Origin: Synechococcus sp. PROS-U-1 | GTDB taxonomy: Bacteria > Cyanobacteriota > Cyanobacteriia > PCC-6307 > Cyanobiaceae | Length of the DNA stretch: 64,000 nt | NCBI RefSeq assembly: GCF_014279755.1 | Contig: NZ_CP047951.1 | Coordinates: 1,550,001-1,614,000, forward strand | Direction: 5' to 3' | Shown here: positions 1 through 64,000 of the stretch, one piece after another | Layout of the letters: every line of letters starts with the position of its first letter | Position numbering within the stretch: the first letter of the stretch is position 1 | Notes under the pieces: generated by a model | What the model was told of the DNA's origin: nothing | What the model saw: the letters and a program-made list of their open reading frames with translations, nothing else | Databases searched by the model: none | Translations under genes and position numbers: made by a program

Positions 1-2
1 AA

Positions 3-3000
3 AAAAACCTAAACACGATTAGTAGCAGCCCTAATCAAGATGAAACGCTAGAGACCACTTGGTACAAATCGGACACAAAAAACCGAATCCCTCAAGTGAG
101 GGATGCAAGTCGCGGACGAAACCATAAATATTGGGTATCAGACGAAACACCTCACGTGCTGAATCCTTCCAAGAGAAACGCAAGCGATGCAGCGTTATGG
201 GTCGGCGAGGAGCAGCGCGGAAGCCTTCAAAGTGGCCCCCTCAGGCGTGATGAGGAGATCGACGGTGATTCAGCTGCTGAGCAGATCGACGGCGAACAAG
301 GCGACGACAGCATCGAAGCAGGAGCCGGTGCCGACACCTTGGAAGGTGGCAAGGGTGATGACACCCTCGATGGTGGCAAAGGCGATGACCTGCTGATTGG
401 TGGTAGCGGTGGTGACACCTATGCGCTGTCGCGAGGTGATGACACGATTCAGGGCTACAAAGCTGGCGATCAGATTGTTCTTTCAGATGATCTGATTGGT
501 GCAGGTTTGCAACGCAAGGATGTCTCCATTGAGAACACCATCATCAATGGCAAAGAAGCTGCTTATCTACGATTTGAAGTTGACGGAAAAACATATACGA
601 CAACAGTAATCGGCATCAAAGATGGTGCTGAAGAGATCAAAATCAAGAATGACAATCTCGCCGGAGATAACATCATCGAGTCAGACGAAAAAAACGACAA
701 TCTTGAGGCCGGCAAAGGAGACGATCAAATCGATTCAGGCGCAGGCAATGACACCGTTGACGGAGGGAGAGGAGACGATCAAATCAATGGGGAAAAGGGC
801 AACGACAGCATCGAAGCAGGAGCTGGTGCCGACACACTGGATGGCGGAAAAGGGACAGACTCAATTGACGGCGGACTAGGGAATGACGTCCTCGATGGCG
901 GCAAAGGCGATGACGTCCTGAATGGCGGCGACGGAGATGACCTTCTGATTGGCGGAAGTGGGGCCGATACCTATCAACTCTCACGGGGAGATGACACGAT
1001 CAGGGGCTACAAGGGAGGCGATGCAATTGAACTTTCTCAGGAACTTATTGATGCGGGCTTAAGCAGAAGTGACATAACAATCGAGCCAACCCGAATCGAT
1101 GGCAAAGAAGCAGCGCTTCTGAGCTACACACTCGATGGCAGGAGATACACAACAACGGTTATTGGAATCAAAGATGCTGAAGACATAGAAATCGGGGCAG
1201 CCAAAGCCGAAAATAGCAATGTTTATATTGGAGATAAAAAAGAAGATAACAGAACCAAAGGGGAAAATAATCTCACCAATACCGAGGATAAAGGCACAGA
1301 AACATGGACCAAAGACGGTACAGGCGAGGCTGGATTTGCCGAGCCAGGGAGTTCAGCCGAATCAATCGTAGGAGGGATGGGAGATGATTATATTTTTGGA
1401 AATCATGGCGAGGATACGATTAGGGGCGAGCAGGGGAAAGACACACTCTACGGAAATCAAGGCAATGACGAAATCTATGGAAACGGAGGCAATGATTTCA
1501 TTCATGGGGGAGATGAAAACGACACGCTTGTCGGAAGTGGCGGCAAAGATGAAATATATGGCTGGAAGGACGATGACTTACTTCAGGGCGGAGCTGACAA
1601 CGACATACTGAACGGTGGCGATGGCAATGACTTACTTCAGGGCGGAGCTGACAACGACACACTGAACGGTGGCGATGGCAATGACACATTAGATGGCGGA
1701 TCTGAAGACGACGCATTCGTAGCGAGCAAGGGGAATGATGTAATCAAAAATTTCAAATATGGTGAGGATAAATTAATAGACGACACAGAAAATGGGTACA
1801 CCTGGGACAAAGAAAATATTGATTTGATCGACAAAGATTCAGTAAAAATAAACGTGCTTGAGAATGGAGGCGGAGATCCAGTTGGTTCCACAACAATCAA
1901 AATATCCAATTACAAAGATTTCAAGGACGCCTTAGACGGAACGGCGACCACACCCAGCTTCCCTGAAGATGAAGAAATCAACGGAGGCGAAGGAAACGAC
2001 GTGACTGATGGCGAAAATTGGGCCAATGGCGAAATAATAGAAGGAACAAAAAGCTGGAGCGAAGGCAATTCAGATCAACTGCAATTCTTCGAACCCACAG
2101 GTGACAAGGTAGACGTTGTTAACGGCAAAGGCGGAGACGACTATATCTTCACTCTCGGCCAAAATGACACCATCGACGGCGGGAGTGGGAACGACACACT
2201 ATTCGGAAACAGTGGAAATGATGAAGTTAACGGCGGCGCAGGAAATGATTTAGTTTACGGTAATAATGACGACGACACTGTTCGCGGTGATGTAGGTGAT
2301 GACACATTAAATGGAGGTGCAGGAAATGACAGACTTGTTGGCAACCAACACAATGATCAGCTGTATGGAAATGATGGCGACGATAAACTCTTTGGTAGCG
2401 ACGGCAACGACATCCTGAATGGCGGTGATGGCAATGATGAAATGTCTGGAGAGGCGGGGCATGACAGATTTAAAGCCAGCCTAGGAGATGACACAATCAA
2501 GGATTTTGTCTTTGGTATTGACGAGCTTATAGCTAGTAATAATTACGAGTGGGATGGAGGAAGCATTGTCTTAGATTCCAGCCAAAATTCAGCATCAATC
2601 AATGTTTTAGATAAAACCGCTGGCGAAACGGTAGGCACAACGGTTGTAACGATAGAAAATTTCGATGAATTTGAAAAGATATTCAATGATCCAAACAAAA
2701 ATCCTGATTTTGGCTTCCCACCTGCCGCTGCCAGCGACCCTGACACCAAGTTGATCTATAAAAGCGACAACAAAGACTTCGAAGTTATAGGAGGAACAAA
2801 AGCAAATATAATTACAGTCGACCAAATCAATGAATTTGCTAATTATTACTATGAAGACGAAAATCGATATTTGTCGAATATCAGATCCAACAAGCCAAAT
2901 GGAGCTACAAGAGAAGATTCATACTCAATTGACGGCAAACAGGGGGATGACACCATTACAGGTGGCATCAAAGATGACTCTTTACATGGAGGTGCAGGAG

Positions 3001-6000
3001 ATGACAAACTCGATGGCGGACTTGGCAATGACAGACTTCTTGGTGGTTCTGACAATGACACAATTGAAGGGGAAGATGGAGACGACAAACTTTTTGGGTG
3101 GGACGGGAATGACAGCCTTGATGGCGGAACTGGAAATGATTATCTGAAGGCTGAAAATGGTGATGACACCCTTGATGGTGGCAAGGGAGATGACACGCTC
3201 GATGGTGGCGAGGGCAACGACATCCTTTGGGGTAGAGATGATGATGACTCACTCATTGGTGGCGAAGGATCAGATCGATTACACGGGCATGGAGGGGATG
3301 ACACACTCAACGGAGGAGCAGGCAAAGATTTATTTTTCGCAAACAAAGGGAATGATGTAATCGAAGACTTTACTTTTGGCGAGGACAGCCTTCAGGATGC
3401 TAACAATTTCATCTGGGATCGAGACAACGCCAGATTTGATGATGACAAACAGGAAGTTACTATTGATGTACTTGAAAAGGTCGGAAGCCAAAAGGAAAAG
3501 GTTGGCACAACAACGATTAAAGTTGAAAACTACGGTGACTTGATCGCAGCCATCAATAAAACAAATGAAGAGATTGGTTTCCCACCCATCGGCGCCAGTG
3601 ATCCCAAAACCGAACTAATCTTTATAGGCAAAGAGCAAAGTCAAAGTTCCAACAAATTCCAAATCATTGGAGGAAATGACAACAATCCCATTGATGTCAA
3701 CAGCATTGACGAATTTGCACAATATTATTATTCAAACGATGCAAGATATAAGAATGGCAGCGGAACACGAACAGAAAAGCCAGAAACAGTACAACAAGAA
3801 GATCAATTCACGATAGATGGTGGAGCAGGTAACGACACAATCAACGGTGGATATGGAGACGATCTTGTGGAGGGTGGTGAAGGGAATGATTGGATTCGAG
3901 AAGACAATGCTGATGGGAATGACACCCTGCTCGGTGGCAAGGGAAATGACAAGATCGGCGGTGGCCATGGCGACGACTCAATTGAGGGTGGTGATGGCAA
4001 CGATATACTTAGCGGACAAAATGGTGATGACACACTGACGGGCGGGAACGGAGCTGACAAGTTCAAAGCAAGTATCGGTAATGACACCATCAAAGACTTC
4101 AGCCTTGATGAAGACGAATTGGTGAGCTATTACGACAAGTATTTTTATGATACAAGCTGCATTACACTAGACCCTAATGAAAACTCAGTAAGCGTCAAAG
4201 TTGTAGATACAGAAAACAAAAAAGTTGGTACAACAACAATCTTTTTTGAAGACTACAAGATTGCAGAAGAGGCACAAACCTTAAACGAACTCTGTTCAAC
4301 CTTTCCGCCCGCAGGAGCGAGCGACCCTGACTCGTATATAATCTTTGAGAAGGCGAAAAGTGACAGAAATATTTTCACTGTAAATGGTGGAAACCAAGGC
4401 AATATGATCTCCGTAGAAGGAATCAATGAATTTGCCACATTTTACGTTGGCAACGATTCAAAATACATGGTTAGAAAAGACGGAACAACAAAACCAACCG
4501 AAGCCACAAAATACGATAATTACAGCATCAATGGCTTTGATGGCAATGACACCATTACGTCTGGAAATGCGAAAGACACCATTGATGGTGGAGAAGGTAA
4601 CGACATTATCAATGGCCAAGGCCAGAAAGATACGTTGAGGGGTGATCACGGAGACGATACGATCAATGGTGGTGAAGGCAACGATGCTCTTTTCGGCCAC
4701 AACGGTGAGGATTCGCTGGAAGGCGGCAATGGAAATGATCGCCTTCATGGCGGTTACAACAATGACACCCTCGTAGGAGGAAAAGGAGACGACGAGCTTG
4801 ACGGAAGAAAGGGGGATGACGAGCTTGAAGGGGGTGAAGGGATAGATACTTTTGTTGCAAGTGAGGGAAGCGATATCATCAAAGACTTTGTATTTGGAGA
4901 AGATCAGCTTAAAGATTCAGATGATTACAGTTGGGACAAAAGTGACTTCACCCTGAACCAAGATAATAATACTCTCATCATCGGAACGATTGGGAACAAG
5001 GAAGATCAAGAAGGAAAAACTACGATCTTCGTCCAAAACTTCGAGGAACTGACTGATGCCATCAACAAAGCAAATGAAGAGATTGGTTTCCCACCCATCG
5101 GCGCCAGTGATCCAAAGACGAAATTAATCTACAAAGGAGAAGAAAAAGGAATCAAAAGCTTCAAAGCTTTGGGTGGGAACGAGAACAACTTCATCACTCC
5201 AGAAAGTACCAATGAATTTGCAGACTTCTACTATGAGGACAATTCTAGATACAACACAAAATCACGAGATGAATCCAAAAAACCAAAGGCTGTCACAACA
5301 AACGATCAATTTGATCTCGATGGCGGAGAGGGCAACGACACACTTTTAGGAGGGACAAAAAACGACATCCTGGATGGTGGGTCTGGAAATGATGAGATTT
5401 ATGGAAGTGGAGGCAGAGATCGACTGGATGGAGGAGAAGACGACGACCTTCTTGATGGTGGTGATCAGCACGACACGATGGATGGCGGAGCAGGTAACGA
5501 CATCATCAAAGGTGGATACGGTGACGACTTCTTGGAGGGTGGTGATGATAATGACAAATTATTTGGTAATGCTTACCAAGACACCCTCAACGGTGGGGAG
5601 GGTGATGATACTTTAGATGGGGGCAAAGGAAAAGATACATTTATACTTTCCCCGGGAGATGACTATCTTATTGTAGATATTAAAGACGATGCAATAAGCG
5701 TAAGGGGTCAATACACGGCTTCAGTCCTTGAAAGGCCATCGCAACCTGACAGCGACGGCAATTCGTTCTTCAAGATTGGACTGTTCCAAAATAGTAAAGA
5801 TATAGGCACTACAACGATTCAGTACAAACCTGCTGATCTGGGTGTGTCCAATGAATTACCCATACCCCCAATGCCAGGCCTCCCGGATCCAATCTCGGAA
5901 GACTTGCCTCAAAACGAAGGGAACAACAAACCCAATGGAAGCGGTCAAGGTGAGACAGGCGATAACTCCGGCGGCAACGGTGGTAACTCCGGTGGCAGCT

Positions 6001-6728
6001 CCGGTGGCAGTGGTGAAAAGCCAGGTAATGGCCTCGAAGACGCTCCCGGAGCTGACAACAACGGCGACAACTCGACTGAAGACAAACCCGGCAGTGAGGG
6101 CAGCATCGATGGTGAACCGATCACGCCGCCCGTTGATCCTGATCCTGGTCAACCCGAGCCCGAGGCCACTGCTCTCCGCGTCATTGATGTGGATCCAAGG
6201 CCAAAAAACAATGCCTTTGAATCCATTGAATCGGGCTCACAAAAAACCGACACTGTTATCGGTTCCAAAGGGATTGACAAGCTCAGAGGCAAAAAGAAGA
6301 GCGATCTCATCAAAGGCAAAAAAGGTGCCGATTATCTCTACGGGGATAACGGTGCTGACAGCCTGATGGGAGGCAACGGTGCAGATGTCTTGCAGGGTGG
6401 CAATGGAAAAGATGCACTCAAAGGTGGAGCAGGTAGAGATATCCTCTATGGAGGTAAGGAAGCAGATGTTCTGACCGGCAATACCGGAAAGGACACCTTC
6501 ATTCTCTCGAAAGGAAAGGATGTCATCACCGATTTCAAGGTCAAAAAAGATGCTATCGGTCTGGTCTATGCCCTCGATCTGAACTTCAAACAAAAAGGAG
6601 ACGACCTCCTTATCAAGGGCAACGATGGTGTGAAGACCTTGCTGCTGGATACCGATAAAGATAAATTCCTCTCCAACTTCCCCGGCAATCTTGAGATCGT
6701 GCCGGCTGTGGAAATCAATCTGATCTGA
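3..6728 (+). CDS. Giant RTX repeat protein, 5' end outside the window
   Basis: This is a secreted calcium-binding RTX protein. Numbering from the GTG at 96, blocks of GGxGxDxxx nonapeptides recur from about residue 60 to 1880 and again at 2050-2135, separated by non-repeat modules of about 100-150 residues. These modules carry a (G/T)FPPxxASDP motif near nt 2711, 3575, 4301 and 5085. A Gly/Ser/Pro/Asp-rich linker covers residues about 1915-2025. There is no N-terminal signal peptide, and the last 60 residues are the likely type I secretion signal, as in the family. The frame has no stop between nt 3 and 96, so the GTG is probably not the true start and the protein exceeds 2,240 residues. No ABC/HlyD exporter lies nearby. 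The role (adhesin, S-layer-like or enzyme) cannot be read from this part. Confidence 0.9.
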   Translation, partial: KNLNTISSSPNQDETLETTWYKSDTKNRIPQVRDASRGRNHKYWVSDETPHVLNPSKRNASDAALWVGEEQRGSLQSGPLRRDEEIDGDSAAEQIDGEQGDDSIEAGAGADTLEGGKGDDTLDGGKGDDLLIGGSGGDTYALSRGDDTIQGYKAGDQIVLSDDLIGAGLQRKDVSIENTIINGKEAAYLRFEVDGKTYTTTVIGIKDGAEEIKIKNDNLAGDNIIESDEKNDNLEAGKGDDQIDSGAGNDTVDGGRGDDQINGEKGNDSIEAGAGADTLDGGKGTDSIDGGLGNDVLDGGKGDDVLNGGDGDDLLIGGSGADTYQLSRGDDTIRGYKGGDAIELSQELIDAGLSRSDITIEPTRIDGKEAALLSYTLDGRRYTTTVIGIKDAEDIEIGAAKAENSNVYIGDKKEDNRTKGENNLTNTEDKGTETWTKDGTGEAGFAEPGSSAESIVGGMGDDYIFGNHGEDTIRGEQGKDTLYGNQGNDEIYGNGGNDFIHGGDENDTLVGSGGKDEIYGWKDDDLLQGGADNDILNGGDGNDLLQGGADNDTLNGGDGNDTLDGGSEDDAFVASKGNDVIKNFKYGEDKLIDDTENGYTWDKENIDLIDKDSVKINVLENGGGDPVGSTTIKISNYKDFKDALDGTATTPSFPEDEEINGGEGNDVTDGENWANGEIIEGTKSWSEGNSDQLQFFEPTGDKVDVVNGKGGDDYIFTLGQNDTIDGGSGNDTLFGNSGNDEVNGGAGNDLVYGNNDDDTVRGDVGDDTLNGGAGNDRLVGNQHNDQLYGNDGDDKLFGSDGNDILNGGDGNDEMSGEAGHDRFKASLGDDTIKDFVFGIDELIASNNYEWDGGSIVLDSSQNSASINVLDKTAGETVGTTVVTIENFDEFEKIFNDPNKNPDFGFPPAAASDPDTKLIYKSDNKDFEVIGGTKANIITVDQINEFANYYYEDENRYLSNIRSNKPNGATREDSYSIDGKQGDDTITGGIKDDSLHGGAGDDKLDGGLGNDRLLGGSDNDTIEGEDGDDKLFGWDGNDSLDGGTGNDYLKAENGDDTLDGGKGDDTLDGGEGNDILWGRDDDDSLIGGEGSDRLHGHGGDDTLNGGAGKDLFFANKGNDVIEDFTFGEDSLQDANNFIWDRDNARFDDDKQEVTIDVLEKVGSQKEKVGTTTIKVENYGDLIAAINKTNEEIGFPPIGASDPKTELIFIGKEQSQSSNKFQIIGGNDNNPIDVNSIDEFAQYYYSNDARYKNGSGTRTEKPETVQQEDQFTIDGGAGNDTINGGYGDDLVEGGEGNDWIREDNADGNDTLLGGKGNDKIGGGHGDDSIEGGDGNDILSGQNGDDTLTGGNGADKFKASIGNDTIKDFSLDEDELVSYYDKYFYDTSCITLDPNENSVSVKVVDTENKKVGTTTIFFEDYKIAEEAQTLNELCSTFPPAGASDPDSYIIFEKAKSDRNIFTVNGGNQGNMISVEGINEFATFYVGNDSKYMVRKDGTTKPTEATKYDNYSINGFDGNDTITSGNAKDTIDGGEGNDIINGQGQKDTLRGDHGDDTINGGEGNDALFGHNGEDSLEGGNGNDRLHGGYNNDTLVGGKGDDELDGRKGDDELEGGEGIDTFVASEGSDIIKDFVFGEDQLKDSDDYSWDKSDFTLNQDNNTLIIGTIGNKEDQEGKTTIFVQNFEELTDAINKANEEIGFPPIGASDPKTKLIYKGEEKGIKSFKALGGNENNFITPESTNEFADFYYEDNSRYNTKSRDESKKPKAVTTNDQFDLDGGEGNDTLLGGTKNDILDGGSGNDEIYGSGGRDRLDGGEDDDLLDGGDQHDTMDGGAGNDIIKGGYGDDFLEGGDDNDKLFGNAYQDTLNGGEGDDTLDGGKGKDTFILSPGDDYLIVDIKDDAISVRGQYTASVLERPSQPDSDGNSFFKIGLFQNSKDIGTTTIQYKPADLGVSNELPIPPMPGLPDPISEDLPQNEGNNKPNGSGQGETGDNSGGNGGNSGGSSGGSGEKPGNGLEDAPGADNNGDNSTEDKPGSEGSIDGEPITPPVDPDPGQPEPEATALRVIDVDPRPKNNAFESIESGSQKTDTVIGSKGIDKLRGKKKSDLIKGKKGADYLYGDNGADSLMGGNGADVLQGGNGKDALKGGAGRDILYGGKEADVLTGNTGKDTFILSKGKDVITDFKVKKDAIGLVYALDLNFKQKGDDLLIKGNDGVKTLLLDTDKDKFLSNFPGNLEIVPAVEINLI

Positions 6729-6754
6729 TCACACTCCGACAGTTCACTGAATCT

Positions 6755-6784
6755 GTCCCCCCGCAGCAACGGGGGGACTTTTTT
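6755..6784 (+). terminator. Rho-independent terminator of the RTX gene
   Basis: A GTCCCCCC/GGGGGGAC stem with an eight-base loop is followed by six T. It begins 27 bases after the RTX stop codon. Confidence 0.9.
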
Positions 6785-6806
6785 GGATGCAGCTCCAGGC
6801 TGGATC

Positions 6807-7775
6807 TCAGAACAAGAAGCGGAAGCGCTGGCTGCTGGCCTCACTGGCATCAGCGCCACTGCTCTTTGTGGCTGGCCATTCCGTATCCAGATAGCTGATT
6901 CCGCCTGCATTGAACGGCACCGCCTTCAAGCTGGACGCGTTGAGATCAGTGGTGCCCATGGCGGTGATCAAGCCACCCAACTCCATCGGCCCGAGATCCG
7001 TCTCCAACGCCTGACCCGCAGCCGCAATTAAAGCCGGCAAGCGAATCAGATTCTGCGGTTGTTTCATCCGCTCGAACAGGCCTTTCAAGGCCAACTGCTG
7101 CCGTTCCAACCGGCCAAAATCGCCGCGGCCATCGTTGCGCCAGCGCAAAAAGCCCTCCAGATCCTTGCCCTTCAACAGCTGAGGCCCCGGCTGCAAATCG
7201 ATCACCAGGTTCTGACTTCGATCGACGTAATACAGCCGCTTGGGCACATCCACCTCAATCCCCCCCACCAGATTGGCCAGGGTTTCGATCGCATCCAGGC
7301 GCACCACGATGTGATGACGGATCGGACGATTCATCAGTCGCGTCAACTCCCGCTCCACCGCCTCCACACCGCCGTAGGCCATCAGTGCATTGAGCTTCAT
7401 GCCTCCGAAGCCTTCCGCATCGATGTAACTGTCGCGGGGAATCTGGGTGATCGTCGTGGTGGTGCCGTTCACCCGCACCGTGAAGATCACATCGGTGTTG
7501 CTGCCGGTGCGATCACGGCCGAGCACCACCACCTCCCTCGCACCAAAGCCGGTCCAACCGGCGAATGGATTGGCGAGCGGCGCTGGTTGGGGCGGCACCA
7601 CAGATTGATCTGCCGTTGTTGGCGATTCGGTGTTGATCAACCGGCTCAGGGGAACCGACAGCATCAAGCCGCCACTGAGACCAACCACCACAGCCAGAAC
7701 CACCGGCCATGTCGCGGCCTCTGAGGAAGGCTTGGCAGGAGGGTCTTGTGCCATGGAATACACGCTATTCCGCAT
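6807..7775 (-). CDS. LytR-CpsA-Psr (LCP) family protein
   Basis: LCP enzymes transfer lipid-linked glycopolymers to peptidoglycan at the outer face of the cytoplasmic membrane. One transmembrane helix lies near residues 24-44, followed by the LCP domain: VVLGRD, the IPRDSY box with its arginine, the VxLDAIxxLxxxxGG stretch and the FxRWRNDGRGDFGRLERQ motif, all typical. At 322 residues it is close to the short cyanobacterial forms. An internal start seven codons in (MAQDPP) is possible. It converges on the RTX gene and lies downstream of the antiporter gene on the same strand. The substrate glycan is not evident. Confidence 0.85.
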   Translation of the reverse strand: MRNSVYSMAQDPPAKPSSEAATWPVVLAVVVGLSGGLMLSVPLSRLINTESPTTADQSVVPPQPAPLANPFAGWTGFGAREVVVLGRDRTGSNTDVIFTVRVNGTTTTITQIPRDSYIDAEGFGGMKLNALMAYGGVEAVERELTRLMNRPIRHHIVVRLDAIETLANLVGGIEVDVPKRLYYVDRSQNLVIDLQPGPQLLKGKDLEGFLRWRNDGRGDFGRLERQQLALKGLFERMKQPQNLIRLPALIAAAGQALETDLGPMELGGLITAMGTTDLNASSLKAVPFNAGGISYLDTEWPATKSSGADASEASSQRFRFLF

Positions 7776-7821
7776 CTTGGCGTGCTCATCCCTTCTCCGG
7801 TAGGGGGGGCACGCCGCCCTC

Positions 7822-9975
7822 CTAAACCAGGGGATCGCTGATCACCATCGAGGCACAGGGGAGCTGACGGATCAATTTGCTGATGCGATCACTGCCGGGA
7901 ATCGGTAGACCCGCCACCCGCCGACGCTGGGTGCGCAGGATCACCAGATCGTGCTCACGGCTGAGTCGATGAATGGCCCCATCGATGCCGGGTCCCCGCA
8001 CAATCACGATGTGGAACCGCTCCGCCGGAATCCCCGGCGGTCGCCAGCGGATCAACTGCTGCTCCATCCAGTGACGGTCCTGCCCGCTGAAGCGTGGGTC
8101 ATGGACATGCAGCAAGGTGATCCGGAGGCGCTGATCCTCCGGAGCAGACGTAATCACCCGCAGAGCTAATTCAAATTGCTCGCGAGCGCTGGCGGAGAGA
8201 TCTTTGATCGGAACGAGGATCCGGCCCAGGCTGCTGCCTGAGTCGCGGCCAAGGTTCACCACCACCACCGGACAATGCGCCGTGCGGCAGACCCCATCGA
8301 CGATGTCCCCCATCAGCCAGGCCCTCAGCTGATCCGTGCGCGCGGCGCCGATCAACAACAGATCTGCAGCCTGTTCCAGCGCGGTGCGGCTCATGCCACC
8401 GGCGATGTCCTCATCCAGCCGCAGCAGGCTGCGGGTGGGCACGGCCAACTGAGCGCCAATGGTTTCCGCCGTACTGAGCCGCCCACGCGCCGCGGCAACG
8501 GCCCGGTTCAAACCACCGCGCATCTCCTCAAGGCTGGGATTCACCATCGCCAGGGGAAGCAGCAGGCCTTCAGCTCCAGACGACCCCCGCACCAGGCGAG
8601 CCGCCATGCCTAACAACCCCTTCTCGGTGCTGGGATTGGCCACCGGCACCACGATGCGCAGAGGGCGCTGCACCACCTCGTTGACGCCATCCAGCACCGC
8701 CGCCTCCTCACCGAAGCTCACCGGCACCCCCTCCGGACTCGGATCCTTGAGCCGGGTCACCGACTGCTCGGTAAGGATCGGCCCGAGGGTGGCCGTCACC
8801 ACCATCACCGCCAACACGCTGTTGAGCACAGTCTGATTGAGCAAACCTGCCTGGTAGCCGATGAAGGCGGTGGCCAGCGTCGCCGCCACCTTGGGCATCG
8901 TCAGCGACCACATCATCAGGATCTGGGATCGGCGATAGCCGAACAGCAGTCCGCTAATCCAGGACGCCAGACCCTTGCCGCCGATCGCGCCCACCAGCAT
9001 CAACGCGGTGAACTGAAAATTGCCCAGGCTCTGACCCAGGCTGCCCAGATCCAGCAGCAATCCCAGATCAATAAAGAAGATCGGGATGAACAGCACACCA
9101 CCCACGAAGATCACCTGTTCCTTCACCCGGCCTTCAGGCAGAACGGAATTCACCGCCAAACCGGCCAAGAAGGCACCGACAATTTTCTCCACGCCAGCCA
9201 GCTCAGCCCCGAGAGACGCCAGGAACAAGGCCACCAGAACGGCAAGCACCATCCTGTTTTCATCGCTGATGCCCCGCAGCACCAGGCGCCGGCCCAGCCA
9301 GCGGATACCGATCACCACCACAAGGGCGAAGACGCCGATTTTGAGCAGCAGCAGGCTCAGGCCCATGCCACTGAGGTTTCCCTGACCCAAGCCCAAACCC
9401 ACCGCCAACAGCAGCAGGGCAACGATGTCGGTGAAGATCGTGCTGCCCACGCTCACCACCACCGACTCATCCTTCTGGGCCCCGTAGCTCCGCACGATTG
9501 GGTAGCCCAGGGGAGTGTGGGTAGCCATCAAGGCGCCGAGCAACAGGCACGACACCGAGGCAAAACCAGCCAGAAGGCCAATCGATACGCCTGTCCCCAC
9601 GCCGATCAGCAGGATCAGCAGTCCATAAATGAAGGAGCGGCGCTTGACCCGGTTGAACTCCTCAAGGTCAATCTCCAGACCCATTGTGAACAGCAGGTAC
9701 ACCGCCCCGAGATCCGAAAGCAGCCGTACCGTTTCGCTGGTGCTGTCGACCCAGTTCAACGCATGGGGCCCCACCACCACGCCGGCTGCCAGCAATCCCA
9801 CCAGATCAGGCAGACCGACCCGTCGGATCAACGGCGGCACCGCCGCACTGATCGCCACCAACAACGAAAACACCCCGAGGGGGTGATGCATGACATGGCT
9901 AATCGAGGCCTGCATGGCCATGGCTGCACCGCCAGCTTGCGGACCCAGCATGGTCACCACAGCTACAGCCAACAA
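7822..9975 (-). CDS. CPA2-type cation/proton antiporter with C-terminal universal-stress domains
   Basis: The first 400 residues hold about 12-13 hydrophobic helices of the Na+(K+)/H+ exchanger fold (KefB/NapA-like), including GDLVGLLAAG-like and GAFLAGLAVNSVLPE segments. The cytosolic C-terminal half (about 430-717) has two UspA-like domains; one carries the nucleotide-loop pattern GAARTDQ...GDIVDGV...CPVVVV. The product exchanges monovalent cations for protons across the cytoplasmic or thylakoid membrane, presumably for salt or pH balance. It starts eight bases after the ABC transporter stop and is probably cotranscribed with it. The ion is not predictable from this sequence. Confidence 0.85.
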   Translation of the reverse strand: MLAVAVVTMLGPQAGGAAMAMQASISHVMHHPLGVFSLLVAISAAVPPLIRRVGLPDLVGLLAAGVVVGPHALNWVDSTSETVRLLSDLGAVYLLFTMGLEIDLEEFNRVKRRSFIYGLLILLIGVGTGVSIGLLAGFASVSCLLLGALMATHTPLGYPIVRSYGAQKDESVVVSVGSTIFTDIVALLLLAVGLGLGQGNLSGMGLSLLLLKIGVFALVVVIGIRWLGRRLVLRGISDENRMVLAVLVALFLASLGAELAGVEKIVGAFLAGLAVNSVLPEGRVKEQVIFVGGVLFIPIFFIDLGLLLDLGSLGQSLGNFQFTALMLVGAIGGKGLASWISGLLFGYRRSQILMMWSLTMPKVAATLATAFIGYQAGLLNQTVLNSVLAVMVVTATLGPILTEQSVTRLKDPSPEGVPVSFGEEAAVLDGVNEVVQRPLRIVVPVANPSTEKGLLGMAARLVRGSSGAEGLLLPLAMVNPSLEEMRGGLNRAVAAARGRLSTAETIGAQLAVPTRSLLRLDEDIAGGMSRTALEQAADLLLIGAARTDQLRAWLMGDIVDGVCRTAHCPVVVVNLGRDSGSSLGRILVPIKDLSASAREQFELALRVITSAPEDQRLRITLLHVHDPRFSGQDRHWMEQQLIRWRPPGIPAERFHIVIVRGPGIDGAIHRLSREHDLVILRTQRRRVAGLPIPGSDRISKLIRQLPCASMVISDPLV

Positions 9976-9983
9976 CGCTTGCT

Positions 9984-11813
9984 TCAGGAAGCGATAAGCC
10001 CTTCTCCGGCCTGCACCTGCCAGAGATTGGTGTAGATCCCTCCGTTGGCCACCAGGCTGTCGTGGGAGCCCTGCTCAACAATCCGGCCCTGATCCATCAC
10101 CACTATCCAGTCGGCATGGCGAACCGTGCTCAACCGGTGGGCGATCACGACGGTCGTGCGGTGCTGGGTGATCTGAGCCAATGAGCGCTGGATCGCAGCT
10201 TCAGTGTCGTTGTCCACCGCAGCGGTGGCTTCGTCGAGCACCAGCACTGGGGCGTCTTTGAGGATGGCGCGAGCCAGAGCAATGCGCTGGCGCTGTCCAC
10301 CGGACAGGCGTTGCCCCCGTTCGCCGACGAGTGTGTCGTACCCCTGGGGCAAGGCATCGATGAATGCGGAGGCCTCCGCCAGGCGAGCGGCTTGCTGAAT
10401 CGCCACTGGATCTGGATCGGCCACCCCATAGGCAATGTTCTCGGCCACGGTGCCGTGAAAGAGGTAAACGTCCTGACTCACCAGGGCGATGCAGCGGCGT
10501 AGGTCTTGAAGCTGCAGGGTGTCGATCGGAACACCATCGAGACAGATGCGTCCGCCATCGCGCTCATAGAGACGCAACAACAATTTCACCACCGTGCTCT
10601 TGCCAGATCCGGTGGCACCGACGATGCCCAGGGTCGAGCCTGCTGGGACTGTCAAATCAAAACCCTGCAACAGCGCAGCACGCCCGGCATAGGCGAAATC
10701 AACCGCTTCAAAGCGGATCTCACCCCGCAGCCGCCGCGGTTCCAGAGGCATCATCCCTCCCTGAATCATCACGGGCGTATCGATCAGATCGAGCACCCGT
10801 TGCGTGGATGCCATCGAGCGCTGGTACTCGTCCAGGGTTCGGCCAATGGCCGTCAACGGCCAGAGCAGGCGTTGGGTGATAAACACCAGAACGCTGTAGG
10901 TGGCCACGGGAAGTTCACCCGCCAAGGCCTTGAAGCCGCCGATCAACAGAATCGCCAGGAAGGCAAACAGGATCGCGAAGCGGATCAAGGGGATGAAAGC
11001 TGCCGAAAGACGGATCGCCCGGGCATTGCTCTGGCGGTAGGCCAGGCTTTCAGCCCTCAGGCGCTCCAGTTCCAAAGCCTCTGCGGTGAAGCTCTTGATC
11101 GTGAGCATCCCCCCCAGGTTGTTGGCGAGCCGGGCGGCGAGATCACCTGCCCTGGCCCGCACCTCCCGGTAGCGCGGCGCCAGCCGGCGTTGGAAATGCA
11201 GCGATCCCCAGAGAATCACCGGGATCGGCATGTAGGCGAACAGGGCCACTTCCGGCGCCACCATGGCCATGCCAATCCCCACCACCAGAACGGTGGTGAT
11301 CAACTGCAGGATCTGATTCGCGCCTCGATCCAGAAACCGTTCGAGCTGATTGATGTCGTCGTTCAGCACCGCCATGAGGCGACCGGTGCTGTCCTGCTCG
11401 AAAAAGGCCAGCTCCAGTTTCTGCAGATGGTCGTAGGCCTCGAGCCGCAGGCTGTGTTGCGTGGTCTGGGCAAGGTTGCGCCAGAGCACGTCGTAGAGGT
11501 ACTCGAACAGCGATTCCGCTGCCCAGATCACAAAAGTGAGCAGGGCCAGAGCCCACAGCTGCTGGCCTGCAGTCTTCAGGCCAAAGCCAGCCAGCACAGA
11601 TTGCTCACCGCGCAGCACAACATCCAGGGCGAGGCCGATCAAAGCCGGTGGCGCCAGATCGAAGAGCTTGTTGAGCAGGGAGCAGGTCACCGCTGCAACC
11701 ACCAGACGACGCTGTGGAGCCAAGTGACGCAACAGCCGCAACAACGGGGAGCGATTTGCTGAAGCTTTGCTGAGGGTTCGATCCAACAGGGTTTTCTCCC
11801 TCTGAAGACGCAC
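9984..11813 (-). CDS. ABC transporter, fused permease-ATPase (MsbA/MdlB-like)
   Basis: This 609-residue half-transporter has an N-terminal six-helix ABC exporter domain (about 30-330) and a C-terminal ATPase. The ATPase shows Walker A GATGSGKST, signature LSGGQRQRIALARAI, Walker B VLVLDEATAAVD and the H-loop IAHRLSTV. Such proteins dimerise and export lipids, peptides or drugs across the cytoplasmic membrane. The antiporter gene follows after eight bases. A small gene with a strong ribosome-binding site is divergent from it. The substrate is unknown. Confidence 0.9.
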   Translation of the reverse strand: MRLQREKTLLDRTLSKASANRSPLLRLLRHLAPQRRLVVAAVTCSLLNKLFDLAPPALIGLALDVVLRGEQSVLAGFGLKTAGQQLWALALLTFVIWAAESLFEYLYDVLWRNLAQTTQHSLRLEAYDHLQKLELAFFEQDSTGRLMAVLNDDINQLERFLDRGANQILQLITTVLVVGIGMAMVAPEVALFAYMPIPVILWGSLHFQRRLAPRYREVRARAGDLAARLANNLGGMLTIKSFTAEALELERLRAESLAYRQSNARAIRLSAAFIPLIRFAILFAFLAILLIGGFKALAGELPVATYSVLVFITQRLLWPLTAIGRTLDEYQRSMASTQRVLDLIDTPVMIQGGMMPLEPRRLRGEIRFEAVDFAYAGRAALLQGFDLTVPAGSTLGIVGATGSGKSTVVKLLLRLYERDGGRICLDGVPIDTLQLQDLRRCIALVSQDVYLFHGTVAENIAYGVADPDPVAIQQAARLAEASAFIDALPQGYDTLVGERGQRLSGGQRQRIALARAILKDAPVLVLDEATAAVDNDTEAAIQRSLAQITQHRTTVVIAHRLSTVRHADWIVVMDQGRIVEQGSHDSLVANGGIYTNLWQVQAGEGLIAS

Positions 11814-11843
11814 TACAACGGAATCACAACCGAAGGAGGTGCA

Positions 11844-12038
11844 ATGAGCCGATCAAGGTCGTTCAACCGCTTTCACCGCTACCTGGCGCGGCAGAAACGC
11901 CGCGGACTGCGAGCTGTGTTGCCCCAGTTCCAGACGTCTCAAGACCATCAAGACAGCCCAGCCGATGGCAGCGCAGAAACGCTGCTGCGGCTGAGCTGGC
12001 GTGAAATGGAGCTGGACCTGATGGAAGCCGAGGCTTAA
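11844..12038 (+). CDS. Small basic protein, unknown function
   Basis: A strong AAGGAGGTG ribosome-binding site sits just before the ATG. The 64 residues have a very basic N-terminal half (RSRSFNRFHRYLARQKRRG) and an acidic C-terminus (WREMELDLMEAEA). No domain is recognised. It is divergent from the ABC transporter and ends four bases before the stop of the convergent RNA-binding gene. The ribosome-binding site and codon pattern support a real gene. Confidence 0.65.
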   Translation: MSRSRSFNRFHRYLARQKRRGLRAVLPQFQTSQDHQDSPADGSAETLLRLSWREMELDLMEAEA

Positions 12039-12041
12039 GCC

Positions 12042-12340
12042 TCAACCGCGGTAACCACCACCACCACCGCCACCGCCACCACGGGGGCCGCCGGAACGCT
12101 CCCGGGGGGTGGCTTTGCTGACCCGAATCATGCGGCCCATCCACTCCACATCCTGAAGATCGTCGATGGCTTTCTGCTCATCGGCATCGTTGGCCATCTC
12201 GACGAAGGCGAAACCGCGTTGCGACCCGTCTCACGATCCAGGGGCAGGCTGCAGTTCTTGACCTCGCCGTACTCAGTGAAGAGATCGAAGAGGTGCTCTT
12301 GCTCCGCCTGGAACGAAAGATTGCCGATGTAGATGGTCAT
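12042..12340 (-). pseudogene. RRM RNA-binding protein gene with a frameshift in RNP-1
   Basis: The start MTIYIGNLSF is the RNP-2 motif of cyanobacterial single-RRM (Rbp) proteins, which bind RNA and are often cold induced. The frame is sound to ETGR and then shifts near 12219-12221. In the other frame it continues RGFAFVEMAND, the RNP-1 motif, then DDLQDVEWMGRMIRVSKA and a short Gly-rich tail of the normal kind. One missing base (a Lys codon AAG read as AA) explains it. It is either a real loss or a sequence error; everything else is intact, so an error is quite possible. Confidence 0.85.
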
Positions 12341-12537
12341 GGACCGTGGAACCGTTGGATGTGCTCGATCGCTTGAGCAGGTTCCGAAAGCTCGGAAAGG
12401 GCCAATGCTCAGGCGTGAACCCGATGACGTTACAGGGCAGTCGCACGAAACAACACAAAAAAAAGAAGCAATTCCGAAGACCTGCCTGCGATTCGCCCAT
12501 CCACTCCATTGTCAGAAGACCCTGACAGAGGAGTGAG

Positions 12538-12732
12538 ATGACATTCGACAGCCTTTACTGCCAAGCCCTGTGCTGGACGACTGACGGGGAATTGGACCCT
12601 GGCGACAAGCTTGTATTGCTCAACAGCCTGATTCCGCAATCCACGCCAAGCGAGCAGATCGAGCTGATTCAAGTGGTGGAGCAACTCGGCCTGCTACAGC
12701 CTGAAGTCACAGTTCAGGTGAGCAATCTCTGA
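12538..12732 (+). CDS. Conserved-looking small protein, unknown function
   Basis: The ATG follows a good GAGGAG ribosome-binding site. The 64-residue acidic product (MTFDSLYCQALCW... to VTVQVSNL) has no signal peptide or membrane segment. Its leucine-rich middle (LVLLNSLIP...IELIQVVEQLGLL) suggests helices. It converges with the small secreted-protein gene that follows. No family is recognised. Confidence 0.6.
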   Translation: MTFDSLYCQALCWTTDGELDPGDKLVLLNSLIPQSTPSEQIELIQVVEQLGLLQPEVTVQVSNL

Positions 12733-12752
12733 CCCGAATGGAGCCCAGGGGA

Positions 12753-13004
12753 TCAAAACGCGTAGGCCTCAGACGCTTTGGCCTTGCAGGTGGCCTGGGC
12801 CGCCTTGATTCCCGCCCCGTTTTGCACCTCGGCCAAGAAACACCGGCAAGTGTCCTCAACCATGCCCTCAGGGGGAACCTTCCCAGCGCTCTGAAGCTCG
12901 GCCTTGACGGCCGTTTTGCAGAACTCGGTGATCAGGCTGTTGTCCGAAGCCGCTGCCGAAAGAGAGGCGGAGACCAGGACAACAGCCAACAGCATTCGCA
13001 TCAA
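12753..13004 (-). CDS. Small secreted protein with four cysteines
   Basis: The N-terminus is a signal peptide (MRMLLAVVLVSASLSAAA). It is followed by about 60 residues with four Cys (FCKTAV, DTCRCF, ATCKAK), likely paired by disulphides in the periplasm. The start overlaps the last four bases of the helicase gene, so it may be translated from that transcript. Function is unknown. Confidence 0.7.
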   Translation of the reverse strand: MMRMLLAVVLVSASLSAAASDNSLITEFCKTAVKAELQSAGKVPPEGMVEDTCRCFLAEVQNGAGIKAAQATCKAKASEAYAF

Positions 13005-14776
13005 GAGGCCTGAGTGATCTGCAGTTCGCGGTTCATCACCCGCAAACGGCGCAGATTGTTGAACACGTCCTCGGGCATGCCCTTGGGCAGATCCACCAGG
13101 CTGTGGTTGTCGAAGATCTGGATGCGACCAATCAACCGCCCCTGCAGACCGGTCTCGCCAGCAATGGCCCCGACCAGATTCCCAGGCTTCACCCGATCGC
13201 GGTGGCCCACCTCAACCCGGTAGCGCTGCATGTTCTCTTCGGGGGCACGGGCCGGACGGTCGCGCCGCTCACGGCGGTCTCCTGAGCTGCGGTCGCGGTC
13301 GTCGCGTCGGGTGTTCTGAATCCAGTTGTCATCCCCTTTACGCAGAAGCGGGTCAGGACCAATCGCCAGATTGAGAGCCGCCATGGCCAGTTGCTCGGGA
13401 CTCAATTCCAGTTCGGTGGCCACCCGCTGCATTAGTTCCTTGAGCAAGGCCCCTTCATCGGCATCGGGGCGTTCCGCCTGGGCCGCATCACTCAAGCGCT
13501 TGCGCAACCGGTCCAGACGTCCCTGGTTGATGGCCGTATTACCGGGCACCTCCATCGCTTCGATCGGCTGACCGGTGGCCCGCTCGAGGTTGCGAATGAA
13601 GCGTCGTTCCCGTGGAGTCACAAACAGAACGGCTTCTCCGGTCCGACCGGCCCGGCCCGTCCGACCGATGCGGTGCACATAGGCCTCGCTGTCGAACGGC
13701 ATGTCGTAATTGATCACCAGACCAATCCGCTCCACATCGAGACCCCTGGCTGCAACGTCCGTGGCCACAAGGATGTCGACCGATCCACTGCGCAGCCGCT
13801 CCACCGTGCGCTCCCGCTGGTTCTGCGGAACGTCGCCGTTGAGCACCGCCACTTGATGGCCACCAGCCTCGAGCGTTTCGGCCACGGTCAGTGTGATGGC
13901 CTTGGTGCGAGCAAAGATGATCACACCCTCACCACCACAGGCATCCAGAGTCCGCTGCAGGGCTTCGAGCTTGTGCGGCATCGGCACCGTGATCGAGCGC
14001 TGGCGGATCCGCTTGCCCTCCTGATCCTTGGTGCGGATCGTCACCTCCGCAGGGTCCTTGAGATAACGCTTGGACAAGCGACGGATCTCCGGAGGCATCG
14101 TCGCCGAGAACAGCACCACCTGCCTCTGCTCAGGCAACTGATCGAGAATCCACTCCACATCATCGATGAAGCCCATGCGGAGCATTTCGTCCGCTTCATC
14201 GAGCACAAGGCTGCGCAGACCACTCGTGTCGAGGGTGCCCTGGCGCATGTGATCCATCACCCGTCCGGGGGTGCCCACCACCACATCAACCCCGCGCCTG
14301 AGGGCACTGATCTGAGAGCGGAAGTCCGTGCCGCCATAGACCGCCAGCACCTTCAGATGGGGATGGCCGGCGGAATAGGCCTTGAAGGAATCGGCCACCT
14401 GCATCGCCAGCTCCCGTGTGGGGGCGAGCACAAGAGCCTGGGGTGTTTTTTGGCCGCTCTCCAGACGCTCGAGCAACGGCAACGCAAACGCTGCTGTTTT
14501 GCCGGTGCCGGTCTGGGCTTGTCCCACCAGATCACGGCCCAGCATCAGCTCGGGGAATGCTGCCTTCTGGATTGGGGACGGTTCGCTGTATCCCTTGTCC
14601 GCCAGCGTGCGCATCATGGCTTCGCTGAAGCCAAAACCAGCAAAACCGGACTCCGGTTCAGACGGCGTGATTGTGGTGGTGAACACCTCAGCATTCGGTT
14701 CTGATTCCGGAAGCGCCGATGCAGAAAGATCGACTGCGCAGGCGGAATCGTCGCGCTGCTGTTGCTGTTCAGTCAT
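13001..14776 (-). CDS. DEAD-box RNA helicase, DeaD/CsdA type
   Basis: The 591-residue protein has the full helicase core: Q-motif before AQTGTGKT, PTRELA, DEAD (VLDEADEML), SAT, HRIGRTGRAGR. A C-terminal DbpA-like RNA-binding domain (about the last 80 residues, RYRVEVGHRDRVKPGNLVGAIAGE) places it with CsdA/DeaD, which unwind structured RNA and assist ribosome assembly, often in the cold. The start MTEQQQQRDD is preferred over an upstream ATG 18 codons earlier because the extra residues look non-coding. A leader of about 100 bases separates it from the cupin gene. Confidence 0.92.
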   Translation of the reverse strand: MTEQQQQRDDSACAVDLSASALPESEPNAEVFTTTITPSEPESGFAGFGFSEAMMRTLADKGYSEPSPIQKAAFPELMLGRDLVGQAQTGTGKTAAFALPLLERLESGQKTPQALVLAPTRELAMQVADSFKAYSAGHPHLKVLAVYGGTDFRSQISALRRGVDVVVGTPGRVMDHMRQGTLDTSGLRSLVLDEADEMLRMGFIDDVEWILDQLPEQRQVVLFSATMPPEIRRLSKRYLKDPAEVTIRTKDQEGKRIRQRSITVPMPHKLEALQRTLDACGGEGVIIFARTKAITLTVAETLEAGGHQVAVLNGDVPQNQRERTVERLRSGSVDILVATDVAARGLDVERIGLVINYDMPFDSEAYVHRIGRTGRAGRTGEAVLFVTPRERRFIRNLERATGQPIEAMEVPGNTAINQGRLDRLRKRLSDAAQAERPDADEGALLKELMQRVATELELSPEQLAMAALNLAIGPDPLLRKGDDNWIQNTRRDDRDRSSGDRRERRDRPARAPEENMQRYRVEVGHRDRVKPGNLVGAIAGETGLQGRLIGRIQIFDNHSLVDLPKGMPEDVFNNLRRLRVMNRELQITQAS

Positions 14777-14880
14777 AAAGGTGGCTTCGCCTGATTGAAC
14801 TCTGAAATCAGGCTCACAACCTCCCTGCAACCGAAACAGTTGCGCTCTGGTTGTGTTGCCTACGCTTCAAAGGTTGAAAT

Positions 14881-15222
14881 TCAATTTATCACCCGGCCGT
14901 AATCATCCTGCAGGCGTTCGATGTCGTCTTCCCGCAGATCCTCTCCATGCTGAACCTCCAAGATCAGTAGATCAGCGCCGTTTGCACGGGCGCGATGCAC
15001 AGCGCCGCAGGGGATGGAGAGCATGACGCCCGAGCTCGCAGGATGCCAGTGATCGCCGCAGAGCAGAGCACCTGTCCCAGACACCACCGTCCAACTTTCA
15101 CTTCGATAACGATGCCGCTGCAGGGATAACTGCTGCCCGGACCGCACAAGCAGCCGCTTCACCAAATAGTTCTCCCCCTGGGTCAACGTTTCGTACCAGC
15201 CCCAGGGACGCTCAACACGCAT
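14881..15222 (-). CDS. Cupin, mannose-6-phosphate isomerase type II-like
   Basis: The 113 residues form one cupin barrel of the C-terminal domain family of mannose-1-phosphate guanylyltransferase/mannose-6-phosphate isomerase. It opens with RPWGWYE, has the first metal box QRHRYRSESWTVVSGTG, then IPCGAVHRARANG and an EVQHGEDLREDDIERL ending. Such proteins interconvert fructose- and mannose-6-phosphate for surface sugars. It lies 14 bases downstream of recD's end on the same strand. Stand-alone short forms are common in cyanobacteria. Confidence 0.85.
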   Translation of the reverse strand: MRVERPWGWYETLTQGENYLVKRLLVRSGQQLSLQRHRYRSESWTVVSGTGALLCGDHWHPASSGVMLSIPCGAVHRARANGADLLILEVQHGEDLREDDIERLQDDYGRVIN

Positions 15223-15235
15223 CAGCTCACCTGCA

Positions 15236-16816
15236 TCAGATCACTGTCACCAGGTCAAGGCTGACACGGGCACGGGTGATGGCGGTGTAAAGCAATCGGC
15301 GTTGATTCTCAGCTGCAGGGCCATCTTCCAGGGGATCAGGCCACAGCACGATCACCCGATCCGCCTCGCTGCCCTGGGCCCGATGGATGGTGAGGGCGAC
15401 CGCAGGCTCCAAGCGCCGCAAACGAGCTGGATGGAGTCGGCGCACCTCCACCTGGCCATCAGCATCCACCACCTGAAACAGCAAACGTCGTTCCGAACCA
15501 ACACCGATGACGACACCCAGATCGCCATTGGCCAAACCGAGTTCCGGTTGATTGCTGCCACAGATCACCGGCAAGCCGACGGGCCAGCGCTCGACCTTGT
15601 CCGCGGCACTGGCACCCAGAAGCGTGCGGTGAACATCATCCAGACTCCAGGGTCCTCGACGGCGAGGACACAGCAACAGATCCTGCGCAAGGACCTCGAA
15701 CAACGGCCGGGACACCGCCATCAACTCCTGATCAGGGCAGCGGTCGAGGTCACCAGCCAGCTCCTGCAATCGCTTGAGGCGCTGCAGCCAACGCTCACGC
15801 ACCAACGCCGGAAAACGGCGCAAGGGGCTGGGATGCGCCTGGAGATTGGCCTGCTCGGGCAAGGCAGCCAGATCCGCTGCAAATGCCGTCAGATCCCCCT
15901 GGCGCAGGTGCTGCGCCACCCGGGCCAGAGCACCACGGTTGCGGTAGGTGCGCTCCAGATGCACCGCACCGGCACCGAAACGGCCGCGCACCTCGGGTTG
16001 CTGAAGCCGATGCCAGACCGCCCCACTTCCCACCGGTGGCAGCTGGGCTGGATCCCCCACCAGCACCAGCCGACAAGCGCGGGGCAAGGCCTCCAGCAAG
16101 GCCTGGCTCAAGGCCAGATCCAGCATGGACATTTCGTCGATCACCAAAAGGTCCAGCTCCAAGGGGCGCTGATGGTGTCTGCCGAATCCACGGCTGCCGG
16201 CCTCCAGCCAGCGGTGGAGCGTGCTGCAGGGCAACGGGGCTCGCTGGGCCAGAACCGCCTCCCCGAGGCGCCGGGCCGCCTTGCCCGTGGGAGCGGCCAA
16301 ACCGATGCGCAGGCCGGGATGGCGGGCTTCCGCCCGGGCCAGAATCTCCACCACCGTGCTGGTTTTGCCCGTGCCAGGGCCACCGCTGAGCAGCACCACA
16401 GACGCCTGATCAAGAGCAAGCACAGCAGCGCCCTGTTCAGCATTGAGGCGACCCGACAGGCCTGGCTCGGCATCCTTGACGGGCGCGGGGCAGGGAGCAT
16501 GAGCCCGCTCCACCAGCTCAGCCACCACCTGCTCCATGGCCTGCAACCATCGCCGCCAGCCCAGGCGGTCGCCCTGACGCAGCAGGGGAGAAAACTCCCC
16601 CTCCAGCCAGCCGCTGGCTTCAGCGACGGCCAAACGTCCTGGCGTCAGCGCCACCGTCAACTCCCCCTGCTCCAAGGCCAGGACAAGGTCACGACTGAGC
16701 TCCTCCAACTCCGGGTCCTCGACCTGGGGCGGAATCCGGCGCCGCAAGGCGGCATGGAGGCCGGCCGGGAAGCTGGAGGGCCATCCGCTGGTTCCCTGCG
16801 GCCGCGGCTCCGTCAC
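15236..16816 (-). CDS. recD: Exonuclease V alpha subunit RecD
   Basis: This 526-residue superfamily 1 helicase shows Walker A SGGPGTGKTST, Walker B LLVIDEMSMLD, GDPAQLPPVGSG and the C-terminal TIHRAQGSEADRVIV motif. RecD is the 5'-3' motor of RecBCD, which processes double-strand breaks and degrades foreign DNA. It overlaps recB by four bases, so translation is probably coupled. The N-terminal part is shorter than in E. coli RecD (about 608 residues). Confidence 0.9.
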   Translation of the reverse strand: MTEPRPQGTSGWPSSFPAGLHAALRRRIPPQVEDPELEELSRDLVLALEQGELTVALTPGRLAVAEASGWLEGEFSPLLRQGDRLGWRRWLQAMEQVVAELVERAHAPCPAPVKDAEPGLSGRLNAEQGAAVLALDQASVVLLSGGPGTGKTSTVVEILARAEARHPGLRIGLAAPTGKAARRLGEAVLAQRAPLPCSTLHRWLEAGSRGFGRHHQRPLELDLLVIDEMSMLDLALSQALLEALPRACRLVLVGDPAQLPPVGSGAVWHRLQQPEVRGRFGAGAVHLERTYRNRGALARVAQHLRQGDLTAFAADLAALPEQANLQAHPSPLRRFPALVRERWLQRLKRLQELAGDLDRCPDQELMAVSRPLFEVLAQDLLLCPRRRGPWSLDDVHRTLLGASAADKVERWPVGLPVICGSNQPELGLANGDLGVVIGVGSERRLLFQVVDADGQVEVRRLHPARLRRLEPAVALTIHRAQGSEADRVIVLWPDPLEDGPAAENQRRLLYTAITRARVSLDLVTVI

Positions 16817-19800
16817 GCCGGCACCTCAGCCAGGGCACGATCAAGCGCTGTGATGCGGTTGATGGGCACGGATTCGACGATGCGACCAGGGCCGACAGCG
16901 CCACTTAGCGATGCATCCACCGGTCCGGGCATTCCCCGCAGAAAGCAGTAGACGTACCCCCCCAGATGACGCTCCGGGGAGTAGTCCGGCAGCCGCCAAC
17001 GCAGATGTCGATGCAAGGCCACCAGATAGAGATGCGCCTGGAGGGGGTAGTGGTGATGCAGCATCTGATCCTCCATTGCGTCCTGGGAATAGTGGAGGGG
17101 GCCGCATAAGCCCGGCTCAGCACCGGTGCGCCGCTCACCGATCCAGTTGCTCTTCCAGTCGAGGACCCACCAGCGCTTGTGCTGGGGGTCCTGAAACACC
17201 AGATCAATCGACCCCGTCAGAAAACCGCGGCTGTTAATCGATAACGACGACAAGGCAGGGCTGTAGGACGCACCGAACCGAGCCTGCGCATCACAGGCAA
17301 AGGCGGCGACCAAATCGGCGGTGCGCACATGGTGCACAGGCAGATCGAAGCTCAGTTCAGGCAGGCGCTGATCCGGCCCCAGCTGATCCAGCGACAACGC
17401 ACCCAAAGGTCCACCCAGGGGCGTCTGAAGCACCTGCTCCAAGCCCGACATCACATCGTTCTGCAAGCCTGAATCGAGGCCAGACCGCCGCAACTCAGCG
17501 TCGATCAGCTCCAGTCGGCCGCTGGATTCAGGCGCCTCAGCAGCGGTGAAGGGAAAGCGTTCGAGGATCCGATGCAGGCAGTCCCCCGCCGCGGCCCCAC
17601 GGGGGAAGGCCGCCAACGGCCCCGTCTCGGACCACTGAGGTTCCGCTGCAGCCGATACGGCTTCCTCAGCCCCTGGATCGCGATCGCGCCCCAATTCATG
17701 GAGCTGAATGTCGTCGGAGGAAGCAATCCAGGCCGAGTAGCTGGCCCGGCCCCAACTCCGGTCGATGCGCTTGGGGATCGAACCAAGGGCCAACGGCTCC
17801 GCCACCAGCGGAGGCCGCCAACGCTTGCCGCTGGGCAGGCTCTCAACCAGACCATCAATGCTGATCGAAACCTTTCGCGATGCCAGGGCATCGCTCAGCC
17901 GCTCATCGGTGAGGCTGTCGATCGCGTCCCCAGCCGCCTCTGCACCAAAAAGCCAGGCGGGCAAAGGCGAGCCCTCCTGGCCGTTGGCCCTGGCCCAGAT
18001 CAGGATCAACTGGGATTGGGCTCGGGTCACCGCGACATAGGCCAGCCGTTCGGCCTCGGCCATGGCCTCCTGCTGCGCCTGTTGCGCCGCCTGCCAGCCC
18101 TCCCCCCAGTGAACATCCACCCGCACGAGACACTCCCCGGAGCGGGGGTCACGCCAGAGCGGACCGGACACGGCTGGGGGGGACTGCCAGAGGTAGGGGC
18201 AGATCACCACCGGATATTCCAAACCCTTGCTGCGGTGGACGGTGACCACAGCGATGGCGCTGTCGGCCTGATCGCTATGGGGCTGGCGGGCCTCCGGCAC
18301 CGGCTGGCTGGGGTGCAACCGCTCCCGGCGCAACCAATCCGCCGCAGTGGCCACATCCAATCCCTGGCGGTGCATCGCCTCCTGCACCAGCCGCGCCGCC
18401 TGCTGCAGATCCCCCAGCATCCTGCCCCGTTCCGACAGCCCCGCCATCTGTTCTCCCTTCAGCAGATCGGCCAGGGCCCCGAGCAGGCCCAGCCGCGGCA
18501 TCGCTTCAGCCAAACCACGCAACTGCAGAGCCAGATGATCCAGCAGGGCCGGCTCCAGGGCATCGGGCGCGATGTTCATCAGCCCCGAGCAGGCCAGCAA
18601 GCGCAGACGTGCGTCATCGCCCGGTTCCGCCAGGGCATCGAGAAACCACTGCAACAGCAGGGCGGCTTCGCTGTCGAGCACGTCCCCCTGCGTCACCAGG
18701 CGGGTGGGGAGCCCACAGCTTCCCAGGGCCCGGCGCAGGTCTTCCGCCTGTTGATGGCGACTCACCAGCACACACAGGTCAGAGGGATTGAGGTCCTCCC
18801 GTTGCTGCAATTGCTCCAGCACCATCGCGGCGAGCCGCTGGGGCAACTCTTCCTCCAGGGCACTGCGGCTGGAGGTCGCCTCGGTGGACAGCAGCAGCAG
18901 TTGCAGTGCCGGGGCGTCCTGGGGTGGGGTGGCGGAGCTGCGGGGCTGCACCGCGGGCACCGGCAGTTCAGATCGGGGGAGACCCGGAGCCATCAACCGG
19001 TTCAACCCCTCCATCAGCGGTGCCGTTGTGCGGAAGTTGTCGAGCAGGTGATCGATCCGCTCCACCTGATCCCGCGCTGCCATGTAAGTCGCCAGATCAC
19101 CACCACGGAAGCGGTAGATCGCCTGCTTGGGATCCCCGACCATCAGCAGCAGGTGGCGTTCACCACCACCAAAGGCGCGCTGCAACAGGCGCCACTGCAC
19201 TGGGTCTGTGTCCTGGAACTCATCCACCATCACAGCCCGGTAGCGCTGTTGCAGGGGCGCAAGCCAGGCAACGCCGCCATCGCCGGGGTCCATGGCGGCC
19301 AACAAGCCGCCAAAGGTGATCACACCGCGGCGGCGACGGCGGCGGTCCAGCTCCCGCAAGCCCCGTTCCAGCAGGTACTGCCAGGTGCGCTCGATCGGTG
19401 CATCCCAGAGCGCCGCAACAGCAGCCTGCAGGGCCGGCGTCACCAGGCTGGGGTCGGTCTCGCCGCACTTGCGCGCGACCTTGCACCAACTGCCGGGGTG
19501 GAAGTATTCCTTCAGCGGCTTCTCATGGGCTGCAATCTCCAGCAGCGATGGCACCGCGGTCTGCCCATTCAGCCACTGGATGATCTGCGCGCAACGATCG
19601 CTTTTGGGCTTGGCGGAGTAAGGGGTGGTGGCCCCACAGCCCTGGGCTTTCCACTGCTCGGCCGCCTGACGGAACCCGGCATCCAGGGCGGCATGGTCCC
19701 GCTGCCAGAGCGGCACGAAGTCATCCCAGAGCTGCGCCAGCCAGTGCTCCAGCTGTGGGGCGAGGGACTGGTCCAGATCGATCGCCCCATCAGTGGCCCG

Positions 19801-20469
19801 GAACCGCGGCTGCTGTTCGCCATCGAGTTGCGCCAGCCCTCTGCGCAAGGTCTGAGGCGAGAGGCCGCGTTGACGCAACACCTTGAACTGATCCGGAGGC
19901 AGGCTGTGCAGTTCCTGTTGCCAGAGGTCCTGCACAACCTCGGATTGGAGCGCGGTGGCGTCGGTGTCCAGCTGAGGCTCCATCGCCGCAGCGTTGTTCA
20001 GGGCCAGACGGCGAAGACTGCGGCGGCAAAAGCCGTGGATGGTGGTGATGTCGGCCCGGTCCAGCTGCTCAAGGGCCACCAGCAACCGCCGTATCCAGGT
20101 CTGACGAGGAACGACGTCTTCAGAACCCGCCAGCCACTCCGCCAGAACGGGGTCTGGGGCGGAAGGCTCTAGGCCCTGCTCCAGCTGTTCGAGTCCCTGC
20201 AACGCCTGTTGCAGCCGCTGGCCGATGCGGGAACGCAGCTCTTCGGCCGCTGCATCGGTGAAGGTCACCACCAACAAGGCCTCGAGGGCGTGGTCGGCCT
20301 CCGTGATCAGCCGCAGGCAGAGATGCGCCAAAGCAAAGGTTTTGCCGGTGCCAGCGCTGGCCTCAAGCAGGCGGATCCCAGGGCCGAGGGGATAGGTGTT
20401 GGCATCGAAGCGCTGAGCCATGGATGGAGTCTGATCGGCTCCGGCCTCGAAACCAGTGTTAACTTCCAT
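16813..20469 (-). CDS. recB: Exonuclease V beta subunit RecB
   Basis: The 1218-residue UvrD-like helicase-nuclease has Walker A EASAGTGKTFAL, Walker B VMVDEFQDTDPVQW, VGDPKQAIYRFRGGD, and the helicase VTVHRSKGLEYPVV motif. The C-terminal nuclease domain carries the catalytic WVLDWKSNW (Asp and Lys) and AHLYLVALHRHL helix. It is the 3'-5' motor and the nuclease of RecBCD. recD follows with a four-base overlap. recC is not adjacent but about 360 bases upstream, behind a gene on the other strand. Confidence 0.93.
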   Translation of the reverse strand: MEVNTGFEAGADQTPSMAQRFDANTYPLGPGIRLLEASAGTGKTFALAHLCLRLITEADHALEALLVVTFTDAAAEELRSRIGQRLQQALQGLEQLEQGLEPSAPDPVLAEWLAGSEDVVPRQTWIRRLLVALEQLDRADITTIHGFCRRSLRRLALNNAAAMEPQLDTDATALQSEVVQDLWQQELHSLPPDQFKVLRQRGLSPQTLRRGLAQLDGEQQPRFRATDGAIDLDQSLAPQLEHWLAQLWDDFVPLWQRDHAALDAGFRQAAEQWKAQGCGATTPYSAKPKSDRCAQIIQWLNGQTAVPSLLEIAAHEKPLKEYFHPGSWCKVARKCGETDPSLVTPALQAAVAALWDAPIERTWQYLLERGLRELDRRRRRRGVITFGGLLAAMDPGDGGVAWLAPLQQRYRAVMVDEFQDTDPVQWRLLQRAFGGGERHLLLMVGDPKQAIYRFRGGDLATYMAARDQVERIDHLLDNFRTTAPLMEGLNRLMAPGLPRSELPVPAVQPRSSATPPQDAPALQLLLLSTEATSSRSALEEELPQRLAAMVLEQLQQREDLNPSDLCVLVSRHQQAEDLRRALGSCGLPTRLVTQGDVLDSEAALLLQWFLDALAEPGDDARLRLLACSGLMNIAPDALEPALLDHLALQLRGLAEAMPRLGLLGALADLLKGEQMAGLSERGRMLGDLQQAARLVQEAMHRQGLDVATAADWLRRERLHPSQPVPEARQPHSDQADSAIAVVTVHRSKGLEYPVVICPYLWQSPPAVSGPLWRDPRSGECLVRVDVHWGEGWQAAQQAQQEAMAEAERLAYVAVTRAQSQLILIWARANGQEGSPLPAWLFGAEAAGDAIDSLTDERLSDALASRKVSISIDGLVESLPSGKRWRPPLVAEPLALGSIPKRIDRSWGRASYSAWIASSDDIQLHELGRDRDPGAEEAVSAAAEPQWSETGPLAAFPRGAAAGDCLHRILERFPFTAAEAPESSGRLELIDAELRRSGLDSGLQNDVMSGLEQVLQTPLGGPLGALSLDQLGPDQRLPELSFDLPVHHVRTADLVAAFACDAQARFGASYSPALSSLSINSRGFLTGSIDLVFQDPQHKRWWVLDWKSNWIGERRTGAEPGLCGPLHYSQDAMEDQMLHHHYPLQAHLYLVALHRHLRWRLPDYSPERHLGGYVYCFLRGMPGPVDASLSGAVGPGRIVESVPINRITALDRALAEVPA

Positions 20470-20573
20470 GAAGCAGCCGGCGAAAGCTGCGAACTGGACT
20501 GGGTGTTGTCACACCCCAGAACAGAAGACGACCTGAGCGGGGGCCTGAAGAACCCTCGCTTTTTTTTGGCTGC

Positions 20574-20837
20574 ATGAAGGGATGCAACCCAACCCTTGAG
20601 AGAACTGTGGCTTGCGCCGATGTGGTGCCAGCAGCACCACAGGTTGTGTTGAGCCACCTGCCTGTTGTGTCTCCTGAACGTCGTCAGAAATTGGCTCAGC
20701 TGCTGGTGCGCAAGGCCGCCGCTGTCGAAAGCGTCGGCCAGGAACACCGGGCCTATTTCTTCCGCCGTCAGGCGGGGGATCCCGTCGTGATCTCCAACGA
20801 ACGCATGGGCGAAATGTTGGACGAGCTGTTCGCTTAG
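20574..20837 (+). CDS. Small protein lying between recB and recC on the opposite strand
   Basis: The product is up to 87 residues; the well-formed part starts near VVLSHLPVVSPERRQKL and ends ISNERMGEMLDELFA. It is mixed-charge and soluble. Its stop overlaps the recC stop by four bases in convergent orientation, and it is divergent from recB. The true start may be a GTG after the ATG at 20574. No family is recognised, but the codon use is that of its neighbours. Confidence 0.6.
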   Translation: MKGCNPTLERTVACADVVPAAPQVVLSHLPVVSPERRQKLAQLLVRKAAAVESVGQEHRAYFFRRQAGDPVVISNERMGEMLDELFA

Positions 20838-23800
20838 CGAAGCTGTGCCAGAAGGGGCCCGTAAAGCAGCTGGCACGCCTCTTGGAATCCGTCCTGATCC
20901 ATGAGTTGCTCCGCGGCGATCTCCGTACCGAAGCAGAGCTGCATCACCGGGGTTGCCCCTTCGTCCTGCCAGACCTTGCGGAAGTCCTGCTCCCCCGCCC
21001 CCGGTTTGCGCCGGTCTTTGACCACCATCTCCCAGCCGCTCTTCGGGGGGACCGGCCAGCACTGCACCCGCCCCTGTTCCGCCAGGTGATACAGCTGATG
21101 CAGATGATCCTGTGCTTCAGCCTCCATCAACACAGCCCAGCGAAGGTGCACCTCGGCTCCGGCAACCCGTTTGCTGCGAGCCACCACCGCTGAACCGGCG
21201 GCAGGAGGCCGCCCCTCGGCGCAAAGCAACAGATGCTGCAGCCAGCCGCGCATCACCGCCGCGGCGGTGAGCATGCCGGGCTGGACCACCACTTGGGTAT
21301 CACCAGCGAAGAGCAATGGCATCGGCTGGCCTGCAAGACAAGTCACTTCCCGGCGGCACGGGCCGAGCGATGCCAGCTGGCGTTGCAGGGCCTGCCAACG
21401 CTGCTGCAGATCCTCCTGTTCCAGGGAAGCACCGGCCCCCGCAGGAAGCACGCCCTGGCCCGCTAACGACGCCGTCCAATCCGGAGCCGATCCAAGAATG
21501 AAGTGCTCCTCAAGCTCGTGATTGAGAAGCAGATAGCGCTGCAAACCGTCCAGCTCGAGGGCTTCGAGATCCTCCACAGCCTCAATGCCCTCACCAGGCC
21601 GTAACCCTCGCGCCTGCAACCAGGCCTTCTGGGGCTGCTGCATCCAGGCCAGCAACGCTTCAGGGTCCAGAGCAGAACCAACATCATCCCGGTTGATGGC
21701 CTCGTCTTCGGCGAGCGGTTGTCGCCAAAGCGATGGCCAGGCCAGCCCAAAAGAGTCCTGGGCCAATGCTGGGCCTCGATCAAGACAGCGCCTGGCCTCC
21801 AACTGGCGTCGATCACAACTCAGCGGCGCCTCGGGCCTGAAGTTCTCTCGGGACAGGGGATTGGCAGCAGGCGTGATCAACAACCCGTCCGTGGATGCGC
21901 TCGCCCGACGCAACTGATCTTGCAGAACTGAAAGCCACTGCTCCACGGGCGCCGCTGGCGGCTGAGGCTCACCCGTGCGCTCCAGCCGTCCACACCAACT
22001 GATCAGCAGATGACGGCGTGCAGACATCAAGGCCTCCAGCAGCACGTAGCGATCCTGGTCGCTGCTGCGGGGATCCCCCAGGCGCCGTTGCTGCTCCAGC
22101 AGATGAAAGCCCGGACGCCGGCTCGGGCGAGGAAAGTCAGTGCTGTCGAGTCCCATCAAGACAACCACCTTGTGGGGAATCGCCCGCATCGGCTCCAGGG
22201 CGCTGATGGTGAGGGCTCCACTGCGGTGACCGAAGCGACCGCTGTCCACCGACAACGCCTCCTGCAGCACCTCCAGCGCCACGGCAGCATCGAGGTCCAA
22301 GGGGCAATCGTCCGCCCGCAGCCGCCACTCCTCCAGGGCACCCGCCCAACTCTGCAACTCGTCGGTCCAGGCCCCGCCATCGGCGAACAGCTCCTGCAAC
22401 AGGGACTGCAGCAGCTGCACCCAGCCATGGCATGGCCGGGGCTGGCGCAGGCGATCGAGCATCCGCGCCAGACGATCCAAAAGACTCCACCAACGCACCA
22501 GGCGATCGGGGTCCAGCTCCTGCTGGAACGGTGCCGCCCCTGCCGGAGCTAGACCGGGCTCTACCGGCAGCACTAGCCCAAGCAGCCAGCGGTCAAGACA
22601 CCAGCGCAGGCTGTGCACCTCATCACCGCCGCGCTCCCGGCCATCCAAACCCCAGCGAAAACCGCTGCGTTGCAGAGTTTGGGTGATCAGCACCGCCTCC
22701 TCGGCGGTGAGTCCCTGCTGGCCCTGAAGGGCTGGGTTGGCCAGAAGACGTTCCAAACCCGTGGCGGTGAGGCGCGTGGCCGCCAGCTCCAGCAGCGTGA
22801 ACATCGCCATCGACAAGCCCGGACTGCTTTGCTGGCTGCGGTCGGTGAGGCGCCAGGGCAAATCGACACCGATGGCCGCCGTGTCGTTGAACACGGAGCT
22901 AAGCAATGGTGCATAGCGCTCAATCTGCGGCGTCATCACCAGCACGTCGCGTGGCGCGAGCTCGGGATCGGCTGCCAGCCACTGCAGGATGCGATCACGC
23001 ACCAGTTGCACCTCCCGCCAAGGCCCCGGTGCCGCCTGAAACAACAGCGACTGGTCGTCGGAGGAACGGCTCAGCTCGGAGGTGTTCTCGGCATCCACCA
23101 ACTGCTGCTGAAGCTGATCGAGCAGGGTGGGCTGACGCTCTTCCGCCATGGCGATCTGCAGAGAGCCTGCAAAAAGATCCCCCTCGCGTCGCTCCCCCAG
23201 CTGCGCTTCACCGGAGCCTTCCAGCAACTGCTGGAATTCAGCACCCATCCGGCCAAGCACAGCCTCCAAGCGAGGTGCCTCCACCAACCAGCTCCCATCG
23301 GGCGGGAGCAGCCAGTCATCTCCAAGCGAGGCGCGCCGGCTGCCGCAGCGCTGCCAGAGGTCCGGACAAGGCGTCAGCAGGTAGATCTCCACCTCCAACA
23401 GCCCAGACAAGGCCTGAATCAGATCCACCTGCACCGGTGCCAGAGCGCTGATGCCGAACAGCCGCAACCGCTTCGGCAACACGGCCGGATCCACATCTCC
23501 ACGACGGAGACGATCGACGGCCTCACGCACCTGCAGACCAAAGGGAGCCCGGGGCAGCCGTTCGGCCAACAGTCTCCAGAGCACGGCTTGCCAGTCGTCG
23601 TCAGGCCGCGGCCGTTTCCATTGCTCCAGTTGATCCGGCCTGTACAGGGCGTAATCGTCCATGGCATCGGCAATCGACCGTGCCAACTGCCAGCGATCCC
23701 GCGTTAACCCCGAAGCGGTTCCCTCACGCTGGGCCAGCCAGACCCGAAGCGGCTGGGCGACCGGCTGCTCCAACAGCTCAGGCAGCAGCTCCAGCACAGC

Positions 23801-24079
23801 CCACACCAGCTGGCCCGCCCGCCAAGGATCGTCCTCCTGTGCCGGGAGATGGAGCACCTGGCGCACCAGCTGCCGCAAACGACTTCCAGGAAACGGGAAA
23901 CGCACCAGGGAACTGATGCCATTGGCCGTGGCCAGCTGTTCCCCCAACCATCGGCTGGTGGGCCAGGTGTTGACCATCACCTCCACCGTCTCCAAGGGAC
24001 CCGGCTGCTGCTCGATCAACTGACGCGACAGCAAACGAGCCAGAAATTCAGCCCTGTTGCTTCGGTAAACCGTCAGCAA
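20834..24079 (-). CDS. recC: Exonuclease V gamma subunit RecC
   Basis: The 1081-residue product opens LTVYRSNRAEFLARLL, as RecC does, and contains the inactive helicase-like fold with LLTPCPDLW, VMTPQIERYAPLL, PWRLTDRS and LMGLDSTDFPRPSRRPGF. RecC scans for Chi and splits the strands in RecBCD. It overlaps the phosphatase gene by seven bases upstream. It is similar in length to E. coli RecC (about 1120). Confidence 0.9.
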   Translation of the reverse strand: MLTVYRSNRAEFLARLLSRQLIEQQPGPLETVEVMVNTWPTSRWLGEQLATANGISSLVRFPFPGSRLRQLVRQVLHLPAQEDDPWRAGQLVWAVLELLPELLEQPVAQPLRVWLAQREGTASGLTRDRWQLARSIADAMDDYALYRPDQLEQWKRPRPDDDWQAVLWRLLAERLPRAPFGLQVREAVDRLRRGDVDPAVLPKRLRLFGISALAPVQVDLIQALSGLLEVEIYLLTPCPDLWQRCGSRRASLGDDWLLPPDGSWLVEAPRLEAVLGRMGAEFQQLLEGSGEAQLGERREGDLFAGSLQIAMAEERQPTLLDQLQQQLVDAENTSELSRSSDDQSLLFQAAPGPWREVQLVRDRILQWLAADPELAPRDVLVMTPQIERYAPLLSSVFNDTAAIGVDLPWRLTDRSQQSSPGLSMAMFTLLELAATRLTATGLERLLANPALQGQQGLTAEEAVLITQTLQRSGFRWGLDGRERGGDEVHSLRWCLDRWLLGLVLPVEPGLAPAGAAPFQQELDPDRLVRWWSLLDRLARMLDRLRQPRPCHGWVQLLQSLLQELFADGGAWTDELQSWAGALEEWRLRADDCPLDLDAAVALEVLQEALSVDSGRFGHRSGALTISALEPMRAIPHKVVVLMGLDSTDFPRPSRRPGFHLLEQQRRLGDPRSSDQDRYVLLEALMSARRHLLISWCGRLERTGEPQPPAAPVEQWLSVLQDQLRRASASTDGLLITPAANPLSRENFRPEAPLSCDRRQLEARRCLDRGPALAQDSFGLAWPSLWRQPLAEDEAINRDDVGSALDPEALLAWMQQPQKAWLQARGLRPGEGIEAVEDLEALELDGLQRYLLLNHELEEHFILGSAPDWTASLAGQGVLPAGAGASLEQEDLQQRWQALQRQLASLGPCRREVTCLAGQPMPLLFAGDTQVVVQPGMLTAAAVMRGWLQHLLLCAEGRPPAAGSAVVARSKRVAGAEVHLRWAVLMEAEAQDHLHQLYHLAEQGRVQCWPVPPKSGWEMVVKDRRKPGAGEQDFRKVWQDEGATPVMQLCFGTEIAAEQLMDQDGFQEACQLLYGPLLAQLR

Positions 24080-24777
24080 GGGCCTGCATCTCCGGCCAGC
24101 ACAGACGATCTCCGGTTGAGATCCGAAGGACGGGGAAAGGCTGCTTCGGTTGCAGCCCCCTCAACCTGAACAACCGCATCGGTTTCCGGGCAATAGGCCG
24201 AAAGACAACCGCCGTAGACCGCCCCGGTATCGATCAGGACGATGGAGCCGAGGCGTTCCACCTGGGGACGGGGCGTGTGGCCTACAACAACAAGGCCAAA
24301 ACGACCGTCATAGGCCTCCCAGAACGGGCCACGAATGGACAGATCCGGCTGGCCATCAGCGTTGAACCCGGCATGGGTGGCGCACCAACCTTCACCGCGA
24401 TAAAGCAGCGGAAGCTGTTGCAGGCGCGGCAACCACTGCCTCGCGCTGTCATCACCCAGCTGGCCATAGGTGGCGTGCTGATTCAAGTCATCCTGGGATG
24501 GTGCAGGAGCCTGGTTCTCCAAGGCCTCGATGAGGTCTTGCTCATGGTTCCCGCGCAGCCACGTGGCACGACCAGCCTGGATCAGATCCCAGACCAGATC
24601 CATCGTTGCGGGAATGGTCTGGCCACGGTTGATCACATCACCGCAGAACACCAGATGGTCATTAGGCGGGAGTAATGCGAGAAGGTTGAGAAGAGACCGA
24701 TGGCAGCCATGCACATCTCCAATCACCCAGTGCCGGCGTGTGCTCAGGCTCAAGGAAACAACATGGAGATGCACCAA
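24073..24777 (-). CDS. Metallophosphoesterase (PP1/ApaH-like)
   Basis: The 234 residues show the calcineurin-like metal motifs in order: GDVHGCHRSL, FCGDVINRG, LRGNHEQDL, THAGFN and VVGHTPRPQ. Enzymes of this type dephosphorylate proteins or cleave dinucleoside tetraphosphates. The gene overlaps the recC start by seven bases, so the two are cotranscribed; whether this has meaning for repair is unknown. An internal start (SLSTRRHWVIGDVHG region) is possible. Confidence 0.85.
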   Translation of the reverse strand: MVHLHVVSLSLSTRRHWVIGDVHGCHRSLLNLLALLPPNDHLVFCGDVINRGQTIPATMDLVWDLIQAGRATWLRGNHEQDLIEALENQAPAPSQDDLNQHATYGQLGDDSARQWLPRLQQLPLLYRGEGWCATHAGFNADGQPDLSIRGPFWEAYDGRFGLVVVGHTPRPQVERLGSIVLIDTGAVYGGCLSAYCPETDAVVQVEGAATEAAFPRPSDLNRRSSVLAGDAGPC

Positions 24778-24820
24778 TTCTGATCCTCAGCCAGACACCC
24801 CCAAAGATCCAGAAAGCAGA

Positions 24821-25156
24821 TCAAAACAAACCGAGAAAACGCTTGCGCTCCTGCTGTTGTGTCGGCTCCAACTTTGCTGTTTCCGGAGTCTCACGTCGAT
24901 AACGGGGCTTGGCATCACCGATGGTGACCAGAGGGTCGTTGTTCTTGAACCAGATCCAATCGCGAATTGGCGGGGTCTCGGTGAGATCGCGACGGGTCAG
25001 CCTTAACCCAAGCTTGGCCGAAGCTCCCAGGAGGATGTCCACCATCGCGTCGCCATCGGCACAGGTCGCCAAGGCCTTGTTGGTTTTTTCAGCACCATCG
25101 AGGGCCTTCACCAGAAGTGCGATGCGCTGCTGAACAGGGAGGGAACTGGGATTCAT
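24821..25156 (-). CDS. Conserved small protein next to ycf54, weakly Nif11-like
   Basis: The 111-residue soluble product has a helical first half ending LLGASAKLGLRLTRRDL, which faintly resembles the Nif11 leader helix pattern, then a basic C-terminus (RKRFLGLF). Its start codon shares a base with the ycf54 stop, so it is the last gene of a pdxJ-ycf54 operon. The Nif11 resemblance is my impression, not a firm assignment. Confidence 0.65.
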   Translation of the reverse strand: MNPSSLPVQQRIALLVKALDGAEKTNKALATCADGDAMVDILLGASAKLGLRLTRRDLTETPPIRDWIWFKNNDPLVTIGDAKPRYRRETPETAKLEPTQQQERKRFLGLF

Positions 25157-25476
25157 CAGACGGCACTGGCAAGGGCATCGGGAATCACCTCAGACGGTGC
25201 CTCGAACGACCCGACAACCACGTATTCGAGACGGAGTTTGAGAAAGGTGATGAAGGTGGGATCGGTGGACACCACAGCAGCAGCAGGCTGAGGGATGGTC
25301 GCCTTGAGCTCAGCCAACTCTGGAGCAGCAAGAAATGCCGGTTGCCGCACCAACCAGAAGTCGATGGTCTTGCCTGTTTCGGTGTAATTGCGTTGGCGCT
25401 CCCGCAGCACTTCCTCCAGCGGCTCCTCCACAGTGAGGAAGCGCTCGCTGGCTGCAACGAAGTGATAAGTGGTCAT
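25156..25476 (-). CDS. ycf54: Ycf54-like Mg-protoporphyrin ester cyclase factor (DUF2488)
   Basis: The 106-residue sequence has the Ycf54 pattern throughout: [73 protein letters not shown]. Ycf54 is needed for assembly or stability of the aerobic cyclase (AcsF) in chlorophyll synthesis and acts in the cytoplasm or at the thylakoid. It overlaps pdxJ by four bases. The match covers the whole family length. Confidence 0.93.
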
Positions 25477-26222
25477 CCGGGCGCCTGTCCGAAAAGGGGA
25501 TCAAGGCGGGGATTCTGAACCAAGACCTTCATATCGCGCACAGCCTGTTGCAGTCCGACGGCCACGGAACGCGCCACGATGGTGTGTCCGATGTTGAGTT
25601 CCTCCATCCCAGGAATGGCCGCGATGGGCTCAACGTTCTGATATGTCAGGCCATGGCCGGCGTTGACCCGTAAACCCAGCTGCCGCGCGATGAGCGTCCC
25701 TTGCTGCAACCGCGCCAACTCCTGCGGCTGGGTGGTCCAGTCGGCATCGGCATACCGTCCCGTGTGCAATTCCACCCAGCAGGCACCCGTATTTCTGCAG
25801 GCCTCGAGCTGAGTGGACTCAGGATCCACAAACAGACTCACAGGAATCTTGGCGGCCTGAAGAGTTTGAACCAAACCCCGCAGAGCGTTTTGTTGTCCTG
25901 CCACATCAAGGCCTCCCTCGGTGGTGACCTCCTCACGCCGTTCCGGCACAAGGGTGACCATGTCGGGCTTGATCCGCAGCGCAATCGCCACCATCTCCTC
26001 CGTGGCGGCCATTTCCAGATTGAGCCTGGAGCGCACGGTTTGCCTGAGCAACTCCACATCCCGATCCTGAATGTGGCGTCGGTCTTCCCTCAAGTGCACG
26101 GTGATCCCATCGGCCCCACCGAGTTCGGCGAGGAGAACCATCGAGACCGGATCGGGTTCCACGGTTCGCCTTGCTTCACGAATGTTGGCGATGTGGTCAA
26201 TATTGACGCCGAGGCTGGCCAT
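25473..26222 (-). CDS. pdxJ: Pyridoxine 5'-phosphate synthase
   Basis: The 249-residue TIM-barrel enzyme joins 1-deoxyxylulose 5-phosphate with 3-amino-2-oxopropyl phosphate in vitamin B6 synthesis. Seen motifs are [74 protein letters not shown] and [12 protein letters not shown]. It leads the operon pdxJ-ycf54-small gene with four-base overlap. Confidence 0.95.
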
Positions 26223-26302
26223 GTCGAGGCAGTCGTTGGCCGGATCCTATGCAGCTTTGCCTGGGGGCCTTAAGTTCTCAAACGTCGAATTTGTAGAGCC
26301 CG

Positions 26303-27004
26303 TTGCAAGCGGCCGTGGCGACCCGAGAAAGCGCCCTGAGTGTCGGAATCGACCGTTTCTGGGCTCCCCTGGCGATGTTCACCACCCAGGATCTCGCGCT
26401 GCGTCTTCAGTTTCGTGAGCGGCTGGTGCTGCATCCGGAGCATCTGCCCCATCAGGGCCCGGTGATCTTGGCGCCAACACACCGCGCCCGCTGGGATGCC
26501 CTCATGCTGCCGATGGCCGCAGGCCGTCGGGTCAGTGGGCGCGACTGCCGCTTCATGGTGACAACCACTGAAATGCGGGGGCTGCAGGGCTGGTTTCTCC
26601 AACGACTGGGCTGCTTTCCGGTGGACCAGGGACGACCTTCCATGACAACCCTGCGTCTCGCCATCGATCTATTGGCCGACGGTCAGCAGCTGGTGATGTT
26701 CCCTGAGGGCAGGATCCATCGAAAAGATGAGGCCATTCAGCTGCGGCCGGGTCTGGTGCGACTGGCCCAGCTCGCCCAGAGCCGTGATGTTTCCGTGCCT
26801 GTCGTTCCCGTCGGGCTCGGATACAGCCAGGCCCCACCACGGCCCTTCAGCCGGGCTGCCATCTGTTTTGGTTCCGCCCTGACGGTGCCACCAAAAGGCG
26901 ACCGCGAAGCGACGCGACAGTTCAACATCAAACTCGCCGCTGCGATGCATGCAGCTGAACAAGCGGCCCGTACTGCCATGGGCCGACCGCTAAAGAGCTT
27001 CTAA
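26303..27004 (+). CDS. PlsC-like 1-acylglycerol-3-phosphate acyltransferase
   Basis: The acyltransferase H(X)4D motif is THRARWD, and the second block is FPEGRIHR, followed by VVPVGLGY. Such enzymes acylate lysophosphatidate at the membrane in phospholipid synthesis. It is 233 residues if it starts at TTG 26303, or from the ATG that gives MFTTQDLALR. The gene is divergent from pdxJ. Confidence 0.8.
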   Translation: MQAAVATRESALSVGIDRFWAPLAMFTTQDLALRLQFRERLVLHPEHLPHQGPVILAPTHRARWDALMLPMAAGRRVSGRDCRFMVTTTEMRGLQGWFLQRLGCFPVDQGRPSMTTLRLAIDLLADGQQLVMFPEGRIHRKDEAIQLRPGLVRLAQLAQSRDVSVPVVPVGLGYSQAPPRPFSRAAICFGSALTVPPKGDREATRQFNIKLAAAMHAAEQAARTAMGRPLKSF

Positions 27005-27032
27005 AGTCCGCCCAACTTTTCTCGCTGTTCTC

Positions 27033-27560
27033 ATGGGTTGTCGCGCATTGCTGACAGCAGCTGCACTGGTGGCGACCCTGGGTGTCACCGCGGCCCCTGG
27101 CATCGCACAAACATCAGCAGGAAACCGCGTTCTTGCTCAGGCCCAGGGTGGTTTCAACCCTGCAGCCGTTCGCTCGATGCTCGCTAGCGGCGACGCTGCC
27201 GCTAGCCGGGGAGACCTGGCAGCGGCTCGGGCCGATTACGACAAGGCCCGTCAAGCGTCCAAGCAACTCCTGGCCTTCTATCGCGATCTCAGCGGCGCAT
27301 TCCGCGGACTGGATGCGCGGATCCCTCGAGAGATGGACAACAAGGGCCGTGAAGCTCTGGAGCTGCTGGCCGAAACCAATCTCCGACTGGCCGCCCTGTT
27401 CCGGCGCCAGAACCAGCCGGAAATCGCAGTTCCTGTGCTTGTCGAGGTGGTCAAGCTGATGACACCGGCCAAACCCCAAGGTCAGCAGGCCTACCAAAGT
27501 CTCTTGGAACTTGGCTTTGTCGAAACGGAATTCCGAGGCGCATCAGCTGCCGGCCAATGA
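27033..27560 (+). CDS. Secreted helical-repeat protein, unknown function
   Basis: A signal peptide (MGCRALLTAAALVATLGVTAAPGIAQ) is followed by about 130 alpha-helical residues with TPR-like spacing (SRGDLAAARADYDKARQASKQLL; ETNLRLAALFRRQNQPEIA). It probably sits in the periplasm or thylakoid lumen. It lies 28 bases after the acyltransferase and is probably cotranscribed. Confidence 0.75.
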   Translation: MGCRALLTAAALVATLGVTAAPGIAQTSAGNRVLAQAQGGFNPAAVRSMLASGDAAASRGDLAAARADYDKARQASKQLLAFYRDLSGAFRGLDARIPREMDNKGREALELLAETNLRLAALFRRQNQPEIAVPVLVEVVKLMTPAKPQGQQAYQSLLELGFVETEFRGASAAGQ

Positions 27561-27608
27561 GCCGGTCTGTCAGCATCTGAGCCAGTTCCCCCTTGCCCAA
27601 TCACCGCC

Positions 27609-27857
27609 ATGGTGCAGCCGGATGCCGTTGAAGCCGCGATCCAACAGGTCATTCCAGACGCCAACGTCACCGTCGAGGATCTGACCGGCGGCGGTGATCA
27701 CCTCCAGGTGACGGTTGTGTCGGCCGCTTTTGCGGGGCTCTCACGCATCCGTCAGCATCAGATGGTCTACGGCGCCCTGCAGAAAGAATTGGCAAGCGAG
27801 GCGATTCATGCCCTCGCGCTCAACACGTCAACTCCTTCGGACGCTGCGTCCGCTTAA
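27609..27857 (+). CDS. BolA-family protein
   Basis: The 82-residue class II KH-like protein has the BolA pattern ([34 protein letters not shown]... HALALNT). BolA proteins pair with monothiol glutaredoxins to carry [2Fe-2S] clusters and sense iron. The next gene encodes that partner 20 bases downstream, a pairing seen across bacteria. Confidence 0.9.
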
Positions 27858-27877
27858 CGCTCAACTCACGATCAACG

Positions 27878-28201
27878 ATGGACCCTTCCACCCAAGCTCG
27901 CATCGAAACTCTGGTCGCTTCCAGCCCGATCTTCGTGTTCATGAAGGGCTCCAAGTTGATGCCCCAATGCGGATTCTCAAACAACGTGGTCCAGATCCTG
28001 CACTCCCTCGGTGTGGCATTCGAGACATTCGATGTTCTTTCCGATATGGAAATCCGTCAGGGAATCAAGGAGTTTTCCAGCTGGCCCACCATTCCTCAGG
28101 TGTACGTCAAAGGGGAATTCATGGGCGGCTCAGACATCCTGATCGAGATGTACAACTCCGGCGAACTCAGGGAAAAACTGGAAATCGCTCTCGCCAGCTA
28201 A
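27878..28201 (+). CDS. grxD: Monothiol glutaredoxin, Grx4 type
   Basis: The 107-residue product has the CGFS active site (MPQCGFSNNVV), the FMKGSK start, SWPTIPQVYVKGEF and GGSDILIEMYNSGEL. It binds a [2Fe-2S] cluster with glutathione and exchanges it with BolA. It follows bolA in the same direction and ends one base before the convergent small gene. Confidence 0.93.
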   Translation: MDPSTQARIETLVASSPIFVFMKGSKLMPQCGFSNNVVQILHSLGVAFETFDVLSDMEIRQGIKEFSSWPTIPQVYVKGEFMGGSDILIEMYNSGELREKLEIALAS

Positions 28202-28202
28202 T

Positions 28203-28475
28203 TCAATAACCCTGGGGATGTTGCATGTACAACGTGCTCACATCCCCGTCAGGGCCTATGAAGCTGGATGGATCCATGATCCAGCGATCGATCAATTGCT
28301 CAAGACGATGCTGAGAACGAGGGTCCAGAGAACCTGACTTTCTCAGAGCATGCAGATAGCCGTCGGAGTACAGCCGTAGCTCCGAAGGGGTGTGATAGCG
28401 CGTGGTCAGCTCCTGGCAGGCATCGCACAGCGACTGGAAATGACGGATGGCTTCAGGGTCGTCGAGTGATGTCAT
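28203..28475 (-). CDS. Conserved cyanobacterial small protein (DUF6761-like)
   Basis: The roughly 90-residue soluble product starts at MTSLDDPEAIRHFQ (preferred over an ATG three codons upstream). It contains CDACQELTTRYHTPSELRLYSDGYLHALR, typical of a short conserved cyanobacterial family. The DUF number is from memory. It converges tightly with grxD. Confidence 0.7.
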   Translation of the reverse strand: MTSLDDPEAIRHFQSLCDACQELTTRYHTPSELRLYSDGYLHALRKSGSLDPRSQHRLEQLIDRWIMDPSSFIGPDGDVSTLYMQHPQGY

Positions 28476-28549
28476 GAGATACAACAGCAGCCCCTGTTAC
28501 CAGCCTGCCAGGAAATTCGGCTTAGCGTAGGCGCGCCCGGGCCGATCCA

Positions 28550-29317
28550 GTGACCTCCACTCCCCACGACCTTACGGCTGAAACGTCTTCAGCCAGCTCC
28601 GATTCGGTTGTGATGCCAACCTCAAGCACCGGTCAGGAGCCCTCGCGGGTCTTGGTGGTCGAGCCGCATCCAACCCTGCGCACGGTCCTGGTGCAGCGGC
28701 TCCGTCAAGACGGACATCTCACCGCTGCAGTGGCGAATGCCATTGAAGCTTTGGAAGTGTGCCAGGAACAGTCTCCCGATCTTCTGGTGAGTGCTGAATT
28801 GCTGGAGCGCAGTTCTGCGCTGCGGTTGGCCGAGCAGCTGCGTTGTCCGGTGATTGTCCTGACGGCACGCACCGGTGCAGAGCCGGTGGTGGGCCTGCTG
28901 GATGACGGCGCTGATGATGTTTTGCGCAAGCCCTTCGGGCTTGAAGAATTGGCAGCCCGCTGCCGCACATTGCTCAAGCGCGGACACAGCGGCCTGCAGG
29001 AACGGGTCACCGTCGGACCGCTTGAAGTTCATCTGTTGTTGCGCCAGGTCACGCTCAGGGAGCAGCCCGTGGAACTCAGCCCCCGCGAATTTGCCCTGCT
29101 TTGCGCCCTGTTGATGCCCCCGGGGTTGGTGCGTAGCCGGCAGGAGCTGTTGCGCATGGCCTGGCCACCCTTCAGCGGTGGCCCCCGCTCCGTGGACACG
29201 CAGGTGCTGACCCTTCGCCGCAAGTTGGAGCAGGCTGGACTGGGTGAAGGCGGTGGCATCACCACCGTGCGCCAACGGGGCTACCGCTTCAGTCTGGATA
29301 ACTTGCCGGCGAGTTGA
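28550..29317 (+). CDS. OmpR-family regulator with a degenerate receiver
   Basis: After a 30-residue Ser/Thr-rich leader come a receiver domain (about 33-148) and a winged-helix DNA-binding domain (about 155-250; LSPREFALLCALL, VDTQVLTLRRKLEQ, VRQRGYRF). The receiver lacks the usual acidic pair (VVEPHPTLR instead of VVDDE) and the phospho-acceptor: PDLLVSAELL has Ala where Asp is expected. The Lys of KPFG is kept. It probably acts without phosphorylation, as do atypical regulators such as NblR. No histidine kinase is adjacent. Targets are unknown. Confidence 0.88.
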   Translation: MTSTPHDLTAETSSASSDSVVMPTSSTGQEPSRVLVVEPHPTLRTVLVQRLRQDGHLTAAVANAIEALEVCQEQSPDLLVSAELLERSSALRLAEQLRCPVIVLTARTGAEPVVGLLDDGADDVLRKPFGLEELAARCRTLLKRGHSGLQERVTVGPLEVHLLLRQVTLREQPVELSPREFALLCALLMPPGLVRSRQELLRMAWPPFSGGPRSVDTQVLTLRRKLEQAGLGEGGGITTVRQRGYRFSLDNLPAS

Positions 29318-29430
29318 ATCTGATCTCTTGATTGCAGTCAGTCACTGGAATCTTTCCAGTCCATGACGTGATTCATTTGACCAGCATGCGGAAGAGATCC
29401 ACGCCAACATTGATCGCGTCCTCATCCCAC

Positions 29431-29595
29431 TTAGCGGCAATACAGGTTGTTTTGCCTTGCCTCAACAGGACGCCAGTGCTTAACGGGAAGGCATTGCTCG
29501 AGGGGCGAAGAGAGCTCAACAACCATCGCGTTTGGCTCTGCGTTCCAAGCGCCGAACAGACAGTGAAGTCCCAGATCTTCATCACAGGCAGACAT
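29431..29595 (-). CDS. Small protein, third of a three-gene mini-operon
   Basis: The 54-residue frame begins MSACDEDLGLHCLFGAWN and ends QNNLYCR. I prefer it to a 77-residue frame in another phase because its composition is more natural. It follows the 52-residue gene by 24 bases. No family is recognised. The region is intergenic in any larger-gene view. Confidence 0.45.
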   Translation of the reverse strand: MSACDEDLGLHCLFGAWNAEPNAMVVELSSPLEQCLPVKHWRPVEARQNNLYCR

Positions 29596-29619
29596 CTGAG
29601 CTGCATTGGGGCAGAACAG

Positions 29620-29778
29620 CTAAGAGGCTTCCGAGTGGTCGCGAATTGATTTCTTGAGTTGGGCTTCTTTGGGTGGAACCAGATGGTGTGAGCTCACCCA
29701 ACCCAGTTCACAAATGTGATTCATGCAGACTTTGACCTGAACCGTTCCGCAGGGGAGGTTTGTCAGCTCGGTTGTCAT
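29620..29778 (-). CDS. Small protein with three cysteines, second of a mini-operon
   Basis: The 52 residues start MTTELTNLPCGTVQVKVC and hold Cys-Gly and CMNHIC spacing that could bind metal. The ATG overlaps the stop codon of the preceding 32-codon frame (ATGA type), which suggests translational coupling. Function is unknown. Confidence 0.5.
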   Translation of the reverse strand: MTTELTNLPCGTVQVKVCMNHICELGWVSSHHLVPPKEAQLKKSIRDHSEAS

Positions 29779-29873
29779 CCTTGAGGAGCAACTGCATCGA
29801 TTTCAGCGTCTCGACACGACTTGGCAACGCCCAGCATCTGGATGAAATCAAGAGTTGTGTCCAGTTCAGACAC
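29775..29873 (-). CDS. Very small protein, first of a mini-operon
   Basis: A GTG start gives 32 residues, MSELDTTLDFIQMLGVAK to DAVAPQG, helical and acidic. It overlaps the next gene by four bases. The overlap is the main argument for it. Confidence 0.4.
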   Translation of the reverse strand: MSELDTTLDFIQMLGVAKSCRDAEIDAVAPQG

Positions 29874-29933
29874 AGTTGCTTCATCCGTTCCAGTAAGTCA
29901 CCATGACGGTGTCGACACCCGGGAGCCCCCGCC

Positions 29934-30071
29934 GTGATCGGATTGACCAGGCTGTATTGCAACCAAGGGGAGACGTTTCTCCTGATCGATGTTTCGTCTG
30001 AGGACGCCTCCAGGACCTCCGAAGAGCTTGCCAATGAAGGCTGGGAGATCGAAGCAGAAATCCCCGTCTGA
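29934..30071 (+). CDS. Small acidic protein, unknown function
   Basis: The GTG has a GGGAG sequence a few bases upstream. The 45 residues (MIGLTRLYCNQGETFLLID to GWEIEAEIPV) look like a compact alpha/beta unit. The stop codon directly abuts the stop of the convergent gene at 30072. Confidence 0.5.
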   Translation: MIGLTRLYCNQGETFLLIDVSSEDASRTSEELANEGWEIEAEIPV

Positions 30072-30296
30072 CTAGTCGACGATCAGAACGTCAGCCCCGG
30101 TGCGACCGTTGCAGATGGCGACGGCACCAATGCCCTTCAGTGACTTCGCGGCCGTCTTCTCCATGGTTTCAACGCACTGGTTGAAAGACCGAGCTTGGTT
30201 GGCGATCGGTGCGATCTGGATGGCTCCATAGATCACCGCAAAGGATGCCAGCACGGGATAGAGGTGAGCATTGATCAGGTCCCTGGCTTTGCTCAT
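30072..30296 (-). CDS. Membrane-anchored small protein, FNxCVE...CNG family
   Basis: One N-terminal membrane segment (LYPVLASFAVIYGAIQIAPIA) is followed by SFNQCVETMEK and AVAICNGRTG. The same layout, helix then FNxCVE then A(I/F)CNG, occurs in the gene at 63707 on the other strand. The two Cys could form a disulphide outside the membrane. Function is unknown. Confidence 0.7.
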   Translation of the reverse strand: MSKARDLINAHLYPVLASFAVIYGAIQIAPIANQARSFNQCVETMEKTAAKSLKGIGAVAICNGRTGADVLIVD

Positions 30297-30379
30297 GGGT
30301 TGGCCTGGATGGTTTCAGCATTGTCTCCCAGGCTCGACGGCCTTGGGGCTGAGCATCCCCAAGCGGGACTGCTGCACAG

Positions 30380-30601
30380 ATGGCTGTGATGGTTCACAGT
30401 GAAGGGGTACAGCGGACCGAGGACCCAGCGAGAACACTCAATAACGAAATCTCGGAGCTTCAGGCCCGAGTCGCCTTCCCTCAACATTGGAGCAGCGGAG
30501 AACACGAGCAGCACATTGAGAAGCTCCGCCAGCTCCAATCTCAAAAGCAGCAGCTGGTTGCTGAATCAGGGCAGGCTCTGATGGAGCAGACCCATTACTG
30601 A
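30380..30601 (+). CDS. Small coiled-coil protein
   Basis: The likely start is the second ATG (MVHSEGVQRTEDPART). The rest is a charged helix, LNNEISELQARV and EHIEKLRQLQSQKQQLVAES, suited to a coiled coil. Its end overlaps the DUF1651-like frame that follows. Conserved status cannot be judged. Confidence 0.5.
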   Translation: MAVMVHSEGVQRTEDPARTLNNEISELQARVAFPQHWSSGEHEQHIEKLRQLQSQKQQLVAESGQALMEQTHY

Positions 30602-30857
30602 AGATCTTTCCTACAAATCTGAAGGCGCTTGGCTCAGCAATGAGCCGCAACAGCTGTTTTGCCAGTTCACAAGCCATAAAGACAGCTCTCGAAAGGATTT
30701 GATCTGCATGCGCAACTTTCATTGGCGACCACCTGACGATCCCATCCCCCAGGGCAGTCAGCTGATGACTCGCCAAGAGGCTTTGGAGAAATGGAACAGT
30801 CTCAAGGCGATGGGCTGGAAAAAATGTGCTGGCCCACTGCGCCAAGGCACTCTCTAA
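30594..30857 (+). CDS. DUF1651-like small protein with no canonical start
   Basis: The frame reads GAWLSNEPQQLFCQFTSHK and ends LMTRQEALEKWNSLKAMGW, the arrangement of the picocyanobacterial DUF1651 family (a GW head, later tR..Al..W..L...GW). After the preceding in-frame TGA there is no ATG, GTG or TTG before the conserved head. An ATT at 30594, inside the end of the previous gene, is the best candidate. It may be translationally coupled or a decayed copy. Confidence 0.6.
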   Translation: MTEDLSYKSEGAWLSNEPQQLFCQFTSHKDSSRKDLICMRNFHWRPPDDPIPQGSQLMTRQEALEKWNSLKAMGWKKCAGPLRQGTL

Positions 30858-30955
30858 ACGAGATACCACCGACTCACTTGAATCTCCACTGGGGGTTGCT
30901 GACGGGGGTTTACTGACGGGTGGGGGTAGTGGCTGCGTCGTTGGTTGGCAAGGAG

Positions 30956-31075
30956 TTAGTTCTGTATCCATTGAACGTTGAAGTCATGAATGCCTCTGTC
31001 ATGGCTGCCGTGGTTGATGCGACCAGAATCGGCGATGGCGCCGAAGTGAAGGAAGAAACCAGCAGGTGGGTTCAC
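30956..31075 (-). pseudogene. Relic of the PPAG...FGAL...SGRI head module
   Basis: The frame NPPAGFFLHFGAIADSGRI resembles the first residues of the protein encoded at 44033-44893 (KPPAGSSLLFGALVDSGRI). The following residues differ and a stop comes soon after. It is probably a diverged fragment of that head module, located outside the main island. Confidence 0.4.
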
Positions 31076-31451
31076 CACGGTTGAGCCGAAGCTCCCATGG
31101 TTGAAACTGGATTTCATTCCACACACCCGACGAGCCAAGTGGCAGCTCTGGCCTATGGACAGAAGCCTGATCAACACTGAAACATCGAAAGCGATCAAGC
31201 TGTCCTGCGTCTGTCGTTTTTGTCGTGACAGGTGGTCACCAGCTGATCTCAATCGGAAGCGAGATAGCAGTGATAGCCAATCCATTTCCTTCTCAATCCC
31301 CTTGTCGCTCTTCTCTCCAGCTGGCGACCCGACCAACAACGCCACTCAATTTCAGCAGCAGTCAAGACGTCATCCGTAAGGCTGGATGACAGAGCAAGTG
31401 GGGGGAACCTGATCGGACAGGCAGGCCCTGCGTTCATCACGTTGTCCTCAA

Positions 31452-31679
31452 TTGAGCCGTATGAGCGTCGTTCTCAAGCCATACATCGATCTTTACCACT
31501 CAAGAGAAGAAAACCAAGAGCAAGAACGCTCACTTCGCCGGGCCGTCGACGCAGGAAGAGTGGGGAGGGGCGGTATCCCTATCGCCCCAGCGCCCATGCT
31601 CGAGCCTTTGACACGCAAACCGTGGGCCTGCACGAAGAAAAGTCCTGGCAATCGGGACCATGACGTCGGCCTGCGATGA
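31452..31679 (+). CDS. Hypothetical basic small protein
   Basis: From a TTG or the ATG three codons later, the frame gives about 72 residues with a charged helix (HSREENQEQERSLRRAV) and a basic tail. No ribosome-binding site stands out and no family is recognised. It may be a chance frame. Confidence 0.3.
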   Translation: MSRMSVVLKPYIDLYHSREENQEQERSLRRAVDAGRVGRGGIPIAPAPMLEPLTRKPWACTKKSPGNRDHDVGLR

Positions 31680-31836
31680 CCCGACTCACACCCAACAGAC
31701 CACGCAAGTATTAATACCCATGAACGACGCAGTCTTTCGGGTCGAGACCCCTGAAGCCTCTACTGGGATGGGGAGGGGGTGGGAAGGCTGAAACCGGATC
31801 ACCACACGCCTCAAACAGGTCAAGACGAAGCAGGTT

Positions 31837-32160
31837 TCAGTGGAGGGGTTCAGCAGAACTGTCACCCCTGTTGTCTTTCTTTTTGACCAGATCCACTCCA
31901 TTCACTTCAGCAACCACTTGATTGGCCCAAGTTGCATGAACAACGCGATACGTCCCCAATGTCGCCATTGACTTGGTGCGAGCGTTGACAAAAGCCTTGA
32001 ACTCAGTCTTAAAACAAATTTCGCGCCTCCATTGACAGTCATTGCCTTGGCGTTCGATGCAATACATGCCGAGAGCTTCTTTCAGCACATACAAGCCATG
32101 CCATGTGCAAACACCATGAATATGCGGAGCGGCTTCGGGATCGCTTGTTTGATTCCACAC
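31837..32160 (-). CDS. Accessory small protein related to the fragment at 49446
   Basis: The 107-residue frame contains LGMYCIERQ, REICFKTEFKAF and TLGTYRVVHATWANQVV. The frame at 49446-49643 repeats LGMYFIER, RELNFKTEFKAL and TLGTYRVVHAM, so this is a small family present twice. No signal peptide or membrane helix is seen, and the real start may be the internal Met before YCIERQ. Function is unknown. Confidence 0.55.
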   Translation of the reverse strand: MWNQTSDPEAAPHIHGVCTWHGLYVLKEALGMYCIERQGNDCQWRREICFKTEFKAFVNARTKSMATLGTYRVVHATWANQVVAEVNGVDLVKKKDNRGDSSAEPLH

Positions 32161-32949
32161 AGTGTGGTGTTGCGGCAGTCAGGGATATATCCGGTCTCCC
32201 CACATCCGATTGACGACAAACATGCTCCATTGGATGCGCCATGGACTGGAGCAACAACGCCACCTTCCGACGACGTGGCTTCGCTGACCAACACAAATGC
32301 GCTCAGCAATCTCTCAGCCTTCAGGGCATGAGACCAGGTATCAACGTTGTGTGACCGAACAACTCGAGCTTTCCTTATGAATCGAGGGTCACGGGGGGAG
32401 GGCCAGCAGCTCGGCCCTCCCCTTCACCATGTCTCAAACATGAGTGCTCTGGGGCGATGCACGAATCACTCATCTTCGGAGCGCTGTACAGGGACAGAGC
32501 AGCACCCCAAAGAGCCAACAGCGGCGCTTGCACGGAACTTGGCGTTTCCCAAAAAAAGCAGCCTCAGCGGCGTCCCGCCAAGGCTGACTAGCGCGAACAA
32601 AATTGGTTGATGGTGCCCGCAAGAGAATGATAATCATTCTCGACGTGATTCCACAAGAGGGCCGAGCGTTGCGTCTGGCCTCCCATCAGTCACTTGGATG
32701 AGCTGCAAGCTTGCTGGCAGAAAGCCCTTGTTGACGCAGTAACCACAGTGAATTTGGCATAAAGATCAAGGAATCTGACCAGGTCACGGACACCACTAAA
32801 GGGACAGTCCCCATGCCCCCTCACGCCAACGGACACCGTTACTTCAGAGATCTTTGTTGGTTGACCAAGAGGCCGATGTGAATGAAACGCGAGGCCGCGT
32901 TGTGGTCTATCTGCAAAGCCGCCTCAAAGCACTGACAGAACAGCTTTCT
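32161..32949. other. Gene-poor stretch with a hairpin and a Fur box
   Basis: No convincing gene is seen. At 32398-32425 a perfect 10-base-pair stem (GGGGAGGGCC/GGCCCTCCCC) encloses eight bases but has no T-run on either strand. The Fur-box palindrome lies at 32623-32641. The 300 bases after it contain only frames of under 25 codons. Confidence 0.5.
32623..32641. promoter_or_regulatory. Perfect 19-base Fur-box palindrome
   Basis: GAGAATGATAATCATTCTC is palindromic around its central A/T and differs little from the Fur consensus GATAATGATAATCATTATC. Fur represses iron-uptake genes when iron is plentiful. No substantial ORF starts within 200 bases on either strand. Confidence 0.75.
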
Positions 32950-33504
32950 TCAACCTGGATAACCCGCCGGCATGGTGAGCCAACCTTGCGCCACAGCGAG
33001 GGAGACCAGCAGCTCCCCAGCAATCATCATCACGGCCAGTCCCGCCAACAGCTGATAGGTCCAAGGTGGTGTCAAACGCCCGATGCCCTTAGTCGACACA
33101 TTGGTGTTGGCCGCCAGAAGCTCCAGAAATCGATCAAAGCGCTCGATGCGTTGCGGCAAGAGCTGGTGGCGTAGATCAGCTGCCTTCACGTAGTAGACCG
33201 TTCCACCCTGACTGGTGCCAACGGGAACCAAGGCACGGATGTCCTGCCAACGCATGGTCCAACCGCGGCGCAGTAACCACCGAATCCAGGCGGGGTAACG
33301 CACCTGAATGCCCTCGGCATCCGTCTCCACCCGTTCGCTGAGCAAACCGATCACCAACACAAGGCCCAGCAGCAGCCCGGCCACCATCAGCCAGCGCGAC
33401 TCCGCAGGAGCGAGCAAGGGCAAGGGCAACACCAAGGCCCCATAAAGGCTGAGCAGAGTGAAGCGGATCAGGGGAGATAGCCCGAAGCGTTCGATGCCGG
33501 TCAT
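32950..33504 (-). CDS. Membrane protein with a PH-like cytosolic domain
   Basis: The 184 residues have two N-terminal helices (FTLLSLYGALVLPLPLL; WLMVAGLLLGLVLVIGLL), a soluble middle (VRYPAWIRWLLRRGWTMRWQ, YYVKAADLRHQLLPQRIERF) and a C-terminal helix pair. The layout suggests a bacterial PH-like fold between membrane segments. It overlaps the upstream gene by four bases. Confidence 0.75.
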   Translation of the reverse strand: MTGIERFGLSPLIRFTLLSLYGALVLPLPLLAPAESRWLMVAGLLLGLVLVIGLLSERVETDAEGIQVRYPAWIRWLLRRGWTMRWQDIRALVPVGTSQGGTVYYVKAADLRHQLLPQRIERFDRFLELLAANTNVSTKGIGRLTPPWTYQLLAGLAVMMIAGELLVSLAVAQGWLTMPAGYPG

Positions 33505-33785
33505 CGGTCGTCCTGAGAACCCGGCAACGGTTCAATCAGTTCGGAGGGTTGGTAGGTGCCACCAAACACCTCCTGCTCACGACCTTTCCAGAACTGGCCG
33601 AGACGCATCAGATCGGCATGGGCCTCCTGCACCTTCTCGAGATACAGCTGAGGATCCATCGACTCCTTGGCTTCCTTCAGCTTCTGAAGACGCAACATCT
33701 GAAGGTTCCAGGGCTTGCTGAGCTCACCCCTCTGCTCGAGGTAGCGGGCGAGGTCTTCGGACGACGGCTGAAACTCGGGCGGCAT
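33501..33785 (-). CDS. Conserved small helical protein
   Basis: The 94-residue soluble, charged product (ARYLEQRGELSKPWNLQMLR, KEAKESMDPQLYLEKVQEAH) is mainly helical. It overlaps the membrane-protein gene by four bases, so the two likely form an operon. No function is known to me. Confidence 0.7.
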   Translation of the reverse strand: MPPEFQPSSEDLARYLEQRGELSKPWNLQMLRLQKLKEAKESMDPQLYLEKVQEAHADLMRLGQFWKGREQEVFGGTYQPSELIEPLPGSQDDR

Positions 33786-33820
33786 CCCTACTCCTACGTC
33801 GGTTCAAGTTAGGCAGAAGA

Positions 33821-35377
33821 TCAGGCCGGCAGTGCCCAGGGGTTCAGGCCGAGGTCGGCCCCAACCCGATGGGCACAGGCAAAACCACTGAAGGCCACAG
33901 CATTCAGACCCTGGCCGGGGAAACAGGAATCGCCCACGCAATACAGGTTCTTCAGCCCGGTGCGGTTGAACGGCATCGGCAGGAGACCCGGGAGCTGCAT
34001 CGCCGGGATCGGGCCGTAGCTGCCCTGAAAGCGACCGAGAAAACGCCGGTGGCTGCGGGGCGTGCCGATCTCCTTGTGGGTGATGGCATCAGCGAGGCCA
34101 GGGAGAATTGCCTCCAGGCGCTCGATCAATCGCGCGGCATCGGCTTCCTTTTTCTCCCGGTACTGACTGGGCGATAGCCCTTGCCAGGCCTCCATCGATG
34201 ACGGCGTGAACGTGTGGACGATGTGGTGCCCAGCCGGGGCCAGATCCGGATCCAGCAGCGAAGGCATCGACACGAAAATGACCCCTTGCTCGTCCTCCAT
34301 CCGGTTCCAGTCTTCGAGAAGAAGGTGGTGGCAGTGGGTGCCGACCGGGATCAGATCGGCCCGAACGCCCAGATGCAGCGAGAGGAAGGACGGCGAAGGC
34401 ACATAGCGCTTGCGCCAGAACTGCTCCTTGTCAGGCGTGTGGGCCGCATCCACAAGGGCCTGGCCTGAGCGGCGCTTTTCATCACCATCACCCGAGAAGG
34501 TGTCCCATCGGGTGGCATTGGAGATCACCCTCTTGGCATGGATGATCTCGCCATCGGCCAATTTCACGCCCACCGCCTGATCGTTCTCGATCAGGACCTC
34601 CGTGACCCGTGCCCGGTAGCGAATGGCGCCGCCGTGGCGTTCCAATCCCTGCACCAGCTTTTCGGCAATCACGCCGACGCCTCCCTTGGGGTAGTTGATC
34701 CCCCCTGCATGCCGATCGGAAAACACCATGCCGGCGTTGATCATCGGCGTGCGATCCGCCGGCATCACTGACCAGCAGAAGCACTCGATATCGATGAACT
34801 TCAACAGCTGCTCGTCTTTGATGTGCTGTCGAGCCACCGCTCCGACATTGAACGGCAGCCAGCGGGCTAGGCCTAAGCAGGCCAGTGGCGCTTTGAAGAA
34901 CACCTTGGTGAGATAGGCCGGATCCTCCAGGGACAACAGCGGCATGGAGTCCAAGCAGTTGAACACCTGCCAACAGGTGTCGTAAAAGCGGCGGATTCCC
35001 TCGGCCTCATGCGGAAACCGTGCCGTGAGGTCAGCGATGAACTGCTCGTAGTTGCGATCCACCGCGATGCGCAGGCCACCGGGCATGTGGTACTCCAGCT
35101 GGGCGGAGTCGGGAATGGTGTCGCAGTGCTCGCCCACGTCCGCCAAGGCGCGAGTGAGCAGGTTGGTGTACCCCTTCGTCCCGAAGCCAAAGATCATCGA
35201 AGCTCCAACGTCGAAGGTGTAACCCGCACGCTTGAAGGCTCCCCCACTGCCTCCGGGGATCAGATAGCGCTCCAAAACGAGTGTCTTGGCTCCTTTCGCC
35301 GCCAACTGGCTGGCGGTGACCAAGCCACCGATGCCGGAACCGATCACAACGGCATCCCACTGCTGGTTCTCGCTCAT
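33821..35377 (-). CDS. crtISO: Carotene isomerase CrtISO/CrtH-type flavoprotein
   Basis: The 518-residue enzyme begins WDAVVIGSGIGGLVTASQLAAKG, the FAD-binding Rossmann motif, followed by VLERYLIPGGSGGAF. The C-terminal flavin motif is LYCVGDSCFPGQGLNAVAFSG. Its closest pattern is the prolycopene cis-trans isomerase of cyanobacteria, acting after phytoene and zeta-carotene desaturation. The ATG at 35377 is preferred to an ORF start 41 codons upstream, which overlaps the transporter gene. Related ketolase-like paralogues cannot be excluded. Confidence 0.85.
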   Translation of the reverse strand: MSENQQWDAVVIGSGIGGLVTASQLAAKGAKTLVLERYLIPGGSGGAFKRAGYTFDVGASMIFGFGTKGYTNLLTRALADVGEHCDTIPDSAQLEYHMPGGLRIAVDRNYEQFIADLTARFPHEAEGIRRFYDTCWQVFNCLDSMPLLSLEDPAYLTKVFFKAPLACLGLARWLPFNVGAVARQHIKDEQLLKFIDIECFCWSVMPADRTPMINAGMVFSDRHAGGINYPKGGVGVIAEKLVQGLERHGGAIRYRARVTEVLIENDQAVGVKLADGEIIHAKRVISNATRWDTFSGDGDEKRRSGQALVDAAHTPDKEQFWRKRYVPSPSFLSLHLGVRADLIPVGTHCHHLLLEDWNRMEDEQGVIFVSMPSLLDPDLAPAGHHIVHTFTPSSMEAWQGLSPSQYREKKEADAARLIERLEAILPGLADAITHKEIGTPRSHRRFLGRFQGSYGPIPAMQLPGLLPMPFNRTGLKNLYCVGDSCFPGQGLNAVAFSGFACAHRVGADLGLNPWALPA

Positions 35378-35400
35378 GGCATCGCTTCTTTGAAGTGACG

Positions 35401-36366
35401 CTAAGGGGCCGTCTGCGGCCTTGGATCCGGGCGATGAATCGGTGGCATCACCGTCAGGATCACCTCGGACCGCACCGGCCGGCCGAGTTCTGCACTGCAA
35501 CGGGCATCAATGTGATGGCGCAGCCCATCAATCACCCGACTTTCCTGGGGCTGCAGCGGATTGATGTAGACCACGACAAAGGCTGTACGACCCAGCTGCT
35601 GCACGGTGAAGTCCATCATCTGCAGCTGAAGCCCCACCAGTTCCTGCATCAACACAACCCGCGTGCGCTGCAACACATCCGGGTCGGCGGCGCAGCCGGC
35701 GGCCTGGGCCATGGCATCACGCAGTGCCGCCAAGGGTTCGCGCAACAACGCCAGGCTGACCGCAAGCACCAGAAGCGCATCGGTAATCGGCGCCAGAGCG
35801 GAAAGCGGCGTTGCCAGCAATAACGGAGAGGCCAGAAGGGCCAGGCCTGTGGCCAGGGTGATGACCGCATCGATCCGAGCATTGCGGGCCTCCGTCAACA
35901 GCAGCAGGGACACCCCCCCGGTGCGGCGCCAATCCCGCCGATGCCGCCAGGCCAAAAGCCCGCAAAGCGCTGTCATCAGAACGGTGTACAGCCCCACCGG
36001 TTCCAGATGCAGCGGAGCAATGCTGGAGCCCCGCCACCAGTCGATCAGAGTGGAGCAGGCGCTGCCGACGCCAAAGCCGATCACCCCCAGCAGCACCAGG
36101 GAGCGGAACAACACATACAAGGCCTCCTGCCCCTCGTAGCCATAGGGCCAGGCTCGATCCGGAGGACGCACCACATTCATGCTGATGCGGCTGGCAATCA
36201 ACGATGAACCCACCAGCACACCGGAATAGAGGCCGTCCAACAGCAGGGCCGACGAACCGGTCAGCACATGGGCGGAAAACCCGGCGAGTGCCATCACTGC
36301 ATTGGCTCCGACCCCAAAGCGCAGCGAGCGCTGTTCGATCCGGCGAGCCTCAGCAGTGGTGTTCAT
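35401..36366 (-). CDS. Cation-efflux (CDF-like) transporter
   Basis: The 321-residue product has about six helices and the CDF-like segments [20 protein letters not shown] and [25 protein letters not shown], then a cytosolic C-terminal domain. CDF proteins export divalent metals with a proton antiport. The first metal site keeps an Asp (LLDG), but the usual His of the H/DxxxD pairs is not obvious, so the ion is uncertain. It overlaps trmFO by four bases. Confidence 0.75.
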
Positions 36367-37733
36367 ACCGTCAGAGTCTCGGGTTGAAGGGCCTGCACCG
36401 GCTCCAGGTCATGCAGAGCGCGATCGCGGTAGGCGCCATAGCGGGCTCGCTTGTCGCGGATTCGCTCCGGTAGATCCGGCAGAAGCCCGAAATTGGGGGG
36501 CATCGGCTGAAATTTCGCGGTGGGCGCCTCGCTGACGAAATGCGTGAGGGCTCCACTCATGCAGGTCGCCGGCAAATCAATGGGCTCAAGCCCCCGGGCC
36601 AACCGAGCCGCATTGGTGCCGGCCAACCAGCCACCGGCGACGGCGGCGGCATAGCCCTCAGTGCCCGTGATCTGACCAGCAGCCAGGAGGGTGGGACGCT
36701 GACGGAATTGCAGCGTGGGCTGCAGCAGTTGCGGCGATTCAAGAAACGTGTTGCGGTGCATCACACCGAAGCGCACGAATTCCGCCTGGCCCAACCCAGG
36801 AATCATCTGAAGAACACGCTTCTGCTCTCCCCATTTGAGATTCGTCTGGAAGCCCACCAGATTCCACAGACGACCATCCTTGTCTTCCTGGCGCAGCTGA
36901 ACCACGGCATAGGCGCGCTTGGCCCGACGCACGTCGCGATCATTCACGTCACCCCAACGAGGGTCCCAGAGCCCGATCGGCTTCAACGGGCCATAGCGCA
37001 TGGTGTCTTCACCCCGACGGGCCAGCTCCTCAATCGGCAAACAGCCCTCAAAGAAGGTGGCGTCGTTCTGATCAAAGTCCTTGAGTTCGGCCTGTTCGGC
37101 TTCGAGCAAGGCCTGGCGGAAGGCCAGGTATTGCTCCTTGTCCATGGGGCAATTGATGTAGTCCGCATCACCCTTGTCGTAGCGGCTGGCGCGGAAGGCC
37201 ACCGACAGATCGATGCTGTCGCCATGGACGATTGGGCTCGCCGCATCAAAGAAGTGGCAATCAGCTCGGCCGGTGAAACAGCGCAGATCTTCCGCAAGGG
37301 GTTCACTGGTGAGCGGCCCCGTCGCCAGCACCGTGATCGCATCAGCCGGCGGCAGGGTGTGCTGCTCGCGGCGTTCAATCGTGACCAGAGGGTGTTGATC
37401 CAGAACTTCAGTCAGCGCAGCGCTGTAGCGACCGCGATCGACGGCCAACGCCCCACCCGCCGGGACAGCGTGGGTGTCTGCCGTGCCGATCACGAGGGAT
37501 CCCAGCCGACGCAACTCCTCCTGCAACAAACCCGCTGCACGGTCGCTGCTCAGGGCGCCGAAACTGTTGCTGCAGACCAACTCAGCGAAGTCGCTGCTGT
37601 GGTGGGCCGGAGATCGTCGAATCGGACGCATCTCCACCAGGGTGACTGCAACCCCAGCACGGGCGATCTGCCAAGCCGCCTCGGTGCCGGCAAGGCCTGC
37701 ACCGAGCACAGTGACATGGGGAGATTGAGACAA
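36363..37733 (-). CDS. trmFO: Folate-dependent tRNA U54 methyltransferase TrmFO
   Basis: The 456-residue flavoprotein starts [18 protein letters not shown] and contains [46 protein letters not shown] and [29 protein letters not shown], all characteristic. It makes ribothymidine at position 54 of tRNA using methylene-tetrahydrofolate and FAD. It is cotranscribed with the CDF-like transporter gene downstream. Confidence 0.95.
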
Positions 37734-37782
37734 CCAGCTGCATCAAGCAGCCTTCAGCCTACGAAGCTTGCTCGCCTGTGAA

Positions 37783-37995
37783 TCAAGCGCGGCTGCGCTT
37801 GAGCATCAGCTGCAGCTGACCCACCGCAGCACGGCCGATATTGAAGGCAGCCCAGCTGATGGCGGCGAGGATCGGAGCGACCACAAGGAACAGACGGGCA
37901 TCAATCCCCAGCACTTGGCCCGTGGTGATCACGCTGAAGGCCGAGTAACCGACGATCACCAGGATGAGGACCAGACCGATGGCAACTCGGACCAT
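37783..37995 (-). CDS. psbY: Photosystem II protein PsbY with an N-terminal extension
   Basis: The last 39 residues (ARLFLVVAPILAAISWAAFN to LKRSRA) match the single-helix PsbY of photosystem II, a small subunit near cytochrome b559. The ORF has 31 further residues upstream with a second hydrophobic helix (VAIGLVLILVIVGYSAFSVI). At the position where PsbY normally begins the codon is ATT (Ile), not ATG. Either the protein has two helices or translation starts at ATT. Confidence 0.85.
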   Translation of the reverse strand: MVRVAIGLVLILVIVGYSAFSVITTGQVLGIDARLFLVVAPILAAISWAAFNIGRAAVGQLQLMLKRSRA

Positions 37996-38098
37996 TCTTG
38001 AAAACGGAAATCAGTGTCGCCGATCTTACGGACTTCTACGTGGATCCCACGACCTTCCTTGAAAGCTGATCAAATTCGCAGCAATCAAGGGGTTGAGT

Positions 38099-38611
38099 TC
38101 AAGGAGTGTTTTGAGCGTGGGATGCCGCCAGTCGCGCATAGCGCTGGGCATGGTGGCGCTGCTCGTCGATCGCTTCGGGAGGAAGATCCCGCTTCACGAC
38201 GGCCGGGGCGCCCATCACCAGAGTCCCAGGGGGCACATCCTTTGTGACGACCGATCCAGCGGCGACCAGAGCACCTGCTCCAACAGTGACGCCATTCAGA
38301 ACGATGGCGCCAATTCCCACCAGGCATCCGTCGTCCAGCGTCGCGCCATGGATCACAGCCCTGTGGCCAACGGTGACGTCAGCACCAATGCGCACCGGCT
38401 GCCCTGGATCACCATGAAGGACGGCGCCATCCTGAATGTTGCTCCCCGCTCCGATGCTGATCTGTTCCAGATCACCGCGAGCCACAGCCATGGGCCAGAG
38501 GCTGCTGCCCTCAGCCATCCGGACGTTGCCGATTACAACAGCGGAATCGGCGACCCAAGCGTCCGCATCGATCTGGGGATCGGGCCAGGGCTTCGAGCCA
38601 GTCATGACCAT
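38099..38611 (-). CDS. Gamma-carbonic-anhydrase-like hexapeptide-repeat protein
   Basis: The 170 residues form a left-handed beta-helix: DSAVVIGNVRMAEGSSLWPM, ARGDLEQISIGAGSNIQDG, VTVGHRAVIHGATL and GIGAIVLNGVTVGAGALVAAG. The Arg-Gly-Asp box and the HGD, GH and HG histidines match gamma-CA metal ligands. Such trimers are found in the YrdA/PaaY group; carbonic anhydrase activity is plausible but not shown. Confidence 0.85.
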   Translation of the reverse strand: MVMTGSKPWPDPQIDADAWVADSAVVIGNVRMAEGSSLWPMAVARGDLEQISIGAGSNIQDGAVLHGDPGQPVRIGADVTVGHRAVIHGATLDDGCLVGIGAIVLNGVTVGAGALVAAGSVVTKDVPPGTLVMGAPAVVKRDLPPEAIDEQRHHAQRYARLAASHAQNTP

Positions 38612-38691
38612 GGTTCAGCAACCACCAGTTTCTCTGGCGACCTGAGTGATAACCTCATTCGGTGCCATAAATGGCATGCCCAAGCGGGCAC

Positions 38692-38763
38692 GGGTCGCTA
38701 GCTCAGCGGTAGAGCATCCGGCTTTTAACCGGCTGGTCCTGAGTTCGAATCTCAGGCGACCCA
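38692..38763 (+). tRNA. tRNA-Lys(TTT)
   Basis: The cloverleaf has acceptor stem GGGTCGC/GCGACCC, D-arm GCTC/GAGC, anticodon loop CTTTTAA (anticodon TTT) and T-loop GTTCGAATC. The length is 72 without an encoded CCA. Confidence 0.97.
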
Positions 38764-38858
38764 TATCAACGCTTTGATGTCGTCTCGTGACTCAGGCTGG
38801 CCTGCAACGCGGTGACTGTTAGAAAGCCGTGAATTCCCAGGTCTAGCCAGCTGTTCTC

Positions 38859-38951
38859 ATGGCGTATTTCGCGTTTTTTGGCGTCACGATTCTTCTGGCT
38901 CTGCTGGGCGGACTGTTTTCCCGGGTCGCTGCCGAGCGCTACTGGATGTGA
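38859..38951 (+). CDS. 30-residue single-helix membrane protein
   Basis: The frame MAYFAFFGVTILLALLGGLF then SRVAAERYWM gives one membrane helix with a short polar tail, the build of small photosystem or cytochrome b6f subunits. It lies between tRNA-Lys and the FAD gene, on the same strand. I do not recognise it as a named subunit. Confidence 0.6.
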   Translation: MAYFAFFGVTILLALLGGLFSRVAAERYWM

Positions 38952-38960
38952 TCAGCGGCG

Positions 38961-40127
38961 ATGACGTCAGCGAGCATGCCTGAGGTTGATCTCGCGGTCA
39001 TCGGTGCTGGGCTGTCCGGTTGCAGCCTTATTGGCCGGCTTCAGCAGTTGCAATCGGCTTTCAACATCGCAGTCGTTGAGGCTGGACGGGGACCAGGAGG
39101 CAGGGCAGCCAGCCGTCGCAGGCGAGATCTAAATGGTTGGTTTCTGGACCATGGAGCCCCTGGCTTTGCCCTCAGCCATTCCCTGTCTGATGGGATGGAT
39201 GCTCTGCTGTCGCCCTTGATCTCGGCGGGTGTACTTCAGCAGGACAAACGACCTGTGCTGTCACTCGACGTTGAAGCAGGCCTGTCTGCCGCTTCCAACC
39301 CTGAGGCCTGTCCAAGCGGGGGGTGGTGGCATGGACTTCCCTGCATGGCCCGCATCTGCGAAGCGCTGATTGAAAGCGGTGGATCAGCACAACTGAGCCG
39401 TCAATTCCAGACCCGAGTGCGCTGGTTGGAGCGTCGCCATGATCATTGGTTGCTGGAAAATGAGGACCGGAGCTGGAGCCTCAGGGCCCAGCGACTGGTG
39501 CTCAGTGGAACCCTGCTGGCCCATCCCCGCTCCCTGAAGATGCTGGCGTGGGATGACGTCCCCCTGCGATCAGCCGTTGCAGAGGGCGTGGACGTCGGCC
39601 TTGATGCGGTGCTCACCCAGCTGCAACGAAGCCAAGCCGAGGTGCGTTGGAACCTGATGGTGGACCTGGGCGTGCTTGAGCTCAACAGCGACGAACTCCC
39701 CTCTCAGATCTGGTTGAACGACGCAGCCAGGAAGCAATGGAAGGTGGAACGACTCGTTTTGCAACCTCAAAGCAATGGACGCTGGGGGCTGGTGGTGCAT
39801 GGTTTGGATTCCGGAGAAGCGATCACACCCCAAAGCCATGGACGCCTGCTTGCCCAAGAGCAAAAGCGCCTGGTGAGCCTGTTGCCCGAACTGCTCCAGG
39901 CTCTGCCGGTGGTTTCAGCCGCGTTGAAGCAGGCGACTCCCTTGGGTGTGATGCGATGGGGGGCCTCACGCCCCCTGAACCACCCGCTCAACCCAGAACT
40001 GCAGTGGTGCCCCACCAGCGCGGTGGGCTTTTGCGGCGACTGGATCAAGGGTCCTGGCTTCGGGACAGCGGAGGGAGCGATTCGAAGCGGCGTGGATCTC
40101 GCTGAACAGCTGCACGCTGACCGCTAA
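38961..40127 (+). CDS. FAD-dependent oxidoreductase, renalase/amine-oxidase fold
   Basis: The 388-residue protein has the FAD dinucleotide-binding start [18 protein letters not shown] and then [29 protein letters not shown]. The end is [21 protein letters not shown], the second flavin contact. This is the NAD(P)/FAD renalase-like pattern found in cyanobacteria and plants. The substrate is unknown. It starts nine bases after the 30-residue gene and ends 13 bases before tRNA-Pro. Confidence 0.85.
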
Positions 40128-40140
40128 CCTCTGAAGGCGC

Positions 40141-40217
40141 CGGGGAGTGGCGCAGTTTGGTAGCGCGCTTGCTTTGGGAGCAAGATGCCGCAGGTTCGAA
40201 TCCTGTCTCCCCGACCA
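40141..40217 (+). tRNA. tRNA-Pro(TGG), intact; integration target
   Basis: Acceptor stem CGGGGAG/CTCCCCG, anticodon loop TTTGGGA (TGG at 40175-40177), T-loop GGTTCGAATCC and an encoded CCA are all present. Its 3' half plus the terminator recur at 43.7 and 54.8 kb, marking it as the attachment site of the island. Confidence 0.97.
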
Positions 40218-40249
40218 CTTAAAAAGTCAGTCCCCAGCTGACATCTTGA

Positions 40250-40273
40250 CCGCTCCAGAAGGGGCGGTTTTTT
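40250..40273 (+). terminator. Terminator of tRNA-Pro
   Basis: CCGCTCC-AGAA-GGGGCGG followed by six T. The same stem with a different loop follows both partial tRNA copies (ATAA near 43760, GCAT near 54860). Confidence 0.9.
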
Positions 40274-40500
40274 ATTGCTCGCGCACGCGTATGTGGTCAC
40301 GGTGTGGTGAGAGACCAGGATCACGCCGCGCTCACCACACAAGTTTTCTGCCACCTGTTGACAGGAATTGGCGTGTTCACGACACTTGTTTCAAGCAAAC
40401 AGATTCAGAGGTCGGACACGTCAAACCTTCGCCCGTGGGGGTGAAGCGGCTTTCCCCGAGCTGACGTGAAACGCCTGAATCTGACGGGGTGGTGTGTGTG
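40274..40500 (+). repeat. tRNA-Pro downstream segment, also present after the third att copy
   Basis: The stretch after the terminator (TGGTGAG... TCACCACAC, then GTGGGGGTGAAGCGGCTTTC and TGACGTGAAACGCCTGAATC) recurs with moderate divergence at 54877-55098. The second att copy at 43.7 kb lacks it. No gene is seen in it. Confidence 0.7.
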
Positions 40501-40605
40501 AGGTTTTATCGGGAGATGGATAGCGACAATCACAACGCCCCCTGCTTTTCCCCGAAGGGTCTTGTATTGCTTTCAGCCACTCTGCGGTGGCATCAGCCGT
40601 AGTTA
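40476..40605 (-). repeat. R1 structured repeat, copy A (right arm lost)
   Basis: It carries the conserved core GATGGATAGCGACAATCACA, the CCC-CGAA-GGG hairpin and TTGTATTGCTTTCAGCC. The left arm TATCGGGAG is present, but the pairing right arm of other copies is missing. No terminator hairpin is attached here. It lies directly downstream of the secreted-protein gene on the minus strand. Confidence 0.75.
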
Positions 40606-40622
40606 ACGGAAGCCTTGTTATG

Positions 40623-40979
40623 TCAACGACAAAACTCCCCGGTTGGTACGAGCGTCCCCGATCCCACTTGGATTGCAGCGAAAACTTCTCCCGTTCGACG
40701 ATCAAGGCTCAAGTCGATAGGAATGTCGGGCTCTCCAGCCTCTACAGGGATAGTGCCCACCCAGCGCCAGACCCCGTCTTTAAATGTGGCCGGGCTGGTG
40801 TCCCTGTAACCGTCGGCATCCCAAATTCGGGTGATTCGACCATTCACTTCATCGATATACAAAGTCGAATTGGCGTACTCGACTTGAGGGTTTTCGCAGC
40901 GGAGCTTCAACTCCACGGCGTTGGCGGGACTAACAACAGTTGCGAGCACCGCAGCTGTGAGAACAGCAATGGACCTCAT
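40623..40979 (-). CDS. Small secreted protein, unknown function
   Basis: A signal peptide (MRSIAVLTAAVLATVVSPANA) precedes about 97 residues with two Cys (LRCENP at the start, GEFCR at the end) and a beta-rich middle (STLYIDEVNGRITRIWDADG). The start is chosen at the signal peptide; the ORF extends upstream over the terminase fragment in antisense. It is the first cargo gene of the island. Confidence 0.75.
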   Translation of the reverse strand: MRSIAVLTAAVLATVVSPANAVELKLRCENPQVEYANSTLYIDEVNGRITRIWDADGYRDTSPATFKDGVWRWVGTIPVEAGEPDIPIDLSLDRRTGEVFAAIQVGSGTLVPTGEFCR

Positions 40980-40999
40980 AGCTCGTGGATGGATGTGCA

Positions 41000-41347
41000 A
41001 TGAGTCAACTCCATCTAACGCTGAAGCCAAAGGCATCGATGGTGTTCGCCGATCCCGCCAGGTTCGTGATGGCGACCTGCGGACGACGATTCGGGAAGTC
41101 CTACCTGGCGTGCGCGAAGGCGTTGAAGGTCGCGCTGTCGAAGCCACGCTCGAACGTGCTGATGCTGGCGCCGACATTCGAGATGTCGAAGGCAACGCTC
41201 TGGCGAACGTTGACCGACATGGTCCCCGACAGCTGGATCGTGAAGCGGCTGGATTCAACGCTGGAGCTGCAGTTCACCAACGGCAGCTGGAGAGAGGAAC
41301 ACAGGACAGCCAGGAAATATTTGTATGAGCAGCAGAAGAGGCATTAA
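41000..41347 (+). pseudogene. Phage terminase large subunit, N-terminal fragment
   Basis: The frame has the packaging-ATPase Walker A variant TCGRRFGKSYLAC, then VLMLAPTFEMSKATLWRTL and LELQFTNGS, which in full proteins leads into Walker B. Here it runs out after about 100 residues into an unrelated tail. A normal TerL is 450-600 residues. It is a remnant of a tailed phage or of an element that used phage parts. Confidence 0.8.
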
Positions 41348-41536
41348 TGGATACCCCAGTACCCTGCCCTTGTCCAAAAAAGTACTACCCCTATGGGGGC
41401 TACTGTGCCCTTGCACACACGTGTATGAGACTTCAGAAATTTATTTCATTTTTTCTAAGGGGTTGGTATCCGTACAACACCCACGCTCACTATCTAAGGC
41501 TTCTTAGATTGAATAAGATAAATTGCTCCCCAATGG

Positions 41537-41725
41537 TTGTCTACCCCTTCTTTGGATAACAAAAGACAAGAGCTTCCTGAACTATATGATGATCTGAATT
41601 TTCTGCTCAGGAAGTTCAAGATGAGGACAGGTGCTGATGACAAATACATTTATATGATTTTAGGAGCATTGAGCAATGAATATAGAAAGAAGGCTGTTGA
41701 AATAGATGAATCAGCCTGGGGCTAA
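41537..41725 (+). CDS. Small phage-like acidic protein
   Basis: From a TTG start the 62-residue product reads MSTPSLDNKRQELPELYDD, FLLRKFKMRTGADDKYIYMI, EYRKKAVEIDESAWG. It is helical and charged, like many small phage or mobile-element proteins. It begins the AT-rich block. Confidence 0.5.
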   Translation: MSTPSLDNKRQELPELYDDLNFLLRKFKMRTGADDKYIYMILGALSNEYRKKAVEIDESAWG

Positions 41726-41738
41726 AGTCAAGCTATAT

Positions 41739-41906
41739 CTACATCAAAGAATTCTTGAAGAGGAGTTTGTCTTCCTCCTCTTGACCAAGAACCACATGCA
41801 CTCTTGTTCCATCTGACTATATATAGCATTCAGTAATGATTGAATCAGGGTGAACACCTGAAGTAATCTTTTCACCATCCAAGAGCAGGTAGCAGTAATG
41901 GCTCAT
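41739..41906 (-). pseudogene. Small gene interrupted by an in-frame TAG
   Basis: The frame MSHYCYLLLDGEKITSGVHP...TECYI reaches TAG at 41817-41819 and then continues without shift as SDGTRVHVVLGQEEEDKLLF to a second TAG. Together they would give a 55-residue protein with coherent composition. Read-through, a nonsense mutation or two separate pieces are possible. Confidence 0.45.
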
Positions 41907-41916
41907 CTTTGATGCC

Positions 41917-42015
41917 TTGGGATGTATTTACATCATTGAGCAGTGCAAAGAAAAGATACGCAAAGGACAAGTATCTTTACAGGGATTGGTCCATGATGAA
42001 CTAATTAGGCAATGA
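41917..42015 (+). CDS. Possible 32-residue phage-like protein
   Basis: A TTG start gives MGCIYIIEQCKEKIRKGQ... ELIRQ. The stretch 41726-42113 holds only this and the interrupted minus-strand frame. Support is weak. Confidence 0.25.
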   Translation: MGCIYIIEQCKEKIRKGQVSLQGLVHDELIRQ

Positions 42016-42113
42016 ACCCTTTAAGGGCTGAGTATATTGGCTTAGGTGTGAGTACACCAGAGCCCTTAATTCAAGCCCGTAGAGAGGCTAAAAACGGGCT
42101 CATAGTGCTTTAT

Positions 42114-42296
42114 TTAGCCCTTTTTTGACTGGGCTTGTGCCTTGTATCTATCGTAGAAAGAACCCCGTGCAGGAGCTTGACCACAGAGGTATCCGTATTC
42201 TTTGATGCTAATTTGTTTAGTGTTAGGTCTAGGCATAGTTTTAAATAGTTTGTTGTCTAGGTAACAGAATCCATTGAGTGGAAACGATATGTTCAA
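42114..42296 (-). CDS. Small basic protein
   Basis: The 60-residue frame (FPLNGFCYLDNKLFKTMPRP, SIKEYGYLCGQ, YDRYKAQAQSKKG) may start at the internal Met before PRPNTKQ. It is basic and contains one Cys in the tail. No family is recognised; its setting is the AT-rich phage-like block. Confidence 0.45.
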   Translation of the reverse strand: MNISFPLNGFCYLDNKLFKTMPRPNTKQISIKEYGYLCGQAPARGSFYDRYKAQAQSKKG

Positions 42297-42314
42297 TGTC
42301 CCCTCTGGTATGTC

Positions 42315-42500
42315 ATGTCCTATTGGGAGCAGAACTGGAGAAAGAATCTGAAACTCATCACTGTGGATGAAACACCACAGGCTCAGCAGATTGAGGTATC
42401 AAGCTGGTTGAAAGGCAGATGTGAATATCTACTTGGCTCAATAAGTTACCTTGAATATGAATGTCTTATTCAAGAATTTGATGACGTTGAAGAGTCATGA
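42315..42500 (+). CDS. Small acidic protein, first of three overlapping genes
   Basis: The 61-residue product (MSYWEQNWRKNLKLITVDE, WLKGRCEYLLGSISYLEYE, FDDVEES) resembles small phage proteins in size and composition. Its stop overlaps the ATG of the next gene. Confidence 0.55.
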   Translation: MSYWEQNWRKNLKLITVDETPQAQQIEVSSWLKGRCEYLLGSISYLEYECLIQEFDDVEES

Positions 42501-42664
42501 GCTACAACTTCCAAGCCTTAGCCTGGTATCTTTTTGCAGATTTCCTGGTGATTGGTGCTTTTAGGATTTATGCACCTGACTTCCTTGATAAGCAAAATAT
42601 TCTTTATCTGCTTGGTTCAAGCGTTGTTCTTTGGCTGATCTTTGATAGGAAGAAGAGGAGGTGA
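42497..42664 (+). CDS. Two-helix small membrane protein
   Basis: The 55 residues hold two hydrophobic segments (ALAWYLFADFLVIGAF; ILYLLGSSVVLWLIF) and a basic end FDRKKRR. The ATG overlaps the previous stop (ATGA), and the next gene begins two bases after its stop. This hairpin membrane-protein shape is common in phage lysis or modification modules; that is only a suggestion. Confidence 0.55.
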   Translation: MSYNFQALAWYLFADFLVIGAFRIYAPDFLDKQNILYLLGSSVVLWLIFDRKKRR

Positions 42665-42665
42665 T

Positions 42666-42821
42666 GTGGATTGGCTTGAAGGCTTGGGATGGGCAGGAGT
42701 GGTCTCAGTAGGATTCTCCTTTCTTTGGGACCTTTTCCTACCTTTGAACCTCATTGTGATTGCTGCTCTATATATATCCACCTTTCTTGCGTGGCTCTGC
42801 CTGGCAAGGGAGGTTAGATGA
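42666..42821 (+). CDS. Two-helix small membrane protein, second of a pair
   Basis: A GTG start (preceded by the AGGAGG end of the previous gene) gives 51 residues with membrane segments WAGVVSVGFSFLWDLFLP and LIVIAALYISTFLAWLCL and the tail AREVR. Tight spacing shows an operon with the two genes before it. Confidence 0.55.
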   Translation: MDWLEGLGWAGVVSVGFSFLWDLFLPLNLIVIAALYISTFLAWLCLAREVR

Positions 42822-43005
42822 GTGAGGCGTTCTGAGCCTTTAAGACAGCAATCTCTGCTTGTAGCTCTTCAATCTTCTGAAGCAAGAGACTATTAGCTTC
42901 ATTCAGGTCTGCTGCCTTAATGGAGTCACCAACGTTGTAGGTAGGAATGACATCACCAGAAGGGCTAGGTGCTTCAGGTTCTGTAGATCGGCTTGAGGTG
43001 ACCAC
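42814..43005 (-). CDS. Small coiled-coil protein at the recombinase breakpoint
   Basis: A Ser/Pro-rich head (SSRSTEPEAPSPSGD) is followed by a clear leucine-zipper-like helix (LNEANSLLLQKIEELQAEIA VLKAQNASL). It overlaps the last 32 bases of the truncated recombinase in another frame. It could have replaced the recombinase 3' end by recombination. Confidence 0.55.
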   Translation of the reverse strand: MVTSSRSTEPEAPSPSGDVIPTYNVGDSIKAADLNEANSLLLQKIEELQAEIAVLKAQNASLI

Positions 43006-43519
43006 GTTGCACCGCCCAATTCAGAAAGCCATAGAGCTTCTGACGACTTGTCTGGCGCATCCGTAAGCCCTGTTCCCATTGCTTGAGGCACTCCATCGCC
43101 AATGCCTCGCCATCAACCGGTGGCTTACCTTCAAAGCAGACACGCAGGTTCTTCAGGACAGGCAGGTAGTTGTATCGCCACGTTGTGTCGCCAGCGTTGG
43201 GGATGAACTCCCGATATTTCTCAAACAGCTTGTTGAAATCCAGCTTCTGATGACTGCTGGAGGTGTCGGCTTTCTGTGCTGCAGCAGCAAGGGTGATCTG
43301 ACCACGGTTCCACCGCTTGAAGATCTGCTGAATGCGAGGGAGGGCTGAGCTGGCTCCCTCTTGAGACCAGGGGTAGATCAACATCACTGACCCATGGTCT
43401 TGAACCTCAAGTCGCATCCGCCCACGTGCATTGCGCACCTTCCATCCCGCGCCACAGGAGGTGCGAACCAATTCTCGAAAAGGCTTGATCCAGGTGGCTC
43501 TATCGACGACGCGTGGCAC
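42974..43519 (-). pseudogene. Tyrosine recombinase, N-terminal half only
   Basis: The 181-residue frame has the arm-binding and SAM-like core-binding portions of a phage-type integrase (RVVDRATWIKPFRELVRTSC; QIFKRWNRGQITLAAAA; DTTWRYNYLPVLKNLRV; FLNWAVQRGHLKPIY). It stops exactly where the catalytic domain with the R...HxxR...Y residues should begin. It reads away from the partial tRNA 155 bases upstream, the usual geometry of an integrase beside its att site. Confidence 0.8.
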
Positions 43520-43668
43520 AACGAGAAAGGCATCTCGCTATGTCTAGTGTGCACAAAACGTGCGCAAAATGCAAAATACCTGCCAACACCTGCTGACAAC
43601 TCACGACTCAAAAGCACTACTAAAACTGAGTCAGAGACTGGGAAAACACAGAAATTGACTCAAGGAAT

Positions 43669-43780
43669 CTCTCGCTTTAGGAGCAAGATGCCGCAGCTTC
43701 GAATCCTGTCTCCCCGACCACTTAAAAAGTCAGACCCCAACTGATATCTCCACCGCTCCATAAGGGGCGGTTTTTTATTG
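43669..43780 (+). repeat. Second att copy: tRNA-Pro 3' half plus terminator
   Basis: From GGAGCAAGATGCCGCAG through the CCA and the terminator it matches the tRNA-Pro 3' end with a few changes (G to C in the T-arm; loop ATAA). The left flank CTCTCGCTTTAGGAGC is shared with the third copy but not with the real tRNA, so it is the element's own arm. Confidence 0.9.
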
Positions 43781-43902
43781 CTTTTGTGCAGGTGTGCCAA
43801 ATTTGCGCCGAATTCAGCCCCAAAAAAAAGGCCTGAACAAAAACCTGCGCCTCTGACATAAGTCGGTATGGTCTGAACAACGCCGGAGACGGTGCGAACC
43901 GG

Positions 43903-43926
43903 AAACCCCGCCTTGAGACGGGGCTA
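43903..43926 (-). terminator. Terminator of the gene at 44033
   Basis: On the minus strand AGCCCCGTC-TCAA-GGCGGGGTTTCC forms a GC-rich hairpin with a short T-run. It lies about 110 bases after the stop. Confidence 0.6.
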
Positions 43927-44032
43927 AGTGTTAATCAAACTATTACAATTTGATTCAGCATTCGGGAAGAGATTGCGACATGCAAACTGCAGCACCCATA
44001 AGAATCAACTCCAATCAATTATTGATCATATA

Positions 44033-44893
44033 TTAGCCGTTGGAATCAAAGCAATCGAACAAAGAAGCTTGATTGGCGATAGTAAGGTAATCGGCGTATG
44101 AGGTCTGCGTCAACGGATTCGCTTCTCCGGAACTGGTTAGAATACCGGTAAAGATATCACGGTATGCATCAACGCCAGAGAGCAGGAGACTGCTCAATTC
44201 ATCAGAATTGATGTTTACGTATTGATCTTGCAAGGCGACATCATTGTTATCATCAGATGTCGCTTGATCTGCTACGTACTGAAGCGAGCTCTGAACCATC
44301 TTATACTGCTGAGAAGGAGTGAATGGCTGAGTTTCTTCATTTTCATAGAGGCTAACAAATGCATAGTTACTACCTTTGGCATTTGTGAAAGTCGCGGATT
44401 GAGGCCCAAACGCAGATCCCCATGCGCCAGAAACAAAATTATTCAGAGCATTAGCCGTAGCTGAACACTCGTAGTTATTATAAGCATTATCAATAAATAG
44501 TGAGACCTCGGACATTTCTTTGCCGGCCAAGCCGGTCAAATCATCTTTGTTGCTCGCGCCAATACCACGAACCTTGAAACTTATGGTTTGATTTGAATTA
44601 CTCAGCTTCGGCTTGAACATTTCGAACGTCACCAGCTTCCGCTTGTTGCCCACCTCGAAGGTGGCTTGGGCATTCGGCGGCCCGTCGCCATCACCAAATA
44701 GCCCGTCCCACTTCTTCACAAGCTGCTTGGGTGACCACTCACCAGCGACACGGTTAGGGCGGTCTGTGAACCAATCAATCTCATCAACGCCCTTCAGCAC
44801 CATGCGGTAGCTGCCGTTCTTGCGTTGCTTAATCCGACCAGAGTCCACAAGAGCACCGAAGAGCAGGGATGAACCAGCAGGAGGTTTCGCCAT
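44033..44893 (-). CDS. PPAG-head accessory protein, unknown function
   Basis: The 286 residues begin MAKPPAGSSLLFGALVDSGR and continue YRMVLKGVDEIDWFTDRPNR, WSPKQLVKKWDGLFGD, PNAQATFEVGNKRKLVTFEM. I have an impression of this arrangement in other marine Synechococcus accessory proteins, often in Ca-binding or type-I-secreted company, without a function. There is no signal peptide. The C-terminal half is Asp/Asn/Ser-rich. A terminator follows. Head fragments recur at 58978 and, more distantly, 30956. Confidence 0.75.
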   Translation of the reverse strand: MAKPPAGSSLLFGALVDSGRIKQRKNGSYRMVLKGVDEIDWFTDRPNRVAGEWSPKQLVKKWDGLFGDGDGPPNAQATFEVGNKRKLVTFEMFKPKLSNSNQTISFKVRGIGASNKDDLTGLAGKEMSEVSLFIDNAYNNYECSATANALNNFVSGAWGSAFGPQSATFTNAKGSNYAFVSLYENEETQPFTPSQQYKMVQSSLQYVADQATSDDNNDVALQDQYVNINSDELSSLLLSGVDAYRDIFTGILTSSGEANPLTQTSYADYLTIANQASLFDCFDSNG

Positions 44894-44935
44894 GGGTGAG
44901 CTGAAATTGCCCTAGTGGTAGCAGTGTTGCCAATA

Positions 44936-45073
44936 AAAAACCCCATCTTGCGACGGGGCTAGTAAATGTTTTGTCGGGAGATGGATAGCGACAATCACAA
45001 CGCCCCCTGATTTTCCCTTACGGGTTTTGTATTGCTTTCAGCCTGCTACTCCTGCGGCATCAGGCTCCCCGAC
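44936..45073 (-). repeat. R1 structured repeat, copy B, with terminator
   Basis: Minus strand: outer arm, AGCCTG/CAGGCT stem, CCC-TTAC-GGG hairpin, conserved core, pairing arm TGTCGGGAG (44972-44980), then the hairpin CCCCGTCGCAAGATGGGG with six T. The pairing right arm at 45065-45073 has one extra C. Confidence 0.8.
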
Positions 45074-45267
45074 TCATAACCCAGCAATAATTAGCGGCAA
45101 GTCGTAGTGCCACACATGTCAAATGCCCATTAGCTCAGCCGCATGTTTGAGCAGGAAAAATCGCTCAAGCTCCGTGGTAACAACAGATACTCGGGTTAAG
45201 CGTTAAGAAGAATCTCTCATGCCAGCCCAAAAATGGGTTATCAACGATCTCATTTGAAATCGTTGCG

Positions 45268-45762
45268 ATGAAATGGCTGCTCTCGAAACTTGGTTTGCTC
45301 AGACAGGACAAAAAGGCCCAGCCTCTGAAGCAAGATCTCTCGTTTTTCAAGACCTCGGTTTGCTCCAATGACATCGCGTGCCAATGGGGACTAAGGAAGC
45401 AAACTCAGGTCTTGCTGAGCCAAAGTAAAGAAGCAGCTGTGTTGATCAGAATCAGGGATGCATCCGGTGATGGCACTGTTGCTACAAAGGTGGTGGAACT
45501 CGGCCCCAATGCAACAAAAGCAAAAATTGATACACCATTTACTAGCGGTCAGGTTCTTCTTGAGCTTGGTTATCGAACTGTTGGAGGTGACTTTATTACG
45601 CTTGAGTATTCATTCGTTGACCTTGGCCCAAAAAAAATTGTGCAGCCAGAGTTAGCGAATTGGTTTAGTAAGGAATCGGAGAATATTCACCAGGAAATGT
45701 ACGATTTAGCGACCAAAGGAAGATCCCTTGGTGGGTCCGAACTCATGCCTATCGGCCGGTAA
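45268..45762 (+). CDS. Soluble accessory protein, possibly DUF4912-like
   Basis: The 164 residues start MKWLLSKLGLLRQDKKAQPL and include CQWGLRKQTQVLLSQSKEAA, GGDFITLEYSFVDLGPKK and an end YDLATKGRSLGGSELMP. A beta-sandwich with a short GRSLGGSE tail recalls DUF4912 proteins, but I am not sure. No signal peptide is present. Confidence 0.65.
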   Translation: MKWLLSKLGLLRQDKKAQPLKQDLSFFKTSVCSNDIACQWGLRKQTQVLLSQSKEAAVLIRIRDASGDGTVATKVVELGPNATKAKIDTPFTSGQVLLELGYRTVGGDFITLEYSFVDLGPKKIVQPELANWFSKESENIHQEMYDLATKGRSLGGSELMPIGR

Positions 45763-45819
45763 TCCTGATGGTCACGCGGCATGTCTCGCCTGTTGAGGCT
45801 TTGCGTGTGGCGTTGTTGG

Positions 45820-45925
45820 TGAGACGTGACTGCCAGAAGTATTCCCCGCTCTGCTCAAGCAACAAAAACCCCGCCATTGCTGACGGGGTGAAGTGTGTGT
45901 GAGGTTTTGTCGGGAATCGATAAGA
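45820..45925 (-). repeat. R1 terminator (truncated copy) followed by R2 leader
   Basis: Minus strand: a short R1 remnant (TCCCGACAAAACCTCACAC), the terminator CCCCGTCAGCAATGGCGGGG with T-run, then directly the R2 leader TTGCTTGAGCAGAGCGGGGA. R2 elsewhere precedes the 40-residue small genes; here no such gene follows. Confidence 0.7.
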
Positions 45926-45986
45926 GGTGCATCAAAGCAGCTGTAAATCATTAAAGTAGGACTCAGCATTACCGAATATCTGATCA

Positions 45987-46430
45987 ATGATCCGTAATTC
46001 ACTAGGTATTTTCATCGGAGTCCTCGCAACCTCGTTCGCATGGACCGCTCAGTTAGCAGCCGCCACCTGGGTCGATACCGACAAAATCAGCAATTCCAGG
46101 AACTTGCAAATGCAAGTAGATATAGACTCAGTTAATTACAAAGGAGATTGGATTTACTTTTTGCAGAGGATCAAAAATCTTGACGACTCGAAAGCATACA
46201 AGCCATGGGATGTAGGGATCAATTGCTCAAAAGGCGTGCTTGTTGAAAGATTTTCAGGTTCGGACGAGTACGAGTCGACTCAGTTTCGGCGCAATGGCAA
46301 GTGGTTTATAGACTTCGCCAACAGAAACGACCCTAGTGACGTATTCAGCGTGGAGGTCGAAGCTGAAGATGATGCATACAGAGAGAAATCATATTCCTTC
46401 ATTTGCTACAAGTATAACCGACAACAGTAA
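45987..46430 (+). CDS. Secreted accessory protein, unknown function
   Basis: A signal peptide (MIRNSLGIFIGVLATSFAWTAQLAAA) precedes about 120 residues rich in beta strands (LQMQVDIDSVNYKGDWIYFL) with two Cys (VGINCSKG, SFICYKY). It probably acts in the periplasm. An R1 copy lies just downstream on the opposite strand. Confidence 0.75.
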   Translation: MIRNSLGIFIGVLATSFAWTAQLAAATWVDTDKISNSRNLQMQVDIDSVNYKGDWIYFLQRIKNLDDSKAYKPWDVGINCSKGVLVERFSGSDEYESTQFRRNGKWFIDFANRNDPSDVFSVEVEAEDDAYREKSYSFICYKYNRQQ

Positions 46431-46440
46431 TCGAAACCAA

Positions 46441-46581
46441 ACCCCGCCATTGCTGATGGGGTGAAGTGTGTGTGAGGTTTTGTCGGGAGATGGATAGCGA
46501 CAATCACAACGCCCCCTGCTTTTCCCCGAAGGGTTTTGTATTGCTTTCAGCCCCGTGTCTTAGGCGTCAGGCTTCCCGACA
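46441..46581 (-). repeat. R1 structured repeat, copy C, full length
   Basis: Arms TGTCGGGAG (46481-46489) and CTTCCCGACA (46572-46581) pair over nine positions. Inside are AGCC/GGCT and the CCC-CGAA-GGG hairpin. On the minus strand it ends in the hairpin CCCCATCAGCAATGGCGGGG and a weak T-run. It begins 13 bases after the next minus-strand gene's stop (46594). Confidence 0.85.
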
Positions 46582-46593
46582 TGTACGAAGTTC

Positions 46594-46878
46594 TTATCTG
46601 AAGCAATTAGTACCTGCTGCTTTATCAAGCATTTCTGCAGTCGTTGTTGCATTCGCATCTGCATAAGCAACAGCAGGATTTACTCCAAGTTCCCTCATGT
46701 ATTTTTCGGCTTGCGCACCTCCCTGTGACTTTAGAATTTGGCCATGCTTAATATCACAAGCAGCCTTCCAATAAGCAGTTGCAGCTTTTTGGGTGTTAGT
46801 GAGAGCGGTTGCAGGTAGGGCGACAATCAAAGACACCCCTATTGCAGAAATGAATGAGAGTCGCTGAGAAGTGTTCAT
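46594..46878 (-). CDS. Small secreted protein with two cysteines
   Basis: The start MNTSQRLSFISAIGVSLIVA opens a signal peptide ending ALPATA. The 70-residue mature part has KAACDIKHGQ and GTNCFR, a likely disulphide. An upstream ORF extension covers the NGDGVFTGR module and is not part of it. Copy C of R1 follows its stop and may act as its 3' end. Confidence 0.7.
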   Translation of the reverse strand: MNTSQRLSFISAIGVSLIVALPATALTNTQKAATAYWKAACDIKHGQILKSQGGAQAEKYMRELGVNPAVAYADANATTTAEMLDKAAGTNCFR

Positions 46879-46889
46879 TTGATTGGTAT

Positions 46890-46935
46890 GTGTTGTGGGC
46901 CTCTCGCCCCGTGAACACACCATCTCCGTTCATGT
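46890..46935 (-). repeat. NGDGVFTGR module, copy 1
   Basis: On the minus strand this reads MNGDGVFTGREA in one frame. A near-identical stretch (WNGDGVFTGRKIK) lies at 53915-53950, and a related NWSRDSGDGVYIGW opens the RTX-like protein at 60409. The acidic loop resembles a Ca-binding site. Confidence 0.55.
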
Positions 46936-47009
46936 CAGAAACACATCCCCCAAATGAGGGATTTTCAAGGCACCGCGATAGACACGGCAGCATCCACCTC
47001 CTCCCCCCC

Positions 47010-47105
47010 CACTGACTGCCATCGCTGGAAGAGGTCAGGGTCATTGGCGCATAGAGCAGCAACCAGCTCTCCCATCAGGAATAAGGCAATGCGGGTGTCT
47101 TAAGT
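47010..47105 (-). pseudogene. Decayed copy of the 40-residue DTRxALFLMGELVAAL family
   Basis: The minus-strand frame DTRIALFLMGELVAALCAND matches the intact gene at 50843-50965, but the ATG region has become ACT TAA and the C-terminus is changed. Confidence 0.65.
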
Positions 47106-47192
47106 CAAACCTTTTCCATACAACCTTCTTCAGATGCCACCACCTTGGTGTGATGCCGGGCTATCGCACACAGGCAGAGGAAGATCCTCTAC

Positions 47193-47351
47193 TCAATATC
47201 CGCCAATTCGCAGAACCATCTCAAGAGCACTCAAGCCAAAGATGAAGGTGCCGCCAAGCAGCGCAAGTTCCTTCTTGGATGAAGCCATGGGAAGGAGGGC
47301 AGAGCCCATGATGAGGGATGCGAAGAATATAAAGGGATTCTGAAGCTCCAA
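47193..47351 (-). CDS. Small two-helix membrane protein
   Basis: A TTG start gives 52 residues with two membrane segments (FIFFASLIMGSALLPM; LALLGGTFIFGLSALEMVL) separated by ASSKKE. A later ATG in the first helix is less likely. No family is recognised. Confidence 0.45.
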   Translation of the reverse strand: MELQNPFIFFASLIMGSALLPMASSKKELALLGGTFIFGLSALEMVLRIGGY

Positions 47352-47455
47352 GCTGTCGCTCTCAGCACAGAAGCAAGTCTCTCACTGGATGTAACGAAAA
47401 CTTCATTAAGCACTCGTTACTTAGGTTTAATTACCTATGAATATCGCAGCGCTCT

Positions 47456-47596
47456 TCATATAACTTTATCTATATGTTGAGAGTGGATCCAGGAGTGTAA
47501 TCGCTCGATACACCAGAAGTAGGTTCTGAACTCCATGGTGTTCCAGTTGCTTCGAAAGGCTGATAGGAACAGAGCAATGCGGGTGTCTTGAGACAT
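47456..47596 (-). pseudogene. Truncated copy of the 40-residue family
   Basis: The head MSQDTRIALFL is kept, preceded by the R2 leader, but after 11 residues the sequence changes to unrelated codons. The R2 leader and a terminator lie just upstream. Confidence 0.55.
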
Positions 47597-47671
47597 GGGC
47601 CAGACGTGACTGCCTTGAGTGTTTCCCGCTCTGCTCAAGCAATAAAAAGCCCCGCCTTGCGAGCGGGGCTA
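47597..47671 (-). terminator. Terminator of the gene at 47734 running into R2 leader
   Basis: Minus strand: AGCCCCGC-TCGCAAG-GCGGGGCT with TTTTATT (47644-47671), then the R2 leader TTGAGCAGAGCGGGAAACAC (to about 47597) that precedes the truncated small gene. Confidence 0.8.
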
Positions 47672-47733
47672 AAGACCAATAGTGCTATTGCTGGAGGCTG
47701 AAGCAAATTGTTCTGACGGTTTATCGCAAATTC

Positions 47734-48126
47734 TTATTTGAAGCATCCTGGATTTGCTTTCTTTACTGTTGAAATCACGCCTGGTGCAATATCGATCTTC
47801 AAGAATTCATCTGCATCGTATTGCTTGAACATCTTCAAATACTTGTCTTTGGTCTCTTCTAAGATTTCACTGTTGGCGCTTAAAAAGCAAATGAGAGATA
47901 AGTTTGTTGTTTGACTGATGACGGCACTCAGTACGTCACATGCCATCTCTCGTTTGACGCTAGATCGGCAGAAGCTCATCACGTCGTCAACGGAGTCAAA
48001 TGGCTTTTCGGCAGCGGCTGATGCTTTCAAAAGGATTGGTGAGTTGGTCTCCTGTGCTCTTGATGGAAGCGGAGCAATGGCAATGGCAGAAGCCACAAGT
48101 CCGGTGGAGAGTCGGCGGAGCATCAC
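47734..48126 (-). CDS. Secreted accessory protein with shared signal-peptide module
   Basis: The signal peptide MMLRRLSTGLVASAIAIAPL PSRAQ is almost the same as in the beta-barrel protein at 52279, as is the leader before it. The mature part, about 105 residues, has four Cys (SFCRSS, MACDVL, LICFLS, NPGCFK) and no similarity to the barrel. Function is unknown. Confidence 0.75.
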   Translation of the reverse strand: MMLRRLSTGLVASAIAIAPLPSRAQETNSPILLKASAAAEKPFDSVDDVMSFCRSSVKREMACDVLSAVISQTTNLSLICFLSANSEILEETKDKYLKMFKQYDADEFLKIDIAPGVISTVKKANPGCFK

Positions 48127-48169
48127 TCAAGCGCAATTCCGCGAATGATGCCGTCGATGCCCTCGGTCG

Positions 48170-48448
48170 TCACGCAAGCCAACGAGTAATCACGGTGCCT
48201 TCGTAGACATGACCAGAGGCTTCGACAATCGGCTTGGTCTCTGGGTTCGTGAAGATGTTGTAGAGGACGTCTTCGGGTCCTTGAAACATCACTGTCGCTC
48301 TTTTGGGGTCGTCCTTGCAGACACCAATAAAGAAGGTCTTTACTCCCATCTCGGCAAACATCGCTTGCTGCTCAGGAGCATTCATATGTGCGCGATATTC
48401 CTCAAACGTGTTGCTGAGCTTGAAGTCCAGAACAGTTGTCTCAGTCAT
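48170..48448 (-). CDS. DUF3764-family protein, copy 1
   Basis: The 92-residue product (TVLDFKLSNTFEEYRAHMNA, MGVKTFFIGVCKDDPKRA, GHVYEGTVITRWLA) has the ferredoxin-like dimeric barrel pattern of DUF3764, a cyanobacterial family without assigned function. A second copy at 61537 is more than 90% identical by eye, including about 60 bases upstream, so the duplication is recent. Confidence 0.85.
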   Translation of the reverse strand: MTETTVLDFKLSNTFEEYRAHMNAPEQQAMFAEMGVKTFFIGVCKDDPKRATVMFQGPEDVLYNIFTNPETKPIVEASGHVYEGTVITRWLA

Positions 48449-48482
48449 GGTTTGAGTGGTTCTAGTTCGCAATAGAACTGTT

Positions 48483-48713
48483 TTAACCAGCTTCAGGAGC
48501 CCAGCCCACTTCCTTCAGCCACGTCGGCGCCCAGAGCTTGCAGCGCTTCTTTAGGTGCTCGCCCTGCTGCAGTTGCTTCTGCCTGAGGTTGCAGCCCACC
48601 ATCGTGTGGCAGTGGTGGTCGACGCCATAGGTGAAGTGTTGGCAGGTCATGAAGACCACGCCGCCTTTCCAGTTCTGCAGGTCGCGCTCGTCGACAAAAT
48701 CCCACTCCTCCAT
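48483..48713 (-). CDS. Cys/His-rich small protein
   Basis: The 76-residue product (MEEWDFVDERDLQNWKGGVV, MTCQHFTYGVDHHCHTMVGC, KKRCKLWAP) has four Cys and several His that could bind zinc. The start at MEEWDF is preferred over an upstream Met. It lies in a run of minus-strand small genes. No family is recognised. Confidence 0.65.
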   Translation of the reverse strand: MEEWDFVDERDLQNWKGGVVFMTCQHFTYGVDHHCHTMVGCNLRQKQLQQGEHLKKRCKLWAPTWLKEVGWAPEAG

Positions 48714-48771
48714 CGCCACTAGATACAAGTACGCCTGTTCTGATAATGGTGGGTCGGTTTTGGCAACGGGG

Positions 48772-48987
48772 TTAGCGGTCCCAACGACGCCTCAGCTGCG
48801 GGATCACCACAAAGTCCATCACCGCAAAGCTAAACAGGCACGGCAGGAAGCCCCTCTCCACGAAACCGCACACCAGCCGTCGCGGGTCCAAAACGCAGAC
48901 CACCAACTGAGCAATCCAAAAGACCGCCACCTTGATGGCGAACGAAGTGAGGGCGAAACGCCTTTCAGCTGCACTGAGACGAAACAC
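48772..48987 (-). CDS. Small membrane protein, RLSAAE family, copy 1
   Basis: The 71 residues (MFRLSAAERRFALTSFAIKV, FWIAQLVVCVLDPRRLVC, ERGFLPCLFSFAVMDFVV, RRRWDR) have two membrane helices. The gene at 55979 on the opposite strand is a clear paralogue. Function is unknown. Confidence 0.7.
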   Translation of the reverse strand: MFRLSAAERRFALTSFAIKVAVFWIAQLVVCVLDPRRLVCGFVERGFLPCLFSFAVMDFVVIPQLRRRWDR

Positions 48988-49054
48988 TGCCAGCAGTCAG
49001 CAGACGAATCACAATGGGTTGATTCGCCGTGTAAGGCAATAGGCTGACCGAAAA

Positions 49055-49159
49055 TCAAGCCTCGACTGTGATCGCGTTGGCAGCGGCATGCAGATCGTGA
49101 GTCGCATCGGGCTTGAACCGTGCGTAGCTCTTGAGGTGAACTTCGATCGTGTGCCCCAT
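49055..49159 (-). pseudogene. Detached tyrosine-recombinase C-terminal tail, copy 1
   Basis: The frame MGHTIEVHLKSYARFKPDAT resembles the last box of phage integrases (L/M-GH....H...Y), with the catalytic Tyr candidate in KSYARF, and ends ANAITVEA. Nothing upstream in frame resembles the rest of the domain. The stretch 49160-49445 holds no gene that I can see. Confidence 0.65.
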
Positions 49160-49445
49160 GGGGGCAGATGTTTGCAGCGGCAGGTTCATTGCGTGCGACC
49201 GCTTCGCGTAGTGAAACCTGTTCTGATCCTTATGACCGTCACCAATTGTTCGGATGTAAGCCTCACCTCATTCGCCTCGGTATGCGGATCGTGCATATCG
49301 GATCAATTTGGCCCATCACCTCCATCAGAGCCCATCAGAATAACGTTGGTCTCAGGGGGGTGTGCCTTGTGCAGAACGAGCACCCCTTTGTTTCCACCTT
49401 GTTAGCCAGTGCAGGTCCATCGACACAGCAGATCGTCTGGTTGGG

Positions 49446-49643
49446 TCACATCGCATGGACGACCCGATAGGTGCCCAAGGTTGAAATTGCCTTGCGCCGA
49501 GCACCTTTCAATGCCTTGAACTCAGTCTTGAAGTTCAATTCCCTGATCCATTGATGATCAGCCACTCGGCGTTCGATGAAGTACATGCCGAGAATAATTC
49601 TCAGGGTCAAGCCAGAAGGTAGATGCGGGCAGCAGCTCTGCAT
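49446..49643 (-). pseudogene. Fragment related to the gene at 31837
   Basis: LGMYFIERRVADHQWIREL, NFKTEFKALKGARRKAISTL and GTYRVVHAM follow the protein at 31837 closely. The frame ends where that protein continues with TWANQVV, and the N-terminus differs, so it is probably a broken copy. Confidence 0.55.
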
Positions 49644-49843
49644 CTCTGTTTCATCGATTCAGGACATGCATCTGTTGACGGGTATCAGGTGATGCTCTGA
49701 GCTCGACAACAAAAGGGTTACGACACAAGTGCCCCAGGAACACGGCCCGGCACCACACTGGGGCGGCGAAGTCACCCTGTTCGAGGAGTGGTGGCTTCGC
49801 TTGGAAAGAAGTTGAGGGGGCATAACTGTCACCCGAGTCACCC

Positions 49844-50008
49844 TCAAGCCTCAACTGGGGGTAATGACTCAGCCTCCTCTGCCTCAAGACGGAGATAACG
49901 CTTGCGTTGGGCTGACTCCAAACCTGATGTTTGAACTGGATGTTTGGGTGCAACTCGTTGGGGTCGATCACGACCCATGAGTAGTGGATGGATTCCTCGC
50001 CGGCTCAT
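49844..50008 (-). CDS. Small basic protein
   Basis: An AAGGAGAACACA ribosome-binding site precedes the ATG. The 54 residues (MSRRGIHPLLMGRDRPQRVA, RKRYLRLEAEEAESLPPVEA) are basic with an acidic tail. The overlapping frame at 49651-49971 is less likely. No family is recognised; 49651-49843 holds no other gene. Confidence 0.5.
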   Translation of the reverse strand: MSRRGIHPLLMGRDRPQRVAPKHPVQTSGLESAQRKRYLRLEAEEAESLPPVEA

Positions 50009-50129
50009 TGTGTTCTCCTTGGTTATGTGTGAATCTCGCGTAATGACCTGTGGTCCAGCAGCGTTACTCAATAGTTTCATGGTATGTGAAGTTGTCCTGT
50101 GATCAAGATCACCGGTATTGGTGATAACC

Positions 50130-50170
50130 ATATGGAGGTTTTGTCGGAAGATGGATAGTGACAATCGCAC
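50130..50170 (-). repeat. R1 fragment, copy G
   Basis: Only the arm and the start of the core remain (TGTCGGAAGATGGATAGTGA). It lies just downstream of the small membrane-protein gene at 50175. Confidence 0.6.
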
Positions 50171-50174
50171 TCAC

Positions 50175-50372
50175 CTACTTGACTTCAATTCCAGGACGTA
50201 GTGAACCTGACGATGAGCCTCGATACACTAAATCTTGTGCTTCGAGTTCTGTAGTTTCTAGGCTTGTGGAGAAAGGGAACTTTTCCATTGCCACCGCAGT
50301 ACTAATAGTGATTCCGAGCATTACAAAGCAGGAAATCGTTAGTGCTGGATGAATATCATGCTTGTTAGCCAT
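50175..50372 (-). CDS. Small membrane protein whose head recurs in a chimera at 53877
   Basis: The 65 residues have one helix (HPALTISCFVMLGITISTAVAM) and a polar tail. Its first 29 residues are clearly homologous to the head of the frame at 53704-53877. It overlaps the 38-residue gene upstream by eight bases and is the last of three small membrane-protein genes. Confidence 0.6.
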   Translation of the reverse strand: MANKHDIHPALTISCFVMLGITISTAVAMEKFPFSTSLETTELEAQDLVYRGSSSGSLRPGIEVK

Positions 50373-50481
50373 TAGGAGTCAAGAATTTAGTGGCAACGAA
50401 GCATCCAATTACACAGGATGAAATCAGAGTGACACCTTTGTAGAACTGACCGGTGTCAATACCAATTAGAGTTTCAATCAT
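50365..50481 (-). CDS. 38-residue single-helix membrane protein
   Basis: MIETLIGIDTGQFYKGVTLI followed by SSCVIGCFVATKFLTPNG gives one helix. It overlaps the next gene by eight bases and follows the 45-residue gene by seven bases. This close packing is the evidence for translation. Confidence 0.5.
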   Translation of the reverse strand: MIETLIGIDTGQFYKGVTLISSCVIGCFVATKFLTPNG

Positions 50482-50488
50482 GGCCGTC

Positions 50489-50626
50489 TCAATTGTTGAC
50501 TTGGTCTTCAAAGAAACAGTAAATACCTATGCCCCATAATCCACCAACGATGATGCTGGCCAAGGGTGTACCTCCCGCGACGAATAGGGCAGAGATTAAA
50601 AATAGAGTGAATGAAAATGCAATCAT
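50489..50626 (-). CDS. 45-residue two-helix membrane protein
   Basis: From the ATG giving MIAFSFTLFLISALFVAGG, a second segment TPLASIIVGGLWGIGIYCF and an acidic tail EDQVNN follow. The longer ORF start is less likely. It heads the three-gene cluster. Confidence 0.55.
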   Translation of the reverse strand: MIAFSFTLFLISALFVAGGTPLASIIVGGLWGIGIYCFFEDQVNN

Positions 50627-50762
50627 CAGTCCTTGAAGAGGTATGAGGCTGTCTCCCCCTAAACACACCTTCGCTTTTTGACTGACTAAATACATTTAAA
50701 ACAAGAAAGAGTTGCCTGAGAATTAGATAAGTGCGCATTCCTGCCTGGTTAGAGGCTCACGC

Positions 50763-50831
50763 CTAGGTGCCACCCAGCAGGCTGTCCTGCTCTTCCACTG
50801 TCAGGAACGAATACAGCCAGTCGAGCAACAA
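50763..50831 (-). CDS. Tiny protein, WL..FLTVEEQD family, copy 1
   Basis: A TTG start behind GGAGG gives MLLDWLYSFLTVEEQDSLLG GT. The frame at 60462-60539 (MDWLDPFLTVEEQDRLTGW) is its paralogue. It follows the 40-residue gene with an 11-base gap. Confidence 0.45.
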   Translation of the reverse strand: MLLDWLYSFLTVEEQDSLLGGT

Positions 50832-50842
50832 CTCCTCCACCA

Positions 50843-50965
50843 CTACTCACTTAGGTCTTGTATCCCACCAGACAGCCACTGCCTGAAGGCATCAGGGTCA
50901 TTGGCGCGTAGTGCTGCCACCAGCTCTCCCATCAGGAACAGTGCAGTGCGAGTGTCGCGGGTCAT
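50843..50965 (-). CDS. 40-residue protein, intact member of the DTRxALFLMGELVAAL family
   Basis: The frame reads MTRDTRTALFLMGELVAALR then ANDPDAFRQWLSGGIQDLSE, a helical amphipathic protein. The R2 leader precedes the ATG. Two decayed copies lie at 47.0 and 47.5 kb, and a trace of the leader and head at 61.4 kb. The family is small, island-specific here, and unknown to me. Confidence 0.6.
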   Translation of the reverse strand: MTRDTRTALFLMGELVAALRANDPDAFRQWLSGGIQDLSE

Positions 50966-51010
50966 TGCTCAGAAGTGACTGCCATGGGTGTTCCCCGCTT
51001 TACTCAAATA
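50966..51010 (-). repeat. R2 leader of the intact 40-residue gene
   Basis: Minus strand TTGAGTAAAGCGGGGAACAC then CATGGCAGTCACTTC. Equivalent leaders lie at 45826, 47600, 57700 and 61455. In the copy at 57.7 kb it precedes the GrrA gene instead. Confidence 0.65.
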
Positions 51011-51130
51011 ATAAAGAACATCTTCTCAAGGGCAGGATGGATTCTGAAGTATTGCTTAAAAACAAATGGAAAGGAGCAGGTATTTGAAGAGAGCAACCAA
51101 AGAAGCAAGAATTAATCAATACACCATCTG

Positions 51131-52279
51131 TCATGAATTAATTTGGCAATAATATTCGTATTTCATGGTTTCGCCAGTTTTAATAGATGTTTTCAGGGTT
51201 TCACTATAACTAAATGCTCCCGCTTTTTTCGTGCAACTCTCGTAAGCTTTATCCTTAGTGTACTCAGCGTCAGTTGCACTCTCGTAGCCGGTAGAAGTTG
51301 ACTCGCAGGACTCGACGTTATTGGACAACGTTGTTCCGTTGTTCTTGTATTTCCAGCACTTGTCGATGCTAGCAATGGTGTCATGAACTCTAATATTTCT
51401 GTTTCTCGGAGTAGAGGTAAGCGATGCAATTACGACGTCTTTTTGCGCATCATTTGAATCATTTGTCGAAGTGCGGAAGCGAAACTCAATCGCAACAGTT
51501 GCCCTAGTATCGAATGCTCTGTCGTAAGAAATATTTAATTTGGCCGCCATACTATTGTTGACCTCGTACTTCAGCTCTCCTAAAAAGCCGGAGCCATCCG
51601 CAGATCCGTGATCACCGCTTTGATAATAATAGCCTATAGAGCTGATCAGCTTTGGCGCTACTCGATATCCAACATTTAGGCCAAAAGTATCAAGTGCACC
51701 ACCCTCGTAAAACCAATTCAGTCTCTGCTGCGTGTCTCCAAATGGCACTAAGGCGTAAACATTGATATTCCATTGTTTCGAAACTGCCTCTGCATCGAAT
51801 GCAACCTGCTGGAAGAAAGCACTATTTTTTGTTCCGCTTACTTTGATGCCAGTATCAGTTCTACCTGTATTCATGGGGCGGCTGTCATATCCAGCATTTA
51901 GCCCATACATCCAAGTGCGATCACCATTCAAAAAGCGATAGCCAAAGCGAGACGAGGTGCTAACAGTGGTGCCAGCAACATCGGTGTTAATGATGCTGCT
52001 ATAGCCGTCTCGGTCGCCGAAGTGGGCATTGACCAAGGCATCAAGGAACCAAATACTGTTCTCTCCAACAGACAGTGGAAGGAACCCGCCTATACCGGCT
52101 TGGTTTGGTGTTCCTGCACCTTGCAATGCACCTTGAAAACCAATGGTGGGCTTGACCACATCCTTAAGACTGATGCTCATCACACCAAGATCTTCTGCAG
52201 TGCCGTCCTGAGCCTTGGTTGGAAGGGGCGCAATGGCGATGGCAGAAGCTAGAAGACCTACGGAAAGACGGCGCAGCAT
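51131..52279 (-). CDS. Outer-membrane beta-barrel of inverse-autotransporter type
   Basis: After the signal peptide MLRRLSVGLLASAIAIAPLP come about 250 residues of alternating beta strands: QAGIGGFLPLSVGENSIWFL, SRFGYRFLNGDRTWMYGLNA, GYDSRPMNTGRTDTG, WNINVYALVPFGDTQQRLN and SYDRAFDTRATVAIEFRFR, the intimin/invasin-like barrel pattern. About 95 C-terminal residues with four Cys would lie outside the cell. Such proteins display or anchor surface domains. The leader and signal peptide are shared with the gene at 47734. Confidence 0.75.
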   Translation of the reverse strand: MLRRLSVGLLASAIAIAPLPTKAQDGTAEDLGVMSISLKDVVKPTIGFQGALQGAGTPNQAGIGGFLPLSVGENSIWFLDALVNAHFGDRDGYSSIINTDVAGTTVSTSSRFGYRFLNGDRTWMYGLNAGYDSRPMNTGRTDTGIKVSGTKNSAFFQQVAFDAEAVSKQWNINVYALVPFGDTQQRLNWFYEGGALDTFGLNVGYRVAPKLISSIGYYYQSGDHGSADGSGFLGELKYEVNNSMAAKLNISYDRAFDTRATVAIEFRFRTSTNDSNDAQKDVVIASLTSTPRNRNIRVHDTIASIDKCWKYKNNGTTLSNNVESCESTSTGYESATDAEYTKDKAYESCTKKAGAFSYSETLKTSIKTGETMKYEYYCQINS

Positions 52280-52430
52280 CTGATAGGTGCAATTCCGCGA
52301 ATGATGCCGCGGTTTGTATCGGTCGTCAGGCGATGACTTCAATCACCACACCGGCGGCCTGCACAGCTGCCAGCCTGTTTTCAGCATGTTGTCCCACGCC
52401 TCGATGACGTTATTCCGCAGTATCAATTTT

Positions 52431-53558
52431 TTAATTAACACCAATAGCAGAATGTATTTCAGGAACTTTCCAGCTCCCGTCAAAATAAGCCTCTTGGGGA
52501 GAGTAGATTCGAAGGGTGGCGTTTGAGCCAGGATAAATTTCTAGAAAATTTTCTTTTGTTGAATCTTTTCCGAAATTGAGCACATAGCTTCCGTTGTCGC
52601 TCTTCTTCGCGAAGGAGCTATTGATATTATAATTATCTCCTTGAGCAAATCCATCTTTATCGTAAATAGTTACTGACCAAAAAGCATTATCAGCCATAGG
52701 CACATCATTGAGCGTGAGTGTCAAACCTTTGCCAGAGACAGGAATTGCGATAGAGGGGTAGACAGCCCCCTTTTTTGTCAGCGCTCCCCACCCGTAGGCG
52801 ACCCCTATATTTCTCATCTCAGAACTGATCTCGCCTTTCTTGCCAAATACATCTTCGGAATTAATACCTTTTGCCTCTTTTTCCTTTTGATAGTTTGACC
52901 TCATTCTAAGCATTTGGTCCCTATCCCAGTTTTTAGTTTGTACAAATTCGCCGCGACTCTCTTGGCTGATATGTATTTTATCTTGAATCTCGCCAACCCA
53001 CATGATGTCAGCGGGGTCCTGCATATTTACCTGAGTGCGAATAATGACATATGCGAAGCGGCTTCCAACCATTTCTTCTGTGATTTCATAGCCTCCAGGC
53101 TTGCTAGATTGCAATGGAATCCAGGAATCTGAGCTAATGACTTCCAGGATTTGCAAGCGGTCGGAGGCTGGCAAGGTAATCGTTGCTGGACTTGTCAAGT
53201 CAAGAACAGCCATCGAATACAACGTATCGAAATTCGCTCTTAATATGGTTTTATCTTTTGGATCCATTGCCTTGCGGAGATGCATGAAAACACCCATGCC
53301 ATCTGAACATGTTGCCTTAGCAATTTTTTCAACGTAATCACCAAGGATTATTTCCGTTTCAGCAAACGCATAGTTGTCTGCATTAACAACGGCTATTGTT
53401 GAAGCCTCTTTTTTAAAGGCAGGTTTGATATCGGAGCAATTTGAAGGCATGCTGCCAGCAAAAACAGGAGCATTGGCACTCATTGCCAATGAAGCTCCAA
53501 TGGAAGTGGCAAGACAAGCAGCAGACGCAATAAGGCCCTTTTTAATTTTTGATTTCAT
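52431..53558 (-). CDS. DUF1254/DUF1214 secreted protein
   Basis: A long signal peptide (LIASAACLATSIGASLAMSA) is followed by a DUF1254 region (DNYAFAETEIILGDYVEKIA; LRANFDTLYSMAVLDLTSP; SSDSWIPLQS) and a DUF1214 region (SIAIPVSGKGLTLTLNDVP; FWSVTIYDKDGF; NYNINSS). Total length 375 matches the family. The proteins are periplasmic and of unknown activity. It follows the barrel gene upstream by about 150 bases on the same strand. Confidence 0.88.
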   Translation of the reverse strand: MKSKIKKGLIASAACLATSIGASLAMSANAPVFAGSMPSNCSDIKPAFKKEASTIAVVNADNYAFAETEIILGDYVEKIAKATCSDGMGVFMHLRKAMDPKDKTILRANFDTLYSMAVLDLTSPATITLPASDRLQILEVISSDSWIPLQSSKPGGYEITEEMVGSRFAYVIIRTQVNMQDPADIMWVGEIQDKIHISQESRGEFVQTKNWDRDQMLRMRSNYQKEKEAKGINSEDVFGKKGEISSEMRNIGVAYGWGALTKKGAVYPSIAIPVSGKGLTLTLNDVPMADNAFWSVTIYDKDGFAQGDNYNINSSFAKKSDNGSYVLNFGKDSTKENFLEIYPGSNATLRIYSPQEAYFDGSWKVPEIHSAIGVN

Positions 53559-53703
53559 CTACTTTGCTTTCGTTACCCAAGTGTTCTAGGCACAGAACCC
53601 ACTCTTGCCAATACAAATTGGTCAGCGGCAACTACCCGATTTCTCCGGCGGGGGATTGGTGGCGCGGTCCTTGTTCGGCATGTTCTGGAGTCTGGTTAAT
53701 CAG

Positions 53704-53877
53704 TCAGACGTTGACGGCTGCCACGAGGTCAGCCGTCGCGTTGGGCTTGAACCTGGCGTAGCTCTTGAGGTGAACCTCAATGGTGTGCCCCATTGCCACT
53801 GCAATACCAATAGAAATTCCGAGCCTTGCAAAGCACGCGACTATAAGTGCTGGATGCATGTCATAGTCTTTAGCCAT
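53704..53877 (-). pseudogene. Chimeric frame: small membrane-protein head fused to recombinase tail
   Basis: The first 29 residues (MAKDYDMHPALIVACFARLG ISIGIAVAM) match the head of the gene at 50175. From the Met of MGHTIEVHLKSYARFKPNAT the frame matches the recombinase tail at 49055. The join is in frame at AVAM/MGH. It is best explained by recombination between short similar sequences; whether a protein is made is unknown. Confidence 0.75.
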
Positions 53878-53910
53878 AAGGATGGCGATACATCGGCTTG
53901 AGGTGAGTTC

Positions 53911-53990
53911 TTGATCTTTCGCCCCGTGAAAACACCATCTCCGTTCCAGGTGGGAATCACCTCCCCCATCTGAGGGATCTCTTCATCGGG
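53911..53990 (-). repeat. NGDGVFTGR module, copy 2
   Basis: Minus strand: IPQMGEVIPTWNGDGVFTGR KIK in an open frame. Copy 1 lies at 46.9 kb beside another small gene, with matching CCCCGTGAA.ACACCATCTCC on the plus strand. Confidence 0.55.
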
Positions 53991-54011
53991 CTTTATCCCC
54001 TATCTCGGTAG

Positions 54012-54040
54012 ACAATGAAAAAGCCCCGCCGAAGCAGGGC
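54012..54040 (-). terminator. Terminator of the gene at 54079
   Basis: Minus strand AGCCCTGC-TTC-GGCGGGGCT with TTTTTC. A decayed version of the same hairpin lies at 59466-59490 after the small RTX gene. Confidence 0.75.
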
Positions 54041-54078
54041 TGATGTTCGGGATCAGAAAAGCACTAGGCAGCTGCTTC

Positions 54079-54513
54079 CTAGGTCTTAGGAATTGTCACC
54101 ATGAATTGATCATCTTCAAAGCGACCGAAGCCGTCGGGCACAATCTTGCCCGCTGGTGTGTACAAAGTTAATTTGTAAGCGGTAGGCACGAAATCCAAAG
54201 TACAAGCAATGGGCTTGTTGCCCTTCATGATATCCCAAGTACATGAATGCAGTTGTCTTGTGAACTTGACCCTAGACGCATTCGTCAATTCATCGTGTGT
54301 TGCATCAGATGTCTTCCCCTTGAAAATCAGCTCATCATTGTTGAACCTGCCATCTTCATTCGTGTCCTGAAAAAGCTTGATTCTGGTAGACCGCTTGCCT
54401 TGTTTGAATGTGATCAAGCCATCTGTTCCACCTCGTGGACCGATAGGTCTGTTGAAATCAATCAAACCGTTACGGTTACCCGTGCCGCGAATTGTTCTAA
54501 TTTTGGCTGGCAT
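54079..54513 (-). CDS. Putative Ca-binding accessory protein
   Basis: The 144 residues include an EF-hand-like loop DTNEDGRFNNDELIF and Gly/Asn-rich N-terminus (RTIRGTGNRNGLIDFNRPIG). There is no signal peptide, which together with the composition suggests type I secretion like the RTX proteins. The C-terminus (GFGRFEDDQFMVTIPKT) is beta-rich. Function is unknown. Confidence 0.65.
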   Translation of the reverse strand: MPAKIRTIRGTGNRNGLIDFNRPIGPRGGTDGLITFKQGKRSTRIKLFQDTNEDGRFNNDELIFKGKTSDATHDELTNASRVKFTRQLHSCTWDIMKGNKPIACTLDFVPTAYKLTLYTPAGKIVPDGFGRFEDDQFMVTIPKT

Positions 54514-54764
54514 CGAACAAAACTATTTTTTTCGACCTTAGCCCTGGTTCTAGAAAACGCCATAAACGCCATGCATCCGCTTAGTCTCCTGTACTCAAAA
54601 AGTCACTCCTGTCTTTTAGGAGAGGGCCTCTGAGTCACGAAGGAAGAGGGTTATTGATCAAAAAATACAGCATTAACCGATGAAGGTAGATGCTGTTCAA
54701 CATGCTGATCAAACGTTTTCAACTACGACACCCATTCCTAGAGAAACCCTCAAGATGATTTAAA

Positions 54765-54876
54765 GGATCTCTCGCTTTGAGAGCAAAAAGCCGCAGGTTC
54801 GAATCCTGTCTCCCCGACCACTTAAAAAGGCAGTCCCCAGCTGAGATCTCCGCCGCTCCGCATGGGGCGGTTTTTT
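54765..54876 (+). repeat. Third att copy: tRNA-Pro 3' half plus terminator
   Basis: GAGAGCAAAAAGCCGCAGGT through TCTCCCCGACCA and the terminator (loop GCAT) match tRNA-Pro. The left flank GGATCTCTCGCTTT is shared with the second copy. After it, a further 220 bases repeat the segment downstream of the real tRNA-Pro. Confidence 0.9.
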
Positions 54877-55098
54877 ATTACTTGATCGCGTCTGTGTGAT
54901 CAGGGTGTAGTGAGGGCACAGGTCCACGCATCGATCACCACACGACTTCTCCAGAAGTTGTTGAAAGGATTTGGAACGTTCTTGGCCTTTGAACCCAGCA
55001 AACGAGTTCAATGGTCGGATCCGTCTATCCTTAGACCGTGGGGGTGAAGCAGCTTTCCCCGAGATGACGTGAAAGGCCAGAATCTGACGGGGGGAAAC
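54877..55098 (+). repeat. Copy of the tRNA-Pro downstream segment
   Basis: It matches 40274-40490 with many changes, ending GTGGGGGTGAAGCAGCTTTC, TGACGTGAAAGGCC, GAATCTGACGGGG. No gene is seen. Confidence 0.7.
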
Positions 55099-55114
55099 CG
55101 CAGAACATCAGTCG

Positions 55115-55266
55115 ATGACTTCCGCTATCAAGCGAGTCAGGAAGCTGCATCGTCGCGGCAACCTCATCACGTCAACCCAACTTGCAGATGCCCGTCAGCA
55201 GATGGATGCGTTGAGCAAGCCCGCGAGCAAGAGCTGCAACGTGACGTTGATCAGCTGGAGAAATGA
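55115..55266 (+). pseudogene. Small coiled-coil gene with a frameshift
   Basis: The frame MTSAIKRVRKLHRRGNLITS TQLADARQQMDAL is continued in another phase by EQAREQELQRDVDQLEK and a stop. The shift lies near 55209-55216. Joined, it would be a roughly 50-residue helical protein. Confidence 0.55.
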
Positions 55267-55555
55267 TTTGAGGGCTGTATCGAAAGCGCCAGTGCGTAAT
55301 AGGTAGCTACAAGAAAGCGCTTGTACCTGCAGACCAGTGATTGCTCCTTTGTCGTCAGTGCTGGCACGGATCATGAGATTGTTCTTGCTGCTTAGATCCC
55401 GGGGCTCTGGCTCTGATTGGCATATGCCAGTAGGTGGAAGCGAGCTCCTTGGGGTTGTTGATCTACGAGCGAATGATCGTCCGATCGGGTGAGGGCTCAC
55501 TGTCATTCGATGCACGCCCATTTCAGGTCTCTACTGTTCGTCTGTCTTCCTCTTT

Positions 55556-55729
55556 ATGGACATGGCATTCGACGGGGTAGACAAGACAGCTCGTTTCATC
55601 ACTGAGGCCAGGGCACGTGCTCAGGCCGCTTTGCATGAAACATCTCCAAAGCTCACGGCTTTGGAGAAAGCGATGTGGCTCAAGTTGAAGCGAGGTGAAC
55701 GACCCTGCAAAAACAGTAAGGCGGCGTAA
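55556..55729 (+). CDS. Small basic protein
   Basis: The 57-residue frame (MDMAFDGVDKTARFITEARA, KLTALEKAMWLKLKRGERPC) is helical and basic. It is too regular to be a chance frame. A hairpin with T-run on the opposite strand follows near 55770-55795. No family is recognised. Confidence 0.55.
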   Translation: MDMAFDGVDKTARFITEARARAQAALHETSPKLTALEKAMWLKLKRGERPCKNSKAA

Positions 55730-55978
55730 TTAACAGCGCATCGGCGCCTCATCAAAAAGGAAGGCCGCCCTTCCCGATGGAAAGACGGCCTAACTCGCTC
55801 GTTTGTGCATTGCAGTCGACCTAATCAGTGAAGCTGGTTTCGTGAAGCGAAATGCTTTATCGAAGAACAGTGAACTGAAAGAAAAAGGTCGAAGCGTCTG
55901 GCTTGTGGCAACCCTGGGGCCATTGGGACCAGGTGTGAAACAGAACTCCTAAGGGGCACCTAATCACGGTGCAGAGGA

Positions 55979-56449
55979 GTGTCGACTGATCAGACGCACA
56001 TCAGTGTCGTCACAGACGAAGTGCTCACGGTTGGGTTGAAAAGTTGGAGCAGGGGCCAAAAAAGTCAGGCTGCTTCTGCGATGTGCTCAGGTGGAGTGTC
56101 GGCCGTCATGGGCTCCTCCGATCTCGATGAACACACTCTCGTCAGTGGCGGAGCACCCGGCAATCAGCTGTCGTGCTCATTGCCTTTTGGGGCCCGCCGA
56201 CCGATCGTGGGAACGGCGTGCGTAGTGCTGGCTGTCTTGCGTCTCAGTGCAGCGGAATGGCGTTTCGTCCTCACCTCGTTCTCAGTCAAGGTGGCGATCT
56301 TTTGGCTTGCTCAGCTGGTGGTGTGCGAGTGGGATCCGGAGCGGCGGGTGTGCGATGTGGTGGAGAAGGGTTTTCTCCCCTGCCTGATCACTTATGGGGT
56401 GATGGATTTTCTGGTGAGCCCTCCATTAAGGCGCCGCTGGAGCCGCTAG
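55979..56449 (+). CDS. Small membrane protein, RLSAAE family, copy 2
   Basis: The last 74 residues, from a GTG at 56225, match the gene at 48772: LRLSAAEWRFVLTSFSVKVA, FWLAQLVVCEWDPERRVCDV, EKGFLPCLITYGVMDFLVS, RRRWSR. Two membrane helices are present. The ORF is open back to a GTG at 55979, but the extra 82 residues have no counterpart in copy 1 and the later start is more likely. Confidence 0.65.
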   Translation: MSTDQTHISVVTDEVLTVGLKSWSRGQKSQAASAMCSGGVSAVMGSSDLDEHTLVSGGAPGNQLSCSLPFGARRPIVGTACVVLAVLRLSAAEWRFVLTSFSVKVAIFWLAQLVVCEWDPERRVCDVVEKGFLPCLITYGVMDFLVSPPLRRRWSR

Positions 56450-56494
56450 CCCCGTTGCCAAGCCACCATCACCCACGTCAGCACATATAAGTAG

Positions 56495-56762
56495 TTGCAT
56501 AGGGACGCAACGCGAGAGGGCTGGCTCATCATTCGGGTCGGCTTTTGGATCAGCCGCTTTCACCGCAACGAGAAGGCATGTTTTCCTGATCCACGGGTGT
56601 TCGTGGAGCATGGGCGGGAGATGCTCAGTGGCGAACCTGCTTGCCCTGTTCAAGCGGCAGGAATCCCTGCGCCGCGATAGCGCAACGGAGCATTGGGAAA
56701 AGCGTCTGCGGTTGGACTGGACAGCCACTGCCCCTGCTTGGGGTGCAAAGTTTGAGCCCTAA
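56495..56762 (+). pseudogene. DUF1651 gene with a frameshift
   Basis: EGWLIIRVGFWISRFHRNEK and PDPRVFVEHGREMLSGEPA are clear DUF1651 features of picocyanobacteria. Near 56637 the frame shifts; the other phase continues LLALFKRQESLRRDSATEHW EKRLRLDW to a stop. The gene is inactive or carries a sequence error. The family's role is unknown. Confidence 0.75.
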
Positions 56763-56917
56763 AAAGCCGTAGAAGACTGGGCTATGGCAAACCACAGGGA
56801 GCCAATTGCAGCGTTGCCTCCAACGCAAAGTGCTCCCACGATCATCCCGAAATAAAAGAGCTTGAAGTACCCAAGACGTGTCTCGGGCACCCAAACATCG
56901 ATTTCCTCCTTGGACAT
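56759..56917 (-). CDS. Small membrane protein in the hli pair
   Basis: The 52 residues (MSKEEIDVWVPETRLGYFKL, FYFGMIVGALCVGGNAAIGS, LWFAIAQSSTAF) contain one or two membrane helices. The ATG overlaps the hli stop by one base (TGATG), so the two are coupled. It may work with the Hli protein in the thylakoid; this is inferred only from the overlap. Confidence 0.7.
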   Translation of the reverse strand: MSKEEIDVWVPETRLGYFKLFYFGMIVGALCVGGNAAIGSLWFAIAQSSTAF

Positions 56918-57051
56918 CAGCCCATTCCGATCTGAGAAAGGATCCCTTGGCCGGTGAGTAGCTCAGTCCCAAGGCCAATGATGAATCCCATCATTGCGAG
57001 GCGGCCGTTCCAGGTTTCAGCGAAAGAAGAGAAGCCGAACTTGCTGTCCAT
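56917..57051 (-). CDS. hli: High-light-inducible (Hli/Scp) protein
   Basis: The 44-residue protein MDSKFGFSSFAETWNGRLAM MGFIIGLGTELLTGQGILSQ IGMG has the chlorophyll-binding ExxNGRxAMxGF helix of the LHC superfamily. Hli proteins bind chlorophyll and carotenoid and protect photosystem assembly in strong light. The start MDSKFG is preferred to a longer ORF. Hli genes are often carried on islands and by cyanophages. Confidence 0.9.
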   Translation of the reverse strand: MDSKFGFSSFAETWNGRLAMMGFIIGLGTELLTGQGILSQIGMG

Positions 57052-57219
57052 AGGTTTATTAAAAAACGTAACAACTATACAGATGGGCAGGCCAGGCTCG
57101 TGTACCAAATGATGCTTTCCAGCTCTCCAAGGTCAACCGCTGCTTTGTTGTGAGCTTTAAGGGTGATGAAGTTTCGATCCCCACTTGGGGGGTTGAGGTT
57201 GAGCCGTGATCGATCAGGC

Positions 57220-57252
57220 AATAAAAAAACCCCACCATTTCTGACGGGGTGA
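57220..57252 (-). terminator. R1-type terminator hairpin after the GrrA gene
   Basis: Minus strand CCCCGTCAGAAATGGTGGGG with seven T. It is the terminal hairpin of R1 without the rest of the repeat, 16 bases after the grrA stop. Confidence 0.85.
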
Positions 57253-57267
57253 AGTCAGCTCGCAGTT

Positions 57268-57648
57268 CTACCAATTCGCAAAGCCACGTCGCCCGCCACC
57301 GTTGCCCCAGGCACCTGAACCATTGCGCCAGCCACCACCACCGGCATTAGCGAAACCGCGACCGGCGTTAGCGAAACCGCCACCATTGCGCCAGCCACCG
57401 CCACCGCCGTTAACCCAGCCACGTCGATAGCCACCGTTAGCCCACCCAGCGATCTCAAGCGGTTGGTGCAGCCTTGCCTTCAAAATGTGCGACCAGCTGT
57501 CGTCACCTTGTGCAGCTGCAATGCGTTGCTCAATGCTGTTGTCAGCTTTTTGAATGGAATATGTTCCGGCCTCAGTGGCGCCAACACTGCTCCAGGTGCT
57601 GAGCAGGATCATTGTTCCAAGAAGGGTGGTTGGCTTCATTAGGGCCAT
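57268..57648 (-). CDS. grrA: GrrA-type glycine-rich RiPP precursor
   Basis: The 126-residue product has a signal-like head (KPTTLLGTMILLSTWSSVGA), a leader with SIEQRIAAAQ, and a C-terminal half of Gly with eight aromatic-x-Asn units (WAN, WVN, WRN, FAN, FAN, WRN, WGN, FAN). This is the layout of GrrA/OscA1-type precursors, in which the radical-SAM enzyme GrrM crosslinks Trp or Phe to Asn into three-residue cyclophanes. No radical-SAM gene lies in this window. The R2 leader lies upstream and an R1-type terminator follows. Function of the mature peptides is unknown. Confidence 0.85.
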   Translation of the reverse strand: MALMKPTTLLGTMILLSTWSSVGATEAGTYSIQKADNSIEQRIAAAQGDDSWSHILKARLHQPLEIAGWANGGYRRGWVNGGGGGWRNGGGFANAGRGFANAGGGGWRNGSGAWGNGGGRRGFANW

Positions 57649-57694
57649 TGAGCAGGTGAACCTCTGAAGTACTAGCCACGATGCAAGCGGCTGG

Positions 57695-57870
57695 TCATTG
57701 GTCAGATGGGACTGCCTTGAGTGTTCCCCGGACTTCTCAAGCAACAAAAAACCCGCGAATGTTGATAGCTTTAGGCGTGAGGTTTGATCGGGAAATGAAT
57801 AATGGACATATCAGAGCCCCATACTTTGTACTGCAGTCTCTTGTAATTCTTTCAGCAGCTCTGAATCCAA
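57695..57870 (-). repeat. R2 leader and degenerate R1 copy E upstream of grrA
   Basis: 57700-57747 is the R2 leader (TTGAGAAGTCCGGGGAACAC). 57748-57870 is a diverged R1: the terminator stem is short and the arms no longer pair well, but TTTGATCGGGAAATGAATAA and CTTGTAATTCTTTCAGC are recognisable. Confidence 0.6.
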
Positions 57871-57893
57871 ATCAGACTCCCCTTCCTGCAACA

Positions 57894-58907
57894 TCAATTG
57901 AACACCAGATTGTCTGCAGTCAGACCTGGACCACCCTTGAGGATAGCAATGATGCCACCATCACCAAACCCTTGATCTACACCATTTTCGTTGAAGTAGA
58001 GACCACCTTGCTTTTGATCATAGAGGAAGTCGATATCCAACTTGTCAAATTGCCTTTTGATCATCTTCTTATTCCTAGCAGCTACAAAGGTAGCAGAGCT
58101 ATCGACACCAAAGCTAACGGTACTGATTTCCAGGGTGTCGGTCGATGGGTTGAAGCCAGTAATTTTATCTATTGATTTCTTATTAAAACTGAATGGCTTA
58201 TTGATTGACACAACTTCCTCTTCATCTGAACCCACTGGAGAATCTGCCGTTCCCCATATCCGTTTAAGAGCTTTGATGTCGATCTCTTGAAACCAATTCA
58301 TCACCTGCCCCGACCGCCCTTCATCTTCGTAGCCCATAATAGTTTCAACAGTAGGATCGTCTGAACTGGATACTGCCCAGTCACCATCATCTTTATCCCA
58401 TGGATGCTCTAATCCGAGGAGGTGACCTAATTCATGAATAAAGATTTTTTGCCACACCGATCTCTCCCAATCGTCATGAGGAAAGGCATCTGGATTCTTA
58501 TGAGCATCGGGATATTTTCTTCCCTCAAGACCAGATTGATAAGTCATTGACAAATAAATGTCACCATCAGTGCCTCTTCCCCAGGCTCCATTCACCGCAT
58601 CAGCGTGCGGGACGGTTGTCACCTTGACTTGGGTGTGAGAATTTTTTTCTTTATTAACAACCTTGATTTTAATCCCAAATTCGTTGTTGACTCTTGAAAA
58701 CGCTTCCCTCATAACTCTGTACTGCCAATCAGCTGGTCGCTTAGTCTTAGTTCTTATATCTTTCTGTGCCCTATCGTCCCAGGCAGTATGCGGCTCTCCA
58801 CCAGGAGATATATAGATTTTTAAAGTCAAATCGCTGCCTACAGCTTCCTTCATGTCTTTAATTTCCTCATTCGAATGAATGAGCTCTCTGACTTTGATCT
58901 TTTTCAT
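57894..58907 (-). CDS. Metzincin-type zinc protease, serralysin-like without RTX nonapeptides
   Basis: The 337 residues include the zinc site FIHELGHLLGLEHPW and the Met-turn TIMGYEDEG. After ALKRIWGTAD a C-terminal domain (KITGFNPSTDTLEIS, YFNENGVDQGFGDGGIIAIL, LTADNLVF) resembles the ends of type-I-secreted enzymes. There is no N-terminal signal peptide. It probably leaves the cell through a type I system and cleaves proteins outside. The GGxGxD repeats of true serralysins are missing. Confidence 0.85.
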   Translation of the reverse strand: MKKIKVRELIHSNEEIKDMKEAVGSDLTLKIYISPGGEPHTAWDDRAQKDIRTKTKRPADWQYRVMREAFSRVNNEFGIKIKVVNKEKNSHTQVKVTTVPHADAVNGAWGRGTDGDIYLSMTYQSGLEGRKYPDAHKNPDAFPHDDWERSVWQKIFIHELGHLLGLEHPWDKDDGDWAVSSSDDPTVETIMGYEDEGRSGQVMNWFQEIDIKALKRIWGTADSPVGSDEEEVVSINKPFSFNKKSIDKITGFNPSTDTLEISTVSFGVDSSATFVAARNKKMIKRQFDKLDIDFLYDQKQGGLYFNENGVDQGFGDGGIIAILKGGPGLTADNLVFN

Positions 58908-58977
58908 CTTTAATTAATTGGCGTAATTCCTGGTGTTGCAATAACCCACCGTAGTATCAGCATCGTCTGTATCCTAG

Positions 58978-59095
58978 TGAACCCTCTCAACGTCTTTCAT
59001 GACCAGCTTGGAGCTGTCATTCTCGCGCTGCTTGATGCGACCTGAGCTAGCAAGGGCACCGAAGAGCAGGGATGAACCAGCAGGGGGTTGTGCCA
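58978..59095 (-). pseudogene. Head fragment of the PPAG family
   Basis: MAQPPAGSSLLFGALASSGR IKQREN copies the head and the 5' leader (TAGGGCAACTTTAGCTCACC type) of the gene at 44893. It breaks off after about 35 residues. Confidence 0.7.
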
Positions 59096-59129
59096 TGGGT
59101 GAGCTAAAGCTGCCCTAGTGATAGCAGTG

Positions 59130-59281
59130 GATCAACTAAAAAAACCCGCCATTGCTGACGGGGTGCTGCATGAGAGGTTTTGCCGGGGGTTTGCTCAGGA
59201 ATCACATATCCTGCCCTGCTTTTCCCTTTTGGGTCTTGTATGGCTTTCAGCCAGTGAGGAACGGCATCAGGCTCCCCGGCA
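59130..59281 (-). repeat. R1 structured repeat, copy D, full length with changed arms
   Basis: Arms TGCCGGGGG (59181-59189) and CTCCCCGGCA (59272-59281) pair; relative to copy C a T-A became C-G and an A-T became G-C. AGCC/GGCT and the CCC-TTTT-GGG hairpin are kept. The terminator CCCCGTCAGCAATGGCGGG with seven T ends it on the minus strand. Confidence 0.85.
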
Positions 59282-59515
59282 TTCCATGGCTCACATTTTT
59301 TCTGCGATCAAACCAATCAGACGGTCTTTATCAAAGTCAGCCCCGAATTGTGAATCCTCATCCTTGAATCCCTTAGTGGATTACCAACGGGTAGTCGACC
59401 GGGTGAAGGAGATCGAAAAAAATGGGGGGGTGGGGTGGGGGCGTAGATCAGTAGGTCGTGGACATGAACAAGCCCCGCCGAAGCAGAGCTCAATCAATTG
59501 AATTGAATTAAACCA

Positions 59516-60409
59516 TCAAACAATTGCATTCCGTCGAGTATCTATAGATAGCTCGTTGGCACTGACACCATCAATAACTGCAACGAGATCACCATCTTTG
59601 TATACAACTGATGCATTTGAGAAGTCATCGATTGCATCGTGATAAATGCCTTCTGCTTCCCATGGATCCAATCCTGCACGCTGAAGGTGATCGCGGATAT
59701 CTTCCCAAGCATCGCGATAGTCCTTTATGACCGGATCAATACCATCTGTGACACCTTCAACCATCAAAAGTTTGTCCTCGCCTTGAGTAAAGTCTTCGAT
59801 AAACATCAACCCTCTACCAACTTGAGTGATAAATGTATCAGAGTGATCTCCACCATTCACTACATCAACGCCAATGCCGCCTGTGACGGTATCACGCCCT
59901 TTTCCTGTACTGATGGTGTTTAAACCTTGACCTGCATCAATTTCATCTCTCCCATCTGAAGTTGTGATTTCATTGTCACCATTAGTCCCTTTTATGGTGA
60001 AATCAATACGATCAGCCTCACTAGCATCTAAATTCTCAAAGTTTATGATATTCATCTCGTCTGTATGCCTCGTGCCCCGAAACTCTTGCGTCTGACTGAA
60101 ATCCCCTGAGCCCATATCCCAGGTGATCGTCCCATTAATATCTTGCTTCTCATCGATAATCAGCGTGTCGCCATTGTTGGGCTCTCTTGTGCCATGCATT
60201 TTTCGAATTGCATCGGCGTCGTAAACACCTTGCTTTGCTCCAAAAAGTTGTTGAAGGAAGCTGACAAATTTCGCACCAGTGAGAGTGTGCGTGGTGGTTT
60301 CAAAAGTCATTGTTCTGTGTGAGATGTGTTTCGGTTCGTTGGGGTTGTGTCCCCATCCGATGTACACACCATCTCCGGAATCACGGGACCAGTTGATGAC
60401 CTGAGTCAA
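59516..60409 (-). CDS. Small RTX-like secreted protein
   Basis: The 297 residues include VINWSRDSGDGVYIGW at the start and a short run of RTX-like repeats (GTNGDNEITTSDGRDEIDAG; GGIGVDVVNGGDHSDTFI). The C-terminal segment has MFIEDFTQGEDKLLMVEGV and VVYKDGDLVAVIDGVSANEL, typical of type I secretion ends. There is no signal peptide. It probably binds Ca2+ outside the cell. A later ATG (MTFETTTHTLTG) is an alternative start. Confidence 0.8.
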   Translation of the reverse strand: MTQVINWSRDSGDGVYIGWGHNPNEPKHISHRTMTFETTTHTLTGAKFVSFLQQLFGAKQGVYDADAIRKMHGTREPNNGDTLIIDEKQDINGTITWDMGSGDFSQTQEFRGTRHTDEMNIINFENLDASEADRIDFTIKGTNGDNEITTSDGRDEIDAGQGLNTISTGKGRDTVTGGIGVDVVNGGDHSDTFITQVGRGLMFIEDFTQGEDKLLMVEGVTDGIDPVIKDYRDAWEDIRDHLQRAGLDPWEAEGIYHDAIDDFSNASVVYKDGDLVAVIDGVSANELSIDTRRNAIV

Positions 60410-60461
60410 AGCTGCCTGTGATGTTGATCACAGGGGCTCAGAAGCATTGCAATGACTGGGT

Positions 60462-60539
60462 CTAGAGGCTCATCCCCATGTGCCAACCCGTCAGCCTGTC
60501 CTGCTCTTCCACCGTCAGGAACGGGTCAAGCCAGTCCAT
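60462..60539 (-). CDS. Tiny protein, WL..FLTVEEQD family, copy 2
   Basis: MDWLDPFLTVEEQDRLTGWH MGMSL, 25 residues, matches the frame at 50763. Its start overlaps the preceding 40-residue frame in another phase. Confidence 0.4.
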   Translation of the reverse strand: MDWLDPFLTVEEQDRLTGWHMGMSL

Positions 60540-60637
60540 TGTCGGCAAAAAGCCTCTTCTGAGTCATCAAACTCAGCAATGAGAGCATCTGCCACGGCTC
60601 TTTGCTCATAAGAAAGAAGAAGCTCGGCTCTGCGCAT
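60515..60637 (-). CDS. 40-residue helical protein
   Basis: MRRAELLLSYEQRAVADALI AEFDDSEEAFCRQWTGLTRS. It is followed with overlap by the tiny WL..FLTVEEQD frame, as the other 40-residue gene is at 50.8 kb. It is similar in size but not in sequence to that gene. Confidence 0.45.
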   Translation of the reverse strand: MRRAELLLSYEQRAVADALIAEFDDSEEAFCRQWTGLTRS

Positions 60638-60706
60638 TAATCACCTAGACACTTGAATCTGTTGTAGTGGGAACGCGTCTACAGTAATTAGATACAGATT
60701 TCTTCT

Positions 60707-61132
60707 ATGCACCTAGTCAGACATAACCAACACAAGAAAGAAATAAACTTATCCAAGATGCTTTTGCATCACTGTAACCTTGATAACCGTTCGCTAGAGG
60801 TTATAACTACTACCTCTCTCAGATATTCCTTTGACTATCATTTGAATGAGGCAAATTTGGTAGCAATGGATTCAAACAAATCGGATACCTACTCAAGAGC
60901 ACTAAAGCTATTCACAGCATCAGTCATAAAACCAGACCATGATTTACGGCGACTGGCAAGTGATTACCACTGTTATGAGGAGCTGATGGAAATTAGATTT
61001 CATTGCCTGACCTACCTACAAAGCTTAAAGGAAATTCATGAGATAGATTTTCCTGATGAAAGTGATGAACTTGAAACAGAAAAGATAAGACATGAAAAAG
61101 CTGCTGCTATGACTTCTCAAGAATTCAAATAA
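60707..61132 (+). CDS. Hypothetical protein in an AT-rich stretch
   Basis: The 141 residues (NQHKKEINLSKMLLHHCNLD, LKLFTASVIKPDHDLRRLAS, FHCLTYLQSLKEIHEIDFP) are helical and soluble. Base composition is much more AT-rich than the surroundings, as in the block at 41.3-42.8 kb, suggesting a different origin. No family is recognised. Confidence 0.6.
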   Translation: MHLVRHNQHKKEINLSKMLLHHCNLDNRSLEVITTTSLRYSFDYHLNEANLVAMDSNKSDTYSRALKLFTASVIKPDHDLRRLASDYHCYEELMEIRFHCLTYLQSLKEIHEIDFPDESDELETEKIRHEKAAAMTSQEFK

Positions 61133-61536
61133 AAATATCTCTTCGCTAGAAAAGTTACAGCCAGTTCAGCGATAAATAAGTAGACTTTTTCGCTTATAGC
61201 CAAAAGGCAGCAAAGACAAAAAAGAGAAGGTTAATGAATTGTCCAAAATATAATCAATCATTACACAACTAATAGAAGATGCTTGCCAGAATATTAATCT
61301 GTTTGTGCGTTAATACACCCTTCCCAGCTTCAATTTAATTATCTTATAAATAAGATTTTTTCAGCTTTATTACAGGCACCAGCTTGATTGAACACCAGCT
61401 AAGCAGACAGGCCGGTCATCACTAGCAAGCACAAGGCAATGCGGTTGTCTTGAGGCATGGATCAGTCGTGACTGCCTTGAGTGCTCCCCGCTGATTAGCC
61501 AGCCTCAGACGCTCACTGACTGCTCTTCAGAGGGTT
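61133..61536. other. Gene-free stretch with R2 remnant
   Basis: The first 250 bases are AT-rich without a convincing frame. At 61425-61500 the leader and first codons of the 40-residue family are recognisable (GCAATGCGGTTGTCTTGAGG) but not open. Confidence 0.5.
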
Positions 61537-61815
61537 CTACGCAAGCCAGCGAGTGATCACGGTGCCTTCATAGACATGACCAGAAGCTTCAACAATCGGC
61601 TTGGTCTCTGGGTTCGTGAAGATGTTGTAGAGGACGTCTTCGGGTCCTTGAAATATCACTGTCGCTCTTTGGGGGTCGTCTTTGCAGACACCGATAAAGA
61701 AGGTCTTGACTCCCATCTCGGCAAACATCGCTTGCTGATCAGGCGCATTCATATATGCGCGATATTCCTCAAACGTGTTGCTGAGCTTGAAGTCCAGAAC
61801 AGTTGTCTCAGTCAT
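61537..61815 (-). CDS. DUF3764-family protein, copy 2
   Basis: The 92 residues differ from the copy at 48170 at only a few positions (AYMNAPDQQ for AHMNAPEQQ; PQRATVIF for PKRATVMF). The identity continues about 60 bases upstream of the ATG and ends sharply. Both copies look functional. Confidence 0.85.
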   Translation of the reverse strand: MTETTVLDFKLSNTFEEYRAYMNAPDQQAMFAEMGVKTFFIGVCKDDPQRATVIFQGPEDVLYNIFTNPETKPIVEASGHVYEGTVITRWLA

Positions 61816-61888
61816 GGTTTGAGTGGTTCTAGTTCGCAATAGAACTGTTTTAACCAGCTTCAGGAGCCCAGCCCACTTGCCTCTGCAT

Positions 61889-62149
61889 TCAGCAGCGAGT
61901 AACGATGTGAGTGACAAGGTCAGCGCAGACCCACCGAACCAGCCCTGCATCGACATCAGCCACCTGGAACAGGGTCTGCACCTTCGGATCCCTGGCACCT
62001 CCATCGACGTGGATCACGTCAGCCATCCACCAGTCATCGGAATTACTGTCGCCACAGATGACTGTCATGCCTGCCTTCACCGACAAGAACACGGGCTGCG
62101 ACCACTCCTCTGAGCGGGTGAACGGAACAACGGAATGGTCGACCGACAT
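61889..62149 (-). CDS. DUF3104-like small protein
   Basis: The 86 residues include VFLSVKAGMTVICGDSNSDD, WWMADVIHVDGGARDPKVQT, LFQVADVDAGLVRWVCADLV, the pattern of the picocyanobacterial DUF3104 family as I remember it. The start MSVDHS is preferred; the ORF runs much further upstream without family similarity. Function is unknown. Confidence 0.75.
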   Translation of the reverse strand: MSVDHSVVPFTRSEEWSQPVFLSVKAGMTVICGDSNSDDWWMADVIHVDGGARDPKVQTLFQVADVDAGLVRWVCADLVTHIVTRC

Positions 62150-62620
62150 GCCACTGCAAAAAGTACAGCCGTACTGGCCGTGGTCAGTTGGTTTTGGCAA
62201 CCAATTGGCGCAAAAAAGAGCGACCGCCCAGTCCAAGACTCGGACCAGGCGATGCACCCCCTCTCGTCGGGCGCAGCAAACCCGACTTTCAGGAAAGACG
62301 TTCTCCTGACAAGCCAAGACGGGTCCGAGAAGAACGCCCTTGCACTGGACATGCGAAATCCACATGGGATCGCCAGCCTTGGTTCTGAGACGAGTTCCCG
62401 TAGACGATTTGAGCGACAACCAGCATCAACCCTGCAAGGGGAAGAACGAACTGAACCATGCCCAGTGGACTGACGAATGGGGTTCAGAGGAACACGAAGC
62501 AAGTGAATACCACTGACAAAAATCACTTCCGCGAGTTCACCGCCTTGCTCTTCTCAGCATGAGATCACCACGATCTAGATCGAGACTTGCCATCGTGTGT
62601 GGTCAGAGTCACACCAGTTC
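62150..62620. other. Stretch without a supported gene
   Basis: Long frames exist on both strands here but none has a natural composition or a ribosome-binding site. I see no repeat of the island families in it. Confidence 0.4.
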
Positions 62621-62773
62621 ATGGGAACGGATCTCACCGCCCTCCTCCTCTCATCGGTGTTTCTCGGGGTTGGTTTCATCATTGCCAAATACTTCCCTGA
62701 GGCTTCGTTGTTGGCAGGGGTGTTCCTGGTAGGGCTGGCGATCCTCAACATCGCCCTGTTCTTCGCAACCTGA
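62621..62773 (+). CDS. 50-residue two-helix membrane protein
   Basis: MGTDLTALLLSSVFLGVGFI IAKYFPEASLLAGVFLVGLA then ILNIALFFAT. Two hydrophobic segments flank the polar AKYFPEA turn. No family is recognised. Confidence 0.55.
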   Translation: MGTDLTALLLSSVFLGVGFIIAKYFPEASLLAGVFLVGLAILNIALFFAT

Positions 62774-63229
62774 AACCACCAAACGCGGATCCTCACGAAG
62801 TAGCCAGAGACTGATTGGTCAAGGATGTCGGTGGTGGCCATCCAGAAATAACAGCAAGCATCGTGCGTGTGGACGGTGCTCAGCACCAGGTCGGTTTGCT
62901 TGGCGGTGTCATCTTGCAGCAGGGTGGTGTTGCCAAAAAAGACAGCATCTGTTCAATGGCACAGAGCCCAAGCACGTCGGAAGGCCCTGCTTAGCTCATC
63001 AGTGCCCAACCCGAAGCCATGCTGGACAGAATCATTGAAGCAAGTGTCCGCTGCAAGCAACACAACAATGCCGATAGCGCTCTGAGGCTTTAAGCACACC
63101 AACCAGACAGCTGGAAGACAACGAAGCGCCAAAAAAATGGCAATACGTCCAGAAGTGACGGAGAGGGATGCAACCCGGTCAACGAATGGATGAACCCAGT
63201 GCCAAGAAGCGCCACCATTGCACCATTGA
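62774..63229. other. Stretch without a supported gene
   Basis: The frame at 62867-63085 has an unnatural Ser/Arg/Val-rich composition and no ribosome-binding site. Nothing else is seen. Confidence 0.4.
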
Positions 63230-63529
63230 TCAACGCTTGATGCACCAAAAGCTCGTCTTGTAGTTCGAGTTCCTCTGCATCACTCGGCTGCCTTCACTGC
63301 GGCACTGCTGCATGGATGACATAGGCATAAGCACTGAGGTAGGCACAGCAGATGAGGGCTCTACTTTCTTCCAGACGTTGATCAATACAAGATGAGCACC
63401 CCCTTCTTGAATTACTACAGGCTGAACGGGGTTAGCATCAGCCCTGCCTGGAATCCAAAGGGCAGAGGAGAACAGAGCAAGAGCGAAGAAGCAACGAATC
63501 ACTGGATTGCGAAGGGCATAGCTGCCCAT
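63230..63529 (-). CDS. Small secreted protein, unknown function
   Basis: From MGSYALRNPVIRCFFALALF a signal peptide ends near PGRADA. The mature 65 residues include VLMPMSSMQQCRSEG and NYKTSFWCIKR, two Cys likely paired. Starts at 63550 or 63529 are possible. Confidence 0.6.
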   Translation of the reverse strand: MGSYALRNPVIRCFFALALFSSALWIPGRADANPVQPVVIQEGGAHLVLINVWKKVEPSSAVPTSVLMPMSSMQQCRSEGSRVMQRNSNYKTSFWCIKR

Positions 63530-63706
63530 ACCTATAGCTGTATGGAACAACAGGCACCCCCCAACGGGTGGAGATGGGAAGAGAAGATACCTCTATTTAG
63601 CCAAGCGGAATCAAACAAGAAGAAACCACACGAATGCTAACGAGGTGAAGCACGTGGGGATTGCCTTGGGAATCGTTAGATAGTATAAGACGTACCCAAT
63701 TGAATC

Positions 63707-63949
63707 ATGGACCCACTAATTCAACTTGCAGCAGGACTCTCTGCAATAGCCCTTGGCTCAATCGCATATTCATTGGTACCCATCAGTGAATCAGCAAAGA
63801 ATTTCAACTACTGTGTCGAGCAAAAAGTTGCGTGGTGGGAGGAAAAGGATGGACAGCTACACCCGTGGACAAGATCCAATCAAGTAGCATTCTGCAATGG
63901 AAAGGTTTACAAACTGAAGGTCAGCAACTTGAGCTCACTCAAAGAATAA
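63707..63949 (+). CDS. Membrane-anchored small protein, FNxCVE...CNG family, copy 2
   Basis: One N-terminal helix (LIQLAAGLSAIALGSIAYSL) is followed by KNFNYCVEQKV and QVAFCNGKVYK. It shares this layout with the gene at 30072. The 80-residue protein has two Cys placed to bridge. Function is unknown. Confidence 0.7.
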   Translation: MDPLIQLAAGLSAIALGSIAYSLVPISESAKNFNYCVEQKVAWWEEKDGQLHPWTRSNQVAFCNGKVYKLKVSNLSSLKE

Positions 63950-64000
63950 GAGAAAGCATTAATTCCAAGCGAAACACCAGAAGCAAACACAACAATAAGA

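Follow-up and report, generated by a model that had tools for sequence, protein, structure and literature searches.

The window analysed here is a 64,000-nucleotide stretch of the genome of Synechococcus sp. PROS-U-1 (contig NZ_CP047951.1), and coordinates refer to it, continuing beyond its right end where necessary. On each side of a 3.5-kb stretch within it, which carries the beginning of a phage terminase large-subunit (TerL) gene, there is a copy of the tRNA-Pro(TGG) 3' half together with its terminator. The features are:

40141..40217, + strand: tRNA-Pro(TGG), the integration target (ARAGORN; Rfam tRNA)
40168..40279, + strand: att copy 1, the tRNA-Pro 3' half plus terminator (112-nt direct repeat, 92% identical to copy 2; 19-copy alignment)
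40623..40979, - strand: cargo gene; its 118-aa product appears by eye to have a signal peptide, and it has no meaningful match in Pfam or PHROG and none in PADLOC
40980..41002, no strand: 23-nt spacer between the divergent start codons, recognizable at six of six loci and 77-91% identical to that of the window
41003..41290, + strand: TerL head, approximately residues 1-96, Walker A intact (PHROG, tblastn, genome search, alignment)
41291..41347, + strand: tail of the ORF up to its stop, beyond the TerL alignments (phage alignments end earlier)
41291..42983, no strand: AT-rich segment between the two breaks (42.2% GC)
42974..43519, - strand: about 180 N-terminal residues of a tyrosine integrase that has lost its catalytic domain; the break is near 42984 (95% to the intact G005 integrase)
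43671..43782, + strand: att copy 2, where the 3.5-kb element ends on the right; its core is mutated (repeat search, 19-copy alignment)
54771..54882, + strand: att copy 3, where the following segment (11 kb) ends on the right; its core is mutated (88% identical repeat)

The att alignment comprises 19 copies from this genome and eight others (AG-679-C18 lies outside the set), and approximately 46 nt of the tRNA 3' end form a core common to all of them. In the window this core has substitutions in copies 2 and 3, whereas six of the eight far copies of the relatives have none; two far copies in G029 are missing one core base. Past the core, the left type of flank differs from the right type in G026, G029 and G023, as would be expected for recombination within the core. 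Further partial copies of the tRNA-Pro 3' sequence are present in 10 of the 34 genomes of the genus, this one included (the shortest is 45 nt, and in some draft genomes copy and tRNA are on different contigs). An Rfam scan of 39900-56000 returned the tRNA and two weak matches under the gathering scores, which were set aside.

Two genomes have nearly empty sites. In G033 the sequence found here from 69393 onward begins 1.2 kb after tRNA-Pro, and in G014 the sequence of 68976-69317 sits approximately 3.4 kb from the tRNA, so that by this comparison the PROS-U-1 island measures approximately 29 kb. Sequences resembling the 78.6-kb position of PROS-U-1 adjoin tRNA-Pro in G007 and G032, as do sequences resembling its 96.1-kb position in G007. 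Gene order to the right of tRNA-Pro is not conserved in the genus, as judged from these two genomes (the other loci compared were too short). The interval 43783-54770 is a second att-bounded segment of 11 kb and 48% GC with small cargo-like ORFs and no integrase (by eye).

The ORF at 40985-41347 (+ strand) probably starts at the ATG at 41003. Its first 96 residues match TerL families in PHROG (phrog_2, 8e-9; phrog_7579, 3e-8). With tblastn (E up to 0.01) 85 phage records matched; among the 30 matches listed the lowest E-value is 7e-13, and the aligned part stops at residues 99-101 of the 120-aa query. The final 18 residues of the ORF are not covered by these phage TerL alignments. A query derived from a seven-row alignment confirmed at least 561 viral stretches among the 600 pattern matches listed (best 80 kept). 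The Walker A residues GRRFGK are identical in all seven rows, and GRRFGKS is intact in the ORF. The preliminary description, made from the sequence alone, had reported a TerL head with intact Walker A, and this is borne out. It had named a better match to a cellular ATPase family as the finding that would overturn it; no such family scored (Pfam Terminase_6N reached 13.7 bits, under its 22-bit cut-off), and the significant family and phage matches listed are to terminases. With no point found in its favour, the probability that the ORF is a fragment of a cellular ATPase is negligible.

When a 414-aa TerL relative was searched against the whole genome (E up to 10), only its residues 5-97 were matched; the remainder of this terL, including Walker B and the C-terminal nuclease domain, is therefore gone from the genome. 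A TerL of a different family (504 aa) is encoded outside the window. No promoter-like site was detected upstream of the ORF on its strand between 40100 and 41003. Over 40100-43850 three sites were found against 3.2 expected, none of them inside terL, so that a promoter proposed inside terL has no consensus support. The terL piece looks dead and the remnant inert. One might propose instead that the product has been domesticated as a small protein with a function of its own, in keeping with the open frame and the intact Walker A. This is very improbable, given the loss of the Walker B and nuclease parts, the want of an upstream promoter-like site in the interval just mentioned, and the stubs of the same gene at five other loci (below), which are at most about 44 codons long and run into unrelated sequence.

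The integrase fragment adjoins the right att copy. By itself it gave no meaningful match in Pfam or PHROG, but its residues 1-179 are 95% identical to the intact integrase of a 10-kb element at the same tRNA in G005, a protein of 390 aa from the first start codon which matches Phage_integrase (PF00589) at 2e-9; the truncated integrase of the preliminary description is thus confirmed. The "tiny AT-rich genes" mentioned there fared less well. The interval 41291-42983 is indeed AT-rich (42.2% GC versus 61.6% at 36000-40100), but that its tiny ORFs are genes is unproven, since the searches made returned no convincing relatives of them. The DNA of this segment has no phage match, and in 151 genomes of the family it finds, besides itself, a single stray of 33 bp. 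Three AT-rich ORFs have no phage match at E up to 1, and a viral-contig scan with an AT-rich ORF yielded no confirmed relatives. The sequence fused to the integrase break (42817-42984) finds only itself in 300 genomes, and its weak coiled-coil matches in Pfam were attributed to composition.

Eleven elements were compared by blastp of ORFs of at least 70 aa, ORF families antisense to real genes being ignored: seven at tRNA-Pro (the window, G005, G029, G006, G023, G026 and AG-679-C18), one more from PROS-U-1 itself, and three with serine recombinases (G029, G027, G118). The tyrosine integrase family is common to eight of the eleven, with the window fragment among them; an HTH/excisionase-like gene occurs in six, a TerL of about 414 aa in five (window included) and one of about 504-524 aa in three. 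The six intact tRNA-Pro elements range from approximately 9.9 to 17.0 kb, and each possesses an integrase and a replication-type gene: VapE-like helicases in G005 (a VapE-type primase/helicase), G006 and G023, a DnaB/primase-helicase-like protein in G029, and an AAA_25 protein in G026. A protein of 107-108 aa belonging to phrog_34910, a family without an assigned function, occurs in both G005 and G006. Three of the six carry TerL. Those of G029 and G023 (523-524 aa) belong to a family different from that of the window head, and the G005 element, which has the closest integrase, has none, either by a search with the TerL head or among its ORFs. This element also encodes a lactate/malate dehydrogenase-like cargo protein (L075, 4681-5766).

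The third TerL-bearing element is that of AG-679-C18 (QCUL01000008.1), where two copies of the tRNA-Pro 3' end lie 17.0 kb apart and a third is on another contig. It specifies an integrase, a 413-aa TerL (43% identity with the window head), a TerS-like protein (phrog_4044, 2e-4; PF06056 above cut-off), a Prim-Pol/DUF3987 protein and a 971-aa tape measure. Its integrase adjoins the tRNA, whereas the other elements have theirs at the far att, and it shares only 30% identity with the G005 integrase in an alignment of 313 columns. TerS had been the label given by eye to several small HTH-type proteins encoded upstream of TerL; it was dropped for all except those of AG-679-C18 and L007, which the family scans back. 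The L007 element, in addition to its TerS-like protein, possesses like that of L006 a large serine recombinase and TerL, and both appear to interrupt a comF-like gene (name by eye).

A PHROG scan of 50 proteins from the intact tRNA-Pro relatives and related elements (a subset of the ORFs, many without a family) gave no capsid or portal match; an unrecognized structural protein may be present among the scanned or remaining ORFs. Likewise, nothing of a prophage module (capsid, portal, tail) was found in the scanned ORFs of the window or the scanned proteins of its relatives, except the AG-679-C18 tape measure. Viral-contig scans with the window head alone, the G005 integrase and the 524-aa TerL returned no confirmed relatives. 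Two properties of satellites can be compared with these data. The first, an att-flanked unit with an integrase, is seen in the window, where the integrase is a fragment with an intact 95% relative. The second, genes for replication and/or redirection of packaging without capsid or portal, would apply to the intact relatives as far as recognized families among their scanned proteins go; of such genes the window keeps only the terL stub.

We consider that the interval 40168-43782 is probably the decayed remainder of an integrative satellite-like element in tRNA-Pro(TGG). The preliminary description offered a decayed prophage or a satellite, which was right in kind; the satellite is the favoured branch because the 3.5 kb are att-flanked, the integrase is 95% identical to that of an intact 10-kb element at the same tRNA, and none of the 50 proteins matches a capsid or portal family. 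Descent from a complete temperate cyanophage is unlikely. TerL relatives do occur in cyanobacterial contigs with portal-like genes (L086/L137 and Prochlorococcus L142; portal by eye), in phages HTVC111P and S-2L, both with an annotated portal beside terL, and in Aegir, and relic prophages with TerL are described for Synechococcus RS9917 in the accessible text of PMC2784084. However, only 3.5 kb are left here, intact elements at the same tRNA measure 10-17 kb and, together with related elements, gave the negative capsid and portal scan described above (on a subset of their ORFs), and the G005 integrase matched nothing in viral contigs in a pattern search. As far as that text goes, the RS9917 relics are P-SS2-like and, as in the window, include TerL remnants in tRNA-bordered islands of a marine Synechococcus; unlike the window they retain several phage genes, including a structural gene and a lysozyme (PMC2784084). 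The terL region of P-SS2 (L256) gave no tblastn match to the window head at E up to 10.

The preliminary description proposed placing the fragment in a TerL phylogeny. In a tree of 24 rows, from which redundant and short rows had been excluded beforehand and to which the window contributes 96 residues, the window head pairs with a G029 head (98/86) and weakly with pelagiphage Aegir (89/84). The TerL proteins of AG-679-C18, G118, RCC307 (a lone head), AG-683-C23 and G029 form a clade (100/96), and in the best tree the window TerL falls outside this clade of picocyanobacterial element proteins. Constraining the window and G029 heads to group with the element TerLs was not rejected (p-AU 0.325). 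Beyond the pairing with another Synechococcus remnant, the fragment is too short for the tree to settle the origin of the head. The RCC307 head (Synechococcus; L087, 7785-8081, and L168) is 98 aa long and ends in unrelated residues.

The cargo gene is present in five of 300 genomes of the family, PROS-U-1 included; PADLOC gave no match for seven island proteins. At six loci, which belong to five genomes (the window, G023, G029 twice, G329 and G192), the cargo gene and a terL stub are arranged head-to-head, the stubs being approximately 95, 44, 21 or 9 codons long and that of the window the longest by far. Codons 1-9 are 78-85% identical to the window at all five other loci. Beyond codon 9 no more than background identity is left in G023, G329 and the second G029 locus; in G192 the similarity continues as far as codon 21 or so, and in the first G029 locus as far as codon 44 or so. 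All five stubs end in unrelated sequence. The nearest 50 nt or so of the terL/cargo start region are recognizable at all six loci. Five of the six lie by tRNA-Pro, tRNA-Arg or tRNA-Ala sequence. The first G029 copy and the G023 copy are within arrays of tRNA-Arg(TCT) 3' ends. In G192 tRNA-Ala(GGC) lies approximately 200 nt from the cargo gene start in the orientation opposite to terL, and in G329 a 40-nt tRNA-Ala 3' copy with one mismatch occupies a similar position in the same orientation as terL, with no complete tRNA within 20 kb. The second G029 locus has no tRNA within 14 kb. The G029 region C1:521781-551459 contains five tRNA-Arg(TCT) 3' ends on one strand, the last being the tRNA gene itself, and is a stacked island.

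By this recurrence, one junction has been moved to several locations, and its terL side has been eroded to different lengths. Since the tRNAs differ, the TerL head may have come with the cargo gene rather than with the integrase, and the stub, on the evidence of these alignments, is a scar tied to the cargo gene which may have arrived with it. The recurring cargo-terL stub junction is what is new here. It is quite possible, if somewhat short of an even chance, that the secreted-protein gene and the terL 5' stub entered as a cassette from another element, and that the recipient tRNA-Pro element never held this terL; this account overlaps with the decayed satellite-like element preferred above. 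The recurrence of one junction, with stubs of four lengths, at six loci, four of them in tRNA-Arg arrays or by tRNA-Ala sequence, speaks for it, as does the different TerL family in the tRNA-Pro elements of G029 and G023. Against it, AG-679-C18 is a tRNA-Pro element with a TerL of the same broad family, and the longest stub is that of the window, as one might expect near the source.

Over terL codons 1-44 the window and the first G029 locus show 37 differences (10, 8 and 19 at first, second and third positions), and of the 27 changed codons 17 are synonymous and 10 are not. From this excess of third-position and synonymous changes, much of the divergence probably arose under protein-coding constraint. 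The first 21 codons of the cargo gene have 0-2 nonsynonymous differences per pair. Over the whole cargo gene, dN exceeds dS in nine of the 15 pairs, all nine involving a G029 copy (window versus first G029 copy: dS 0.12, dN 0.22), whereas the six pairs without G029 have ratios of 0.35 to 0.99 (window-G329, 0.99). Binomial tests against neutral site proportions gave 0.04, 0.13, 0.02, 0.02 and 0.98 for five selected, non-independent pairs. The apparently odd evolution of this gene comes from the G029 copies and is a lead only; the product is possibly a surface or exclusion protein under changed selection in G029.

If the decayed satellite-like element is the correct reading, it would have entered the 3' half of tRNA-Pro(TGG) by means of its tyrosine integrase. 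To judge from gene content, the intact relatives would excise and integrate by that integrase and replicate with their own primase/helicase, and those with terminase genes would have element DNA packaged into the particles of a helper phage, on which the element would presumably depend. In the window the catalytic half of the integrase is gone and only 96 codons of terL are left head-to-head with the cargo gene; the stub perhaps survives since the beginning of terL would contain the 5' region of that gene. Several observations go against this reading: no TerL was found in the G005 element, the AG-679-C18 integrase is differently placed and 30% identical, the window TerL lies outside the element clade in the best tree, no relatives of the middle 1.7 kb were found, and gene order to the right of tRNA-Pro is not conserved in the genus. 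A more far-reaching proposal is that marine Synechococcus harbours a family of phage satellites which are anchored at tRNAs and have no capsid genes, and that at least one member (AG-679-C18), with TerS-like protein, TerL and full-length tape measure, could redirect both packaging and tail length of the helper. The cargo moved by these satellites would be a secreted protein, fast-evolving in some lineages, and terL stubs would persist since the 5' control region of the cargo gene lies inside the terL start. We regard this proposal as doubtful at present.

The decayed element is real and ordinary in kind; interest lies in the family of elements and in the cargo-terL junction that travels. Prophages have been reported to be hard to find in marine picocyanobacteria (accessible text of PMC2784084, 2009), and phage-type packaging genes in tRNA islands therefore bear on how islands move. 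Through its relatives, the locus ties an apparently dead terL fragment to elements of 10-17 kb that are intact and occupy the same tRNA, and a secreted cargo gene which keeps its terL scar near several tRNAs is a possible marker of island movement.

In their accessible portions, PMC10872708, PMC10803314, PMC11389934 and PMC10187409 deal with tRNA-bordered tycheposons and phage satellites and with another integrase family of picocyanobacteria, located close to tRNA-Phe or tRNA-Cys. Tycheposons, which belong to Prochlorococcus and other marine bacteria, are there counted among the proposed phage satellites. The window locus resembles them, so far as these texts describe them, in its border tRNA, tyrosine recombinase (here a fragment) and variable cargo, as judged by architecture rather than by recombinase clade or their seven tRNAs. 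It differs in being a dead 3.5-kb remnant. PICIs are islands of small size that encode an integrase and replication proteins but no capsid module. PICMI satellites share this layout, and the accessible text of PMC10803314 reports no homologs of terS, sid or ppi in them. The present elements are similar to both, except that some relatives encode TerL and one a TerS-like protein and tape measure. VEIMEs, as far as the available descriptions extend, are likewise integrative mobile elements of marine bacteria; virion encapsidation is theirs, whereas the elements discussed here are known from genes alone. In the literature searched (mostly without subscription papers) no paper on elements with this gene set was recognized, and no priority is claimed.

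A second, intact-looking element lies outside the window in PROS-U-1 (G000:C1, ca. 1628929-1646076; window coordinates 78929-96076), in a stretch which is absent from G007 at the corresponding place. It encodes a tyrosine integrase, an 802-aa tape measure, the 504-aa TerL, an HTH protein and a primase-like protein. Use of the tRNA-Pro att by this element, which is 15 kb beyond the window, was considered but gained no support, as no tRNA-Pro 3' core was found there with up to 3 mismatches; nor was another att site located for it. Similar proteins are encoded at 44033-44893 of the window, in L079 (5015-5806) and in L007 (5588-6472), that is, in island and element contexts; the last two were related by blastp and that of the window by eye. 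Lastly, an 87-nt repeat is located at 40492-40578, 44957-45043 and 46466-46552 (84-98% alike). A 149-nt query beginning with it finds 11 places in the genome, itself included, and at two of its three positions in the window the repeat follows, at a distance of 40-45 nt, the 3' end of a small gene encoded on the other strand.

Follow-up and report, generated by a model that had tools for sequence, protein, structure and literature searches.

The 64-kb window analysed here (C1:1550001-1614000 of a complete 2.576-Mb genome, G000 in our set) contains an open reading frame, grrA2, which on the strength of its sequence is a genuine gene encoding a second GrrA-type triceptide precursor. We consider it probable that GrrA2 is a stand-alone precursor derived from a satellite operon without grrM, grrP2-grrA2, and that it is matured in trans by the only GrrM of the genome. 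The features on which this reading is built are collected in the table.

A single GrrM is encoded in the whole genome (TIGR04261, C1:1926729-1927817, scoring 588 bits where the cut-off is 310), 319 kb from grrA2 and directly behind grrP and a standard grrA (C1:1926265-1926663), with which it forms a cluster of its own (grrP-grrA-grrM, C1:1925448-1927817). Given one GrrM at this distance, which has its own grrA, the window gene is a second precursor, most likely one that would be matured in trans by that enzyme. The first-pass annotation had reported the maturase as absent from the window, and indeed no GrrM is encoded within the 64 kb, the only TIGR04261 match of the genome lying outside; it had also proposed a genome search for grrM and another grrA, naming as contrary evidence a genome without any GrrM, and that search returned one GrrM beside the standard grrA. 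The grrA2 locus lacks the adjacent grrM that marks a complete GRRM cluster, which leaves the GrrA-type status of the gene unaffected, and no grrM lies beside grrA2 in the sister genomes either. A third grrA candidate, at C1:2135476, is a weak match that overlaps other ORFs in other frames and was rejected as spurious.

Table. Features of the grrA2 locus and its surroundings (positions are those of the window).
Feature	Position	Strand	Description
grrA2	57268..57639	minus	GrrA/OscA1-type precursor, 123 aa; full-length TIGR04260 match; orthologues in 11 other genomes of the genus
GrrA2 leader	57445..57639	minus	signal-like N-terminus and NSIEQRI...W...L segment common to standard GrrA leaders
GrrA2 core	57268..57444	minus	eight aromatic-x-Asn units, Gly-rich, Lys-free, ends FANW
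5' leader of grrA2	57640..57700	minus	homologous to the grrP2 5' leader in sister genomes; apparent trace of a lost operon partner
R2 repeat	57701..57745 (core 57709-57730)	minus	upstream of the grrA2 leader; one of 9 genome sites
R1-type intrinsic terminator	57229..57250	minus	downstream of grrA2
tRNA-Pro(TGG)	40141..40217	plus	probable attachment gene of the variable island
tRNA-Pro 3' copy, then copy of its terminator	43671..43720 (approximate)	plus	one of two such copies in the window
tRNA-Pro 3' copy, then copy of its terminator	54771..54820 (approximate)	plus	about 2.5 kb from grrA2

The gene had earlier been placed at 57268-57648, with no strand given; an in-frame ATG does exist at 57648, but it is not conserved among the orthologues, which share a start (MKPTT or MNPTT) corresponding to position 57639 on the minus strand. 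The protein starts with a signal-like stretch, MKPTTLLGTMILLSTWSSVGA, continues with the charged residues KADNSIEQRIAAAQGDDSWSHIL and ends in a core that is rich in Gly and contains exactly eight [WF]-x-N units (WAN, WVN, WRN, FAN, FAN, WRN, WGN and FAN). Shuffling the 58-residue core 200,000 times gave a mean of 1.36 units and a maximum of 6, with 0/200,000 shuffles reaching eight. The NCBIfam model for GrrA/OscA1, TIGR04260, matches the protein over its full length (E 3.6e-6), with a score of 27.5 bits that is just below the 31-bit cut-off; the orthologues in the sister genomes G009 and G026 score 56 and 76 bits, respectively. The earlier description of a GrrA precursor with a signal-like leader and eight units in a Gly-rich core is thus borne out. 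The Gly-rich precursor is probably disordered.

Enzymes of the GrrM/OscB type form a C-C bond between Trp C7 or Phe C4 and the beta-carbon of the Asn located two residues on (PMC11002830). With the GrrA/OscA1 precursors of such enzymes, GrrA2 shares the signal-like leader with NSIE-x-RI, the Gly-rich core, the W-x-N/F-x-N units and a C-terminal F-x-NW; it differs in its lack of an adjacent grrM, in its Lys-free core and in its sub-threshold family score. Its relation to the standard GrrA of its own genome is similar, i.e. the two belong to the same precursor family, are 44% identical in alignment and have eight units each, whereas the standard precursor lies in a cluster complete with maturase and has a Lys-rich core (from residue 61 on, GrrA1 sequences have 6-11 Lys and GrrA2 sequences none). 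At least 90% of 26 GrrA1 and GrrA2 sequences agree at the S-x-E-x-R-I, W, L and A columns of the leader; since the S-x-E-x-R-I, W and L columns are common to both types, one GrrM could plausibly recognize both, and the NSIEQRI...W...L segment is likely the region that GrrM recognizes. We envisage that grrA2 would be translated with its signal-like leader, that the single chromosomal GrrM would recognize the leader segment common to GrrA2 and standard GrrA and would link the aromatic ring with the beta-carbon of Asn within W-x-N and F-x-N units to give up to eight three-residue cyclophanes, and that the cross-linked product would then be exported. Among the prochlorosins, some precursors are encoded far from ProcM. 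Like the system proposed here, prochlorosin biosynthesis occurs in marine picocyanobacteria and employs a single enzyme, the promiscuous ProcM, for several precursors, of which there are many (PMC10783134); the prochlorosins differ in being lanthipeptides with Nif11-type leaders, in their enzyme and in having dozens of precursors rather than one extra.

GrrA2 is present in 12 of the 34 genomes of the genus, including the window genome, and the named relatives in another collection are single-cell and metagenome-assembled genomes of marine Synechococcus. In eight of the 12 (G002, G009, G010, G011, G012, G015, G024 and G026) grrP2, a second gene for GrrP, lies directly upstream of grrA2 with no grrM nearby, and its products match TIGR04262 at about 268-284 bits. 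The GrrP2 and GrrP1 proteins fall on separate branches and, as read directly from the sequences, GrrP2 begins with a lipobox-like start (LTACS or LAACS) and GrrP1 with a plain signal-like one. In the window genome and in G003, G005 and G029, the sole GrrP adjoins grrM and grrA2 stands alone. These arrangements suggest that grrA2 descends from a grrM-less satellite operon, grrP2-grrA2. In G003 the main-cluster grrP (C1:1753529-1754276) gives two partial matches that lie in different frames, and it may be broken.

Of the 19 genomes with a completeness of 90% or more, 13 have GrrM and six do not; GrrA2 is present in 6 of the former and in none of the latter, such that every GrrA2-bearing genome at this level of completeness has GrrM. 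With a Fisher p value of 0.063, uncorrected for ancestry, this association does not reach significance on its own, and shared ancestry confounds it. The GrrA2-bearing G010 and G012 gave no GrrM match, these genomes being only 53% and 77% complete, respectively.

The 60 nt ahead of lone grrA2 align with the 60 nt ahead of grrP2 in the sister genomes; in the comparison of G005 grrA2 with G002 grrP2, 42 of 57 positions are identical, the best of 100,000 shuffles reaching 29, and among the loci checked the element occurs solely ahead of lone grrA2 or of grrP2. The most economical account of this shared leader and of the absence of grrP2 is a deletion of grrP2, in the lineage of this genome, that brought the grrP2 leader directly in front of grrA2 and left a lone gene, now in a tRNA-Pro island behind R2. 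We rejected the possibility that the coding frame continues upstream through the leader, since the sister grrP2 leaders differ by 8-nt repeat changes that break the frame.

The first-pass annotation had the gene furnished with an R2 leader and an R1-type terminator belonging to the island. Both repeats are real, but the 60 nt next to the gene are the grrP2-derived leader, R2 lies farther upstream, and neither repeat is an island-specific mark, as both occur elsewhere in the genome. Five of the nine R2 sites are in the window (45827, 47607, 50976, 57709 and 61469) and the others are at genome positions 817381, 1114138, 1758653 and 1760150, often directly after a terminator. The R2 at C1:1760150 precedes a small unrelated ORF without a Pfam match, starting MTRDNRIALFLM / MTRDNRIALFLMEELVAAL, from which it follows that R2 and the grrA2 leader are homologous only up to about the ATGACC motif; decayed sequence similar to this ORF (MTRDNRIALFLMEELVAAL...) follows R2 at other sites. 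Ahead of grrA2, R2 is clear in G000 and G005 and weaker in G003 and G029, with a similar stretch before the second G029 copy, and it was therefore probably acquired in the ancestor of these four related genomes. Of the 11 genome sites of the R1-type terminator, 4 fall within the window, where chance would predict 0.12; a terminator of this type is also found downstream of grrA2 in G005, G003, G029 and G009.

The neighbourhoods of grrA2 differ among strains, with at least six distinct settings, so that the GrrA2 copies do not all occupy a single conserved site in the genome. Settings are shared by G003 and one of the G029 copies, by G010, G012 and G015, and by G024 and G026, and the island around the second G029 copy has genes in common with the region that follows the window. 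In the window, tRNA-Pro(TGG) and its two 3' copies bound about 14 kb of variable DNA. In other genomes, grrP2 of G011 is preceded at about 100 nt by a tRNA-Arg 3' remnant, the full tRNA being found at 4 kb; G003 and G029 have a tRNA-Ala 3' remnant roughly 1 kb upstream, G026 has tRNA-Ser 1.1 kb upstream, and G005 has a tmRNA at a distance of about 5 kb. No tRNA mark was found near the grrA2 locus of G009. Attachment-type tRNA 3' repeats near the grrA2 cargo are a feature of tRNA-integrated (tycheposon-like) islands, and the observations fit a role of grrA2 as cargo of such islands, with which it may have moved. An element of this kind would bring its own tyrosine integrase; an ORF at 42974-43519, beside one of the tRNA-Pro copies, resembles an integrase fragment by eye and has no Pfam or PHROGs match. 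With respect to carriage by phages, grrA2 gave no DNA match in phage records and no relative in viral contigs. Two duplicated genes within the island (48170-48472 and 61537-62004; 300 nt, 96% identical) were also noted, the second of which matches DUF3764.

The earlier proposal of a second precursor in a movable setting holds, in that the standard grrA is elsewhere in the genome, the neighbourhoods vary by strain and tRNA marks are near. A broader interpretation, which we put forward tentatively, is of a mobile satellite RiPP, i.e. a precursor that has no maturase, may or may not be accompanied by a periplasmic binding lipoprotein of its own, moves among the tRNA islands of marine Synechococcus and relies on the resident GrrM. 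In other cyanobacterial genera, grrP-grrA pairs or lone grrA genes lie away from grrM in G069 (C8), G080 (C12: 6075-7055 and 7052-7468) and G095 (7769-8212), suggesting that satellite precursors without grrM arose more than once. Several further arrangements were observed: in G093 (7661-7966 and 8000-8419) a grrA is beside an apparent C-terminal part of GrrM (101 aa), with no full GrrM found in this single-contig genome; G061 (8564-9458) has two tandem grrA ahead of one grrM; and duplicated grrP-grrA pairs occur at the main cluster of G017 (C48), G020 (C1:2271884-2275753) and G024 (C29).

The pattern of substitution implies that GrrA2 is under purifying selection, strong on the satellite cores and looser in the lone lineage. 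For pairs carrying the satellite operon, core dN/dS is 0.03 (G002-G011), 0 (G011-G015), 0.025 (G009-G002) and 0.023 (G026-G024), with whole-gene values of 0.07-0.16 for pairs of the satellite lineage; G015 and G012, a very close pair, differ too little for a judgement. Within the gene, constraint is highest in the core. For the lone lineage, the comparison of G000 with its nearest relative, G005, gives a dN/dS of 0.32 for the whole gene, above the satellite-lineage range, and of 0.24 for the core. The higher value speaks for a rival reading, in which lone grrA2 became functionless after the loss of grrP2 and is being lost from an island in which it is kept by chance. Both G029 copies are frameshifted, one by a single-base deletion after MKPTTL and the other by a frame change between leader and core, and lone grrA2 is therefore dispensable in at least one strain; G021, G025 and G028, of the same GrrM clade, have no GrrA2. 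The looser constraint and the two broken copies in one genome make decay a serious rival; we nonetheless think it unlikely, since G000-G005 still departs from neutrality (p 0.0017 for the whole gene, p 0.007 for the core), the window copy is intact, as are those of G003 and G005, and all eight units have survived in-frame expansions and deletions, the lone-lineage core having grown from six units to eight via in-frame changes.

GrrA2 might instead be expressed as an unmodified, secreted Gly-rich protein or be modified by another radical SAM enzyme, the genome having 17 radical SAM matches and two non-GrrM proteins that exceed the Pfam SPASM cut-off. Only one of the 17, GrrM itself, belongs to the cyclophane-forming GrrM/OscB family, and the leader motif and aromatic-x-Asn units of GrrA2 match those of the substrate encoded next to GrrM; with its constraint concentrated in the core, we regard such a fate as quite improbable. 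Gly-rich repetitive DNA can yield long spurious frames, of which one was encountered here, but a chance ORF is refuted by orthologues with a conserved leader, synonymous-biased change and a constant motif, and by the full-length family match.

The preferred reading, that of a second precursor served in trans by the resident GrrM, has consequences both for how triceptides are found and for how they are studied. Triceptide clusters are usually sought next to the maturase, and satellite precursors such as grrA2 are therefore missed; in the openly accessible literature, outside which most subscription journals lie, we found no account of distal GrrA precursors, and the grrM-less operon grrP2-grrA2 is described here from genome sequences. 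To our knowledge, no function has been established for a product of any member of the GrrA family, and we know of no characterization of GrrP, on the role of which the eight genomes with grrP2-grrA2 and the four without grrP2 offer a direct comparison. If GrrM does mature GrrA2 in trans, a strain would obtain more than one peptide from a single enzyme, and the Lys-rich GrrA and Lys-free GrrA2 would constitute a natural test of GrrM recognition. If, moreover, the mobile-satellite interpretation is true, strains of marine Synechococcus may acquire or drop a second cyclophane peptide while the enzyme that makes it stays in place.
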